From positions 1 through 48,322 of the forward strand of contig JAFGPC010000210.1 of assembly GCA_016926155.1 (NCBI GenBank): DNA of 48,322 nt, in the 5' to 3' direction. This stretch comes from Sedimentisphaerales bacterium. Lineage in GTDB: Bacteria; Planctomycetota; Phycisphaerae; Sedimentisphaerales; Anaerohalosphaeraceae. Within the stretch, counting starts at the first letter, position 1, and every line of letters begins with the position of its first letter. The position numbers were made by a program, and so were the translations under genes. Under the pieces are notes generated by a model. It was not told where the DNA came from. It did not search any database and saw nothing but the letters and a program-made list of their open reading frames with translations. Positions 1 through 48,322 of this stretch are shown here, piece after piece.

Positions 1-1177
1 CCAGGCTGCTGGAGGTCTCTTCCAGACCGGCGGCCTGCTCGGTGGCCCCTTCGGCCAGCGACTGCGACGCCGCCGAGACCTGTCCGGAAGCGCTGGCCAC
101 CTGTTCGGCCCCCTCGGTTAAAGCATTTATAATTCTGGTTAATGCCCTTACAATCTGTCGACCGATAAGGAAAGCCAAAGCAACTCCAATACCCAATGCG
201 ATTATAGAAATGATGCCTACCGCAACTTTTGTGGTTGCCGCAGAGGAAAGCATTCCTTCATTGGTATCCTTAACAATGGTCTTGACCTCCTCACAAGACT
301 TACCGAGGAGTTCCTGGACTTTCAGCAGGCTGGGTTTGGTCTGAGTGACAAACACTTCGGACGCTTTCTTCATCCCCGTCAGAGCCGATTCGCTTGTACT
401 TTTCAACGTTTCCAGTTCCTGTAAGGTACCGTGGAGAAGCGGAATCGTCTTTTCCTCAAAGATCTGCTTGGCGGTTTGTTTACCCTGTTCTCCTTGTCCG
501 AAATTCGAGCAGATTTCTACAGCCGACTCATGCAGGTGGCGATGTGTGGCCAGCATTTTGTCCCACGTCTGGCGAAATTCAGAGGTGCCGCTTTGATACG
601 CCTTTTGGGCTTGCTCGGACTGAAGCCATACGCCCAAGGCGCATTTGACAGGATCGGTTTGAACATTTACAGACTCCGCATCAGCAAGGAAAGCATCTCG
701 AATGGTGTCGGCCCATTTGAGATGATCGACCTGTCGTCCCGCCAGGATTCCGGGAAGGCTTTCATCGGCCTGGTGGAAGTGATTCCCGATTTCAATGGCG
801 GAAGTGTGGAGAGTATTGTGATAGTGCTCAATTTCCTTCATCAAAGGAGCCAACGAAGGAACTGCATGCTCCGCCTCTTTGCGGGCATCACTATAATACC
901 ACTGTCCGAACGCACACTTCGTCGGATCGGTCTGGACACTTAGTTCGGTGACATGCTCATTTGTCAGCAATTCACTGACAGCGGCGGCCCACTTGAGGTG
1001 ATCGACCTCTTTTCGCGTAAGGTTTTCAATTAATTCGTTCTTGCCGACGACCTCTTTAGCGTCCGTACCCAGACTGGTAACACCCCGGAACGACAAGGTT
1101 GCAACCACGATCAACAAGATCAGGACCACACAAAATCCCAACGCGATCTTTTTACCAATCGTCATGTTTTTAAACAT
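1..1177 (-). CDS. Methyl-accepting chemotaxis protein with tandem CZB-like domains (3' end outside window)
   Basis: Transmembrane chemoreceptor, read by translating the minus strand; its C-terminal signalling tip lies beyond the left edge. ATG at 1177 follows AAAGGG at 7 nt. Seen: TM1 at about residues 11-30, a long extracytoplasmic region, TM2 at about 317-338, then a HAMP-like stretch and the start of the helical signalling domain (SASGQVSAASQSLAEGATEQ). The sensor region carries two copies of a chemoreceptor zinc-binding (CZB) pattern: HLKWA at 60, CAFGQW at 88, H120 and H124; then HLKWA at 152, CALGVW at 179, H212 and H216. In known CZB domains three His and one Cys bind zinc, and hypochlorite or zinc is sensed. 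Here the modules lie outside the membrane by topology, unlike the usual cytosolic CZB. It lies 37 nt downstream of cheW, so the two are probably co-transcribed. Confidence 0.88.
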   Translation of the reverse strand, partial: MFKNMTIGKKIALGFCVVLILLIVVATLSFRGVTSLGTDAKEVVGKNELIENLTRKEVDHLKWAAAVSELLTNEHVTELSVQTDPTKCAFGQWYYSDARKEAEHAVPSLAPLMKEIEHYHNTLHTSAIEIGNHFHQADESLPGILAGRQVDHLKWADTIRDAFLADAESVNVQTDPVKCALGVWLQSEQAQKAYQSGTSEFRQTWDKMLATHRHLHESAVEICSNFGQGEQGKQTAKQIFEEKTIPLLHGTLQELETLKSTSESALTGMKKASEVFVTQTKPSLLKVQELLGKSCEEVKTIVKDTNEGMLSSAATTKVAVGIISIIALGIGVALAFLIGRQIVRALTRIINALTEGAEQVASASGQVSAASQSLAEGATEQAAGLEETSSSL

Positions 1178-1214
1178 AGTAATACCCTTTCATACAGCTT
1201 GTTAAACGATTGTG

Positions 1215-1739
1215 CTACAAAGCCAAACCATCTAATTTATCCCCACTAAGCACCTTGTCGATGTCGAGCAGGATTTTGACATTGTTACCGATTTTACCCA
1301 TTCCCAATATAAAGTCCGTCTCCCCGCCGGCGCCAAACTGAGGTGCATCTTCGATCTGCTCAGTGGCAATATCCAGCACCTCCGAAACGCGGTCTACGAC
1401 GATACCGGTATTGAACGCCTTATCATCCTGTGCAATTTCAACAACAATAATGCAGGTTTCGTCGGTAATCTCCGCTTCCGGCATCCGGAATTTTAAACGC
1501 AGATCGACGACCGGGATGACCTGCCCGCGGAGATTGATCACACCCTTGACATAGCCGGGTGTCTGCGGCACAGAGGTCACTTCAATATAGCCGATAATTT
1601 CCCGGACCTTCAGAATTTCCAGGCCGAATTCTTCATGACCCAGGGCAAAGGTCAGGTATTTGCCATCTCGTTCGAGCGGGATTTGTGTGATCGGCACTTC
1701 CGGAGGGGCGTTCCGTACGACAGATTCCGTCGTTTTCAT
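1215..1739 (-). CDS. cheW: Chemotaxis coupling protein CheW
   Basis: CheW is the cytoplasmic SH3-like adaptor that links chemoreceptors to the histidine kinase CheA. The 174-residue protein has a short N-terminal tail, then the whole CheW domain from about residue 26. Typical motifs are visible: FGLEILKVREIIGY, the PGYVKGVINLRGQVIPVVDL core, and the C-terminal LLDIDKVL. ATG at 1739 is preceded by AGGAG at 8 nt. It lies directly upstream of the chemoreceptor at 1-1177. No cheA, cheY or cheR is in the window, so the rest of the pathway must be elsewhere. Identification is secure. Confidence 0.95.
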   Translation of the reverse strand: MKTTESVVRNAPPEVPITQIPLERDGKYLTFALGHEEFGLEILKVREIIGYIEVTSVPQTPGYVKGVINLRGQVIPVVDLRLKFRMPEAEITDETCIIVVEIAQDDKAFNTGIVVDRVSEVLDIATEQIEDAPQFGAGGETDFILGMGKIGNNVKILLDIDKVLSGDKLDGLAL

Positions 1740-1850
1740 GATTATATCTCCTACACTCGGCGAAATTTATATTGTAGACGGGCAGGCAGAAGACGGCATA
1801 CAAGACAGAGTATCCAATTCGATGCACATCCTCTCTTTTATGAAAAATGC

Positions 1851-1868
1851 AGCCTAACCAGCCTAACC
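1851..1868. repeat. Tandem 9-bp repeat AGCCTAACC x2 upstream of cheW
   Basis: Two adjacent perfect copies of AGCCTAACC lie about 110 bp upstream of the cheW start, inside the 303-bp gap between cheW and the response regulator. The rest of the gap (1740-2042) shows no gene. Near 2010-2024 there is a self-complementary TTTTATTAATAAAA just past the response-regulator stop, a possible weak terminator. The 9-bp copies could be a regulator site or chance; nothing in the sequence decides. Confidence 0.4.
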
Positions 1869-2042
1869 TGTATCAAACAACTTATCCTGACATTGTCCGA
1901 TCCTGCTTCGGCGTCAGCTCGTTCAGGCTTAAGGTATAAATTTAGAGGGAATGTAAGTTATTCCTTAGCCTGTTTTAAAGGGAGAGTCTGGCGGATATAT
2001 GAGATTTTTATTAATAAAAGCCGCGTTGTCCCAGGAGCAAGA

Positions 2043-2657
2043 TTATTGCAATCCGGCTTCGACCAACATGCGCGTCAATTGAACGGAGGATTTGACGCCC
2101 AACTTCTCCATCAGGCGGGTTCTGTGCACTTCGACGGTCTTATGGCTGATGCCCAGATCCTCAGCTATCTGTCGGGATGTCTTTCCGACCAAAACTTCCT
2201 GCATGATCTGGCGCTGCCGCGGGGAAAGATCACGCAAGCGTTCCATTATAAACCGTTTGGAAGCGAGATTCTTTCGCCGTTGTGTGTCTGTTGAGATGGC
2301 ATTGCGAATTCGATCCAGAAGATCGCTTCCCTGAAACGGTTTCTCCAGAAAATCAAATGCCCCATCGCGCATAGCCTGTACCGCAAGGGGCACATCCGCG
2401 TGTCCGGAGAGAAAAATGACAGGAATCTCTATCTTCCGTTCGATGAGTTCCTGCTGCAGTTCGATACCGCTTACAGAAGGCATGCGAATATCCAGGACAA
2501 GGCATCCTGGACGATCCGGTATATAATTGGCCCAAAATTCCTCTGCGGACCCGCAGCAAACCGAGTCCAGATGGACGGACTTGATCAAGAGACGTAAACT
2601 TTTTAAAACATCCGGATCGTCATCGACTACAAACACGACAGGTTTAACTTCCGTCAC
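2043..2657 (-). CDS. FixJ-type response regulator (receiver + LuxR HTH)
   Basis: Two-domain transcriptional regulator of the FixJ/NarL class, 204 residues. The receiver domain (about 1-120) keeps the acidic pocket D12-D14, the phospho-acceptor D56 in VLDIRMP, S84 in FLSGHAD and K106 in LEKPF. The C-terminal LuxR-type helix-turn-helix (about 143-198) includes LSPRQRQIMQEVLVGK and SHKTVEVHRTRLMEKLGV. It starts with GTG at 2657, behind AGGAG, and its start overlaps the stop of the upstream kinase in GTGA, so the pair is translationally coupled. By family, phosphorylation by the partner kinase should release DNA binding. Its targets cannot be told from sequence. Confidence 0.93.
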   Translation of the reverse strand: MTEVKPVVFVVDDDPDVLKSLRLLIKSVHLDSVCCGSAEEFWANYIPDRPGCLVLDIRMPSVSGIELQQELIERKIEIPVIFLSGHADVPLAVQAMRDGAFDFLEKPFQGSDLLDRIRNAISTDTQRRKNLASKRFIMERLRDLSPRQRQIMQEVLVGKTSRQIAEDLGISHKTVEVHRTRLMEKLGVKSSVQLTRMLVEAGLQ

Positions 2658-4918
2658 TTCTCTCTCCTCTCGACAGGCAGATTAAAAAAGAATATTACTC
2701 CGGATTCAGGATTCGGCTGTATCCGGAGTTTCCCTCCGTGGTTTTCGATAATACGTCGGCTTAATGACAAACCCAGCCCTAATCCCTTTCGTTTTGTTGT
2801 ATAAAAGGAATCAAAAATTTTCTCTTCCAGACCCGGACGGATTCCCGTTCCGGTATCAGAGACCGAAACAATTACCTGGTGATTTTCGTGGAGCAGACCT
2901 ATCCGAATCTCCCGTTTCGTACTGTTTTCTTCTTCAATGGCATCCATGGCATTTCGAATAAGGTTCAAAATGACCTGCTGGATCTGGATGGGATCGACAA
3001 ATACCATCGGGATCTCCGGTTGTTCCTGAAATTCCAGTCTTATAGTATGAATTTCCAGGTCTTTTCGGATAAATGCAATGGATTCTTGAATCAATTCATT
3101 CATATTTACTGTCGAGCTTTTAAGCGTCCATGACCGCACAAAATTTCGTACCCGCCGAATTACATCTCCCGCTCGGATTGCCTGCCCATTCGCTTCATGA
3201 AGAGCCTCGATCATATCCGGATCGATCGCATTTTTCGAGGCTCGGACCATTTCCAGGGCTGCTGTTATTGTTGCCGAGATGGCGGATAAAGGCTGACTTA
3301 ATTCGTGGGCGATACTGGAAGCCATTTCTCCGATCTGACTCAGCCTTGAAGCATGCATGATTTCCTGTTCGTGTCTGCGCTGCTGTTCTTCACTCAGCAA
3401 TTGGTTTGTAATATCAAAACCGATTGCAATAAATACTTTTGGATTGGATGCTATCGGAATTAACGTCCACGACATCCAACGATAGTTGCCGTCTTGATGT
3501 CGGAAACGATGCTCGAATTTAATGCTGGATTGACGGGAACGGAGAGAATTGACGATCGAAAGACTTCGCTGCCGGTCCTCCGGATGGACGTATTCAACCC
3601 ATTGCTTATTAAAAAATTCTTCGGGGGGCCATCCGAGGATCGATGTCACCGCGGGATTGACATAACGCACTGATCCGTCGAAATTAACAATCGCCATGAT
3701 ATCGGGTGCATATCTGAATATCTGCTGCTGCAATTCTTCCGAAAGGCGTATTTCAGTTATATCCATGCCGGTGCCAATGATATACTCCACTGTTCCATCC
3801 GGGCGTCGTAATACTGAATTCGACCAATAGATTAAACGTCTCTTGCCCATCTTAGAGATCCACTGATTTTCTCCATCGACCTCCTGATATCCCTCGATCA
3901 ACGTTTGAAATCTCTTTTCAACAAATCCTCTTTCTTCCAAGGGGATCATCAGATCCAAAAGGGATTTGCCATTCAGTTCCTGTGCCGTATAGCCGGATAT
4001 TATTTCACAGTACTTATTGCATTGTACAAATCGGCCCTGATCATCCAACACAATGACAATCGATTTCAACGTGTCTAAAATGGCCGTATTGAAATCATGC
4101 TCCGCTCGAAGTTTTTTTTCGGCTTCCATCCGGGCGGTAATATCTCTGTTACAAACGCGGTAACCGAGAAATTCCCCTTCCTGCCCTGTAATAGGTCGAC
4201 ACGCATGTTCAATCCAACATATCCGGCCGTCTTTTGTGCATATTCGAAATGACAGCCGTTCGCCTACATCACAGTGGGACGTCTGATGGCGATGTTCCTG
4301 CCAGGTAATCCGGTCCTCCGGAAAGATCATTTCGCTTAAAAGGTTCGGATTCGCCTGAAACTTTTTAGGAGAATAACCTGTAATCTCTTTACAGGATGGA
4401 GACACATATACTATTTTTCCATCCATATCTTCCCAGTAAATCCAGTCGGACGTGAATTCGGCCAATGTCCGAAACCGCCATTCACTGTCCCGAAGCGCCT
4501 GTTGAGCTCTTTCCTTCAGAACCAGATCGCTCCAATGACGAATCGCCCGTTCGGCAATATCGCCCATAGTTAACAGGCATTCCTTAGTCTTGAGTACACA
4601 GTCCATCGCTCCGGTACGGATCATCTGCGGGACCATTTCCTCGTAATCCTGTGCTATCAGAACAATAACCGGAAATCCATCCGGGACCGTATTGTTCTGA
4701 AGAAAACACTGTCCTTCTCCATCCGGCAATCGTTCGTCAGATATCATCAGATCGATATGATTCGTCTGCAAATACCGATAGGCTTCTCGTATTGCTATTA
4801 CATGATGGACTTGAAATTGGCCCGATCGGCGAAGACTGCGCAGAACCAAAGCGGCATGCCCAGGATCATCTTCCACAAGGAGGATGCGGAAGGACATTAT
4901 ACTCATCTGTGTCCCCAT
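2654..4918 (-). CDS. FixL-like hybrid histidine kinase: receiver, three PAS, HisKA, HATPase
   Basis: Soluble sensor kinase of 754 residues with no membrane segment. Order: N-terminal receiver (about 10-125, phospho-acceptor D61 in LMISDERLPDG), PAS1 (about 145-265), PAS2 (about 275-395), PAS3 (about 400-520), then HisKA with the H-box SSIAHELSQPL and a catalytic ATPase domain (N-box NLIRNAMDAIEE, G1 DTGTGI, G2 GLGLGLSLS). A receiver at the N terminus ahead of PAS sensors suggests that it is itself a target of another phosphorelay. The H-box and PAS arrangement resemble FixL, but no heme-binding pattern could be assigned. Spacing from the nearest SD to the first ATG is long (17 nt); ATG at 4906, behind GGGGA, is an alternative start. 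It is the partner of the FixJ-type regulator overlapping its 3' end. Confidence 0.92.
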   Translation of the reverse strand: MGTQMSIMSFRILLVEDDPGHAALVLRSLRRSGQFQVHHVIAIREAYRYLQTNHIDLMISDERLPDGEGQCFLQNNTVPDGFPVIVLIAQDYEEMVPQMIRTGAMDCVLKTKECLLTMGDIAERAIRHWSDLVLKERAQQALRDSEWRFRTLAEFTSDWIYWEDMDGKIVYVSPSCKEITGYSPKKFQANPNLLSEMIFPEDRITWQEHRHQTSHCDVGERLSFRICTKDGRICWIEHACRPITGQEGEFLGYRVCNRDITARMEAEKKLRAEHDFNTAILDTLKSIVIVLDDQGRFVQCNKYCEIISGYTAQELNGKSLLDLMIPLEERGFVEKRFQTLIEGYQEVDGENQWISKMGKRRLIYWSNSVLRRPDGTVEYIIGTGMDITEIRLSEELQQQIFRYAPDIMAIVNFDGSVRYVNPAVTSILGWPPEEFFNKQWVEYVHPEDRQRSLSIVNSLRSRQSSIKFEHRFRHQDGNYRWMSWTLIPIASNPKVFIAIGFDITNQLLSEEQQRRHEQEIMHASRLSQIGEMASSIAHELSQPLSAISATITAALEMVRASKNAIDPDMIEALHEANGQAIRAGDVIRRVRNFVRSWTLKSSTVNMNELIQESIAFIRKDLEIHTIRLEFQEQPEIPMVFVDPIQIQQVILNLIRNAMDAIEEENSTKREIRIGLLHENHQVIVSVSDTGTGIRPGLEEKIFDSFYTTKRKGLGLGLSLSRRIIENHGGKLRIQPNPESGVIFFFNLPVERREK

Positions 4919-5099
4919 ACTTTTCGCTAATCTTTCCCTCCGCTCCTTGAACCGATGCCGATAACATTGAAGCCTTGGAAAAGGATGTTATATGTAATTC
5001 TACATTTCAACAAGAAATAAGTGTAATTTTCACAGCAAAATACGCAACTATGTAAGTTAAACCCGTACCTTGTACGATTTTCGTATATTATAGGAGATT

Positions 5100-5678
5100 C
5101 TATTGACCGGTTATGAGGTGTTCGATGAGGATTTTGAGGCCGATGACAAAGAGGACCAGTCCGCCGAGGATTTCGATTTTCTTTTCAAAAAAGTGGCCGA
5201 TCCGGCGACCCATGCAGCAGCCCAAGTACGATATGGCAAAGGTGATGGCTCCGATAATAACAGCGGCGGTAATAATGTGATCCGTGATCAGGGAAAGGGT
5301 CACGCCGACAGCGAGGGCATCGATGCTGGTGGCGATGCTGAGCAGGAGTACAACGACCAGACTGGCCGGATCGCCCGCGGAAGAATCGGCCTGGGCACGG
5401 GCCATCTGGAAGGCCTCGTAGATCATCTTCCCGCCGATGATTGAAAGCAGTCCGAAAGCGATCCAATGGTCGTAGGAAAGGATGCGGTTCTTCATGGCAG
5501 CGCCGGCAAGATAACCGATCAGCGGCATAATCGCCTGAAAGGCGCCGAAGAACAGGGCCATCCGCAGGGCATGACGGACATGCATCTGGCGATAGACGCT
5601 GCCGGAGGTGATCGAGACCGCAAAGGCGTCCATCGCAAGACCAACGGCAATCACAATGATCGTCAGAGTTTCTGTCAT
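5100..5678 (-). CDS. mntP: Manganese efflux pump MntP
   Basis: Small polytopic inner-membrane exporter of the MntP/YebN (DUF204) family, 192 residues against a usual 185-190. The two homologous halves each carry a conserved acidic helix: GLAMDAFAVS at about 13-22 and ATSIDALAVGV at about 111-121. Six hydrophobic segments are visible. In characterised members the family removes excess Mn(II). It lies 3 nt downstream of the metallophosphoesterase gene, whose enzyme class needs divalent metals, and in the same run as a diiron ferritin-like gene, so a metal-homeostasis operon is a reasonable inference. No Mn riboswitch (yybP-ykoY type) was recognised upstream. The 181-bp gap between this gene and the kinase gene holds nothing I can assign. 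Confidence 0.93.
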   Translation of the reverse strand: MTETLTIIVIAVGLAMDAFAVSITSGSVYRQMHVRHALRMALFFGAFQAIMPLIGYLAGAAMKNRILSYDHWIAFGLLSIIGGKMIYEAFQMARAQADSSAGDPASLVVVLLLSIATSIDALAVGVTLSLITDHIITAAVIIGAITFAISYLGCCMGRRIGHFFEKKIEILGGLVLFVIGLKILIEHLITGQ

Positions 5679-5681
5679 CTT

Positions 5682-6692
5682 CTATTTTCTCTTTGACGCG
5701 GATTCTTTTGCTGTAGCCGGTCGAATATCATAAACAGTAATTTCCGGCCTGGCACAGAAACGCACGCGCGGAGCGGGATCATTTTCCATCCCAATTCCCC
5801 GATTGATATACAGGATTGTTTCCTTTGATGCAATGGTTTGCGAATCGTTATCCGTCCGGTCGAGACCAAGATGGTACAATCCGGATTCGTATTTTTTCCC
5901 GTACCGGGAAAGGGTTGTCAGTGCGCCATACCATGGAAGGGCAACCTGTCCTCCGTGGGTATGACCGGCCAGATAGAGATCGAAAATGGTTGTGTCGATT
6001 GTTTCAGCCAGATCCGGAGCATGATAGAGAAGAATGTTAAAATCATCCGCGCTCAGCCCGTCCGGAGGAGAAGGGAGGGTTCCCATTCCAGGACAGTCCA
6101 TACCGGCAATGACAAAAGCGTCTCCGTCTTTTGTAATTCTGACCGAATTGCCATTGAGTCGTTGAAAACCGGTTCCCCGGAACAGATCCACCGCAGGATA
6201 ATAGCAGCACTCGATATTCCCGCGGACAGCATACTTTCCCAAGTGGGCTTTCATGGTACGAAGTCTTTCCTGAAAACGATAGAGTGCCTCCACGGCATTG
6301 AGAGCATCACCGGTAAAGACAATGATATCGGGACTCAGATTGTTAACCATTTGAACCAGTTTATCTTCATTGCGAAGTTTATGATCACAATGGGTATCAC
6401 TGAAGTGGACAATACGCAGACTGGCGTTTTTCAGTTTCGGGCTGTCCAATTGTATAGTATTAACCTCGATCCAATACGGCTCGATGAAATATCCGTATAA
6501 AAAGCAAATTACACCACCTAAAGCAAGACAATGAAACAAAACCGCACGTCTTGTCAGCAGAACCTGCCGCATCGGTTTTTGTCTTCGAATCAGGCAAATC
6601 AGACCTTTGACAAGGATTTTGCTTTCGGTAAGAAAGACAATCGCAATGACACCAAGAAAAACAAGGACACCAACTTTTTCCACAAGAGTCAT
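5682..6692 (-). CDS. Membrane-anchored calcineurin-like metallophosphoesterase (YkuE/YaeI type)
   Basis: Phosphoesterase of 336 residues with two N-terminal membrane segments (about 5-22 and 52-72) and a C-terminal catalytic domain. Metal-site motifs in order: HFSDTH (D99, H101), TGD (D129), RGNIE (N159), YHAPD (H224) and AGHTHGGQ (H243, H245). The family's GNH[ED] block reads GNIE here, so the usual catalytic histidine is replaced by Ile while the metal-binding Asn stays. Relatives include YkuE and YaeI, whose substrates are phospholipid or lipid-linked phosphates; the actual substrate cannot be assigned. It lies 3 nt upstream of mntP and 3 nt downstream of the DUF1638 gene. Confidence 0.88.
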   Translation of the reverse strand: MTLVEKVGVLVFLGVIAIVFLTESKILVKGLICLIRRQKPMRQVLLTRRAVLFHCLALGGVICFLYGYFIEPYWIEVNTIQLDSPKLKNASLRIVHFSDTHCDHKLRNEDKLVQMVNNLSPDIIVFTGDALNAVEALYRFQERLRTMKAHLGKYAVRGNIECCYYPAVDLFRGTGFQRLNGNSVRITKDGDAFVIAGMDCPGMGTLPSPPDGLSADDFNILLYHAPDLAETIDTTIFDLYLAGHTHGGQVALPWYGALTTLSRYGKKYESGLYHLGLDRTDNDSQTIASKETILYINRGIGMENDPAPRVRFCARPEITVYDIRPATAKESASKRK

Positions 6693-6695
6693 GGC

Positions 6696-7427
6696 TTAGT
6701 CCGTCCTGATGATTCCGGGCGCGGTTACATCGTCAACGACAGATCGCCCCGGGGGAACCACAAGAAATTCGGATTTATCCCAGACGCCGTCGGTCATGCG
6801 CTGCATCAGGCCCGGATCGCCGCTCAGTTCATCGTATTTCCAGCCCAGGTATTCGGCGCATCGCCGAGTGTACTCCTTGAATGCATCACTGCCCGGCAGG
6901 GACCAGTCGATATACGTTGCCCAGGAATATTCCTTCATCCAGCCTTCCTGGACTTCCATGAGATATCGCGCATTGTCGGGGCCGTATTTGTCTGTGTATT
7001 CGGCGAGTGTGGACTCGTAACGCTGTTTTCCGGGCTGGGTTTGACTCTCGATCCAGCCGGGGCTGTACCAGTAGACGCCGCGATGGGAATCGAAGTAGTC
7101 CTGATAACGCTGTTTGGAGCCGAGCAGGAGGGTGACACAGTCGTGGGCTCGCGGAACGACAATAGGAATCGAGCAGGTCAGACCAACGATACCGTTGGAG
7201 CACAGCCCGTAACCAAGCAGAACAGCATCATAGGGCCTACCCTGAATATCACAGGTGTCGGCCATGGCAAGCTGGACCTGGGTCCGCAACTTGTCAGGCT
7301 CATTATGAAGGCCCTGTGGCATCAGGTGGACATCGATCACGTTTCTGGAACGGGCAGCGCAGAAGTAGGCCTCACGTTGGAGAACTTTGCAGACAACAAA
7401 TTTCAATCGTTTGGAAGACTCGGACAT
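6696..7427 (-). CDS. DUF1638 domain protein
   Basis: Cytosolic protein of 243 residues from the ATG at 7427; an upstream in-frame ATG at 7484 would run into the preceding gene and lacks support. Features typical of DUF1638: an early Cys in FVVCKVLQREAYF, YDAVLLGYGLCSNG, the Pro-Arg-Ala-His-Asp-Cys block (VPRAHDCVTLLLGSK) and YSPGWIES. The conserved Cys/His residues hint at metal or cofactor binding. In other genomes the family is found near corrinoid-dependent methyltransferases, which are not seen here. It lies between the ferritin-like gene (5 nt upstream) and the metallophosphoesterase gene (3 nt downstream). Biochemical function unknown. Confidence 0.8.
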   Translation of the reverse strand: MSESSKRLKFVVCKVLQREAYFCAARSRNVIDVHLMPQGLHNEPDKLRTQVQLAMADTCDIQGRPYDAVLLGYGLCSNGIVGLTCSIPIVVPRAHDCVTLLLGSKQRYQDYFDSHRGVYWYSPGWIESQTQPGKQRYESTLAEYTDKYGPDNARYLMEVQEGWMKEYSWATYIDWSLPGSDAFKEYTRRCAEYLGWKYDELSGDPGLMQRMTDGVWDKSEFLVVPPGRSVVDDVTAPGIIRTD

Positions 7428-7432
7428 AACGG

Positions 7433-7885
7433 TCAATTCTCTGCCAGCGTGATGGAATCGTATACCTTCTTGCACTCCATCCAATGTTGCGCCTCCTGTT
7501 GGGAGAGGATTTGAAAGATATCTTTTAATTCTTTTTCCTCAACAGACAGCACCAGTAGACTATAGAACATCTGCGAGCCGTGTTCCTTGTCCATTGCCAG
7601 TTTGATCGTTTCCTTATAACTCATCTCCGGTGACGGCGAAGAGGTTACGACGTACCCAAATACCTCGGCGGGACAAACGGTTTCGACGTCACCGGCCCAG
7701 GCCTGGGATTTGAGGCTTTCCAGTTTATCGATATGCCGCAGTTCTTCAGCAGCCAGTCGGGCCAGCAACTCCCGGACATCCGGCTTGTTCATTCGCGGCT
7801 GCAGGTCAGTATAAAACTGGTGGGAGACCTGCTCCATCGAGATCGCAAAGTTCAGCACATCATCCAATGAGTGAAATTCCTGCAC
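7433..7885 (-). CDS. Ferritin-like diiron protein (rubrerythrin-type, no rubredoxin domain)
   Basis: A 150-residue four-helix-bundle protein. The diiron ligand pattern is complete: E18 in SMEQVSHQFY, E48 and H51 in EELRHID, E101 in DKEHGSQMFY, and E131 and H134 in QQEAQHW. This matches the ExxH-type rubrerythrin/ferritin-like superfamily; no rubredoxin Cys4 site is present. Such proteins reduce peroxide or handle iron in anaerobes. It starts with GTG at 7885 behind GGGGA and lies 5 nt upstream of the DUF1638 gene. Placement with MntP fits iron/manganese balance under oxidative stress, which is inference. Confidence 0.88.
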   Translation of the reverse strand: MQEFHSLDDVLNFAISMEQVSHQFYTDLQPRMNKPDVRELLARLAAEELRHIDKLESLKSQAWAGDVETVCPAEVFGYVVTSSPSPEMSYKETIKLAMDKEHGSQMFYSLLVLSVEEKELKDIFQILSQQEAQHWMECKKVYDSITLAEN

Positions 7886-7911
7886 GCCGGTTTCCCCGTA
7901 TCGATTCAGTC

Positions 7912-8763
7912 TTATGAAAATCCATTGGCCGGTTCGGGACGTCCGTCGTCGCTGTCGTAGCCGGTATTGTCCTGGCTTTCGTCACAGATCTGGATTCGCT
8001 CGACACTCTCGGCTTTTTGGGAATGGCTGTCCACGGTTACCAGAATGCCGCTGATTCGAACATCCCCGGTGGCAATCTCGAAGGGGAAGGGCATTTGTGT
8101 ACGAAACGCCTTAATGACCGATTCGGTTCTTCGGCCCAGTACCGAATCGTGCGCACCGGTCATGCCGATATCGGTGATATAAGCGGTCCCATTGGGCAGG
8201 ATCCGTTCATCGGCGGTCACAATGTGAGTGTGCGTGCCAAAGACACAACTGACTTTCCCGTCAAGGTAATAGCCCATGGCGACCTTCTCGCTGCTGGCCT
8301 CGGCATGCATATCGATAAAGACGATGTCGGCCTGCTGTTTGATTCGAGGAAGCAGCGAATCGATTTTGCTGTAGGGACAATCGGTGGGTTTCATAAAGAT
8401 CCGCCCGATTAGAGCAACGACGGCGATCGTTACGCTCTTGGAAGTCTGAAACAGGGCATAGTCTTTCCCCGCAGCGCCGGGTGACAGGTTGGCAGGGCGA
8501 ACGATATTGTCCGACGATTCGAGGATCGGAATGATCTCCCGCTTGCGATAGGTATGATCACCAAGCGTGATCAGATTTACCCCATACTTAAGCAGCTTAT
8601 CATAGATCTGCGGCGTCAACCCGCTGCCCCCGGCGGCGTTTTCAGCATTAGCAATCACACAATCCACGGATCGCTCTTTGACCAGTTGCGCCAGTCGCTG
8701 AGAGAGGACATGGCGTCCGGGTCTCCCTACGATATCTCCGATACAAAGAATATTCACTTTCAT
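7912..8763 (-). CDS. ymdB: YmdB-type metallophosphoesterase (TIGR00282)
   Basis: Di-metal phosphodiesterase; Bacillus YmdB cleaves 2',3'-cyclic nucleotides and affects biofilm and motility choice. Motifs seen in 283 residues: GDIVGRPGR (D10), ANAENAAGG (E41, N42), TLGDHTYRK (D69, H70), MHAEA (His) and FGTHTHI. The block that is GNHTW in well-known members reads GDHTY here, an Asn-to-Asp change at a metal-ligand position. The last 25 or so residues (rich in D, S, E) extend past the usual end. It lies 39 nt downstream of rny, the conserved rny-ymdB pairing, so the two are probably one transcript. Confidence 0.93.
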   Translation of the reverse strand: MKVNILCIGDIVGRPGRHVLSQRLAQLVKERSVDCVIANAENAAGGSGLTPQIYDKLLKYGVNLITLGDHTYRKREIIPILESSDNIVRPANLSPGAAGKDYALFQTSKSVTIAVVALIGRIFMKPTDCPYSKIDSLLPRIKQQADIVFIDMHAEASSEKVAMGYYLDGKVSCVFGTHTHIVTADERILPNGTAYITDIGMTGAHDSVLGRRTESVIKAFRTQMPFPFEIATGDVRISGILVTVDSHSQKAESVERIQICDESQDNTGYDSDDGRPEPANGFS

Positions 8764-8802
8764 TTGGCTATCGAGTCACAGGTTTCAGTTGGCCCTTGTT
8801 TT

Positions 8803-10380
8803 CTACCGAGCATACTCGATGCAGCGTACCTCCCGCAAGAGGGTAACCTTAATCTCTCCGGGATACGTCATCTGCTCTTCGATTTCCTTGGCGATGTCTC
8901 GGGCGATTTTTGTGGCCACTTTGTCGTCCACTTTCTCGGCATCGACAATGACCCGGATTTCCCTTCCAGCCTGGATGGCATAGACGGTATCTACGCCATC
9001 GAAACCGCCGGCGATCTCTTCGAGCTTTTCGAGCCGCTTGATATAACGTTCGAGCGTTTCCCTTCGCGCGCCCGGTCGGGAAGCGCTGATGGCATCTGCC
9101 GAGGCGATCAGTGGTGTATAAGGATTGTCGGCGGGAATGTCGCCATGGTGGCCTTCGACGGCATTGAGAATAACCGGAGATTCCTTGAATCGCTTAAGGT
9201 AGTTTGCCCCGATGACAGGGTGGCTTCCTTCGGTTTCACGATCCATGGCCTTGCCAATATCGTGCAGGAGTCCGGCTCGTTTGGCGATGCTGCCATCCAG
9301 CCCCAGTTCATCGGCCATCACCTGCGCCAGGAAAGCAACTTCCACACTGTGGCGCAGGACGTTCTGACCGTAGCTGGTGCGGAAATGCAGGGCGCCTAGC
9401 ATGGTCAGCATCTTATTGTTCAAGCCTCGAACGTCAACTTCCTGCGCGGCCGCCTTACCCATCTGCATGGCTTTTTGCTGTACGTCCTTGCGCGTCTGTG
9501 CAACCAGTTCCTCAATCCGGGTCGGATGGATTCGCCCATCCTGGATCAGTCGTTCCATACTCAGGCGGGCCACCTCGCGTCGGATCGGATTAAAACCGCT
9601 GACCACAATGACACCGGGGGTATCATCGACGATCACGTCCACCCCAGTGGCTTTCTCGAAGGCCCGGATATTGCGTCCTTCCCGGCCGATTATACGACCT
9701 TTCATGTCATCATTCGGAATATCCACCATCGAGACGCTTAATTCGCAGGTCTGTTCGGCGGCATACCGCTGGATGGCCGAACTGATGATTTCGCGGCTTT
9801 TTTCCTCTACGCTTTCCTTGGTTTCCTCCAGTCGACGCTCAATAATGGTGTTCATTTCATGTTCACACTCATCTTCAAGCCGCTGGAGAAGCAATTCCTT
9901 GGCTGATTCCGGGTCCATCGAGGTGATTTTCAGCAGCGTGTTTTTCTGCTGCGCGATCAGATTGGACAGGTGCTTGGCCCGGGCATCGCAGCTTTGTTTT
10001 TTCTGTTCAAGTTCTTTTTCGTTTTGTTTTAGCTGTTTTTCCTTCTGCAGGAGTTGTTCGGATTGCCGATCCAGGGTATCTTCGCGTTTCAAAATCCTCC
10101 GTTCCTGATCGCGTATCTGTTCCTGCGCCTTTTCTACCTCCTCATTGAATTTTTCTCGTTTTTCCATCGCCTCTCTGGTAGCATCCAGCTCGGCGGTTTT
10201 AATGATATTATCCGCTTCCTTTTTGGCCATCTCGATGCGATTCTGGAGTTCCAGTTCGGCTGTTTTTTGCTTAGTGGAAGCCAGGACGTACTGAATGAAC
10301 CAACAGGCGCCGGCTCCTAGGACAAGACAAACTCCAGCAATGATCGCGGTGGTTACCCCCCCAACTGCCAATATTTCCAT
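8803..10380 (-). CDS. rny: Ribonuclease Y
   Basis: Membrane-tethered endoribonuclease that starts mRNA decay. The 525-residue protein has the full RNase Y order: one N-terminal TM helix (about 5-27), a long coiled coil (about 30-200, rich in K, E, Q), a KH RNA-binding domain ([20 protein letters not shown], about 225-290) and an HD phosphohydrolase domain with [10 protein letters not shown] and GLLHDIGKA (about 340-440). Length matches the family. ATG at 10380 has AAAGGA at 6 nt. Followed by ymdB. A long leader and a promoter upstream (10381-10907) suggest post-transcriptional control. Confidence 0.96.
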
Positions 10381-10411
10381 ATCTCATTCCTTTCTTTATG
10401 AGCGTATCATT

Positions 10412-10610
10412 AGGTGTTCGTTCCCTGCGCAGCAAGCTCAGGAGCATGGCAGTTTGCAAGCTCTTACGGAATGAGTACGAAAGGGTCGATCTCGATCAGA
10501 ACGGGGTCGGTACGCCTTGGCAAAGCGACAGGCCCATATGTAACGGCTTTCGGCCCCTTTGCCTTATTCCTTCTTCTTTTACAACTCCTCTACTCACGCC
10601 CGAAACACCT
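10412..10610. ncRNA. Candidate structured RNA in the rny leader (6S-like geometry, unconfirmed)
   Basis: The ends of this 199-nt stretch pair over nine base pairs with one bulge (AGGTGTTCG at 10412 with CGAAACACCT at 10601). Inside are further possible stems: GGAAT/ATTCC, AAAGGG/CCCTTT and GGGGTCG/CGGCCCC, plus a short hairpin between GAGC and GCTC near 10441-10462. A long imperfect hairpin of about 180-200 nt resembles 6S RNA, which often sits near rny or zapA, but I could not match conserved 6S bases. Strand is unclear: the promoter at 10879-10907 favours minus, while a G-U pair in one stem favours plus. It could instead be an rny 5'-UTR control element. Confidence 0.3.
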
Positions 10611-10775
10611 TCCGTTGACATGGAAGTCCATGCCCGATCGAATCTTAATTGTACCATATTCACCGGCACCCGAAAACGTCTGGACTTGACGCACTCTTAT
10701 ACGCCTTTCGCCCTGTTCCAGGGTTGTCGGTGTCCTCGTAGCTTCAACTACCTCTTTGCCCGTCTCAGCGGGCAT
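10590..10775 (-). CDS. Small charged ORF in the rny leader (61 aa), uncertain
   Basis: The ATG at 10775 follows GGCAGGAG with only 3 nt between, and the reading frame encodes 61 residues rich in Arg, Glu and Gly (for example LEQGERRIRVRQVQTF). Third-position and G-first codon use look coding-like. I recognise no family. It lies downstream of the promoter at 10879-10907 and upstream of rny, and its end overlaps the candidate structured RNA by 21 nt. The same DNA forms several short hairpins (GCCCG/CGGGC, CCCTG/CAGGG), so it may be RNA structure rather than a gene. Confidence 0.3.
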   Translation of the reverse strand: MPAETGKEVVEATRTPTTLEQGERRIRVRQVQTFSGAGEYGTIKIRSGMDFHVNGRCFGRE

Positions 10776-10878
10776 TTACTCCTGCCATCCCAAATGCGAA
10801 TCTTCAGTTCTTATACTAAGCCTGTTTCAGGCCACGGGAATGCTGCGCTGTGGTCCGAATACATTGCTTCATGTTTTC

Positions 10879-10907
10879 ATATTATTATTTTTCTCATAAA
10901 TCGTCAA
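10879..10907 (-). promoter_or_regulatory. Sigma-70 type promoter for the rny-ymdB transcript
   Basis: TTGACG, 17-nt spacer, TAATAT on the minus strand. Transcription would start near 10872, giving a leader of about 490 nt before rny. Between here and the next gene on the plus strand (10908-11232) I see AT-rich sequence but no gene. Confidence 0.55.
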
Positions 10908-11232
10908 GACAAAACCAAATCCACGATAAAAGTTGGGTCCGAAAACTGTTTTTTTACGACCCTATTCACCCTAAACCCTGTCTTCTATAATCTTATTAGA
11001 GTTTGATTTTGGCCTTTATTAAGCCTTGAAAACAGTCTTTGTTCTGACGTAAGAAACTTCTTTTTTCACATCCACCCTTTATAAAAGCTCAATTTTTTTA
11101 CAAAATCCCGCTTAAATCGCATCCGAATCGCGCCGAAGTAATTTCTGCCGGAGGATCCGGGTTACGAGGCAGTATGGAATCAACACTATTACTCATTTGT
11201 CGTCACGGCTCGGCCGGACATGGGTAAACGAT

Positions 11233-11811
11233 ATGCATAAGAAAAAAGATGTGCTGACAACCGGACAAGTTGCCCAGATTTGTAATGTGGCTCCGCGAAC
11301 TGTGACCAAATGGTTTGATTCGGGCCAGTTGAAAGGGTATCGTATCCCCGGCTCGCGGGATCGTCGCATCCCGACCAACGAGTTAGTTCGCTTTATGAAA
11401 GCCCACGACATCCCAACCGACGGACTTGATATCGGGACTCTTCGCATCCTGATTCTGGATTCCAATACCTCCCGGGCTGAGAGCCAGGCCCAGTCACTTC
11501 GAGACAAACGGGACTACGAGGTCCATACTGCATTCAACAGTTTCGATGCCGGTCTGTTTGCTCAGAAGATGCTGCCTCATGTCATTCTGATCAACCTGAT
11601 GGCCCGTGAGATCGATGCTTCCCAGGTCTGTCGATATGTGCGGTCCAACAGCGATCTGAGCGGGACCAAGGTTGTCGCCGTCGCACATAACCTCAAGGCT
11701 TCCGAAGCCCAGGCTCTGCAACAAAAAGGTTTTGACGAGGTGATTACCGATGCCGAAGACGTTAACCATGCAATCGCCGCTATCGAGCAGGTAACGGCGA
11801 TTATTTACTGA
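11233..11811 (+). CDS. Regulator with excisionase-type HTH and degenerate receiver domain
   Basis: A 192-residue protein from ATG 11233; a TTG 36 nt upstream is possible but poorly supported. N-terminal MerR/excisionase-type HTH (about 6-56): TTGQVAQICNVAPRTVTKWF followed by the GYRIPGSRDRRIPTNEL wing. C-terminal receiver fold (about 70-190): RILILDSN, FDAGLFAQKMLPHVILINLM. The position of the phospho-acceptor aspartate is Asn121 (LINLM), and only one acidic residue (D76) remains in the pocket, so phosphorylation is unlikely. Proteins with this domain pair are frequent in planctomycetes and are usually annotated as response regulators. No partner kinase is adjacent; the target is unknown. The SD is weak (GGGT). 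Confidence 0.82.
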   Translation: MHKKKDVLTTGQVAQICNVAPRTVTKWFDSGQLKGYRIPGSRDRRIPTNELVRFMKAHDIPTDGLDIGTLRILILDSNTSRAESQAQSLRDKRDYEVHTAFNSFDAGLFAQKMLPHVILINLMAREIDASQVCRYVRSNSDLSGTKVVAVAHNLKASEAQALQQKGFDEVITDAEDVNHAIAAIEQVTAIIY

Positions 11812-11900
11812 TTCCTTCGTTTTCCCCGGACCAATCTACCCGCCATCCGCCCTTACCGGATTGTGCTTGCAAGAGAACACTCCCCTGCTATGATGTCCGC

Positions 11901-12929
11901 ATGAATGAATGGATAGATCAACTTCATTGCGTTGACTGCATCGAATGGCTTGGACGAATCGATAAGCCGTTTGCCGATCTGGTGTTTGCCGATCCCCCTT
12001 TCAATATCGGCTATCAATACGACAAGTATCGGGATCGGGTTAGGAGCGAGCAATACGTGGCCTGGACACAAGACTGGATGGCACAGTGTGTTCGGGTATT
12101 GAAACCACACGGATCGTTATATATCGCCATCGGGGATGAATATGCCGCCCATATCCGGCTGATCGGCGAGGAACTGGGGCTGTCGCTGCGTAACTGGATC
12201 ATCTGGCATTATACCTTCGGCCAACAGACCAAGGCCAAGTTTGCACGGGCCCACACACACATTTTCTATTTTGTCTACGATGCGAAGCATTTTACATTCA
12301 ACGATTTCGCTGTCCGCATACCTTCCGACCGACAGTTGATCTACAATGACAGGCGGGCCGATGCTCGGGGCAAGATGCCGGATGACGTGTGGAGTCAATA
12401 CTCGCGTGTATGCGGCACCTTCAAGGAGCGCTGCGGCTGGCATCCCTGTCAGATGCCGGAAATACTGCTAGCCCGGATTATCTCAGTCAGTTCAAATCCG
12501 GGGGATATTGTGCTGGACCCGTTCATCGGATCCGGAACGACGGCCATGGCAGCCAAGAAACTGGGACGACGTTTTGTCGGATTGGATATCTCCGAAAACT
12601 ATGTGCAAAACATACACAAACGGCTTTCCGACCTGGACATTGGATCGAAACCAAAACCCTCTGAGAACTTGTTTGACAGCGAACTGAACTGCCGGGAAAT
12701 TCTTGAACTGCAACGGTTATATGTGGAAATTGGGATCAACGCCGCAGAAGTATTGAATCAACCCAAACTGCTGAGCTTGTATGCCAAACAGTTCAGTATC
12801 CGTATGAATAATGGAAAAGAGTATCCGCCGGGCGATCTGGTCGCCTGTTTGAAGGAGTTAACCACTTGGATACCTCGAAAGCAAAAGGTCTCCTCACATC
12901 TACAATCCTCTTTGTCTGCTCAGCCTTAG
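11901..12929 (+). CDS. DNA N6-adenine/N4-cytosine methyltransferase, beta-class, solo
   Basis: S-adenosylmethionine-dependent DNA methylase of 342 residues. The catalytic motif IV DPPFNIGY (31-38) comes before the SAM-binding motif I DPFIGSGTT (206-214), the circular order of beta-class enzymes such as CcrM and HinfI. The central region with WSQYSRVCGTFKER and WHPCQMPEILL is typical of the family; a C-terminal extension (about 245-342) could bind DNA. No restriction endonuclease or specificity gene is next to it, so it is an orphan (solo) methylase, possibly regulatory. Its last 64 bp overlap the start of the following lnt gene, which suggests coupled translation. The target sequence cannot be told. 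Confidence 0.9.
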   Translation: MNEWIDQLHCVDCIEWLGRIDKPFADLVFADPPFNIGYQYDKYRDRVRSEQYVAWTQDWMAQCVRVLKPHGSLYIAIGDEYAAHIRLIGEELGLSLRNWIIWHYTFGQQTKAKFARAHTHIFYFVYDAKHFTFNDFAVRIPSDRQLIYNDRRADARGKMPDDVWSQYSRVCGTFKERCGWHPCQMPEILLARIISVSSNPGDIVLDPFIGSGTTAMAAKKLGRRFVGLDISENYVQNIHKRLSDLDIGSKPKPSENLFDSELNCREILELQRLYVEIGINAAEVLNQPKLLSLYAKQFSIRMNNGKEYPPGDLVACLKELTTWIPRKQKVSSHLQSSLSAQP

Positions 12930-15688
12930 CGCTGACGGTAATTCAGGTGCCGTATGGGATCAGTTTTCTGGCCTGGGTTGCGTGGGTGCCGTTTCTCGTG
13001 GCGTGTTTTTCTTCGTCACGGACGCGATGGCTTCTGTGGGCATCGTATCCGATCGCATTGACGCACTGGCTAAGCAATGTGTACTGGGTAGGATATGTAA
13101 CGATGCCGGCCTATATCCTGTTTTGTTTTTATCTGGCCCTATACTGGCCGCTACTGATTATAACGATTCGTTTTTGTGTCGAACGAATGAATATGCCGTG
13201 CCCGTGGCGAGAACAAAAGGGAGTTTTTCTTCAACGCCGATGGCCGGTTCCCCTGTTTCTGGCAATGGCGGTTCTGCTGGTGGGCGCTGAGGCCTGGCAG
13301 GGCATTCTGCTGACCGGCTTTAACTGGCGGTTTCTGGCACACAGCCAGTATAAGCATCTGGCCCTGATTCAGATTGCCGATCTTACGGGGCAGTTGGGGA
13401 TTTCCTTTCTCATTGCATTGGTCAATGGTCTTGTGGCCGAGTTGATTGTGAAAGGCCGGCGCATTGGATGGAGTAAGATGCTTCGACCAGGCAACGGTGT
13501 CAAGGTGCTTTTCGTGGGGAGCCTGATTGCCGCATCAATTCTTTACGGAAACCGGCGGATTAAACAGACGGATCAATTTGTTACAGATGGGCCAAAAGTC
13601 GGATCGGTGCAATCCAATATTCCATCCCAGATCAAGGAATTGGATGAGGCTGCCGAGCCGATCCTGCAGGACCTGATTCAGCGCAGCAATCAATGCTTTG
13701 AGGCGGGGGCTTTGCTGGTCGCCTGGCCGGAGACGATTGTACTGGCATCGCTGAATCCCGGGTATGTGCAATACTGCCGACCGGATACGCAACCGAGGCT
13801 TTTCAATGCGATGCTGGGAAGGCATACGGAGGAGAATCATGGGTATGTTCTGACCGGAGCCCATGGGGCCGACCTGGTTTTTGAGGATGACGAGCCGGTC
13901 ATTACAGATCGTTACAATACGGCATTTCTCTATCGACCCGACGGAACACAGGATCCCCAGAGATATGACAAGATCCACCTGGTCCCGTTCGGGGAATATA
14001 TTCCCTTCAAAGACACTGTTCCACCTTTATATAACCTGGTCATGAGCCTCAGCCCTTACGAATATGATTATCATCTGACGGCGGGAACGGAGCATACTGT
14101 TTTTGAGATCGACCAGTCCGGACAGACGTATCGTTTCGGAGTATTGATCTGTTATGAGGATACCGATGAGCAGATCACCCGCCGGACGGTGTTGGGCCGC
14201 TCCGGCCGCAAGCGGGTGGATTTTCTGGTCAATGTCAGCAATGACGGCTGGTACGTGCGCTACAGACCCCCTGCCGGGCCCAGTATCGATCCGAATGCAA
14301 TCACACTGCCGGATGGGTATCGACTCAACGAAGGAACCATTGTGCCCAGTCAGGAACTGGCCCAGCGGACGGTGATCACAGTGTTTCGAGCAGTAGAGAA
14401 CCGCGTGAGTATTTTACGCAGCGTCAATACGGGGATCAGTTGCCTGATCGACTCGGTGGGTCGGATTCATGATGATTTTGCGGCGGGTGATCTACCCAAA
14501 GAAGCGATGAAACGTCAAGGTATTGGGGGGTGGTTTGTCGATACGATTCCAGTGGATCACAGAATCACGGCGTTTAGCCGGACTGGTCCGATACTGAAAC
14601 ACATCGCCGCAGTCCTGTTTGCACTGGTTGCGCTGCCGGCGGTGTTCATGGAAAGGAAACGACGTATGAAGAGCAAGATTCTCTGGGCGACTTTTATCCT
14701 TATTCTGTTGGCCGTTACCGTCGGCTGCAATCTGATGGACGAGCAAGTCATACCGTCAGGAACGAGCCCTGAACCGTTTTCTTCCCAGGCCAATGCATTG
14801 CGGGATGATGCTCTTTCTCTCTTACGGAATGCCTTGACGAATGAGAACAGCTATATTCGGACCAATGCCATCGAAGTGGTCGCCGCGACGGATCGTCATG
14901 AGTTGATGCCGATAGTCACCAATCTGCTGCGAGATGAAATCGCCCCGGTACGATTTGCCGCAGCGCTGGCGGTGGGCGACACTACATATGAAGCAGGCCA
15001 GTTTGCTGCGCAGGAACTTTTAAACGATGTGGATGAACGCGTACGACTCGGAGCAGCATACGCCCTGGTCAAACTGGGAAAGACATCGTATGAAGACCGT
15101 ATCCGCACCGCACTACGCAACCGGGATCATACCGCCCAAGCCAATGCGGCGATGCTCCTTGGCAAGTTGGGGCATCGCAAAGACATTGTCCTTCTTTATG
15201 ATGTTTTAAACAGCACACAGGCCAACAGCCAGGTCCGGATTCAGGCAGTGGAATCGATCGCCCGGCTGGGAGATGACCGGGTGTATCGTGACAAGCTCTG
15301 GCCGCTTCTGATCAGCATCTATCCGGATGATCGTGTGATGGGTATTCGGGGTATGGGCGCTCTCGGAACGGAACTGGCCCGGAATGCGCTGTTAACGATG
15401 TTGCAGGATGATGTACAGGAAGTGCGACTGGCAGCGGCTGAACAACTTGGTCGGCTGGGGGACCGCAGTGGCGAGCAGGAAGTTCTGGATTATCTGGCTC
15501 AGATGCCAACAACCACAGAACAGACGCTGGTCGCCAACAGTCTTGCGACCCATGCGATTGGATCGATTGGGACGGACCGACTGAAGCCTTATCTTCCCAG
15601 ATTGTTGAACGACTCATCCCCGACGATTCAGCTCGCAGCGGCACAATCGGCACTTTTTTTATCTCCACATCCTCAAAGGAATCGTTAA
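12866..15688 (+). CDS. lnt: Apolipoprotein N-acyltransferase fused in frame to a HEAT-repeat lipoprotein
   Basis: One open frame of 940 residues. Residues 1-600 are Lnt, the inner-membrane enzyme that adds the third acyl chain to lipoproteins: seven or so N-terminal membrane segments, then a nitrilase domain with the triad E289 (AWPET), K369 (YDKIHLVPFGEYIPF) and C429 (LICYED), then a last TM (about 578-594). Instead of stopping, the frame continues through ERKRRMKSK into a lipoprotein-type signal ending VTVGC (C621) and about 300 residues of HEAT-like repeats (VRFAAALAVGD, VRLGAAYALVKLG, VRLAAAEQLGRLGD). The TTG start at 12866 has AAGGAG at 8 nt. Topology is consistent: Lnt ends inside, the basic linker stays inside, and HEAT lies outside. 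Either a true fusion or two genes that lost a stop codon; see the internal start. Confidence 0.88.
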   Translation: MDTSKAKGLLTSTILFVCSALALTVIQVPYGISFLAWVAWVPFLVACFSSSRTRWLLWASYPIALTHWLSNVYWVGYVTMPAYILFCFYLALYWPLLIITIRFCVERMNMPCPWREQKGVFLQRRWPVPLFLAMAVLLVGAEAWQGILLTGFNWRFLAHSQYKHLALIQIADLTGQLGISFLIALVNGLVAELIVKGRRIGWSKMLRPGNGVKVLFVGSLIAASILYGNRRIKQTDQFVTDGPKVGSVQSNIPSQIKELDEAAEPILQDLIQRSNQCFEAGALLVAWPETIVLASLNPGYVQYCRPDTQPRLFNAMLGRHTEENHGYVLTGAHGADLVFEDDEPVITDRYNTAFLYRPDGTQDPQRYDKIHLVPFGEYIPFKDTVPPLYNLVMSLSPYEYDYHLTAGTEHTVFEIDQSGQTYRFGVLICYEDTDEQITRRTVLGRSGRKRVDFLVNVSNDGWYVRYRPPAGPSIDPNAITLPDGYRLNEGTIVPSQELAQRTVITVFRAVENRVSILRSVNTGISCLIDSVGRIHDDFAAGDLPKEAMKRQGIGGWFVDTIPVDHRITAFSRTGPILKHIAAVLFALVALPAVFMERKRRMKSKILWATFILILLAVTVGCNLMDEQVIPSGTSPEPFSSQANALRDDALSLLRNALTNENSYIRTNAIEVVAATDRHELMPIVTNLLRDEIAPVRFAAALAVGDTTYEAGQFAAQELLNDVDERVRLGAAYALVKLGKTSYEDRIRTALRNRDHTAQANAAMLLGKLGHRKDIVLLYDVLNSTQANSQVRIQAVESIARLGDDRVYRDKLWPLLISIYPDDRVMGIRGMGALGTELARNALLTMLQDDVQEVRLAAAEQLGRLGDRSGEQEVLDYLAQMPTTTEQTLVANSLATHAIGSIGTDRLKPYLPRLLNDSSPTIQLAAAQSALFLSPHPQRNR
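14666..15688 (+). CDS. Possible internal start: HEAT-repeat lipoprotein (340 aa) within the lnt frame
   Basis: The ATG at 14666 (codon 601 of the fused frame) is preceded by AAAGGA at about 8 nt and begins a textbook lipoprotein precursor: MKSK, a hydrophobic run, then TVGC (Cys21). From here the product would be a stand-alone periplasmic lipoprotein of HEAT/PBS-lyase-type repeats, a scaffold fold with no catalytic motifs. The lipobox is imperfect at position -3 (Thr instead of Leu). If used, it gives both Lnt-HEAT and free HEAT from one gene; if not, signal peptidase II could still cut the fused chain before Cys621. It shares the frame of the preceding entry. Confidence 0.42.
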   Translation: MKSKILWATFILILLAVTVGCNLMDEQVIPSGTSPEPFSSQANALRDDALSLLRNALTNENSYIRTNAIEVVAATDRHELMPIVTNLLRDEIAPVRFAAALAVGDTTYEAGQFAAQELLNDVDERVRLGAAYALVKLGKTSYEDRIRTALRNRDHTAQANAAMLLGKLGHRKDIVLLYDVLNSTQANSQVRIQAVESIARLGDDRVYRDKLWPLLISIYPDDRVMGIRGMGALGTELARNALLTMLQDDVQEVRLAAAEQLGRLGDRSGEQEVLDYLAQMPTTTEQTLVANSLATHAIGSIGTDRLKPYLPRLLNDSSPTIQLAAAQSALFLSPHPQRNR

Positions 15689-15956
15689 CGATTCATTTCA
15701 GCGGCCAGGCGATCTTCTAATTTCTGGACTGTGAAAGGTAAAGGTCGTCTTTTTCTCAAAAAGGGGTGATTTGCCTTCCTTGCCGGATGAGAAAAATCTT
15801 TCGCCTGCTGCTTAAAAGTCATTTTATGAGCTACTCTTAACCTATTGAGATGGCGCCCAAGGTGAGAAAAAGGGTGTTAAAATAGAAAAAAACAGGTCTG
15901 CGCTCGAAAAATTGGTTATTTTCCCGTATCATCTTCACGGTAACAATAAATTTGAC

Positions 15957-15985
15957 TTGACCTTATCGAGGTTATGACGTAAAAT
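15957..15985 (+). promoter_or_regulatory. Sigma-70 type promoter of the mre operon
   Basis: TTGACC, 17-nt spacer, TAAAAT, giving a start near 15992 and a leader of about 110 nt before the coiled-coil gene. It stands in the 414-bp gap 15689-16102, which shows no gene and no convincing terminator for the upstream lnt frame. Confidence 0.65.
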
Positions 15986-16102
15986 TCAAAGAAGAAATGT
16001 ATAAAATAATCCAGGGGGAGGAGTAAAACGTTGGTATCTGTGCTGATATCGGCGTAGATGTTGTGTATAAAACCGAACGAAAGGCGATGAAAGGAGTAGG
16101 TT

Positions 16103-16978
16103 TTGAGCGCTCTTACGAAAGTCCTGATTATTCTTCTTTCTTTTTCGTCCCTGTTCTTATGCGGGGCCATCGTGACATACGTAGGCTCTGCAAATAACTA
16201 CAAAGACTTGTATAGTGGTCAACTTTCGCAAAATCAAACTCTGAACGACAAAGTCGCCACATTGACGGCGGCGGCACAGGAACAGCGGATGATGACCGAG
16301 CAGAAAATCCAGGAATATGAAAAGCGGATCCAGGTTTTGACCGCGGATAACACCCAACTCAGTGTGGACTTAAACAACGCTCTTCGAGAGAGCATGGGAC
16401 ACCAGAATCGGGCCGACAAGTGGCAGGGTTTGCTGGAAAGTTACGGGCAGACAATGGCCAACCAGGAACTGACGATTAAGTCGATTCAGGAAAAACTGGA
16501 TGCGGCCCGGAGCCAACTGATCGAAGATGAAAAGCAGCTCAACCAGCAAACCGCCAGGGTATACGAGTTGACAGTTCAGATGGATGCGCTGGAAGCGGCT
16601 CGACGCCGAGCGGTTGAGGAGAAAAAGGTCCTGGAGGATAAGCTTAACAAGATCGCCGCCGCCGCAGGGGCAGAGCCCGTCAAGGTGAGCCAAGGTATTG
16701 TTACGCCGGAAAAAACGCAGGTTACAGCAGCGGCGGAATCCCCATCCGATGTCGATCTCAATGCCCTGATCAGTGAAGTGTATGAAAACCTGGCGACGAT
16801 ATCGATCGGCGCTTCAGACGGAGTGCAGAAAGACATGCGTTTTCATGTGACCCGGGGGGACGAGTTTGTTTGCGATGTGGTCATCACGCATGTGGATGCA
16901 GACAAGGCCGCCGGCGTAGTAGAATTGCAGCAGAAACAGGTTCGCGTCGGGGATAACGCCAGTACGAAACTGATGTGA
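16103..16978 (+). CDS. Membrane-anchored coiled-coil protein at the head of the mre operon
   Basis: Unrecognised 291-residue protein. One N-terminal TM helix (about 7-29), a long coiled coil (about 45-190, runs of E, K, Q, with leucine heptads such as LTADNTQLSVDLNNAL), an Ala/Pro-rich linker (about 190-210) and a small C-terminal beta-rich domain (about 220-291) containing GASDGVQKDMRFHVTRGDEF and a closing VRVGDN. The C-terminal part recalls the small beta barrels of MreC-like scaffold proteins, but this is only a resemblance. TTG start at 16103 with AAGGAG at 6 nt. First gene after a good promoter and upstream of mreBCD-mrdA, so it is a candidate envelope-elongation factor, probably facing the periplasm. 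Confidence 0.8.
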   Translation: MSALTKVLIILLSFSSLFLCGAIVTYVGSANNYKDLYSGQLSQNQTLNDKVATLTAAAQEQRMMTEQKIQEYEKRIQVLTADNTQLSVDLNNALRESMGHQNRADKWQGLLESYGQTMANQELTIKSIQEKLDAARSQLIEDEKQLNQQTARVYELTVQMDALEAARRRAVEEKKVLEDKLNKIAAAAGAEPVKVSQGIVTPEKTQVTAAAESPSDVDLNALISEVYENLATISIGASDGVQKDMRFHVTRGDEFVCDVVITHVDADKAAGVVELQQKQVRVGDNASTKLM

Positions 16979-16994
16979 CGAAACGGGACAATTG

Positions 16995-17141
16995 ATGGCT
17001 TCAGCAAAAGCAAGTGGAACAAGTGGTTTGTATACGGCGATTCTGGCCCTGACATTATTGGCAATTGTATTTACGGCGGGATTTGTCGTATACAAATGCC
17101 AGACTGACTATAAAACGATGTTTACGATCGCCACGAAATAG
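16995..17141 (+). CDS. Small single-pass membrane protein (48 aa) in the mre operon
   Basis: ATG 16995 to TAG 17141 encodes 48 residues: a short Ser/Ala/Lys head, one TM helix (about 12-33: LYTAILALTLLAIVF then TAGFVVY) and a short polar tail (KCQTDYKTMF). It lies 16 nt after the coiled-coil gene and about 100 nt before mreB, on the same strand, which argues that it is real despite a weak SD (GGGA). No family recognised. It may be a small partner of the anchored coiled-coil protein or of the rod complex. Confidence 0.6.
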   Translation: MASAKASGTSGLYTAILALTLLAIVFTAGFVVYKCQTDYKTMFTIATK

Positions 17142-17242
17142 CGACCTTGACGACAGCGTTATTTTGCAAATAATCGAGTGAAAGGACCCGGCCAGGAGGC
17201 CAATGGTCCGACGGGCCACTATCCGAATTGAAGGGAGTCAGA

Positions 17243-18298
17243 GTGATACTGGACACGATCTTGGGCTGGTTCAGTGTCGATATGGGTATCGACCTGGGCA
17301 CCTGTAACACTCTCGTCTGCGTTCGAAATGAAGGGATAGTACTTAATGAGCCCTCCGTCGTTGCCGTCCGTAAAGGGACTAACATCGTTTTAAACAACGG
17401 TGAGGCCGTAGGCCTGGTCGCTCGCGAGATGCTCGGTAAAACCCCCGGCTCCATTACCGCCATCCGTCCTCTCAAAGATGGTGTTATCAGCGATTTTGAG
17501 ATTACTGAAGCCATGTTGGGCTATTTCATCCGCAAGGTGCACGGTCGGGGTGGTTTAGTGCGTCCACGTGTTGTGATTGCGGTTCCCAGCGGGATTACGG
17601 CGGTGGAGCGTCGTGCCGTGATCGATAGTGCGGAACGGGCCGGAGCAAGGAAAGTGTACCTTGTCGACGAGCCGATGGCGGCGGGGATCGGAGCGGGTTT
17701 GCCGATCACCGAGCCGACGGCATCGATGATTGTGGATATCGGCGGTGGGACGACCGAGGTGGCGATCATGAGTCTGGCCGATATCAGCACATGCGAGTCG
17801 ATCCGGGTAGGCGGGGACAACTTTGACGAAGCCCTGATCAATCATCTGAAGCGGACCTATAATCTTCTCATCGGTGAACCTCGTTCCGAACAGGTCAAAA
17901 TCCAGATCGGATCGGCAGCACCAATGGAAGAAGAATTAACGATGGAAATAGCCGGGCGGGATACGATCTCCGGTCTGCCACGGAAAATCGTAATCACCAG
18001 TGAAGAGATTCGAGAAGCACTGCGTGAGCCGATTTCGGCAATTATCGAGACGGTGATGCGCACTCTGGAGCGGGCGGAACCGGAACTGGCAGCCGATTTG
18101 ATCGACAACGGAATGCACTTATGCGGCGGTGGGTCACTGTTGCGGGGGATGGATACGGTTCTGTCCAATGCCACGGGTTTGAAAGTCGTTCACGTCGATG
18201 ATCCACTGTCGTGCGTGGCAAGAGGGACCAGCGTGTATTTGGAAAACCTGGAAATATGGAAGGACACGCTGGATCAGACCGGATATTCATGGGAATAA
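17243..18298 (+). CDS. mreB: Rod-shape determining protein MreB
   Basis: Bacterial actin homologue that forms membrane-bound filaments guiding lateral cell-wall synthesis. From GTG 17243 (AAGGGAG at 5 nt; a TTG at 17228 is less likely) it has 351 residues, close to the usual 335-350. Seen: N-terminal hydrophobic ILGWF segment, phosphate-1 loop IDLGTCNTLV, connect-1 VIAVPSGITAVERRAV, phosphate-2 VDIGGGTTEVA, adenosine loop LCGGGSLLRGMD. The hairpin-prone GC-rich stretch just upstream (17197-17220) could affect translation. Followed by mreC, mreD and PBP2. Its presence implies an MreB-based elongation system, which not all planctomycetes keep. Confidence 0.96.
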   Translation: MILDTILGWFSVDMGIDLGTCNTLVCVRNEGIVLNEPSVVAVRKGTNIVLNNGEAVGLVAREMLGKTPGSITAIRPLKDGVISDFEITEAMLGYFIRKVHGRGGLVRPRVVIAVPSGITAVERRAVIDSAERAGARKVYLVDEPMAAGIGAGLPITEPTASMIVDIGGGTTEVAIMSLADISTCESIRVGGDNFDEALINHLKRTYNLLIGEPRSEQVKIQIGSAAPMEEELTMEIAGRDTISGLPRKIVITSEEIREALREPISAIIETVMRTLERAEPELAADLIDNGMHLCGGGSLLRGMDTVLSNATGLKVVHVDDPLSCVARGTSVYLENLEIWKDTLDQTGYSWE

Positions 18299-18406
18299 AC
18301 CGGCCTGTCACAAGATCGGCCGCAACATGATACAGACCTCGATTTTTAATTAGAGCCGGGCGGATTTCTCTACCGGAACCCATCCTTTGATGACGATAGA
18401 ACAAAT

Positions 18407-19246
18407 ATGGCTACCAATCAACGAAACATCTCAAGGGGAACCTTATTCGTGGTTCTGCTCCTGGGCGGGTTTTTCCTCCTGATGCTGCCCCAGCGATATA
18501 CGCTTTTCTTGACTGAGGGCTTTCACCGGATACTTGGACCGGTATTGAGTGTAGGACGTCCGACCGAAATTTCGAAAATCCATATGGTCCAACCCGGCCA
18601 AGACGCTGTTTCACAGGATACTTACAACAAATTATATACGATATATCGTAATACGTACGCCCAGCTTCTGGAAATCCAACAGCAGCTTAGCACATTGCAA
18701 CGGATTCGCGCGGGACTGCCGACACCGGGTCCGCCGTTGATTCTGGCACGGGTAAGCAACGCCATTCTAACCGCTGAAGAATGCGCTTTGCTGGTGATTC
18801 CCGTATCCGGTACGGAGGAACTGGAGCAGGGACAATACGTGATCGGGGACGACAGCGTGATCGGAACGATCAGCGCCGTATACAAAACCAGCGCCCGTGT
18901 GCGGCTGGTAACCGACGCTAAACATCGGATGCTGGTGGCAATCGGGCGTACCGGACGATCCGGATATATTCAGGCCTATATGCATGGCCAAGGAGACGGG
19001 ACCACCCGGATCGTTGGGTTGTCCCAAAAGGAATATGATGTGCGAGAAGGCGATGCCGTTTATGCAGCGGCGGACGGGGATCGTCTGGGTACGGAAGTGA
19101 TTATCGGTGAAGTGCGCGAGGTGCGGCATGACCTGGATAATCCGCTGCTATGGGATATTCGTGTCGTTCCTGTTTGTCAGGCGGAAAAGTTATCTGAAAT
19201 AGGAATTGTTGTGATGCATCCAAAAAGTGAAATAAAGTCCAATTGA
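18407..19246 (+). CDS. mreC: Rod-shape determining protein MreC
   Basis: Bitopic periplasmic scaffold that links MreB to PBP2. Residues 279: N-terminal TM (about 10-29), a short coiled coil (about 65-110, YNKLYTIYRNTYAQLLEIQQ) and two beta domains with the MreC-type features VIPVSGTEELEQGQYVIGDDSVIGTI (split across the first barrel) and the closing VREVRHDLDNPLLWDIRVVP. ATG at 18407 has no strong SD. It lies 108 nt after mreB, and its stop overlaps the mreD start in TTGA. Confidence 0.9.
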   Translation: MATNQRNISRGTLFVVLLLGGFFLLMLPQRYTLFLTEGFHRILGPVLSVGRPTEISKIHMVQPGQDAVSQDTYNKLYTIYRNTYAQLLEIQQQLSTLQRIRAGLPTPGPPLILARVSNAILTAEECALLVIPVSGTEELEQGQYVIGDDSVIGTISAVYKTSARVRLVTDAKHRMLVAIGRTGRSGYIQAYMHGQGDGTTRIVGLSQKEYDVREGDAVYAAADGDRLGTEVIIGEVREVRHDLDNPLLWDIRVVPVCQAEKLSEIGIVVMHPKSEIKSN

Positions 19247-19785
19247 GCAATTCAATGCGCTGGATTCGCTTTCTCTTTATACTGCTTATTATTACAGTGC
19301 TGGACGCAGGCAACCTGCTAAACATCATTGCCACGCCAGGTTTGCATATTCGGCCGGATCTGTTGCTGATTGCCATGGTATTTTTTGCCAGTCATCTGGA
19401 AACGACCAATGCGATGACAGTCTCGTTTTTGCTGGGCTTTGTGGCAGATCTGTCGGGAGAACTTTCGATTATGGGGCCGTACACAATCAGCTTTGGGATT
19501 TTCGGATCTTTGTTATGCCAGTTGCGCAAGGTAGTCCTGGTCCGACGAATGCTGTACCAGGCCCTGACAATATTTGTTATGGTCCTTCTGATCCGCGGTC
19601 TGGCTCAATTGCTGCTGATGCTTAAAACACAACACGTCGGCGCTAATGTATATATCGTTCTCTGGGGTACGGCGGCCTATTCGGCGGTGTTCGGGCCGTT
19701 TGCATGGATGATTCTTTCGGGATTGACGGACTGGCTGGGCCTTCGGGAACGGCCACGCTATGGGCCGATACGAATTCGGCATTGA
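19243..19785 (+). CDS. mreD: Rod-shape determining protein MreD
   Basis: Polytopic inner-membrane protein of the elongasome, 180 residues against a usual 160-180, with five or six hydrophobic helices. Typical early block: ITVLDAGNLLNIIATPGLHI followed by PDLLLI and a GFVADLSGE element matching the family's G-x-x-x-D pattern. TTG start at 19243 overlaps the mreC stop; an ATG at 19255 is an alternative. The PBP2 gene follows 2 nt later, so translation is probably coupled. Confidence 0.88.
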   Translation: MSNSMRWIRFLFILLIITVLDAGNLLNIIATPGLHIRPDLLLIAMVFFASHLETTNAMTVSFLLGFVADLSGELSIMGPYTISFGIFGSLLCQLRKVVLVRRMLYQALTIFVMVLLIRGLAQLLLMLKTQHVGANVYIVLWGTAAYSAVFGPFAWMILSGLTDWLGLRERPRYGPIRIRH

Positions 19786-19787
19786 GT

Positions 19788-21902
19788 ATGTATCGACAAC
19801 GACTGCATGCATTTGTGTTTTTCTGCGGGGTACTTCTGATCTCCTGTATTGGGCGTCTGGTGCACCTGCAGACGACGGGGTATTCACACAGCCTGAAGGA
19901 AATCGAAGAGGCACGTGTGCTGCCTCCAAGACAACTACCGACAGTGCGGGGCACGATCTGGGATCGTCAGGGTCGAGCGTTGGCCATTGATCGACCGACC
20001 TTCTATGTGCAAATCAGCTATCAGCTCACACGACTGCTGGATCCTCGTTTCAAGGAAGCTCGCCTGACTCAGTTGATGAACAAAGAAGAAGAAGACCTGA
20101 ATCGGGAAGAGGCGGAGGTGTTATTACAGGAAGAATTGAGCGCTGACTTACGTAATCTGTTTATCGTACTCGATACGTGCGCCGAAATGGCCGGGATTGA
20201 ACCAGACGAGATATATAACAAGGTCCACAAGATTAACGATGACGTATGGCGACTGGCTTTGCATATCGCATGGCGACGAAAAAATCCGGATTCCCCGAAT
20301 GTAAGCAACGAGGATAAAGGCAGGCAAATTACGCCTCTTGCCGTGCTCAAGGCCGATATCGGGGAAATGTACGACTATTATCCTTTGATAGAACTGGAGA
20401 CAGATGCAAAACAACTCAAGGCTCAGGTCGCTTTCGGCGAAATTAAAGGTGTCAGTATCGAACCTCTGGCCAAACGGACTTATCCATACGGTTCAGCCGC
20501 CTGTCACATTCTTGGCTGGGTGGGACCGGCAGAGCCGAATGAGAATCAGACGATGGATTTCGATGAGGACCGGTATTCTCGCTATCTTGGCGGGGAGGTA
20601 TCCGGAAAATGGGGGGTCGAGCGAGCCTGTGAGGTTATTCTACGAGGCAGACGAGGGGAAATCCAATTCAACCTGGACGATGAACTGGTGGATTTTAAGA
20701 AGACCCTTTTCGGCAAGGATGTCCATCTGACATTGGATATCGAGTTGCAAAAACAGTTGGAAGATCTCCTAAGTGATCCGAACGCCCGGTCAGAACAGGA
20801 TACCGGAATCGGTGCGGTCGTGATGGAAGTGGCAAGCGGGGATATACTGGCAATGGTTTCGACACCGACTTTTGATCTGTCCACCGTACGTAAGGATTAT
20901 GGGGATCTCGAAGCTGATCCAGCTGATCCGTTGGTCAATCGGGCACTCTTTCGGGACTATCCACCCGGTTCTACCGCGAAGCCGTTTATTTTGATTGCGG
21001 GATTTCAGGAAAAAAAGGCGGGACCCGATACGATTATCAGTTGTCCCATGGAAAACCAGAAGCAGTATCGATTTCCAAATTGTCTTCTCTTTCGCAAGGG
21101 TAGTTGCCATGACTGGCGCTGGCAGAATGAAGGAGGCAATATCGCCCGAAACGCCATTCGAGGCAGTTGCAATGTGTATTTTTCCCATTTGGCAGACCGT
21201 TTGGACGAGCGGCCATTACAGGAATGGCTGTTTCGTTTCGGTTTTGGGCGGGCAATTCTACCGGGGCCGAATCTGGATGAATACGCCGCTGAACTGGATC
21301 GCGAAAAGGGAATTGAGCGAAATCTGCCTCAGTCCACCGGTTTAATCAGTCGGATTCGTCCCAAAGGTCCGGTCCATACGATCGAGGATATCCCGACAAT
21401 CGGACACAACAGCGAAAACCGGTATATGGGAATCGGACAGGGTATATTCCGTGCGACGGTACTGCAAGGAGCCAATGGAATCGCAGCGATAGCACGGGGC
21501 GGGATTTATAAAAATCCAAGATTGTTCCTGGAAGAAAACGATCCGCACAACGAAACAGATCAAGTGGACCTTGGTTTATTTAAATATACTCTCACAACCA
21601 TCCGGGATGGGATGAATGCCGTCGTTTACAAGGCCGGCGGCACCGCTAATGAGACGTATAAAAACAGCAAACTCAAGGAGGGTAACCGCGGGTTGAATCT
21701 ATTCGGCAAGACCGGATCGACTGAGAAACCAGAACATGCATGGTTCGCCGGTTGGGCGGAGGACAATACAGGGAGGGCTATTGCGATAACTATTATAGTG
21801 GAAGGGGGTCAAAGTGGTGCCAGGGATGCCGCACCTCTTGGATTTGAAGTACTTCGTATCTGCAATGAAATGGGGTACGTCGGTCGCCGAACCACCGATT
21901 AG
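19788..21902 (+). CDS. mrdA: Penicillin-binding protein 2 (elongation transpeptidase)
   Basis: Class B PBP that cross-links peptidoglycan during elongation. From ATG 19788, 2 nt after mreD, it has 704 residues: N-terminal TM (about 7-25), dimerisation/pedestal region, then the transpeptidase domain with SxxK at S395-K398 (PPGSTAKPF), SxN at S460-C-N462 and KTG at K641 (GKTGSTEKP). It is longer than E. coli PBP2 (633), mainly through an insertion at about 100-215 rich in Glu. The mre operon ends here: no rodA follows. Its stop codon lies in a TTAG shared with the stop of ftsI on the other strand. Confidence 0.94.
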   Translation: MYRQRLHAFVFFCGVLLISCIGRLVHLQTTGYSHSLKEIEEARVLPPRQLPTVRGTIWDRQGRALAIDRPTFYVQISYQLTRLLDPRFKEARLTQLMNKEEEDLNREEAEVLLQEELSADLRNLFIVLDTCAEMAGIEPDEIYNKVHKINDDVWRLALHIAWRRKNPDSPNVSNEDKGRQITPLAVLKADIGEMYDYYPLIELETDAKQLKAQVAFGEIKGVSIEPLAKRTYPYGSAACHILGWVGPAEPNENQTMDFDEDRYSRYLGGEVSGKWGVERACEVILRGRRGEIQFNLDDELVDFKKTLFGKDVHLTLDIELQKQLEDLLSDPNARSEQDTGIGAVVMEVASGDILAMVSTPTFDLSTVRKDYGDLEADPADPLVNRALFRDYPPGSTAKPFILIAGFQEKKAGPDTIISCPMENQKQYRFPNCLLFRKGSCHDWRWQNEGGNIARNAIRGSCNVYFSHLADRLDERPLQEWLFRFGFGRAILPGPNLDEYAAELDREKGIERNLPQSTGLISRIRPKGPVHTIEDIPTIGHNSENRYMGIGQGIFRATVLQGANGIAAIARGGIYKNPRLFLEENDPHNETDQVDLGLFKYTLTTIRDGMNAVVYKAGGTANETYKNSKLKEGNRGLNLFGKTGSTEKPEHAWFAGWAEDNTGRAIAITIIVEGGQSGARDAAPLGFEVLRICNEMGYVGRRTTD

Positions 21903-23677
21903 CTGTCGGGCATATCGGCTGCCTTGGAAGCGACAGCTTTTTCCGGCAGTTGTCCGCCATGCATATATTTGAGGGTGTTTTCCATGATTTCACGAAAGAC
22001 CGGGGCCGCGACACGTCCTCCGGAGTACCCGATGCCCAGTGAACGATTGGGTTTACGAATGGAAACCAGGACAACCAGTTCGGGTTTCTCGGCGGGAGCG
22101 CCCCCGACAAAAGATGCGATATAGTTCTTCTCATCATATCCGCCCCCCTGCTCTCTGGGTCGTGCGATATTGGCGGTTCCGGTTTTTCCCCAAGTCTGGA
22201 TACCGGCTATTTTGGCCTGGTCCCCCGTTCCGTTTTTTATCACCTCAACCAGCGCCGTTTCTCGAAGCCATTTCGCGGTTTCCTGCTTGATCACCTGAGC
22301 GACAAAACCGGGATCGGGAGGCACGGGAAAGACCTGGCCTTTTTCGTCAATCATGGCCTTGACCAGATGGGGAATGACCGGATGGCCGTCATTGGCGATA
22401 ATACAGTAGGCCCGAATGATCTGGATGGTGGTGACTGTTAAGGCATGTCCGAAGGGGATGCGAGTGACAGTGTATTTATCCCAGACATTGGTCGGCCAGA
22501 CCACACCGGCATCCTCACCGGGCAGGTCGATGCCTGTCTTTTCTCCAAAACCGAATAATCGAACACCGTCATAAAGCCGTTTTTGCCCTATTTTCAGGCC
22601 GATTTTGGCCATACCGACATTGCTGGATTTGGCAAGGATCTGTTTGACGCTGAGATTTCCGTAGGGATGATTAAGGAATTCACCGATCTTGTATTGTGTG
22701 AAATACCCATTTTCACAGTAGAAGACATCGTTAGAACGAATAGAACCGGCGTCCAGGGCAATGGCAACGGCGATGGGCTTGAAAATACTGCCTGGCTCAT
22801 ATGGATCACACAAGGCACGGTTCTTCAGGGGCAGTTTTTTATCCTCCACATAGCTGGAATACTCGGAGGGAGCAAAGTCGGGCAGGGAAACCAAGGCAAG
22901 GATCTCCCCGGACCGAGGATCCATCACGATACCTACGGCCGACTCAGCCTGATATTTTTGCATCTGTTTAAGTAGGGCCTGCCGGACAAACTGTTGAATT
23001 GTCGCATCAATCGTAAGGACCAGTCCCGCTCCATTATGAACATCCCGGCTGTCATCCAGGGCCATACCGATCGGCCGGCGTCGGGAATCAACAACATAAA
23101 CTTCTTTTCCTTCCCGTCCCTCCAGCAGGGAATTGTATTTTAATTCAAGTCCGGCCACGCCTTCTCTCTTGTCTTCGAGGTATCCCACATATCCAACTAC
23201 GTGGGAGGTCAATGCCCCGCAAGGATAGATTCGCTCCCAGTCAGTCTGAATTCCAATGCCATGGAGATTGCACGCCTGGATTTCGTCCCTCTGGTCGGTT
23301 GTAATTCCCTCTTTGAGCTTGATATAACCGGGTGTCAGCCCACCATAGATTGCAGCACAAATCTCATGGCTGGGGATATCCAGAATCGGCTGAAGCTGCC
23401 AGGCCGCTTCTTTGAGCATGTCGGGACCGGGAAAACTGTTGCGGTCGGCAAAAAGGATATATTTTTCCTGGACATCGGCGAGGATACGGCCACGACAATC
23501 CATAATGGCCCCTCTCTGGGGAGAAACGGGGACAACGGCATGGAGTTGATCGTGAGAATGGAGGCGAGCATTTTGGGCCTGACAATATTGCAGGTGAAAC
23601 AGCCTCCAACCCAATAATCCAAACAGCAGCACCAGAAAGAGCAGGATCAAAATGATGGAGGGCTGTGTTTTTTTCAT
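21899..23677 (-). CDS. ftsI: FtsI / PBP3, division-specific transpeptidase
   Basis: Class B PBP for septal peptidoglycan, 592 residues. TM at about 8-28; pedestal with RGAIMDCRGRILA (about 55-67); transpeptidase domain with SxxK S297-K300 (EPGSIFKP), SxN S351-S-N353 and KTGT at 498-501. No PASTA domains. The start lies 1 nt after the ftsL stop (TGAAATG), as in a coupled dcw operon. It converges on mrdA with a 4-nt overlap of stop codons. FtsI rather than a second PBP2 is chosen because of its dcw neighbours (mraZ, rsmH, ftsL). Confidence 0.93.
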   Translation of the reverse strand: MKKTQPSIILILLFLVLLFGLLGWRLFHLQYCQAQNARLHSHDQLHAVVPVSPQRGAIMDCRGRILADVQEKYILFADRNSFPGPDMLKEAAWQLQPILDIPSHEICAAIYGGLTPGYIKLKEGITTDQRDEIQACNLHGIGIQTDWERIYPCGALTSHVVGYVGYLEDKREGVAGLELKYNSLLEGREGKEVYVVDSRRRPIGMALDDSRDVHNGAGLVLTIDATIQQFVRQALLKQMQKYQAESAVGIVMDPRSGEILALVSLPDFAPSEYSSYVEDKKLPLKNRALCDPYEPGSIFKPIAVAIALDAGSIRSNDVFYCENGYFTQYKIGEFLNHPYGNLSVKQILAKSSNVGMAKIGLKIGQKRLYDGVRLFGFGEKTGIDLPGEDAGVVWPTNVWDKYTVTRIPFGHALTVTTIQIIRAYCIIANDGHPVIPHLVKAMIDEKGQVFPVPPDPGFVAQVIKQETAKWLRETALVEVIKNGTGDQAKIAGIQTWGKTGTANIARPREQGGGYDEKNYIASFVGGAPAEKPELVVLVSIRKPNRSLGIGYSGGRVAAPVFREIMENTLKYMHGGQLPEKAVASKAADMPDS

Positions 23678-23678
23678 T

Positions 23679-23915
23679 TCAATGGACCGTTTGGTTCGGC
23701 TTTTTCTCGGGAAGATGTTCGGCCACCGAGGTCGGACTGACTTGATATTCCAGTTCCAATTGTCTTTTTCGCAAGTGTTCCACCAAACGTTTTTGCTGTA
23801 CCTTGGCTTCTCGATATCGGTTGAAAAGACGGCGCGGCGCAGTCCGTAAATATACAGTCCCGATCAAAATGGCCGTAAGATAAAACACCATGAACAGAAG
23901 TCTGGCGCGCGACAT
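23679..23915 (-). CDS. ftsL: FtsL-like division protein
   Basis: A 78-residue bitopic protein: N-terminal TM (about 5-24), then a short coiled-coil segment with the FtsL-type pattern LRKRQLELEYQVSPTSVAEHL (split as heptads at about 48-68). FtsL with FtsB and FtsQ activates FtsWI at the septum. Size, topology and place between rsmH and ftsI fit FtsL, but sequence in this family is poorly conserved. Starts 17 nt after the LysM gene and ends 1 nt before ftsI. Confidence 0.75.
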   Translation of the reverse strand: MSRARLLFMVFYLTAILIGTVYLRTAPRRLFNRYREAKVQQKRLVEHLRKRQLELEYQVSPTSVAEHLPEKKPNQTVH

Positions 23916-23932
23916 CGGTGGTTATCCGGATT

Positions 23933-24757
23933 TCAGGATTTCGGTAATTTTAAGATCAGCCCGGTAGGGATCGTATGTGGGTCTTTGATCTTATTTTTAT
24001 TCAGATCAAGGATTTCCTTGTATCGATTGCCATTGCCAAGCTTTTCCTGGGCAATATCCCATAGTGTATCATCCGGTCGAACGTTGTACGTGGCGTATAT
24101 CGTCTGGGGGGGCGGCGATGATTCTTTTTCGGCCGGCTTGTCCGCTCCCAAGCTGAAAACTCTCTCCACTCTGGCAAAAAAACCCGGTTCGGGATTGGGC
24201 AACGATTGCGTCTTTTCGACTTTTTGTTCGGTAAATAAATCGGGAATTGTCAGTTCCTGCCCCACTTTGATATCATGCTTATTCGGCAACTGGGGATTGG
24301 CCTGGTAGATCTTATCCACGACCTCGATCTTGTTTCCGAGGATGTCGCCGAAAATGGATTTGGCGATTTTGCCGAGGCTGTCTCCCGGTTGAACAACATA
24401 GGTTCTGGTTTTTCCTTTTACTTCAAGACCTCGTTCCTCCAGCGTTTCCTGCTCCTGCGTAAGAGAATCACCAGTACTTTTGTTTACCTGATGATTCTTA
24501 TTTTCGATGATGATCTCATGTTTGTCCGGAGGAGGAACCTTCCGAAGATCGATACCTCGGTCTTGTAGGATATCCTGTACCTCCTGCTGAGCGACCTGGT
24601 GCAGAAATTCCCCCTGCTGCTGAGGAGGAATGATCGGACTGTTAAGCTGGTCGACATCGCTTTCTTCCAGAACCTGCGGCAGGCCGTTGACCAGAAAAGC
24701 AATAATAACAATAAACACAAGCCCCAACAGCAGTCCAACCTTTGCATCCGCCGTCAT
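23933..24757 (-). CDS. LysM-domain membrane protein inside the dcw cluster
   Basis: A 274-residue protein from ATG 24757 (AAGGAG at 8 nt); an upstream in-frame start would run inside rsmH and is rejected. N-terminal TM (about 6-23), a charged Gln/Glu-rich stalk (about 30-115), LysM1 (about 118-173: YVVQPGDSLGKIAKSIFGD) and LysM2 (about 222-274: YNVRPDDTLWDIAQEKLG). LysM domains bind N-acetylglucosamine-containing glycans such as peptidoglycan. A LysM protein between rsmH and ftsL is not the usual dcw content, so it may be a lineage-specific septal wall-binding factor. The topology puts both LysM domains in the periplasm. Confidence 0.88.
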   Translation of the reverse strand: MTADAKVGLLLGLVFIVIIAFLVNGLPQVLEESDVDQLNSPIIPPQQQGEFLHQVAQQEVQDILQDRGIDLRKVPPPDKHEIIIENKNHQVNKSTGDSLTQEQETLEERGLEVKGKTRTYVVQPGDSLGKIAKSIFGDILGNKIEVVDKIYQANPQLPNKHDIKVGQELTIPDLFTEQKVEKTQSLPNPEPGFFARVERVFSLGADKPAEKESSPPPQTIYATYNVRPDDTLWDIAQEKLGNGNRYKEILDLNKNKIKDPHTIPTGLILKLPKS

Positions 24758-24779
24758 CCCTGAAACTCCTTGTACTGGT

Positions 24780-25703
24780 TCAATCCGTTTTGCGTTGTGC
24801 GATCCGGAGCCTGGCGCTGCGGGAACGTGGATTGGCTTTATTCTCGTCCGCGGCGGCCGTAATCGGCTTAGGCGTGACGATTTCGTAGATTCCCGCTGCC
24901 TGGTTCCGCTTGAAATCATGTTTCACAATCCTGTCCTCGAGACTGTGAAAACTGATCACCGCGATCCGGCCGCCCAACCGAAGCAGGTCCGGCGCAGCCT
25001 TTAACAATCTCTCAAGACAACCCAACTCATCATTCACTGCAATACGAAGCGCCTGGAACGTCCGCGTGGCCGGATGAATCTTCCTGCCCGGCCTTCGGTC
25101 CGGCTGACGCAACGCACGACAAACCAGCAATGCAAGTTCTGTTGTAGTCTGTATCGGCCTTTGGCGTCTTTGTTCTGCAATGAAACGAGCGATCCTTCGA
25201 GAAGCTCTTTCTTCTCCATATTGGTAAAGAATGTCCGCCAGCGTTTTTTCATCGGTTTTATTAATCAAGTCGGCAGCCGTTTTTTCCAACCGGTCATCCA
25301 ACCGCATGTCCAAAGGCATCGGTTGCTGGAAACTAAGACCTCGATTCGGATCTTCGATCTGGCCGGAACAGAATCCCAGATCAGCCAAAATAATATCCAC
25401 CTTTTCAATCGCCAATTGACCAAGGACTTTTTGGATATGGTCAAAGTTCTCCCGTACCAAAATGACCCGACAATTCAGTCCTTCGAGTCGTGAACGAGCC
25501 GTTTCAATACACTGAGGATCCACATCCAGACCAACAATCGTTCCCTCAGGGCCTAAACGACTGCCCAACCGCAGACTATGGCCTCCATATCCTACAGTTG
25601 CATCAACCATGATCGCATCCGGGGGGATACGGATCTGTTCGCTCAGGTTATCGGACAGAACCGATATATGTTTCGGAGTAGCGGGTGATATATGTTTATC
25701 CAC
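24780..25703 (-). CDS. rsmH: 16S rRNA m4C1402 methyltransferase RsmH (MraW)
   Basis: SAM-dependent enzyme that N4-methylates C1402 in the ribosomal P site. 307 residues, usual length about 310. Signatures: N-terminal PKHISVLSDNL, SAM loop VDATVGYGGHS, DVDPQCIETA, DLGFCSGQIEDPNRGLSF, TRTFQALRIAVNDEL and the C-terminal VISFHSLEDRIVKHDF. GTG start at 25703 without a strong SD, 55 nt after the 67-aa ORF. Standard position after mraZ in the dcw cluster. Confidence 0.96.
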   Translation of the reverse strand: MDKHISPATPKHISVLSDNLSEQIRIPPDAIMVDATVGYGGHSLRLGSRLGPEGTIVGLDVDPQCIETARSRLEGLNCRVILVRENFDHIQKVLGQLAIEKVDIILADLGFCSGQIEDPNRGLSFQQPMPLDMRLDDRLEKTAADLINKTDEKTLADILYQYGEERASRRIARFIAEQRRQRPIQTTTELALLVCRALRQPDRRPGRKIHPATRTFQALRIAVNDELGCLERLLKAAPDLLRLGGRIAVISFHSLEDRIVKHDFKRNQAAGIYEIVTPKPITAAADENKANPRSRSARLRIAQRKTD

Positions 25704-25758
25704 TGGATTACTGTGTTACGATTTCAGGTCGTATTTCTGGTGGATGAATCCCGTTCTA

Positions 25759-25962
25759 TTAAGCAAACGCCACTGAATTGGGTAGAAGAGACTCTACATT
25801 GGGAGAGAAACCAACATTAGAAAACAGCCGGCTGGAGGCCTTGAGCTGATCGAGTTTTTCAGCAAGCGAGACAACTGCTTCGGTCGTATGTTGGTCGATG
25901 CTACGCTGCCCGTTAATACTTTCGCTGACGATTCTCAAGTCATTGCATTCCATTGCAAACAT
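25759..25962 (-). CDS. Small protein between mraZ and rsmH (67 aa)
   Basis: ATG 25962 is preceded by GAGAGGA at 7 nt and lies 18 nt after the mraZ stop. The 67-residue product (MFAMECNDLRIVSESINGQR at its start, an Ala/Leu-rich helix in the middle, PNVESLLPNSVAFA at the end) is soluble and matches no family I know. Conservation of position in an essential operon and a good SD support a real gene. Function unknown. Confidence 0.6.
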   Translation of the reverse strand: MFAMECNDLRIVSESINGQRSIDQHTTEAVVSLAEKLDQLKASSRLFSNVGFSPNVESLLPNSVAFA

Positions 25963-25980
25963 GTCTTGTTCCTCTCTCAA

Positions 25981-26457
25981 TTACTCCAGTTCACGGCTTT
26001 GTTCCTGCAAAACGATCTGGCGTGCGTTCATCATCTGTTGCTGGTATTGAACCAAATTGTTTTGCAAGTATTGTTCCCAATCATCCGAATTCCACAACTC
26101 AATATGGTCACGAACGCCAACGAGGGTCAGGTTGTCCCCCAGATTCGCCCGTTTTCGTAATTTCTCACTTAATAGCAAGCGTCCCTGCCGGTCCAGCTCA
26201 ACCCTGCTGGCCAGGGCGAAACTCAGTCGTTCAAAGGAAACGGCTTCATCCGGGGCAGCCGTCCCTGGCGCACCGGCAAGGGCGATTCGCTGGAAGTATT
26301 TGGCCGGATAGAGGCATAGAATGCCGCTGGCACCGAGAACCAGGTAGAAATCACTGCCGTATTCTTCGGTATCGATCTGACTCCTGAGCTTATTGGAGAC
26401 AAAAATACGATTCTTGTCATCCAAAGAATGCTCAAACTCACCTGTTAACATCAACAT
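25981..26457 (-). CDS. mraZ: Transcriptional regulator MraZ
   Basis: AbrB-fold DNA-binding protein, first gene of the dcw cluster, which in studied bacteria binds direct repeats in its own promoter. 158 residues, slightly longer than usual (about 143-152) through the Gln-rich C-terminal tail. Two MraZ repeats: LTGEFEHSLDDKNRIFVSNK (about 4-23) and FALASRVELDRQGRLLLSEK (about 80-99) show the family's D-x-x-[GN]R[IL]x[LVI]P-like core. The first ATG at 26457 has GTGGGG at about 8 nt; ATG at 26451 would match the usual start of the family. Confidence 0.93.
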   Translation of the reverse strand: MLMLTGEFEHSLDDKNRIFVSNKLRSQIDTEEYGSDFYLVLGASGILCLYPAKYFQRIALAGAPGTAAPDEAVSFERLSFALASRVELDRQGRLLLSEKLRKRANLGDNLTLVGVRDHIELWNSDDWEQYLQNNLVQYQQQMMNARQIVLQEQSRELE

Positions 26458-26492
26458 GACATTTGCCCCACAGGCCTACCTGTTTGTGGGAA

Positions 26493-26520
26493 ATCATACC
26501 ACTCCTTTCCACCAAGTCAA
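26493..26520 (-). promoter_or_regulatory. Promoter of the mraZ (dcw) operon with a leader hairpin
   Basis: TTGACT, 16-nt spacer, TATGAT on the minus strand, start near 26486. The spacer contains two TGG-containing units 10 bp apart (TGGAA, TGGTA), and TCCCA follows, so it could hold MraZ boxes. The 29-nt leader forms a hairpin CCCACA/TGTGGG (about 26464-26486) directly before the mraZ SD. Upstream, 26521-26819 is AT-rich and shows no gene. Confidence 0.6.
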
Positions 26521-26819
26521 CTTCCTCCTTCCACTTTTTTCGAAAAAAAACTTTTGGACTTAAGAAAAGAAGTAAAACAGTAGAATTCAAATCCCCGCAA
26601 AATACTATATATGCCATTTTTTCACATAAAAATCTATATATAGAGTCGAGCATGAAATTTTACCTTAATTCATTTTTTTGTTTTCATCTTTTTGGCATAG
26701 AATGAAGTTTGATTAATCCCATTCTTTTTCACAATTTCGATTATCAGCAGAATGAGGGGTATGGGATTTCTTCCCACACGTTAGGTGCGGAAACTTTACT
26801 GTTTGGAAACCACAGGCAT

Positions 26820-26854
26820 AAAAAAAGCGGAGTGGGCCGCCCGCCCTACTCCGC
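26820..26854 (-). terminator. Rho-independent terminator of the secreted orphan gene
   Basis: On the minus strand an 11-12 bp stem (GCGGAGTAGGGC with GCCCACTCCGC, one bulged A) is followed by seven T residues. It begins 38 bp after the stop of the gene at 26892-27317 and separates it from the dcw promoter. Confidence 0.88.
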
Positions 26855-26891
26855 ACACAAGGGAAGAGAAAACTCTATTCATCGCAACGAA

Positions 26892-27317
26892 TCAGCAAAC
26901 CATTGAAGACAATTTATAGATGATTTGCCATTCGTCGCTGTCCGAGATCGGTCGGAATTGTTTTTTACTGTTTCGGGAGCGAAACAACGTCAAGCCAATC
27001 AGCGGTAAAGCCCCTTTCTGTTCGGTAATGACCCCTTTTATCCATTCAGGTGCCGGGTAAGCACAATCCACTCTCGTAGCTGTCTGTGTCCTGATCCATT
27101 CAGAAGAAAGATCAAAAATCATCTGGGAGGATCGGTTCATCAGGGACTCATATTCACAAAGCGGATCAATCTCAAATAATTCACAAGCTTGTATTTTCGG
27201 GAACGATTCTGCCTGGTCTGTTGTATCCGCGATCAGACCTGCCTCGGCTGATCCTGCAGTTAGAAACATTCCAAGCACCAGCAACACCGGTATCCACATT
27301 ACCCTGCCAGACATCAT
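26892..27317 (-). CDS. Secreted protein of unknown family (141 aa)
   Basis: From ATG 27317 (GAGAGG at 6 nt; a GTG 6 nt upstream is possible). Signal peptide: hydrophobic run then TAGSAEA before GLIAD, a good signal-peptidase I site. The mature part of about 115 residues has two Cys close together (CELFEIDPLCEYE), a third at VDCAYP and one as the last residue, so up to two disulfides are possible. It ends in a basic segment and a short hydrophobic tail. I recognise no domain. It is a single-gene unit with its own promoter (27459-27487) and terminator (26820-26854). Confidence 0.75.
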   Translation of the reverse strand: MMSGRVMWIPVLLVLGMFLTAGSAEAGLIADTTDQAESFPKIQACELFEIDPLCEYESLMNRSSQMIFDLSSEWIRTQTATRVDCAYPAPEWIKGVITEQKGALPLIGLTLFRSRNSKKQFRPISDSDEWQIIYKLSSMVC

Positions 27318-27458
27318 AGACACCCTCTCCGAAGAACCACATTAACCGCTTCCTGCATGAATCTACGAACATCCCTATCCGGCCTTGAGACGGATTTCCC
27401 GCCACAATGATTGTCGTGTTCAACCCTAGTCTAAAACTCCCCCAACTCTGATGGCCGT

Positions 27459-27487
27459 ATTATACTATAAAATGACAAAAAAAGCAA
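27459..27487 (-). promoter_or_regulatory. Promoter of the secreted orphan gene
   Basis: TTGCTT, 17-nt spacer, TATAAT on the minus strand; start near 27452, giving a leader of about 135 nt that is GC-rich and able to form short hairpins. On the plus side, 27488-27714 holds the upstream region of the CBS gene without a promoter I can define. Confidence 0.65.
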
Positions 27488-27714
27488 GTCCAAAAGCCTA
27501 CGTATATCACCTTATATTCCGATTTGCATGCCCTATCTAACTCTTTTATCGGACGGAACTCTTTTTCCTGTTTTATAAAAGCCTGACAAAGACAACTTGC
27601 CGGTTTGCCGATGTTAGAATGTGTTCCGGTATATGCTTTACTGATCTTCTTTGTGTAATCGGAAAGGCATATCCGCGGCTATTGGAAGGTAAGGTTAAGA
27701 CAAAGGTGCACTGC

Positions 27715-28119
27715 ATGGCCAAGGCCAGAGACATCATGACAGACATGGTAGTTTGCGTACAAAAAGATACACCAATGGTGGAGGCAGCCCAGCTTTTATC
27801 CTTGAACGATATCACGGGAATTCCCGTGGTAGATGACCAAATGTATCTGGAAGGAATCATTTCGGAAAAAGATGTACTGGAGTTGTTCGAAGTGATGCAA
27901 TATGTGGAAAACAGGACGGTTAACAGCTCCATGTCTCATGAAGTGGTTTCATGTGATGTGGAGGACGATCTGGAGAAAGTCTGCCGCTGTCTGCAGGAAA
28001 ACACATTTCGCCGGGTTCCTGTGACCGAAGACGGGAAGGTGGTCGGGATTGTCAGCCGACGTGATTTGATCCTGTATATGCTCAAATCGCGGCGTAAGAA
28101 CGAGGCCATTCTGGTGTAA
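27715..28119 (+). CDS. CBS-domain pair protein
   Basis: A 134-residue protein made only of two CBS domains: CBS1 (about 4-60: ARDIMTDMVVCVQKDTPMVE, ITGIPVVDD, EGIISEKDVLELF) and CBS2 (about 70-128: MSHEVVSCDVEDDLEKVC, FRRVPVTEDGKVVGIVSRRD). Such pairs bind adenosine nucleotides (AMP, ATP, SAM) and regulate partner proteins; no effector domain is present. ATG 27715 follows AAAGGTG at 7 nt; an earlier in-frame start lacks an SD. A weak hairpin (AAACAAC/GTTGTTT, 28118-28141) begins at its stop codon. It stands alone, so its partner is unknown. Confidence 0.88.
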   Translation: MAKARDIMTDMVVCVQKDTPMVEAAQLLSLNDITGIPVVDDQMYLEGIISEKDVLELFEVMQYVENRTVNSSMSHEVVSCDVEDDLEKVCRCLQENTFRRVPVTEDGKVVGIVSRRDLILYMLKSRRKNEAILV

Positions 28120-28334
28120 ACAACTATTTGCATTGTTGTTTGTATCCCACCTGATTTACCCACAATCGGTGAGGGGGATTCCAGGGGGATAATCCATCTC
28201 ATATTTTATCTCTGGATCTCGGATGAAACGGATAGAGCCCTCTTAAATACCAAAAAAATATATCTATATTAGAATTATTACCTTAATTTACTCCAACAAT
28301 TCACCGAATATCAGAATATCTTTGAGGCACTCTA

Positions 28335-28411
28335 AGACTGGTTGGGTCTCCACGGCAATCCTGCTGTAACCCGAACACACAATCCCCCACTGCCAAACAC
28401 CCCACCAGTCT
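28335..28411. other. Long imperfect inverted repeat (13-bp stem, 51-nt loop)
   Basis: AGACTGGTTGGGT at 28335 pairs with ACCCCACCAGTCT at 28399, with one mismatch. A second short pairing inside (GGCA near 28354 with TGCC near 28391) would extend the fold. It lies in the 410-bp gap 28120-28529 between the CBS gene and the PEP-CTERM terminator, where no gene is seen. It may be a small RNA, the end of a degraded mobile element, or mRNA structure; I could match no known riboswitch. Confidence 0.45.
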
Positions 28412-28475
28412 GTATTCTCAGTGCCTGAGCAACGGAATGTTTTTTTATCACCTTGCAGAAATCCAGGAGCGCAGG

Positions 28476-28510
28476 AAAAAGGCCATGGTCATACAATCCA
28501 TGGCCTTTTA
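28476..28510 (-). terminator. Bidirectional terminator after the PEP-CTERM gene
   Basis: A 10-bp stem AAGGCCATGG/CCATGGCCTT with a 9-nt loop, flanked by A5 on one side and T4 on the other, so it can act on both strands. It starts 20 bp past the stop of the PEP-CTERM gene. Confidence 0.85.
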
Positions 28511-28529
28511 AAGATATTTGATGTTTTTT

Positions 28530-29192
28530 TTACAGGCTCTTGCGTCGACGCAGCCAACCCACAAGAGTGGTTCCGATACCGCCCAGCAGCAGGGCGCCCG
28601 GGGCCGGGACGATACTGATTGAAGCGGAGACCACATCATCGGTCATACCGACGATCTGCTGGTCGTCCAGGATCCAGTCCGGCAGATGGGTAAGCGGGCT
28701 TGCACTGGTGCTGTCATAGGCAGCCGTGATAAAGACGCCGGCCTGACCCGGGATCTCACCTTCGCCGGTCATGGTCCAGCCGATGTTGATCAGTTGTCCG
28801 TCGGCATACTTTTTGGAGGTTGTCACTTCCAATTGCGAAAGGATCACCTCATAGGGCCCATCGCCGGAATTCCAAGGACCGGCATTCAGCGTCATTGTGC
28901 CGCCGCTGTAAATGGTAAAGTGACGATGCACTTCATACGTCGGGAACACATCCGTTCCCAAGTACGTATGCGAACTGAGCGCAGCGCCGTCCAGATACCA
29001 CTCGCCGGCCGCTCCGGCACTGAGTACGTTTCCGGCTTGCCCTTCTCCGCCACCGAGGAACATTTCCGTCCAGCATCCCTCGCTGAAGTCATCGGTAAAT
29101 GTGCTCCACGTGCCGTAATTCGGTCCGGCCTGTACGCCAACCGTCACCAACAGCAACGCGGCAAGGCTTGCCAATACAGTTACTCTTTTCAT
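28530..29192 (-). CDS. PEP-CTERM exosortase-target protein (VPAPGA variant)
   Basis: Exported protein of 220 residues: signal peptide (about 1-22, ending VGVQA before GPNYG), a beta-rich Gly/Thr-rich body, and a C-terminal sorting signal VPAPGALLLGGIGTTL followed by a TM and the basic tail RRRKSL. By family the signal is cut and anchored by an exosortase (EpsH type), often with exopolysaccharide production; no exosortase is in the window. The Pro-Ala-Pro motif replaces Pro-Glu-Pro, a form common in Phycisphaerae. ATG 29192 has GGAGGG at 6 nt. Body family unknown. Confidence 0.88.
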   Translation of the reverse strand: MKRVTVLASLAALLLVTVGVQAGPNYGTWSTFTDDFSEGCWTEMFLGGGEGQAGNVLSAGAAGEWYLDGAALSSHTYLGTDVFPTYEVHRHFTIYSGGTMTLNAGPWNSGDGPYEVILSQLEVTTSKKYADGQLINIGWTMTGEGEIPGQAGVFITAAYDSTSASPLTHLPDWILDDQQIVGMTDDVVSASISIVPAPGALLLGGIGTTLVGWLRRRKSL

Positions 29193-29290
29193 TCTCAACC
29201 CTCCAAAACAATGTGAATAGATTTCTCCCGCAAACGTACGGGTGAATTACCCCCAATCCGTAGGAAAATACGACCATCCCCAGAAATCGT

Positions 29291-29319
29291 ATTGTATGAT
29301 TTTAGTCATCGCAAGTCAA
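29291..29319 (-). promoter_or_regulatory. Promoter of the PEP-CTERM gene
   Basis: TTGACT, 17-nt spacer, TACAAT on the minus strand; start near 29284, leader about 90 nt. The rest of 29193-29520 shows no gene. Confidence 0.7.
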
Positions 29320-29520
29320 GCATTATTTCTTTTGTTCCGTGCGGCAACGACAACACATGTTATCCATTCGCGGCACAGATAAAGGAATAATAATCGGAAA
29401 CAGAAAGGAATATGCTACACATATCAATCGGAAAGGAAAGATTTATAGGACGCGCCGGAGACGATGCATGAATCCTTGAAAAGAAAGCACCAAGTCGCTC
29501 TGTTCTAAAATAAAAAATAT

Positions 29521-30330
29521 TTAGAGATGTACGCCGCAATACCCGATTTCATCGCATACGGCCTTGATCTTTTTCCATACCTGGGGGTCTTTGATCACTT
29601 CTAAAGCAACGGGATATAAGATCCTGTCTTCCTGCTGGACGTGTTCGCGAGCCCTGGTGCAAAAGGATTCGGTCAGGGTCACCAGTCGCAGCTTGAATTC
29701 TCCCTGCTTATTGGACCGAAAAGCACCGATTAACCGAAGCAGACTGTCGACATCGTCCTGCAGCTTTTCATGGTCTCTCTGTGCGGCCAGACACAGGCTT
29801 GTCCAGCCATATTGCTTCAAACATGGAAAGATAACGTCTTCCTCCCGCTCAATATGCTCGGCCATCGCGTATAAATGTTCCACGATATGGGACAGTCGCA
29901 TAAACTCGGTGCTGTTGTCGGACAGAAATTCCTTGCAGTCAATCTGTTCAACCACTTCTTCCAGATCGTAAAGAAAGCATAGAAGCAACTCGTGTTCGGC
30001 CAGAACCAGGCGGAGTATATGCCCTGCCGGCAGGCGATCTTTGAGGCCTGTGCCCTGTGCTTCCAGAGTACCCATCAGAAGAAACGCCACGGAAAGCTGA
30101 CTTGCCAACTGGGCCGAATAGCCCTTTTCCACCAACTCCCGTTCCGCCACAGCCAGGTCATGAGGCGTAATTTGCGACAATAATCGATGTGCCTGGCCGC
30201 GTAATATCTGCAGGTCATCGGCCCTGTCAATTCGCCGTAAAAAGCGGGTCAGGACCTTCATTCGTTTTTCTTCCGGCGTTTTTTTCATGTTCCTATCCGT
30301 TCCCTCTGTTGGTTCGTTTGTGTTGTTCAT
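29521..30330 (-). CDS. Hemerythrin-like protein with DUF438-type N-terminal domain
   Basis: Cytosolic protein of 269 residues. An N-terminal DUF438-like helical domain (about 24-95, SQITPHDLAVAERELVEKGY) precedes a hemerythrin HHE bundle (about 105-245) with the metal-ligand pattern: LAEHELL, VEHLYAMAEHIEREEDVIFP, AQRDHEKLQDD and REHVQQEDRILYP. Hemerythrin-like diiron sites bind O2 or NO or sense them; DUF438 fusions are known in anaerobes. It resembles the NO/iron-sulfur repair proteins (RIC) in the hemerythrin part only. ATG 30330 is used; ATG 30288, behind TAGGA, is possible. It stands alone on its strand. Confidence 0.85.
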   Translation of the reverse strand: MNNTNEPTEGTDRNMKKTPEEKRMKVLTRFLRRIDRADDLQILRGQAHRLLSQITPHDLAVAERELVEKGYSAQLASQLSVAFLLMGTLEAQGTGLKDRLPAGHILRLVLAEHELLLCFLYDLEEVVEQIDCKEFLSDNSTEFMRLSHIVEHLYAMAEHIEREEDVIFPCLKQYGWTSLCLAAQRDHEKLQDDVDSLLRLIGAFRSNKQGEFKLRLVTLTESFCTRAREHVQQEDRILYPVALEVIKDPQVWKKIKAVCDEIGYCGVHL

Positions 30331-30538
30331 CTCGCTCGATTCTCAAGAACCGACCTCCCTGTCAAAAAAGAGCACATAGTCGTATGTAATAAAACTGTCT
30401 TTCCATTGTTATCTCTAAAACATACGTCCTATCGCACCTCTATCTTGTTATACCCATCCGTCAACTCTAAAGTTCACATAAACTCTACCAGAGAATCTTC
30501 AATTTCCAAATCTGTATTTTCCCCAGAACCGTCTTTGC

Positions 30539-30573
30539 TTTCCGGCGTAGCCATATTTGAGGGCCACCGGAAA
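30539..30573 (+). promoter_or_regulatory. Leader hairpin just before the SD of the DUF2007-like gene
   Basis: TTTCCGG at 30539 pairs with CCGGAAA at 30567, with GCC/GGC pairing inside. The hairpin ends 4 nt before AAGGAGG, the SD of the gene at 30588, so it could influence translation or protect the 5' end. The rest of 30331-30538 shows nothing I can name. Confidence 0.45.
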
Positions 30574-30587
30574 CAAGGAGGTAAATT

Positions 30588-30884
30588 ATGCGTAACAAAA
30601 ATGAAAAGAAAGAAAAACGACACCGTCGAATGAAACTGGTTCGAATCGCCGTCGCGCCGGACTGTCAGGTGGCCCGGCAGTATCATGACCTGCTCAAGAA
30701 ATACGGCATTCCCTCTGTTGTTCGACACATGAAAAATGCCCATACATTTGACTTTGATGTCGAGCTTCTGGTTCGAGAAGAGAACGCGGAAACGTCATTT
30801 CGGCTGATTCAGACAACAATCGGGCAGGATAGTTCCTTCGGTTCTTTATTTGAGGAAGAACATTCACGAACCAAAGCCAGTTAG
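30588..30884 (+). CDS. Small DUF2007-like (putative signal-transducing) protein
   Basis: A 98-residue protein with a very basic N-terminus (about 1-16) and a ferredoxin-like fold region similar to DUF2007: LVRIAVAPDCQVARQYHDLL, KYGIPSVVR, FDVELLVREENAETSFRLI. DUF2007 is a PII-like small fold thought to bind regulators; no function is assigned. The SD AAGGAGG at 6 nt before ATG 30588 is ideal, so the gene is surely translated. Its stop overlaps that of rsmE on the other strand in TTAG. Confidence 0.8.
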   Translation: MRNKNEKKEKRHRRMKLVRIAVAPDCQVARQYHDLLKKYGIPSVVRHMKNAHTFDFDVELLVREENAETSFRLIQTTIGQDSSFGSLFEEEHSRTKAS

Positions 30885-31612
30885 TCCTTCATGCTATCGC
30901 GGTGGAGACAGAGAAACAATCCGAAAGCGAGGGCTGCCGTTTCGATGCGTAATATTGTTTGCGTAAGCTTAACTTCCATGGCCCCGGCATCTTGGAGGAG
31001 CTTTTGTTCGGATTCTGTCAGTCCCCCTTCCGGCCCTACAAAGGCAATGGTATCCGCAAATCGGCCTATCACATCCCCAATGGGTATCGTCTCCCTTGAA
31101 AAACCACCATAGATGATCTTTCCCTCGGGATATTCGGCCTTCAATTGTTCCAGAGTCTGCGGTAGATCGGCCGGTCCGGTGATTTGAGGAAGAAAGATCC
31201 GTCCACTCTGTTTAGCGGCCGAGACAGCCAGCTTTTTCCATCGATCCGTCGCACTTCCGGCGGCCTGCTTGACCGTCCGCTCGAAAAGGACCGCCGCTAT
31301 ATGGTCTACTCCCAGTTCCGTGCATTGCGTGACGATCTGATCGAAGCGGTTTCCTTTGGCCACACTGACCGCCAGGACCACTCTTGCTCCCATTCGAGGT
31401 TCATGGTTAACAATCTCAGTGACGGAGAGAAGTACTTCTTTGCGTTCCGCTTTTTCCACGATGGCCTGCGCTACCGTGCCCTTTCCGTCGAACAGTTCCA
31501 CCTGGGTACCTGTTTCCACCCGGAGTACATGAATCAAATGATGCGCCTCGGCATCCCTGATTATAACCTCACTCGTCTCAATCTTCTCACAAAAACATCG
31601 CGTTGTCCGCAC
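30881..31612 (-). CDS. rsmE: 16S rRNA m3U1498 methyltransferase RsmE
   Basis: SPOUT-class, trefoil-knot SAM-dependent enzyme that N3-methylates U1498. From GTG 31612 (GAGG at 8 nt) 243 residues, the normal length. Features: N-terminal PUA-like part (HHLIHVLRVETGTQVELFDG), VSVAKGNRFDQIVTQCTELG, AAKQSGRIFLPQI and the knot FVGPEGGLTESE with ILRIETAA. A TTG 18 nt upstream is an alternative start. Convergent with the DUF2007-like gene. Confidence 0.95.
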   Translation of the reverse strand: MRTTRCFCEKIETSEVIIRDAEAHHLIHVLRVETGTQVELFDGKGTVAQAIVEKAERKEVLLSVTEIVNHEPRMGARVVLAVSVAKGNRFDQIVTQCTELGVDHIAAVLFERTVKQAAGSATDRWKKLAVSAAKQSGRIFLPQITGPADLPQTLEQLKAEYPEGKIIYGGFSRETIPIGDVIGRFADTIAFVGPEGGLTESEQKLLQDAGAMEVKLTQTILRIETAALAFGLFLCLHRDSMKD

Positions 31613-31690
31613 TCTTTTATCCTCAAACAAAGTGACTCACTGCCGGCATAATAGTCTCGTTTATTACTGATTACAAGCCATGAAGGATCC

Positions 31691-31718
31691 TTGATTCTGT
31701 CCGGAATGTCATTATACT
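31691..31718 (+). promoter_or_regulatory. Promoter of the GH172 lipoprotein gene
   Basis: TTGATT, 16-nt spacer, TATACT; start near 31725, so the leader is about 40 nt and includes GGGAGG before ATG 31767. Confidence 0.6.
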
Positions 31719-31766
31719 ATCTCCGGTTGGTCAAAGAGAAAAAAAACAAATGAAAGGGAGGCCGTC

Positions 31767-32915
31767 ATGAAAAAGATTATTTTAATCGCCACATGTCTTG
31801 TCGTCGCTTGTGCCATGTTTCTGACCGGGTGCGGTTCCAGCTTTAACGGAGTCGGGATGAGCCTGAGCGGCCTGCCGCAGTTGTCGGACGCCCAGACCCG
31901 CTCGATCAGCCCGGAAAACTTTACCGGCGAAAAAGGAGCCGGCGGCATGGCCACCGAGGGCACCGGAGCCAACGCCGCCCGTGAACTGGGGCAGGGTTGG
32001 AAAGTGTCACCCTCGGTCCGCATCAAGAGCGGCGAAGTCTTTACACTAGCCGAGATCGAAGGATCCGGCGCGATCCAACACATCTGGATGACGCCCACGG
32101 GCAACTGGCGACACTGTATTCTCCGCATGTACTGGGATGGGGAGGAAACACCCAGCGTGGAAGTGCCCGTAGGCGATTTCTTTGCCAACGGCTGGTGCCG
32201 GTTTGCTCATGTCAATTCCCTGGCCGTCTGCGTCAATCCGGGCAGCGGCTTTAATTGTTACTGGACGATGCCCTTCCGCAAAAGTGCCCGTTTGACCTTT
32301 GAAAACATCGGGGAGGATATGACTCTCTATTACCAGATTGACTACACACTCACAAATATCCCCCAAGACATGGGATATCTGCACGCCCAGTTCCGACGCA
32401 GCAATCCACTGCCGGATAAGCAGGACTTTACCATTCTCGAGGGCGTCAAGGGCAAGGGACACTATGTCGGAACGTATATGTGCTGGGGATCAAATTCACC
32501 CGGCTGGTGGGGTGAAGGCGAGATCAAGTTCTTCATGGACGGTGATAAAAAATGGCCGACAATCTGTGGGACGGGAACGGAGGACTATTTCTGTGGTAGC
32601 TATGGCTTCGTCCGGCCAGGGACCAATGACTACATGGAATTCAGCACGGCCTATGCGGGTATGCCCCAGGCTGTTAAGCCGGACGACAACATCCTCAAGC
32701 AGCCTCGTTTCGGTCTGTACCGATGGCATATTAACGACCCGATCCGATTCGACTCGGACCTGCGCGTCACGATCCAGGCTCTCGGCTGGCAGTCGGGAGG
32801 ACGATACCTGCCTTTGAAAGATGATTTATCGTCAGTAGCTTTCTGGTACCAGACCGAGCCGCATGCGCCGTTCCCGGCCCTGCCGGCCAAGGACAAGCTG
32901 ACCGTGCAGTGGTAA
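31767..32915 (+). CDS. GH172 / DUF2961 family lipoprotein glycosidase
   Basis: Exported lipoprotein of 382 residues: signal peptide with lipobox FLTGC (Cys22), then a whole DUF2961 domain, now glycoside hydrolase family 172. Members include difructose-dianhydride synthase/hydrolase and alpha-arabinofuranosidases acting on arabinans. Family blocks seen: IQHIWMTPTG, MYWDGEETPSVEVPVGDFF, NCYWTMPFRKSARL, PGWWGEGEIKFFMDGD (E250, E252) and CGTGTEDYFCGSYGF (E272), which should hold the catalytic glutamates. Located outside the cytoplasm, so it probably processes polysaccharide. SD GGGAGG at 6 nt. The substrate cannot be told. Confidence 0.9.
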   Translation: MKKIILIATCLVVACAMFLTGCGSSFNGVGMSLSGLPQLSDAQTRSISPENFTGEKGAGGMATEGTGANAARELGQGWKVSPSVRIKSGEVFTLAEIEGSGAIQHIWMTPTGNWRHCILRMYWDGEETPSVEVPVGDFFANGWCRFAHVNSLAVCVNPGSGFNCYWTMPFRKSARLTFENIGEDMTLYYQIDYTLTNIPQDMGYLHAQFRRSNPLPDKQDFTILEGVKGKGHYVGTYMCWGSNSPGWWGEGEIKFFMDGDKKWPTICGTGTEDYFCGSYGFVRPGTNDYMEFSTAYAGMPQAVKPDDNILKQPRFGLYRWHINDPIRFDSDLRVTIQALGWQSGGRYLPLKDDLSSVAFWYQTEPHAPFPALPAKDKLTVQW

Positions 32916-33037
32916 GAAAATCTTCTTTATAGAAACGGCAATTAAGGACGGTCATATTGAACAATCGTATCATGTTAGATCGTTGCGATATGATCAGAAT
33001 CAAGCAATGGGCTTGACAGATAGAACGGGAGGCAGCG

Positions 33038-33328
33038 ATGACGAATGGAGCCATGGCGGGAGGGGCGGCGGCCGCAGCGGCCGCTTCGATTTCCAGCGCC
33101 ATCAAGGCCAGCGGGGCGATTGTCCGAATTGAGCCGCATGAGTTCGTCGATCTGGTCTGTCGGATCAACGATCCCATTGTTGTCTGGTCACCGCCGGGCT
33201 TTTTGACGCCTTATAAATACATCACCTGTTATAAAGGCCTGTACTTTTTCGCCAAAAGCAAGACCCAGTTAACGATCCCTGCCAGCGCTGAAATCATCTG
33301 CGCCCGAAAAATCTGGATCCCGGAGTAA
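33038..33328 (+). CDS. Hypothetical 96-aa protein with Ala-rich N-terminus
   Basis: ATG 33038 has GGGAGG at 5 nt. The first 30 residues (MTNGAMAGGAAAAAAASISS and on) are Ala/Gly-rich and weakly hydrophobic. The rest is a compact beta-type sequence with VDLVCRINDPIVVWSPPGF, YKYITCYKGLYFFAKSK and a final ICARKIWIPE; the Cys residues are spread, with no metal pattern. I recognise no family. The underlying DNA has a repeated GCGGCCGC palindrome in the Ala stretch. It lies 122 bp after the GH172 gene and its stop is 6 bp from that of the convergent SGNH gene. Confidence 0.68.
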   Translation: MTNGAMAGGAAAAAAASISSAIKASGAIVRIEPHEFVDLVCRINDPIVVWSPPGFLTPYKYITCYKGLYFFAKSKTQLTIPASAEIICARKIWIPE

Positions 33329-33334
33329 CGCTAG

Positions 33335-34618
33335 TCAGTCCACAACTTCGCCCAATACCAGAATCGCGCCGGCATACCAGGCCCTATCGTCAAAGCGTTT
33401 CGGATCGTCTATCTTCTCATTGCGTCTGGCCAGAATGGCCGCCTTATCCGGCTGATCCGGATGGATCTCCAATTCGACCGTATGAATCCCCTCTTTCAAG
33501 CCCCTCGCTATGGTCAGCGTGGCCAGTCGATGATAGGTGCAATAGGCATCAAACCGCGGTCTGACAATCGGATCCTGATCGTCTACCCGTACAATCACCT
33601 GCCCGCAATCGGGTCCCAGCAGATCGTACATTTCCGCCGCTGTACCCCGGAATCGAAATCGGATCGTCTGTCCCGGCTGATCGGCCTTGTACAACACGGG
33701 CATCCGATTGGAAAATCTTCTGGCCAAACCATGTGTTTCGGGATTTAGCTTTTCCCATCCTTCGGACAGCATCTCCGACTGTAAGGGAACCATTGTCGCG
33801 TTTTCCCAGTTGTCGGGGACAAATGGCTCCTTCAACGTGTGTGGCCCTTTGCTGCCTTTACCGGTAATCCGCTTCATCGAGCGGACCACGGCCTGAAGAT
33901 ACAGCTCGTGACCTGTTTCCACATAGGGATGAACTCCATCGGGTGAGAAAACGATCCGATTCCCGAGTTTCTCACGTTCGGCATCGGTACTGGGCTGTTT
34001 GCCCGTAAAGATCACCTTGTTCTGGGCGGTCAGCCGGGCCACTTCAAAGCCCATATGAATCGTTGGAATCCTATAATGATCGGCAATTCGCTCCATCGCA
34101 CCGGCGGCCCGCGGATATCGGCCTTGCTGCAGGTCGCTGCACATCCCCTCCACCAGTGTATACACAAAACAGATATCCGTTTTTGGGTCGGCCTGCCAGG
34201 TCTTGCGAACGATTCCTTCCATGGATCGAAAGATCTGCTCGGGAGCTGTCCCGCCATCATTAACCGCAAACTCGACAAACAGCAAGTCCGGTTTGTGCCG
34301 CAGAACATCGTTCTCCAGACGATATACACCCAGATCCGATCCGGTACCACCTATGGCCGCATTGATTTCACTGACCTGTGCATGAGGATACGTTTGCCGA
34401 AACCATTCCAAGGTCTTGACCCGCCAGCCGGGCTGGGCGGTAATGCTGCCACCCAGATAGGCAATCCTCACCGAACCGCCTTCCTTCAATTTATCCAGGA
34501 CATTTGGCAAGCCCTCCCTAGGACGGCACTCGACCGCCTCGCGAAGCACTGTATCTGCCCGGGTACAAACCGGAAGAATCAAAAAGAATACCGATATGAT
34601 CCACCCACTGCGATACAT
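33335..34618 (-). CDS. Secreted SGNH/GDSL-type hydrolase
   Basis: Exported esterase-like protein of 427 residues. Signal peptide 1-21 (ending CTRA before DTV). SGNH blocks: LGGSIT (nucleophile S58), AAIGGTGSD (oxyanion Gly), FAVND (N120) and DGVHP (D227, H230). A C-terminal beta domain (about 265-427: IRFRFRGTAAEMYDLLGPDC) looks like a carbohydrate-binding or jelly-roll module. Family members deacetylate glycans such as xylan or rhamnogalacturonan. It is the last gene of the co-directional run below the SPFH cluster (44 bp gap), and together with the GH172 gene points to polysaccharide breakdown. Confidence 0.88.
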   Translation of the reverse strand: MYRSGWIISVFFLILPVCTRADTVLREAVECRPREGLPNVLDKLKEGGSVRIAYLGGSITAQPGWRVKTLEWFRQTYPHAQVSEINAAIGGTGSDLGVYRLENDVLRHKPDLLFVEFAVNDGGTAPEQIFRSMEGIVRKTWQADPKTDICFVYTLVEGMCSDLQQGRYPRAAGAMERIADHYRIPTIHMGFEVARLTAQNKVIFTGKQPSTDAEREKLGNRIVFSPDGVHPYVETGHELYLQAVVRSMKRITGKGSKGPHTLKEPFVPDNWENATMVPLQSEMLSEGWEKLNPETHGLARRFSNRMPVLYKADQPGQTIRFRFRGTAAEMYDLLGPDCGQVIVRVDDQDPIVRPRFDAYCTYHRLATLTIARGLKEGIHTVELEIHPDQPDKAAILARRNEKIDDPKRFDDRAWYAGAILVLGEVVD

Positions 34619-34663
34619 AACACCCTCCCAAATAAAATAAACTCGTACAATAAAAAAAACAGA

Positions 34664-36463
34664 TCAGGGATTTGGAGCAAAGGCGCCGGTCTGCGCACTT
34701 TCCTCAACCTGCTTGAGCCATTCGGCTTCCTGTTCCTGAAGCTGCTTGAATAATTCCGGTCGTTCCACCTGAATGCGTCCTATTAAACTCTGTTTTAAGG
34801 CCACGGGATAGAACGGATCTTCCATGAACTGTCGAAATGATTGATACTTGAGAAATCCGAAGCTGGGCAGGCCCATTCGCCCCTGTTCCACTTCGCCGGA
34901 TCTGGCCTGATACGCCTTATAGATCTCCTCGGCCCATTGCTCGTATCCCTGGGCCTGACTGTCTTTGCGAAGGGAATAGTAATAATATCCTAACCGAAGC
35001 GAAAAGATAATCTGCTCGGTTGCATCCTTTGGTCCGATCGAACTTTCCTGTTCATGGAGGATGCGATCCCGGACCCACTCAATCAGTGGTTTCTGATAGT
35101 CCGCTTTAAACCGGATATCTTCGGTGTCGGCTCCATATTCGCGACGAAGCTGAGTATAGATTCGGGCCGCCTTACGGCGATAGCCGGCCCGATAGAAGGA
35201 ATGGACTGCATTTTCCAAAAAATTGCGATGTCCACCCCGTACTGCCTTGGGATTGCCTTTTTCCAGATTGACGTACTTGTCAATGCTCCTTTCCCAGGCC
35301 TGGTTGCAACTGTCAAACATTGCCAGATCGGGCAATGTCAAGACCGTTTCCTGTCCTTGTCCTGTCGGATAGATCACCATATCCCCGGTACGATACAGAG
35401 ATTGCAGCGAGTGGAAGACAATCCGATCCGTGTTCTTTTCGTCAATTGAATAGGTCTCCGGCTTGCCGGCCACCTTCAATCCCAGCGATGCCCAGTAAAT
35501 CGCGTGAGTATCCGGATGTTCCCAGTTCAGCGGCATCCGATCATTCGGATCCTCGATATTCACCCGACCATACGTATGATTCATTTCCTGCATAAAAGAG
35601 ATATCGTATTTCCACTCCCTGCGAAGCACATAGGATTTGGCGAACAGGTCGAACTGTTCCAGGGTGGGGGTATCCCGATATTTGTCAATCACGGAAAATG
35701 CCGCCGGTTTGTATTTTTTGGGTTGTTCCCTCAATCCAAGATACTTCTTGGCGAACTCCATTGGCTCGACGCCTGTAAAAACCGAATCGGCATTCTTTAA
35801 CTCTTCCACAAATGCAGCGACTGTCTCATTGGTAAGCAGACGATCCCATTCCTGCGGCGCGTTACTCAATTGTTCAAAATATTCATTCGTTTCCGGCTGT
35901 CCAAGCAACCGACGCATTTCCAGGGCCAACTCCCGTTTATAGTATCGGTGACAGTCATCACTCAACGCCCCCATCTTGTGCTGGAATATCCAGGCCAGCT
36001 CACGGTAAAGGATGATGCTTTGGGGATTCATGGGAATACCGCGGTCCCGCAGTAATTCCAGACCATTGCGGACCCATCGCCATCTCTCTTCCCATTGCTC
36101 GGCGGGGACCGCCACAGAGATGTTATACGCCATGTTCCAGGCATGAAACACCCATACTGTCGAAAAGCGGGGTTGTAAAACCGTGATCCATTCGGCCAGT
36201 TGTTTGGCATCGAAAAACAAGCCTTCTTCCTTGAGTCGATCGGCCCGGATCCACAACACATCGACCACCAACCCGCGAAAGGCGCCCATCGCCACTGTGG
36301 CAAACGCCAGAGAAGGCGGGGCATTCTCCAAAGAGGCGTTGACCACCAAACCCATGTCTTCACGCGCCTGATGGATGCCGGGAAGCATCAGGGAACCGCC
36401 CAGGAGCAATCCCAGCCCGACAACCACACACAACACGATGATGATGTTGTCCTTCACAGTCAT
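34664..36463 (-). CDS. Large membrane-anchored protein of unknown family, linked to the ABC transporter
   Basis: From ATG 36463 (AGAAGGA before it), 8 nt after the ABC permease stop; 599 residues. An N-terminal TM (about 5-24), then a mainly helical body. Notable stretches: MGAFRGLVVDVLWIRADRLK near residue 60, VFHAWNMAYNISVAVP, ILYRELAWIFQHKMG, and a Trp/Tyr-rich centre; the C-terminal third has TPR-like helix pairs (AVHSFYRAGYRRKAARIYTQ). No enzyme motif is visible. I do not recognise the family; the gene is probably a planctomycete-specific partner of the ABC-2 transporter, with the body outside the cytoplasm. Confidence 0.82.
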   Translation of the reverse strand: MTVKDNIIIVLCVVVGLGLLLGGSLMLPGIHQAREDMGLVVNASLENAPPSLAFATVAMGAFRGLVVDVLWIRADRLKEEGLFFDAKQLAEWITVLQPRFSTVWVFHAWNMAYNISVAVPAEQWEERWRWVRNGLELLRDRGIPMNPQSIILYRELAWIFQHKMGALSDDCHRYYKRELALEMRRLLGQPETNEYFEQLSNAPQEWDRLLTNETVAAFVEELKNADSVFTGVEPMEFAKKYLGLREQPKKYKPAAFSVIDKYRDTPTLEQFDLFAKSYVLRREWKYDISFMQEMNHTYGRVNIEDPNDRMPLNWEHPDTHAIYWASLGLKVAGKPETYSIDEKNTDRIVFHSLQSLYRTGDMVIYPTGQGQETVLTLPDLAMFDSCNQAWERSIDKYVNLEKGNPKAVRGGHRNFLENAVHSFYRAGYRRKAARIYTQLRREYGADTEDIRFKADYQKPLIEWVRDRILHEQESSIGPKDATEQIIFSLRLGYYYYSLRKDSQAQGYEQWAEEIYKAYQARSGEVEQGRMGLPSFGFLKYQSFRQFMEDPFYPVALKQSLIGRIQVERPELFKQLQEQEAEWLKQVEESAQTGAFAPNP

Positions 36464-36471
36464 TCCTTCTT

Positions 36472-37848
36472 CTACACGGAGGTCTTCGCCAACTCCCGAT
36501 GTTGGAAGATGAAAACTCCCAACAATAAAAGCAATCCCCCCTTGATAAAGACCGTCAGCAAATAGACCTTTCCCAGGAATAACCACCCAAGGGTGCGGCC
36601 TTCGAGAATGAAGCGGGTCGGATTATACGCCTCGTCAAATTTGGGAAGAAACCATAACACCGGACGAATGGTAAACTGATACAGTATGGCAAAGGCGGCG
36701 CTTACAAAGTCGATTGATTCTATAATGAAGCCATTGACTGTGCCGGTCAGAAACACCGCCATACAGACCAAAACCGCAACCGGAAAAGAAAGCCATGTCG
36801 AAGCCGACACGCCTATCACCGCCAGAAAAACCAGACGGCTGAGAATCAACAATTCAGCTCGGATAAAGTTCCCCGTGAATGTGCCCGACCGATACAGCAA
36901 CTGCACGTCTTCGGCTACAATGGTAACCAGGCTAATCGCCGGATTGTTCTGAAGTTCAACCGATACATAGCCATCTTCGGCCACGACATCGGCCGGGATG
37001 GAAAACTCCACAAAGGTTCGCACCGGATCCGGCCGAGAGACATAATAAGGGCGCGTTTTGGCTTGAAGCCGCCCTGATGCATCAACAGATCGAAAATCCC
37101 CGATTCGCCAGTTGCCGTACACCTGATCATCCGAAGGAGAAGGAAGCCCGCGAAGTTTATATCGAATAAAAATCATTTCGTTCGGATCGCTTACCCGCAC
37201 ATTCTCGAACTCCCATTTTCGAACATACCCAAGCGGGATTGACTTGGCCGCACTGAGAGCCTCATTGCGCAGGACCTCCATCACCTGCTCCCGCGTCATA
37301 TCCTCGGGCAAGCGATTGTCTTCCTTAAGCTGTTCGTAGCGGCGACGTGACTGCTGTTCAATCTCATCCGGGTCCAAACTGGTCTCGAGTCGGGTGCGCG
37401 AGGTGAAAAATTCGCGATTTACTTTTTCAAGCTCCGCTCCTTCGGCTCGGCTCATGCGAGGCATGAACAGAGCGAGACCATAAATAATCACGCCGAACAC
37501 GGTAAGCAGCATAACATCCAGCATGACCACCCCCAGCAATTTTCCGGTCACAATTTCGAATCGCCGGATGGGTTTGCTGACGACCAGAAAGATGTGTTTT
37601 CGTCGCAGGTCGTTGGTTACTGTATACACCGATACGATTATCGTCAGAACACATAACAAAAGACTCGTCAAAGACATGGAATAACTGACGAAGGTCTGCA
37701 CCTTACCCAAAGCCGTCTGGTCGCCGGTTGCCGTCATGCTCATCAGGGGAAGCAGAATCAGCAGAAGCACGATGACCACCACCGCTACTCGCATACGAAT
37801 CGCCTGGGAGAGGGTATTTTGGGCAATCGCCCAGATCCTACGAAACAT
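36472..37848 (-). CDS. ABC-2 type transporter permease with large extracytoplasmic domain
   Basis: 458 residues from ATG 37848 (GAGGAGG at 6 nt; ATG 37854 sits on the SD itself). One TM near the N-terminus (about 20-38), two more near 55-75 and 98-125, a long soluble loop (about 125-335) rich in charged residues, then three or four C-terminal TMs (about 340-450). This matches ABC-2 permeases with a periplasmic domain. The NDLRRKHIFLVVSKPIRRFE block is the coupling-helix-like stretch common in NatB/GldG-type permeases. It overlaps the ATPase gene by 11 bp, so the pair works together. Substrate unknown. Confidence 0.88.
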   Translation of the reverse strand: MFRRIWAIAQNTLSQAIRMRVAVVVIVLLLILLPLMSMTATGDQTALGKVQTFVSYSMSLTSLLLCVLTIIVSVYTVTNDLRRKHIFLVVSKPIRRFEIVTGKLLGVVMLDVMLLTVFGVIIYGLALFMPRMSRAEGAELEKVNREFFTSRTRLETSLDPDEIEQQSRRRYEQLKEDNRLPEDMTREQVMEVLRNEALSAAKSIPLGYVRKWEFENVRVSDPNEMIFIRYKLRGLPSPSDDQVYGNWRIGDFRSVDASGRLQAKTRPYYVSRPDPVRTFVEFSIPADVVAEDGYVSVELQNNPAISLVTIVAEDVQLLYRSGTFTGNFIRAELLILSRLVFLAVIGVSASTWLSFPVAVLVCMAVFLTGTVNGFIIESIDFVSAAFAILYQFTIRPVLWFLPKFDEAYNPTRFILEGRTLGWLFLGKVYLLTVFIKGGLLLLLGVFIFQHRELAKTSV

Positions 37849-39121
37849 CCTCATCCTCCTCGGAGGAGTCCGGACGGGTGATTTCCGTACCAGCGTCCCC
37901 GGATTGGCCCTTATCGGGGCCGATCAACGACTCAAGTACACTTTTACGAACCGTTTCATCCCCCACCTGTTCCATCGATTTGTCTGTGGGAACGGAGGTT
38001 AGCTCTGTGGCTTGTGTTTCTTCCAAGCGAACGACCGGTTCCATCTTCTGTTTCGCCAAACGGCTCAGCAACTCCCTGTCTTCCCTTGGAGCCTGTGACT
38101 TCTCTTCGGTATGAACCTTCTCAAGCATCGCGTCTCCCTGAGGCACCAATTCCATCGAGGCGCTGACTAGCTGGTCCAGTAAAGCTGTGGTTTTTTCCTG
38201 TTGCTCCCGGGCCAGAAAATCGCCGATCTTGGTCGTGCTAACAGCACCGCTGGTCGGAAGTTTTTCCTGCTGTGCTTTGGTAACAATCCGGATAAAAAAC
38301 TCTTCCAGCTTGTCCATCGGCGAACTCATTTCCACGTCGGTTTTTTCTTCCGTGATGATCTGACGAATCCGACCCAATGCCTGATCGCTCAACGGTCCGG
38401 TCACAATCTGATTGCGGTTGCTCTGCTGCAGGAGAGATCGAACGGAACCTTCCACCTGCATCCGCCCGCCATACAGGATTCCGATCCGATCACACACATC
38501 TTCTACATCCGCCAGCAAATGACTACACAGCAGAATTGTTTTTCCTCGTCTGGCCAGATTTAAAATCAAGTCCTTGATCTGGCGCGTTCCGATCGGATCC
38601 ATTCCCGAAGTCGGTTCATCGAGGATCAGTAGCTCCGGATCATTGATCAACGCTTGCGCCAGACCGATTCGACGTGCCATTCCCTTGGAAAACGTACCTA
38701 CAGGACGATTGGCCATCCCCATCAAGCCGACCATCTCCAGCAGTGCTTCTATCCGATTGTTTCGCACATGGTTCGGCAATCCGAATAATTTACCGAAAAA
38801 ATCCAGTGTTTCCCGTGCGCTCAGGTAGGGATATAGATAGGATTCTTCCGGAAGATATCCAATCCGACGGCTGATCAAGGGATCGCCTGTCGTTCCTCCC
38901 AGCACCAGTGCTCTTCCCTTGCTCGGATGCAGCAGATTTAAAAGCATCTTCAAAGTGGTTGTCTTGCCCGATCCATTGGGGCCCAAAAAACCGTAAATCT
39001 CGTTGTGCCGCACCTTCAGGTTCAGCCCATCGACAGCGACGACTTTGGCCCGTCCCCACAGATCGCGAAAAACCTTTGTCAACGAAAATGTCTCAATCGC
39101 ATATTGCGCTTCGGCTACCAC
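37838..39121 (-). CDS. ABC transporter ATP-binding protein with long C-terminal extension
   Basis: 427 residues. ABC core (about 1-235): Walker A GPNGSGKT (47-54), signature FSKGMARR (144), Walker B LLILDEP (D168, E169), H-loop SHLLADVEDVCDR. This is the CcmA/NatA/GldA-like group partnered with ABC-2 permeases. Residues about 240-427 form an unusual extension: a regulatory-type region with VTGPLSDQALGRIRQII, then a disordered, Glu/Gln/Ser-rich tail ending in acidic EEDEDVS. Gap of 16 bp to the P-type ATPase gene upstream; overlaps the permease by 11 bp. Confidence 0.92.
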   Translation of the reverse strand: MVAEAQYAIETFSLTKVFRDLWGRAKVVAVDGLNLKVRHNEIYGFLGPNGSGKTTTLKMLLNLLHPSKGRALVLGGTTGDPLISRRIGYLPEESYLYPYLSARETLDFFGKLFGLPNHVRNNRIEALLEMVGLMGMANRPVGTFSKGMARRIGLAQALINDPELLILDEPTSGMDPIGTRQIKDLILNLARRGKTILLCSHLLADVEDVCDRIGILYGGRMQVEGSVRSLLQQSNRNQIVTGPLSDQALGRIRQIITEEKTDVEMSSPMDKLEEFFIRIVTKAQQEKLPTSGAVSTTKIGDFLAREQQEKTTALLDQLVSASMELVPQGDAMLEKVHTEEKSQAPREDRELLSRLAKQKMEPVVRLEETQATELTSVPTDKSMEQVGDETVRKSVLESLIGPDKGQSGDAGTEITRPDSSEEDEDVS

Positions 39122-39137
39122 GACAACCCCTTACTCT

Positions 39138-41081
39138 TTATCCTTCGACTGTCGCATGATGCGGTGCCAGATCCTCGCCAAACCGAACTAATCGGGCGCT
39201 GTTGAAGATGACTACCACCGATCCACTCAGGTGAACCACTGCCGCCAGGATCGGATTCAACAATCCACCGGCCGCCGCAAACACTCCTACCACTATATAC
39301 AGAATCCCGAACAAAAGGTTCTGATTGATTACCGAACGTGTCCGTCGGGATAAACGTACCAAGAACGGCAACCGGCGTAGATCATCGCTCATTAATGCGA
39401 TCGACGCAGAATTGATGGCCACGTCGCTGCCGGCTGCTCCCATCGCAATACCCAGGTCTCCTGCCGCCAGTGCCGGAGCATCATTGATCCCATCCCCGAC
39501 CACGGCCACCGTATGGCCATCCTTACGCACCCGTTCAACAACCGCCAACTTGTCCTGCGGCAGACAGTGCGCCTTGTAATCCGTACATCCCAGTTCCAGC
39601 GATACGCGGTTGGCCACCTCTTTGCGGTCTCCGGTCAGCATGGTAATCCGCTTAATCCCGGTTTCTGTCAATTGCCGGACGGCGGCCTGGGCTTCGGGAC
39701 GGGCCTTGTCCTGTAATCCGATCCAACCGACACATTGTCCGTCAAACGCCACGTACAGCGTACTGAATCCCTGCTCCTCGTGCAACGAAGGATTGGACAC
39801 CACATGAACATCAATCTGGTTTTCCTGCAGAAAACTGTCTCGGCCGATCATCACATTGATGTCGTCGACCTTCGCTGTAACGCCCTTGCCCGGCACCTCT
39901 GTAAAATCGGCCGTTTCGGCCAGGGTAACATTCGCTTCCCGTGCCAGACCAACCAGGGCTCTGGCGGCGGGGTGCTTGCTCAGTTTTTCCGCCGAAGCGG
40001 CCAGTCGCAACATCTGGGCCGGTTCCACACCCTCGGCCGGCTCTATTTTAGTCACATACAACTGCCCTGTCGTCAGGGTGCCGGTCTTGTCAAAGACGAT
40101 TGCCGTCACCTTACCCGCAATTTCCAGCAGACTGACATTCTTAATCAGAACACCTACCCGAGCCGCCGCTGATAAGGCGGCTACCATCGCTGTAGGCGTC
40201 GCCAGGATCAGGGCACACGGACAGGACACAATCAGCGCCGAAATGGCATACTCCACTTTGCCCGTAAAGAACCAGATAATAGCGGCAATCATCAGCATCG
40301 TCGGCACATACCATTTGATATGTTTGTCGATAATCCGCATCACCGGAAGCTGAGTCTTTTCGGCCTCCATAATCAAATGCTGCACCTTGCCCAGCGTCGT
40401 ATCTTCGCCCGCTTTGGTTACCACCACATCCAGGGCCCCGGTCAGATTGGTTGTCCCGGCAAAGACCTGCATCCCCGGAACCTTATCCACAGGAAGCGAT
40501 TCACCGGTAATGGTCGCCTCGTTCACGGAACTTACACCACCGGCTACTTCGCCGTCGGCGGGGATATTGTCGCCAGGACGTACGCGCACCACGTTACCCG
40601 GCACCAGGGTGCTGACCTGCACCTCTTCCTCCACGCCGTCTTTCCGAATCCGATGGGCCGTGGTTGGAGTCAACTTGATCAGCGACTCAATTGAGGCGCG
40701 TGCCCCGAGTGCGGTTCGCGTTTCCATCAGCTCACTGAGCAACATGATAAAGCCGACTACGCCGGCTTCGATATACTGACCGTTGGCAAATGCCGCCACA
40801 ATAGCCAACGCTACCAACTCGTCCATGTGCATATGACCATGCAGGACACACCGCAAGGCATGCCACACCACCGGCGCCCCTAAAAGAATCGCACCGAACA
40901 TGGCACAAAGATTGGCGGGGGCAAAATTGTCGCCATAAAACCATGGGGCGATCTTGCTGTCCAGCAGAAGTACTCCTCCGGCCAGTGTGCCCAGCATAGC
41001 CAGGCTTACACGAATCTGCCGCCCTTTTGTCTTTTCTCCTGTTAACTCCTGTTCTTTTATGCCAATCAGTTGATGAGCCAT
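39138..41081 (-). CDS. P1B-type heavy-metal translocating ATPase
   Basis: Metal-exporting ATPase of 647 residues from ATG 41081 (GAGAG at 7 nt; ATG 41093 lacks an SD). Actuator TGES (193-196), metal-path CPC in the membrane helix (287-289), phosphorylation site DKTGTLTTG (D331), HP motif KHPAARAL, hinge TGDRKEVA and GDGINDAPAL. There is no N-terminal HMA domain and no Cys/His tail. The last helices read INQNLLFGILY and HLSGSVVVIFNSARL, unlike the classic Cu (MxxSS) pattern; Zn/Cd or Mn are possible. The metal is not settled. It sits between HflK-like and ABC genes in one run. Confidence 0.92.
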   Translation of the reverse strand: MAHQLIGIKEQELTGEKTKGRQIRVSLAMLGTLAGGVLLLDSKIAPWFYGDNFAPANLCAMFGAILLGAPVVWHALRCVLHGHMHMDELVALAIVAAFANGQYIEAGVVGFIMLLSELMETRTALGARASIESLIKLTPTTAHRIRKDGVEEEVQVSTLVPGNVVRVRPGDNIPADGEVAGGVSSVNEATITGESLPVDKVPGMQVFAGTTNLTGALDVVVTKAGEDTTLGKVQHLIMEAEKTQLPVMRIIDKHIKWYVPTMLMIAAIIWFFTGKVEYAISALIVSCPCALILATPTAMVAALSAAARVGVLIKNVSLLEIAGKVTAIVFDKTGTLTTGQLYVTKIEPAEGVEPAQMLRLAASAEKLSKHPAARALVGLAREANVTLAETADFTEVPGKGVTAKVDDINVMIGRDSFLQENQIDVHVVSNPSLHEEQGFSTLYVAFDGQCVGWIGLQDKARPEAQAAVRQLTETGIKRITMLTGDRKEVANRVSLELGCTDYKAHCLPQDKLAVVERVRKDGHTVAVVGDGINDAPALAAGDLGIAMGAAGSDVAINSASIALMSDDLRRLPFLVRLSRRTRSVINQNLLFGILYIVVGVFAAAGGLLNPILAAVVHLSGSVVVIFNSARLVRFGEDLAPHHATVEG

Positions 41082-41144
41082 CGGTTCTCTCATTTGAACA
41101 ATGTCTTTGTCACTTATGCAACGAATCCTGTTGCAAAGGTTCGT

Positions 41145-42497
41145 TTATCTTTGCGTGCCCGCTTCGCCGGGCTTCATGCTTTCCTTTTCTTTGATAATCT
41201 CCGGATTACGATTGATGCGAATCCAAAGTGTACTGGGATTGTCTCCGGTCGATTGTACAATCATCTTTTCATCGACCTGATCCAGAATTTCTTCCATCGC
41301 ATCCTGATAAATCCGTTGCAGCACAATCTGCGGCCGCTTTTGATATTCCGGTAAAAGACGGTGCAGGTATTCGTATTGGGCTTGTGCATCCTTGATGACA
41401 GTGGTCCGATACGCCTGTGCCTCGGCGATGGTTTGGCCGCTGGCGCCGGACAGGGTAGCCAGCAGCGCCTCACGTCGGCTTTCGATCTCACCAAGTCGCT
41501 GGAGGCTTTGCGCCCCAGCCGTCCCGCTCTCGATCTGAGAGACAAGTTTTTGTCTCTCAGGCTCAGTCTCTTTAAGCTGCCGTAACACTTCTTCCGCTCG
41601 AGGTCCACCTGCCTCGTTGAGAATTTGCTGCGCTTCCGTCTTGGCCTGGGTAATCTGCTGCTGGCGTCCCTGACCGGCGGCAATGGACTCACGAAAAGCC
41701 TCGTTCAGGCGGCGCGGCCAGATAATTTCCAACGCCCGCATGGAATCCACCCGAATCCCGCTATCGATTGCATCGAGTCTCTTTTGCAGTTCCCGCTGTA
41801 CATTTTCAGCAATCCCACCGGCGGTAACAATGGCTTCGTCGATCGTGAATTTAACCAGGGTGCTCACAATTGCATCTTCGGCCAGAGAACGAAGGAGCGG
41901 ATCTACTGTCTGGCCTGCAACATCCAGAAAATCCTGGCCCGGTTCGAGATCGCCGTAATAGACATTACGGAAGAATCGCTCAATATTGTCAATCTGGTAG
42001 ACAAGCTGCCATCGACTGTGCACAATGTTATAGTCAGTTCCCTCTGCTCCAATCATTGTTTCATTTCGCGTCAGACAATAGCCATCCTTACCGGGTGCAA
42101 GTGTTGGCCCTCCCATCCCCCGGGCACCGGACACTTTTTCCTCGGCTGTCATAAAGTACCAGAAGGAATCGATCTGGAGGGTTTGCTTGCGCTCGACCGG
42201 AATTCGAATAATCTCTGTAATCGGCGCTGGAAGATTCCATTTCAAACCCGGCTGCAATATTCGTTGTTCTCCTTCGCCGCCGATCCTTCCAAATAGCAAG
42301 ACCATGGCGTTTTCATCCGGATTGACGGTAAAAATGCCGGAGGTCAGGAACAGCACCACCAGAATAATCATAATGACCTTCAGAATGACAAAACTGACCC
42401 GCAGAGCATCGGTCAGACTCTTGCCGGCGGCATCCAATTCCGGCGCCTGGTTTTCGGTGGGTTCCAATGAGGCGTTCTTTTTTTCGTTTTCTGCCAT
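41145..42497 (-). CDS. hflK: HflK-like SPFH/band-7 membrane protein
   Basis: 450 residues: cytosolic N-tail, one TM (about 33-54), then an SPFH domain (about 57-260: VNPDENAMVLLFGRI, LQPGLKWNLPAPITEIIRIP, IDEAIVTAGGIAENVQRELQ) and a coiled-coil helix (about 265-370) ending in the oligomer region. In E. coli HflK and HflC form a cage around FtsH and control its proteolysis. Compared with E. coli HflK it has an insertion at about 105-135 (VSGARGMGGPTLAPGKDG). Distances to the neighbours are 58 bp (HflC) and 63 bp (P-type ATPase). Confidence 0.88.
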   Translation of the reverse strand: MAENEKKNASLEPTENQAPELDAAGKSLTDALRVSFVILKVIMIILVVLFLTSGIFTVNPDENAMVLLFGRIGGEGEQRILQPGLKWNLPAPITEIIRIPVERKQTLQIDSFWYFMTAEEKVSGARGMGGPTLAPGKDGYCLTRNETMIGAEGTDYNIVHSRWQLVYQIDNIERFFRNVYYGDLEPGQDFLDVAGQTVDPLLRSLAEDAIVSTLVKFTIDEAIVTAGGIAENVQRELQKRLDAIDSGIRVDSMRALEIIWPRRLNEAFRESIAAGQGRQQQITQAKTEAQQILNEAGGPRAEEVLRQLKETEPERQKLVSQIESGTAGAQSLQRLGEIESRREALLATLSGASGQTIAEAQAYRTTVIKDAQAQYEYLHRLLPEYQKRPQIVLQRIYQDAMEEILDQVDEKMIVQSTGDNPSTLWIRINRNPEIIKEKESMKPGEAGTQR

Positions 42498-42555
42498 GAT
42501 CCTTGATCTCTTATCGAACAGAAATGTTCCTGATTACCACGGATTGGAATACTCG

Positions 42556-43461
42556 TTATTTATTCGCGCTGCCTGGATTCTTCAGGTCCGGCATCGTCTT
42601 GAGCAATCCGATCGGATCGACATCAGTCCCCAGAATCACGGTGGACTTCTTTTTCAGGATCTTCTTAAGGGCTTCCAGATCCCGCAGAAACATCGCCAGC
42701 TCCGGATCTCTTTCCAGTTGCTTGTAATATTTGGCCGCTTCCGCGTCGCCTTCTCCCCGGATCGCCTGGGCTTGCGCCTCGACCATCGCCAGCAGTTCGG
42801 TCCGCTTGGCCTCCGCACTGGTCTTGATCTTGGTTGCCTCGGCCTGTCCCTGGGCCAGAATGGTTTCCGTCTTGCGTTTTCGATCGGCCTTCATCCGCTC
42901 GAAAACCTTCTGCGTCACGCTCTCACTGATTGCCAGTTGCTTGATTCCAACCGCCTTGATTTCGATTCCATAGGAATTACGAGCCACGGGCTGGATCATG
43001 TCCAGCATCTCCTTTTCGATCTGTTGAAACTGGACTTTTGCCGGATTGGTGTTCACAAAATCCGTAAAATAATGCTTGCCCACAACCGTGTTCTGCGTAT
43101 TACCCAAAAGGCTGTAAAGGTGCGGCGATGCAGCATTGATATCTCCCACCGAACGGAGGAATTTGATCGGATCCTCCACACTCCAAACCACATAACTGGT
43201 CACAATGATCGGCTCGCCGCCTCGCGTGGTTGTCTCTTCCATCTTACGTTCATAGAGCCGGCCGCGCGAATCATACTTCCTCACGCTTTCAATCGGTTGG
43301 GGCCACTTGAACTTCCATCCCGGTTCAGGAATTGTTCGCACCGGTTCATCAAATCGCAGCACCACCGCCACTTCCGTCTCTCGAACCTGAAATGAAAACA
43401 AAAACAGGATCAGGACGATGGCGATAACGCTTACCAGAATCAAGATCGATACATTCCTCAT
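42556..43461 (-). CDS. hflC: HflC-like SPFH protein
   Basis: 301 residues, close to E. coli HflC (334). N-terminal TM (about 5-24), SPFH core (about 25-200: VRETEVAVVLRFDEPVRTI, GWKFKWPQPIESVRKYDSRG, YGIEIKAVGIKQLAISESV) and an Ala/Glu/Gln-rich helix (about 205-265: RKRKTETILAQGQAEATKIK). This is the partner of HflK in the FtsH-regulating ring. 28 bp after the polytopic SPFH gene. The identification rests on the SPFH core and the helical ending; the FtsH gene is not in the window. Confidence 0.9.
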   Translation of the reverse strand: MRNVSILILVSVIAIVLILFLFSFQVRETEVAVVLRFDEPVRTIPEPGWKFKWPQPIESVRKYDSRGRLYERKMEETTTRGGEPIIVTSYVVWSVEDPIKFLRSVGDINAASPHLYSLLGNTQNTVVGKHYFTDFVNTNPAKVQFQQIEKEMLDMIQPVARNSYGIEIKAVGIKQLAISESVTQKVFERMKADRKRKTETILAQGQAEATKIKTSAEAKRTELLAMVEAQAQAIRGEGDAEAAKYYKQLERDPELAMFLRDLEALKKILKKKSTVILGTDVDPIGLLKTMPDLKNPGSANK

Positions 43462-43489
43462 CTTTACACTACTCCCGTAAATCGGTTAT

Positions 43490-45592
43490 TTATTGACCTT
43501 CCTGCCTCAGCAGGTCCATATCCAGCATCCCTCCGATGCTCTCTTCGAGATCGAGAATATATACCTGTTGGTCCTGGGGATTTGCCACAATGATGTATTT
43601 ACGCGTCTCGGCCAGAGCATCTTCCAGGACCAGCAATCGCTGGAGATGCTTATAAATGCTCTCCGAGGCACGATATGCAACGACCTGGTTCAGAAATCGA
43701 TTCCCTGTCGCCTCGGACAGTTTGATCCGTCGGAACTGATATGCCTGCGCTTCGCGGAGGATATTGTAGACTTCCCCGCCGGCGGCATCAAGGGCCGTCC
43801 GGAAGGGCCTGGAAGCTTCCTCGCTGATGCGTATCTCTGTCCCGATCAGGGGACTGGATAAACTCTCTTCTTCGGTCCCCAGTCGAAGAAGCTCATCGGT
43901 TTGCGGAATCGAGCCGGCAAGCTGGGTAAGCACTTTGTTACGATCGGCCTGCGCCTGTAGAATCGCCGCCTGTTTCTCCTGCACGGCTCCAATCACCTCC
44001 TGGTACTCCTTGGTCACATCCGGAGGAGGATGCACACCCTGTAGGTTAACCAGAACTACTTCGATGCCAAGTCCAACAAAATCCGCCTCGTCCTGAATAC
44101 GTTTGGTCAGTTCCTGTGCCGCTTGTTCCCGTCCGGCCCCCAGAAGACTTTTATGACGGGAAGGATCCCGCTCATCTTCATCGGTTTCTACTTTGGCGCT
44201 GGCGACAAAGCGGACGAATTCCCGATAACAAATCGCCTCTACCATCTTCTCCGCATCCGTGCGGGAATCATCCCGGTTGGAGCTTTTGCGGTCGGAAAAA
44301 TTATACAAAAAGGCATATAAATCTTTGACCTTATAATGTACTGGAATGGCGGCACGTAGAATGCTTACCGGGGCCGTATCCTCTTCCTGAATGACGCCCT
44401 CCTGCTGAGAAGCCACAAGAATATCATATTCTTCCTCGTAGTGACTAGTACCCCACAGCAGCGGCTCGGTATTAATCTTGTCAGCGCTTTCGACAAATCC
44501 AATATTCACTTGCTGGATGCGATCTGTGGGGTATTTATACGCCTTTTCGATCGGCCAGGGCCATTTTACATAAAGTCCCGAACCCAAAGTATACGTACCG
44601 TCTGCCTTTTGCTTGGGTTTCCCAAAACACTCAACAATAGCCCCTTCTCCGGGACCGATCATCACAAAACAGCTCAGCAGATAAAGCACAGCGGAGGCAA
44701 AAATCAACAAGGGCAAGACTGCCCGCTCTAATAATTGATAAAACCACGTTTGAGAAACTTTGAAGCCAAACTGGTAATCAATCGTACTGGAGACGGTATG
44801 CAGGATGCCGCCCGGTTCTCCGAACATTCCCAGTAACCGACTGTCAAAAGCAGATCGACTGTATTGGCCCGGAACACGGGGCCGGTAAAAATCCAGGACT
44901 TCATTCAAGAAGGTTTCGGCTCCCAGAACGATCAAGAGTATCGGAATGGCCCATCCTAAAATCGTCAGTCCTACATAGATCTTAAAATGTCCCAAAGCCA
45001 GGGCAATCGCCATCAGGAAGGCAACCAGGGCTACGCCAAATAGGGAACTTCCTCCAGCCCTCAGGGGCTTCCATCGCGTCTGTTGACTCATCCCGATCGC
45101 ATACCGTGAGATGAGAAAGCTGAGAAAGGCCACCATGACAACGAAAACGGCGGCCAGTTGCGGCCGACTCAATTCCTGATCGGCCAGGGTTTGTGACGTC
45201 TGTGTTAATAAAAATATCCCCATACCGGCCTGATAAGCGGCAATCACGATCGCGCTAATAGGCACAAACCATTTCTCGATTGTCTCCAGCCGACGTGCCG
45301 CCACAGCCAGAACCGCGGTCGGGTCCTGCTCCTGCTGGAAAATCGTACCCGATTCCCGGGCACGGGCCAACTGCGCCATATCCAGCTTTTCCTGTTCTGC
45401 CAGATGACGCTGATGAAACTGAATTACCAGCACAAACCAGATCAGTACTGTGGCCAGGATCTGCCAGCTTAGCGCCGTTACGGCAAATGCCCCACTCATT
45501 GCCCCAATCACCCAGATAGCGATAAAACAGACAACACTCAAGATCAGCGCGATTACCGATATCTGCCTAGCTCGTTTGCTCGATAACTCCAT
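43490..45592 (-). CDS. Polytopic SPFH-domain protein (third SPFH gene of the cluster)
   Basis: 700 residues. Unlike HflK/C it starts with a large membrane region: about six to seven hydrophobic helices (near 10-32, 38-57, 108-130, 146-165, 183-203, 207-227, 290-315), with charged loops rich in Arg. Then follows an SPFH domain (about 318-610: GPGEGAIVECFGKP, SGLYVKWPWPIEKAYKYPTD, VLVNLQGVHPPPDVTKEYQE) and a coiled-coil helix with AYQFRRIKLSEATGNRF. It therefore combines an integral membrane module with a microdomain scaffold. It is the first gene of the operon. The membrane module belongs to no family I know. Confidence 0.85.
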   Translation of the reverse strand: MELSSKRARQISVIALILSVVCFIAIWVIGAMSGAFAVTALSWQILATVLIWFVLVIQFHQRHLAEQEKLDMAQLARARESGTIFQQEQDPTAVLAVAARRLETIEKWFVPISAIVIAAYQAGMGIFLLTQTSQTLADQELSRPQLAAVFVVMVAFLSFLISRYAIGMSQQTRWKPLRAGGSSLFGVALVAFLMAIALALGHFKIYVGLTILGWAIPILLIVLGAETFLNEVLDFYRPRVPGQYSRSAFDSRLLGMFGEPGGILHTVSSTIDYQFGFKVSQTWFYQLLERAVLPLLIFASAVLYLLSCFVMIGPGEGAIVECFGKPKQKADGTYTLGSGLYVKWPWPIEKAYKYPTDRIQQVNIGFVESADKINTEPLLWGTSHYEEEYDILVASQQEGVIQEEDTAPVSILRAAIPVHYKVKDLYAFLYNFSDRKSSNRDDSRTDAEKMVEAICYREFVRFVASAKVETDEDERDPSRHKSLLGAGREQAAQELTKRIQDEADFVGLGIEVVLVNLQGVHPPPDVTKEYQEVIGAVQEKQAAILQAQADRNKVLTQLAGSIPQTDELLRLGTEEESLSSPLIGTEIRISEEASRPFRTALDAAGGEVYNILREAQAYQFRRIKLSEATGNRFLNQVVAYRASESIYKHLQRLLVLEDALAETRKYIIVANPQDQQVYILDLEESIGGMLDMDLLRQEGQ

Positions 45593-45674
45593 CTGTCATT
45601 CCCAATTCACGATTTTATGAACATTCCCCCCGGAACCGCAGTACAACTTATGTTGTTTATCTCACAGCTCACTC

Positions 45675-45702
45675 TTTACAAACATAAAGAATTTCGTACT
45701 AT
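45675..45702 (+). promoter_or_regulatory. Promoter of the divergent ABC-2 permease gene
   Basis: TTTACA, 16-nt spacer, TACTAT; start near 45709. The 156-bp gap also has to hold the promoter of the SPFH operon on the minus strand, which I cannot place with confidence. Confidence 0.5.
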
Positions 45703-45748
45703 ACCAATGTAATGCCGATTTGTGTAGAAGGAATTTTGGGAATTCCCT

Positions 45749-46717
45749 TTGTATAGATTATTAACTATAGCCAAAAATACATTCACGGAAACGCTCAGGC
45801 AGCCTATATACCTGATTATCATCGAAGTTGCGCTGCTCATGATGCTAATCAGCCCTTCTTTGGCAACGTATACTCTGGACGAAGAACAGGATCTGAACCT
45901 GTTGCGCGAGATAGCCCTGTCTACGCTGTTTCTGGCTGGTTTGTTCATTTCTATTTTTGCCGCCACAGGAGCCGTTACTGAGGAGATTGAAACGGGGACC
46001 ATTACTACGGTTTTATCCAAGCCCGTTTCTCGGCCCGTTTTCATTCTGGGAAAATTTTTCGGGATTACCGCCGCGATATTGCTGGCTCACTACATCGGTA
46101 CTCTTGGCCTTATGTTGACAGTTCGGCATGGTGTATTGTTCGAGGCGGCGGATACTCACGACTGGACCGTCGTCATTGCGGCGGCGTTTACACTGCTTGG
46201 AAGCTTCGCCGTAAGTGCATTTTTAAACTACACTTACGACTGGAACTTCCCATCTACTCTTGTTATAACAACCGCCCTGTTCGGAACATTTGGATTTATA
46301 TTTCTTTTTTTTATTGACCGAGAATGGGCTTACAATCCCACAGATAATAAATTCACCCTGTTCGAAGTCAATGCTTCTATCCTGCTTCTTCTGGCCATTA
46401 TTATTCTCGTGGCCCTTTCGGTTTTATTCTCTACCCGATGCAATGTGATTGTTACCCTTTCTTGTGTTGTGGGACTTTTTCTTCTGGGATTGATCAGCGA
46501 TTATGTTTTTGGTCGGTTTGTGATGACCAACATCCTAGCCCGATTTGTCTATATTCTTGTACCAAACCTACAAGTTTTCTGGACGACGGACACAATCTAC
46601 ACTAAAGGATTTATTCCGGTGGGATATATCTTTAAGAGTGCGATCTACACACTTCTATACTCATCCGGGATTCTTGGCCTGGCGATTGCTCTATTCCAGA
46701 AACGCCAGATCGGTTAA
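45749..46717 (+). CDS. ABC-2 type permease, six or more TM, divergent from the SPFH operon
   Basis: 322 residues: first TM at about 22-42, then a coupling segment EIETGTITTVLSKPVSRPVF (about 78-97) typical of ABC-2/NosY-like permeases, followed by TMs near 102-122, 138-158, 167-188, 210-228, 238-258 and 295-315. No ATPase gene is next to it; the only one in the window is at 37838-39121. The TTG start at 45749 is preceded by GGGAA inside a palindrome GGGAATTCCC, an unusual SD. Substrate unknown. Confidence 0.85.
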   Translation: MYRLLTIAKNTFTETLRQPIYLIIIEVALLMMLISPSLATYTLDEEQDLNLLREIALSTLFLAGLFISIFAATGAVTEEIETGTITTVLSKPVSRPVFILGKFFGITAAILLAHYIGTLGLMLTVRHGVLFEAADTHDWTVVIAAAFTLLGSFAVSAFLNYTYDWNFPSTLVITTALFGTFGFIFLFFIDREWAYNPTDNKFTLFEVNASILLLLAIIILVALSVLFSTRCNVIVTLSCVVGLFLLGLISDYVFGRFVMTNILARFVYILVPNLQVFWTTDTIYTKGFIPVGYIFKSAIYTLLYSSGILGLAIALFQKRQIG

Positions 46718-46732
46718 AATAATCCCTTTTTC

Positions 46733-46768
46733 AATTCGACAAATCGAATTATACATACCGGTCGGTAT
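46733..46768. terminator. Convergent intergenic hairpins (weak bidirectional terminator)
   Basis: AATTCG/CGAATT with a 6-nt loop, and ATACCG/CGGTAT with a 2-nt loop, lie between the stop of the ABC-2 permease and that of the GNAT gene. Both stems are short and the following T/A runs are poor, so termination is likely but not proven. Confidence 0.4.
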
Positions 46769-46777
46769 ATTACTCCC

Positions 46778-47230
46778 TTACAAAACCCGAATCATTGAGA
46801 CCTCGTCACATTGATCCTGCTTGGGACAACGGGCACAATCACTCCAGACTTTCATGGGCAGAGTACCTCTGTCCACCCTTAAAAACCCGTTTTTCTCAAA
46901 AAAACCAGGCTCCAAGGTCAACGTAAACAGCTTTTCAAGCCCTAAATTCCTTGCCCTCTCAACACATCCATCTACTAGGGCTCGTCCCAGTCCCCGGCCA
47001 AAAAAGTCCTTTTTCACAGCTAAGGATTGGATTTCGCCCAAATCCTCCCAGATCACCTTCAAGGCGCAGCAACCTACAATTTGTGTGTCAACTTCAGCCA
47101 CCACAAAACTTCTCACATCCTCGTACATATTGGAAATCGATCGAAACAGCATCCGGTCCATTTCAGCATACTCTGTAATGAGTCCATGTATCGCCTCTAT
47201 ATCAGTAACTTTTGCATCACGAATTTTCAT
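46778..47230 (-). CDS. ArgA-like GNAT N-acetyltransferase
   Basis: 150 residues of GNAT fold: IRDAKVTDIEAIHGLI, acetyl-CoA loop VKKDFFGRGLGRALVDG (Q/RxxGxG/A form) and a C-terminal tail CARCPKQDQCDE typical of short N-acetylglutamate synthase-like enzymes. By family it acetylates an amino acid such as glutamate at the start of arginine synthesis. The clustered Cys residues may bind zinc. Its ATG at 47230 stands about where the promoter at 47238-47267 would start transcription, and no SD is seen, so the mRNA may be leaderless. Confidence 0.88.
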   Translation of the reverse strand: MKIRDAKVTDIEAIHGLITEYAEMDRMLFRSISNMYEDVRSFVVAEVDTQIVGCCALKVIWEDLGEIQSLAVKKDFFGRGLGRALVDGCVERARNLGLEKLFTLTLEPGFFEKNGFLRVDRGTLPMKVWSDCARCPKQDQCDEVSMIRVL

Positions 47231-47237
47231 ATCGCAT

Positions 47238-47267
47238 ACTATACTGCATCTGCGTTACCAAACTCAA
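47238..47267 (-). promoter_or_regulatory. Promoter very close to the GNAT start codon
   Basis: TTGAGT, 18-nt spacer, TATAGT on the minus strand. The expected start point (about 47231) lies at the ATG itself. Confidence 0.55.
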
Positions 47268-47433
47268 GCCAATATCCGCATTCTATCTATAATGACAATG
47301 AAATCAGAAAAATTCTGATCCTTATAAAATTCCGGCTGGATTGGTCTTGCTTTTCACCTGCATTATGTAGTATATTGTTTATTATGCAGGATCAGGGATA
47401 ATGTCGATCATGCATGTTTCGGAGGCAGGCGTG

Positions 47434-47532
47434 ATGAAGGTAGCATCTTGGTCGTCCGTAGAGGCGGCCGTGGGGTGGAGGATGTATCCTTCCAGAGTGT
47501 TGCCATTTCCAGCAGGAAGTTGTGCGCAGTAA
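47434..47532 (+). CDS. Possible 32-aa leader ORF upstream of the second PEP-CTERM gene, uncertain
   Basis: ATG 47434 has GGAGG at 8 nt and a stop 33 codons later; the short product (MKVASWSSVEAAVGWRMYPS and 12 more) matches nothing known. It lies in the 449-bp gap 47231-47679, which otherwise holds only hairpin-prone sequence, such as CGGG/CCCG near 47609 and GCCCGT/ACGGGC pairing around 47616-47651. A translated leader or an RNA control element are both possible. Confidence 0.25.
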   Translation: MKVASWSSVEAAVGWRMYPSRVLPFPAGSCAQ

Positions 47533-47679
47533 TGTTGTGCTATGCTCATGTCGCCTTGCCTCTATGGGTCCTGGAAAATCGTATAGAGCGTTTATGCCTG
47601 GTGGACCATCGGGAAAGCCCGTCCTCGATTGTCCGGATGTACAGGAACGGGCAGGCGATACTCTTTGGAGGAGTACAGC

Positions 47680-48321
47680 ATGAAAAAGTTTATCGTATTA
47701 ACCCTTCTCTTAGTGGCAGCCGGCATGGTCTCGGCGGGAACGATCATTACCGCTGTAGATCGAGCCAACGGTACATCCGGCGATCGGGACTGGATCGGCC
47801 CCTGGGATAGCGAAACCGATCCCGGCGTGGGCATTCTGGCCGACGGCGAGTATGTCTTCTCGGACCGGACCTATCCCTGGGCAAACACGCCCGCCGAACT
47901 GGTCGGCGCCGAGTACGTCCTGATGTTCAACTCCGATAAAGACGGTGGTGAAACGGACGTGACGTACACGATTACCACCAGTATGCCGGCCATGGTCGCA
48001 ATCACGATCGATGATCGTATTCCCGCAGAGTGGGACAATGGCGGTGCGTTCACCAGCACACAGGATGCCGTGGATGCTGTTGTAGCTGCCTTTGCCGCAG
48101 CGGGCACATTCCAGGACACAGGTCTGGATTTGTTTGTCCACGAGAACGACACCACCGATCGTCAGATGAGTGTGTATGCTGCCATGCTGCCGGCCGGGGA
48201 GTATACTTTTGGCGCCCAGCCTTCCGGCAAAAACTTCTACACCATCGGCGCTGTTCCCGAGCCGATGACCCTGGCTCTTCTGGGCCTTGGTAGCCTGGCC
48301 CTGGTTCGCCGTCGTCGGTAA
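47680..48321 (+). CDS. PEP-CTERM exosortase-target protein
   Basis: 213 residues, complete within the window. Signal peptide (about 1-19, GMVSA before GTIIT); an extracytoplasmic domain rich in Asp/Thr/Gly (about 20-185); and a classic sorting signal AVPEPMTLALLGLGSLAL followed by VRRRR. By family this is cut by an exosortase after export and often stays on the cell surface or with exopolysaccharide. ATG 47680 has GGAGGA at 7 nt. The body is not recognised; it differs from that of the VPAPGA protein at 28530. Its stop is the last codon of the window. Confidence 0.88.
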   Translation: MKKFIVLTLLLVAAGMVSAGTIITAVDRANGTSGDRDWIGPWDSETDPGVGILADGEYVFSDRTYPWANTPAELVGAEYVLMFNSDKDGGETDVTYTITTSMPAMVAITIDDRIPAEWDNGGAFTSTQDAVDAVVAAFAAAGTFQDTGLDLFVHENDTTDRQMSVYAAMLPAGEYTFGAQPSGKNFYTIGAVPEPMTLALLGLGSLALVRRRR

Positions 48322-48322
48322 A

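Follow-up and report, generated by a model that had tools for sequence, protein, structure and literature searches.

The window analysed here, a stretch of 48,322 nucleotides (contig C53 of G000, a draft genome of 5.0 Mb in 222 contigs), holds an lnt gene that continues in one open frame into the gene of an exported HEAT-repeat lipoprotein. Judging from this sequence and those of its relatives, the arrangement is probably a gene pair that was joined by the loss of the lnt stop codon, with the HEAT lipoprotein still delivered separately. A first-pass annotation of the same DNA had read this feature correctly and over-interpreted its function.

Organization of the Fused Frame

On re-reading, the single frame of 940 codons is recovered at the coordinates that the first-pass annotation had given, as are its numbering of the catalytic triad and of Cys621. 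The order that it had described, from a full Lnt through a basic linker and the TVGC motif to HEAT repeats, is matched by profile hits over their cut-offs (Table 1). Between positions 14640 and 14670, where a lost stop would be expected, there are zero stop codons in the window sequence and, as in a polyprotein, one open frame runs through both parts, in the window and in a second genome, G019. Regarding the first start of the frame, the GAAGGAG stretch of lnt sits within the methyltransferase frame, near its 3' end.

Table 1. Features of the lnt-HEAT locus, in positions of the window.
Feature	Position	Strand	Remarks
N6/N4 DNA methyltransferase gene	11901..12929	+	Shares 64 nt with lnt, which it precedes as a conserved neighbour
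Shine-Dalgarno-like GAAGGAG before the lnt TTG	12844..12865	+	Duplex energy -8.7 kcal/mol
Fused open frame	12866..15688	+	940 codons, TTG start, TAA stop at 15686-15688
Lnt part, residues 1-600	12866..14665	+	N-terminal membrane domain, nitrilase-like domain, last membrane helix about 576-597
Basic linker ERKRRMKSK, residues 596-604	14651..14677	+	From the sequence; predicted cytoplasmic loop, charge +5
Shine-Dalgarno-like AAAGGA	14652..14657	+	8 nt ahead of the internal ATG; -5.9 kcal/mol
Lipoprotein signal peptide MKSKILWATFILILLAVTVGC, residues 601-621	14666..14728	+	Own ATG (Met601, 14666-14668); lipobox TVGC (Cys621, 14726-14728)
HEAT-repeat domain, residues 622-940	14729..15685	+	PF13646 (HEAT_2) and PF02985 (HEAT) over cut-off
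Coiled-coil-like protein	16103..16978	+	Lies between HEAT and mreB; conserved there
mreB, mreC, mreD, PBP2-like transpeptidase	17228..21902	+	Conserved downstream neighbours

The Lnt Part

Residues 1-600 are, by their sequence, a complete Lnt with a predicted N-acylation activity. This part scores 210.3 bits against TIGR00546, where the cut-off is 132.9, and has the LNT_N domain (PF20154) at residues 19-189, over its cut-off, followed by CN_hydrolase at residues 244-465. The triad E289, K369 and C429 is invariant among 33 aligned Lnt sequences, and both the membrane domain ahead of the nitrilase domain and the last helix after it are present, as seen by PF20154, hydropathy and the structure model.

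Besides the fused frame, the same genome encodes another Lnt-like protein, diverged and 466 amino acids long (locus L123, G000:C221:5500-9500; ORF 1597-2997 on the reverse strand, in coordinates of the reverse complement). This organism may therefore have more than one Lnt-type enzyme. The second protein reaches 63.6 bits, which is under the cut-off of TIGR00546; by eye, it has Glu, Lys and Cys where a triad would place them, and its relative in contig C268 of G019 is apparently split over two frames.

A Second Fused Genome and the Origin of the Join

When HEAT-fused Lnt was sought in related genomes, a search that the first-pass annotation had proposed, one other case was found, making two fused genomes in all, G000 and G019. 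The search, run across the family, places in G019 one open frame of about 960 codons across query residues 3-933, 58% identical to the window protein. The join is in register in both genomes, with no indel, and the DNA sequences at their junctions differ. In a tree of the concatenated Lnt and HEAT parts, built by a quick method, the two genomes are sisters (SH-aLRT 99), separated by a path of 0.92 changes per site. These observations weigh on the possibility that an error of sequencing or assembly opened the frame, for which one could cite the draft state of the genome and the stop that relatives keep at the join; the error was nevertheless rejected and is very unlikely to be the explanation, because an independent sister genome of this divergence has the same in-frame join in different DNA.

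The unfused sister clade of the fused pair (G020 and G021) has the junction GAAAGGAATC-TGA-C-ATG. Aligned to it, the junctions of the window, GAAAGGAAA-CGA-CGT-ATG, and of G019, GAGAGGAG-CGA-CGT-ATG, keep the start region while the stop is gone, and the internal-start region of the fused pair still resembles the junction of the sister clade. A plausible history, read from few aligned bases, is that the stop turned into a sense codon and that a small insertion brought the ATG into the lnt frame. The fusion is a derived join of an ancient gene pair, and this join probably has a single origin: as the comparison supports, the simplest history is one loss of the lnt stop codon in an ancestor that the two related genera share. 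The open frame had also been considered as proof of selection for the fusion, and this argument was downgraded, since random linkers of 12 codons with the same base composition lack a stop in about 58% of cases.

The lnt-HEAT Pair Among Relatives

Junctions were read in 106 loci with both parts, all in one order; this set includes some near-duplicates, one genome twice and about 10 loci that entered on the strength of a match to both parts within a single frame. The HEAT frame lies 3' of lnt on the same strand in every locus (106/106), and two more lnt loci stop at contig edges. A stop codon stands between lnt and HEAT in 104 of the 106 loci, leaving 2 fused, and the HEAT core begins no more than 250 nt from the lnt stop in 98 of the 104 unfused ones. 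HEAT starts could be called in 83 loci, where 43 overlap lnt (19 of them exactly as ATGA) and 34 lie at 0-60 nt; ATGA-type overlaps and short gaps of this kind are typical of translationally coupled genes. The two genes are neighbours and probably also co-transcribed.

Further families of the class have the pair too (G316, G275, G163, G172 and G181). Outside the class, a few long Lnt frames were read (G464, G474, G504, G510 and G522), which are N-terminally extended and have no HEAT part within the frame. As the pair is widespread but the stop is kept in all but two loci, the adjacency of lnt and HEAT is old and the fusion rare, and the same count indicates that the pair works unfused. Of the earlier view of the fusion, its reality stood, as it recurs in G019, whereas its standing as a functional unit found no support, given the two separate genes nearly everywhere and the complete second start site kept at the join. 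Further fusions had been hinted at by long open-frame values in G015, G016, G020 and G039-G041, and likewise in G066, G080, G084, G112 and G172; a stop was found at the join wherever the locus was fetched and read, the long values evidently being read-through.

Junctions of another form were also seen: in locus L005 of G032 (3178-3183), the HEAT ATG comes immediately after the lnt stop TAA and shares its frame. Losing that stop alone would fuse the genes. The congener G031 has a short lnt/HEAT overlap instead, so this junction changes fast in evolution.

The Junction and the Release of the Lipoprotein

Hydropathy gives a hydrophobic segment at residues 576-594, then the +5 linker, then a second hydrophobic segment at 605-623, of which 605-620 precede Cys621, backing the topology with the HEAT part outside that had been proposed from the sequence. 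In E. coli Lnt, the chain after the last helix lies in the cytoplasm. Because a cytoplasmic Lnt C-terminus would meet a lipoprotein signal peptide that itself starts in the cytoplasm, the join would be tolerated: the signal peptide would enter the membrane as one more helix, which would leave the HEAT part outside.

The segment MKSKILWATFILILLAVTVGC, which fits a lipobox signal-peptide pattern (PROSITE-type), is internal if translation starts at 12866 and N-terminal if it starts at ATG14666, and the ATG, the Shine-Dalgarno-like stretch, the signal peptide and the lipobox of the HEAT gene are all kept in G000 and G019. Two routes may then release the lipoprotein, singly or together. In the first, ribosomes would start at ATG14666. 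The Shine-Dalgarno energy at the internal ATG is -5.9 kcal/mol in the window and -8.3 in G019, against a median of -5.4 at unfused HEAT starts, while internal Met codons have a mean of -2.0, with 7% and 1% of them as strong as the internal ATG of the fused genomes. In a codon-shuffle control that preserved the linker peptide, about 30% of the sequences had an equally strong Shine-Dalgarno in each genome (P ~0.3), and as shuffles of this Arg/Glu-rich linker reach the same strength so often, selection for the start site is unproven. The retained stretch was accordingly downgraded from proof of an internal start, and its pointing to such a start is suggestive only.

In the second route, Lgt and signal peptidase II would act on the joined chain before Cys621, after which Lnt would be left with a short extra membrane tail. 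Processing at this site, also raised by the first-pass annotation, is possible, as lgt and lspA genes are encoded in both fused genomes. Going further, signal peptidase II could be the sole releasing step, making the locus an obligate lipoprotein polyprotein that yields enzyme and substrate 1:1 from one chain. The intact lipobox and signal peptide, together with the presence of lgt and lspA, agree with such a model, but it has no need of the ATG and the Shine-Dalgarno-like stretch that both genomes keep, and it appears improbable.

The HEAT Part

The structure model of residues 601-940 (pLDDT 93.4, pTM 0.86) is a solenoid of helical hairpins, and structure and sequence searches with the HEAT part returned generic HEAT solenoids only, which argues for a binding scaffold. 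The HEAT part is probably such a scaffold, anchored in the envelope as in the unfused relatives. The fused chain, modelled with AlphaFold (pTM 0.67), has two well-folded parts with a low-confidence stretch at residues 620-637, the linker has a pLDDT below 50, and no confident docking indicates a fixed Lnt-HEAT interface. The generic HEAT matches and the model without confident docking give no specific support to the earlier suggestion of a chaperone.

These results also bear on whether the fusion works uncut, as an Lnt with one more membrane helix to which a periplasmic HEAT scaffold stays covalently tethered, delivering substrates or envelope partners to the active site. The frame has stayed open in two genera this far apart, joined without an indel; the genes lie side by side across the class, which makes a physical partnership plausible, and the predicted topology permits the arrangement. 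However, two genes suffice in 104 of the loci, a permanent tether would not need the signal peptide, lipobox, ATG and Shine-Dalgarno-like stretch that are all kept, frame retention is weak evidence where so many random linkers are stop-free, and the model docks the two parts without confidence. A working uncut form is, on balance, unlikely, and separate delivery of the HEAT lipoprotein is preferred.

About nine HEAT partners in the order have a signal-like helix without a lipobox by eye (L046, L047, L058, L066, L084, L099, L105, L108 and L109, chiefly from families f6 and f7); the partner in G181 looks alike, and L135 is also listed without a lipobox. In these, lipidation is apparently absent, yet the gene pair is retained. 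This weakens the idea of the first-pass annotation that the enzyme carries its own substrate: serving Lnt as a substrate cannot fully account for the pairing, because the pair persists where the lipobox is absent.

Gene Neighbourhood and Meaning

The order methyltransferase, lnt, HEAT, coiled coil, mreB, mreC, mreD and PBP2 is kept in 11 of the 12 members of the order that were examined; the exception is G143, whose retrieved stretch gave matches to the methyltransferase and to lnt-HEAT only. The coiled-coil-like protein matches no Pfam family and has a TTG start after AAAGGAGTAGG. Further on, at 21899-26457, a second PBP, rsmH (mraW) and mraZ lie on the other strand. As the locus order with the mre genes is kept, the HEAT protein could as plausibly take part in envelope elongation as act with Lnt.

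Gene fusion is often a sign that two products cooperate. A broader reading would take Lnt and lipoprotein in these two genera as one membrane chain, from which signal peptidase II releases the lipoprotein or in which the tethered HEAT part stays as a permanent Lnt subunit; the fusion would then expose a partnership of Lnt and HEAT throughout the class, linked to the Mre genes of cell elongation. This is possible, though doubtful. If Lnt did need or use a periplasmic scaffold in these bacteria, lipoprotein maturation would gain a new feature. As a rare derived state, the fusion has its value as a pointer to the conserved pair of lnt and an exported HEAT protein beside mreBCD in Phycisphaerae.

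Comparison with Known Systems

In the open-access literature, most subscription journals being outside this scope, no paper was found on an Lnt-HEAT fusion or an lnt-HEAT pair, nor anything relevant on Lnt in Planctomycetes or on internal signal peptides in polyproteins. Compared with the Lnt family (TIGR00546; solved structures such as PDB 5n6h), the window protein is alike in domain order, membrane domain and catalytic triad, and adds a C-terminal hydrophobic helix and a HEAT domain of 319 residues.

The closest counterpart of the HEAT part is the stand-alone HEAT lipoprotein that follows lnt in Phycisphaerae, which belongs to the same family, is 35-50% identical and occupies the same position; unlike the window fusion, it has its own stop-separated frame, and some members are without a lipobox. 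HEAT and PBS-lyase-like repeat proteins (alphaRep, CpcE/CpcF and deoxyhypusine hydroxylase) share the HEAT solenoid fold, but among the matches listed the overlap is partial, with TM-scores of at most 0.43 by query length, and a lyase or hydroxylase function of the HEAT part is not supported by these structural matches.

The joining of Lnt to the product of a neighbouring gene is already known from Lnt-Ppm1. In slow-growing mycobacteria, Lnt and Ppm1, a polyprenol-monophosphomannose synthase, are encoded in one frame (Rv2051c/BCG_2070c), and in fast-growing mycobacteria by two adjacent genes, MSMEG_3860 and MSMEG_3859 (PMC3850990). Both systems thus place Lnt in frame with the product of a gene that is separate but adjacent in relatives; the partner in the window differs in being an exported HEAT protein with a complete signal peptide and lipobox of its own.

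Follow-up and report, generated by a model that had tools for sequence, protein, structure and literature searches.

Genes and features at the junction

The analysed window is a stretch of 48,322 nucleotides, contig JAFGPC010000210.1, from a Sedimentisphaerales bacterium of the phylum Planctomycetota. At the centre of the locus, two open reading frames run towards each other and meet at their stop codons. The plus-strand frame (19704..21902, 732 aa) stops with the TAG at 21900-21902, and the minus-strand frame (21899..23677, 592 aa) stops with a TAA, the reverse complement of 21899-21901. The tetramer at 21899-21902 reads TTAG directly in the sequence, and the two stops overlap by 4 nt. The PF00905 and PF03717 families of Pfam are matched by both frames alike, which identifies the products as class B PBPs. 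The nearest NCBIfam model for the plus-strand protein is PBP2/MrdA TIGR03423 (280.8 bits, below the cut-off of 455), and for the minus-strand protein it is the SpoVD/FtsI-type TIGR02214 (384.8 bits, below the cut-off of 688). The names PBP2 and FtsI are assigned because of gene context: mreB, mreC and mreD lie upstream of the one, and mraZ, rsmH, a LysM protein and an ftsL-like ORF lie upstream of the other. A preliminary description of this DNA had presented PBP2 and FtsI as converging genes whose stops share TTAG, and both statements are borne out by these frames.

The canonical mre operon consists of mreBCD-pbp2-rodA, in which rodA is common although not universal. The plus-strand half of the locus follows this order, with mreB, mreC, mreD and a class B PBP on one strand (Table 1). 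The gene for rodA is not found in this operon, and both FtsW/RodA-family genes of the window's genome (G000) are located on other contigs, C117 and C142. Wherever mreB was present in a fetched locus (14 loci), a coiled-coil-like protein adjoins it on the upstream side. The start of PBP2 is putative: mreD extends over the initial 82 nt of the frame, and in many relatives the alignment sets in only near residue 26.

The canonical dcw cluster begins with mraZ-rsmH-ftsL-ftsI-mur, and a LysM protein is not known to belong to its head. The minus-strand half of the locus has mraZ, rsmH and ftsI in this order on a single strand. Between rsmH and ftsI lie a two-LysM protein and the ftsL-like ORF, which recur in relatives with the order unchanged. 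The ftsL-like ORF gave no credible Pfam family; among the 13 fetched loci in which ftsI accompanies the remainder of the dcw head, 11 have a homologue at this position. The true start of the LysM protein is probably near 24758.

Table 1. Features of the convergent locus, in window coordinates
Feature	Position	Strand	Evidence
Coiled-coil-like protein accompanying mreB in relatives	16103..16978	+	No Pfam match, weak SMC-model matches
mreB	17228..18298	+	PF06723, E 1.9e-134; NF010539 over cut-off
mreC	18407..19246	+	PF04085 over cut-off
mreD	19243..19785	+	PF04093 and TIGR03426 over cut-offs
PBP2 (mrdA-like), class B PBP, last gene of the mre operon	19704..21902	+	PF00905 + PF03717
TTAG overlap of both stop codons	21899..21902	.	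Sequence
Candidate intrinsic terminator for PBP2	21901..21942	+	Hairpin (dG -13.1) + T-run, inside the 3' coding end of ftsI
ftsI, class B PBP, last gene of the dcw-head operon	21899..23677	-	PF00905 + PF03717
ftsL-like ORF, 78 aa, hydrophobic then charged stretch	23679..23915	-	Position and look only
LysM protein, two LysM stretches, hydrophobic segment near the N-terminus	23933..24919	-	PF01476
rsmH (mraW)	24780..25703	-	TIGR00006 over cut-off
mraZ	25981..26457	-	PF02381 over cut-off

Elsewhere in the window, a 940-aa ORF (12866-15688) combines LNT_N and CN_hydrolase, the domains of an apolipoprotein N-acyltransferase, with subsequent HEAT repeats, and three successive SPFH/Band 7 proteins (41145-45592) stand beside a P-type ATPase and an ABC transporter. 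Searches of the window gave no Rfam match at the gathering score and no tRNA.

Conservation of the convergent layout

The order-level sample comprised 148 searched genomes, 120 of which had both FtsI and PBP2 among the matches listed. In 87 of these 120 the two matches lie on one contig; in the other 33 they lie on different contigs, and most of these cannot be judged because the contigs end. In 84 of the 87 same-contig genomes the genes converge and under 8 kb separates their domain ends; these genomes are distributed over three families (22/22 in f1, 10/10 in f22 and 52/52 in f4). The three exceptions are single-contig genomes of family f3, whose PBP genes are more than 260 kb apart. Two further f1 genomes (G015 and G018) carry convergent fragments and are counted outside the 84, their best matches being on different contigs. 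Outside the order, 54 of 68 genomes of the class had two or more transpeptidase matches among the matches listed, and none of these 54 had a pair within 10 kb among those matches.

The conservation extends beyond the two terminal genes. Of the 12 adjacent loci retrieved as long stretches, 11 preserve the gene order of both halves on either side of the junction, and the twelfth (G173) is cut by the end of the fetched stretch. An ftsL-like match is absent in two of the 11 intact loci (L246 and L247). The linkage of the halves is nevertheless not universal: the mre and dcw halves are separate in genus g12, and in one genome (G027) each half is intact on a contig of its own.

For comparison, three other convergent pairs were taken from the relative G014, namely hemB/scpB, polA/esterase and a histidine-biosynthesis gene facing a gene of unknown function; all three come from this single genome, and accessory genes account for two of the partners. 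Within the family, the convergent partner was kept in 0/28, 0/23 and 0/27 cases for these pairs, respectively, and in 20/28 for PBP2/FtsI. These counts leave out G014 itself, as well as loci offering under 700 nt of room (1, 6 and 2 dropped for the controls, 1 for PBP2/FtsI). When the partner was not preset, the largest shared convergent neighbour first downstream was found in 1/29, 1/24 and 4/28 loci for the controls, compared to 19/29 for PBP2. The convergent layout is thus kept far more often than the three tested control junctions of the same family. Conservation of the layout had been proposed in the preliminary description as a check, and its outcome is strongly positive both across the order and against the controls. 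No description of a tail-to-tail mre-dcw locus in Planctomycetota was found in the available portions of the literature, including those of PMC5147048 and PMC12283558.

Stop spacing, inserted genes and candidate termination signals

The overlap of the stop codons, unlike the layout, is not conserved. In convergent genes, a 4-nt overlap can take the form of only four tetramers, CTAA, TTAA, CTAG and TTAG, and 58 convergent overlaps are reported for E. coli in the accessible part of PMC2174442. According to gene calls in a 340-kb stretch of G014, 3 of 28 convergent pairs overlap, two of them by exactly 4 nt. Across the order, the stop-to-stop distance of the convergent PBP2/FtsI pairs is exactly -4 in 2 of 84 (G000 and G131) and negative in 15 of 84 (f1 10/22, f4 4/52, f22 1/10). 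The rate in f1 is higher than the base rate in G014, in a comparison that ignores relatedness, and the tight f1 junctions might be selected. The distance lies between -44 and +152 nt in 20 of the 22 f1 pairs; the two outliers, G008 (-263) and G032 (+557), stand outside this range, and G008 is counted as convergent and overlapping. In G008 (L017) the PBP2 frame extends 263 nt into ftsI, perhaps through an assembly frameshift or as a long C-terminal extension. An alignment of 20 f1 genomes revealed that both proteins are conserved until shortly before their ends, after which the tails vary in length and sequence, and that the overlaps fall within these variable C-terminal tails. The 4-nt TTAG overlap is ordinary and does not exceed what is expected by chance.

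In more distant pairs the stops are mostly separated by whole genes. Stops farther apart than 500 nt occur in 35 of the 84 pairs, and an ORF of at least 90 aa lies between them in 32 of the 34 wide pairs scanned, the two without one being G121 and G152. Among the inserts, a glycosyltransferase (PF13528) encoded on the FtsI strand recurs in 22 genomes of the order (e.g., L118 and L129), and another family, with 17 ORFs, lies on the PBP2 strand. Since inserts recur, PBP2 and FtsI are no more than the genes that usually close two operons facing each other. Tolerance of such inserts would not be expected of a device that needs overlapping stops, or antisense RNA between PBP2 and FtsI.

These observations bear directly on the proposal, made in the preliminary description and resembling an excludon, that read-through from each operon produces RNA antisense to the other transpeptidase and so couples elongation with division. 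The ends converge and overlap in the window, the layout is conserved, and mutual regulation via overlapping transcripts is of a known kind, as described in the part of PMC7154746 that is available. However, the length of the overlap is not conserved, the wide pairs mostly contain called ORFs, and the two halves are separate in genus g12. The candidate termination signals point in both directions: no strong hairpin with a T-run follows the FtsI stop, where the best signal within 150 nt reaches -8.5, whereas a terminator candidate is present on the PBP2 side. Antisense balancing is possible and not needed to account for the locus, and as an explanation of it is considered highly improbable.

The candidate on the PBP2 side begins within the PBP2 stop codon. 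It is a hairpin with an 8-bp stem, in which AGCTGTCG (21901-21908) pairs with CGACAGCT (21931-21938), followed by TTTTT (21938-21942). A simple terminator scan restricted to loops of up to 8 nt missed it. The hairpin forms in a 51-nt fold (21895-21945), but a competing structure wins in a 61-nt fold (21890-21950), and 24 of 500 coding windows of equal length (~5%) score as well. As a terminator, the hairpin is plausible rather than proven, and the candidate is not conserved at the junctions of relatives. Further candidates on the FtsI side are weaker and are positioned roughly 340-385 nt inside PBP2, in antisense orientation. The preliminary description had assumed that no terminator lies between the genes; this is not supported for PBP2, where the candidate hairpin and T-run come directly past the stop, and it stands for FtsI, which has no good signal nearby.

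Termination signals were also scored at 51 junctions: all 22 of f1, plus 29 further ones whose stops are separated by no more than 200 nt. A score of -8 or lower was reached in 18/51 on the PBP2 side and 15/51 on the FtsI side, compared to 134/500 and 109/500 coding windows, respectively. Hence, hairpin and T-run signals show no clear enrichment at these 51 junctions relative to the 500 coding windows. A conserved bidirectional terminator was considered as well and was rejected after this scoring; in the window, the T-run is present only on the plus strand, and on the minus strand the 21901-21938 hairpin is followed by AATCGG.

The weakness of these signals leaves room for termination by collision, in which head-on polymerases would end each other's transcripts and convergence would be kept for the sake of clean 3' ends. 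As far as PMC13082048 could be accessed, it reports collision as a prevalent mode of termination for convergent genes in E. coli, and in one of its examples the site is set by an RNA hairpin whose stem is 8 bp long. In the window, a stem of equal length sits right at the junction. However, such a mechanism would serve any convergent pair, leaving it unexplained why PBP2/FtsI is retained over others, and it is inapplicable where whole genes part the ends. As the reason for the conserved layout, collision is unlikely.

Operon neighbourhood and comparison with known systems

The reading that best accommodates these results is that two long-conserved operons end tail to tail, and that what is preserved is the neighbourhood and not a stop-codon or antisense device. 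The probability of this reading is estimated at roughly 0.78. An operon of the form (coiled-coil)-mreB-mreC-mreD-PBP2 faces one of the form mraZ-rsmH-LysM-ftsL-ftsI, with their 3' ends together. The convergent arrangement, common to three families of the order, would be an old state of the lineage that has been retained. The spacing between the stops varies freely, and the TTAG of the window would represent one transient state of this drift. The transcripts of the two operons would terminate independently: that of PBP2 possibly at the hairpin candidate just past its stop, in the tail of ftsI, and that of FtsI perhaps through Rho, which is present, through polymerase collision, or at a weak site inside PBP2. 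The co-location of the elongation and division operons would be maintained by inheritance and possibly also by selection. Neutral inheritance alone may be insufficient, as conservation of this strength calls for a cause.

A stronger form of this reading, which overlaps with it, is that the co-location of the two operons is itself selected through genomic channeling, their orientation being incidental. The portion of PMC5089854 that is available describes dcw gene order as conserved with cell shape and links it to the genomic channeling hypothesis. The layout is retained despite the inserts it tolerates, which is consistent with such selection. The cellular context also agrees with it: in none of the 39 genomes of the window's family does an FtsZ match exceed the family cut-off, and the window's genome holds MreB, PBP2, FtsI and two SEDS proteins. 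In a family without over-cut-off FtsZ, the link of MreB and the PBPs to division may be closer. On the other hand, the separate halves in g12 and the distant PBP genes in the three single-contig f3 genomes indicate that co-location is not required. Selected co-location is a tentative explanation, with the odds somewhat against it.

Sub-threshold matches to FtsZ models occur in 14 of the 39 family genomes. In the window's genome, two adjacent weak matches of 47 and 37 bits (cut-off 295) are located at G000:C199:23249-25649, with relatives in L257 and L258, and possibly represent a divergent tubulin-like pair.

A broader proposal treats the arrangement in the three families as one selected bipartite convergent locus, in which the facing 3' ends would couple the two machines by collision, overlapping transcription or shared location, PBP2/FtsI being merely the commonest junction. 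This proposal is rather improbable.

The overlap itself teaches nothing new, and the conserved convergent mre-dcw locus would matter if it is selected. If the linkage is fixed, it would offer a handle on the co-ordination of elongation and division in bacteria without canonical FtsZ. The natural variants of the junction, in which the ends overlap, are parted by inserts or are separated, would then provide ready comparisons.

Several known systems resemble parts of this locus. In gene content and order, the plus-strand half is the same as the mre operon; it differs in having rodA elsewhere and in being joined tail to tail with the dcw head. The minus-strand half likewise agrees with the dcw cluster in content and order, with the differences that a LysM protein lies between rsmH and the ftsL-like ORF and that ftsI is terminal. 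Excludons and overlapping transcripts share with the locus the opposed genes and overlapping ends, but the conserved tight or overlapping spacing that we infer an excludon would show is not found, given the range in f1 and the wide pairs across the order. At the level of the overlap itself, there is no difference from the 4-nt convergent gene overlaps of prokaryotes described in the accessible part of PMC2174442: the tetramer and the geometry are the same.
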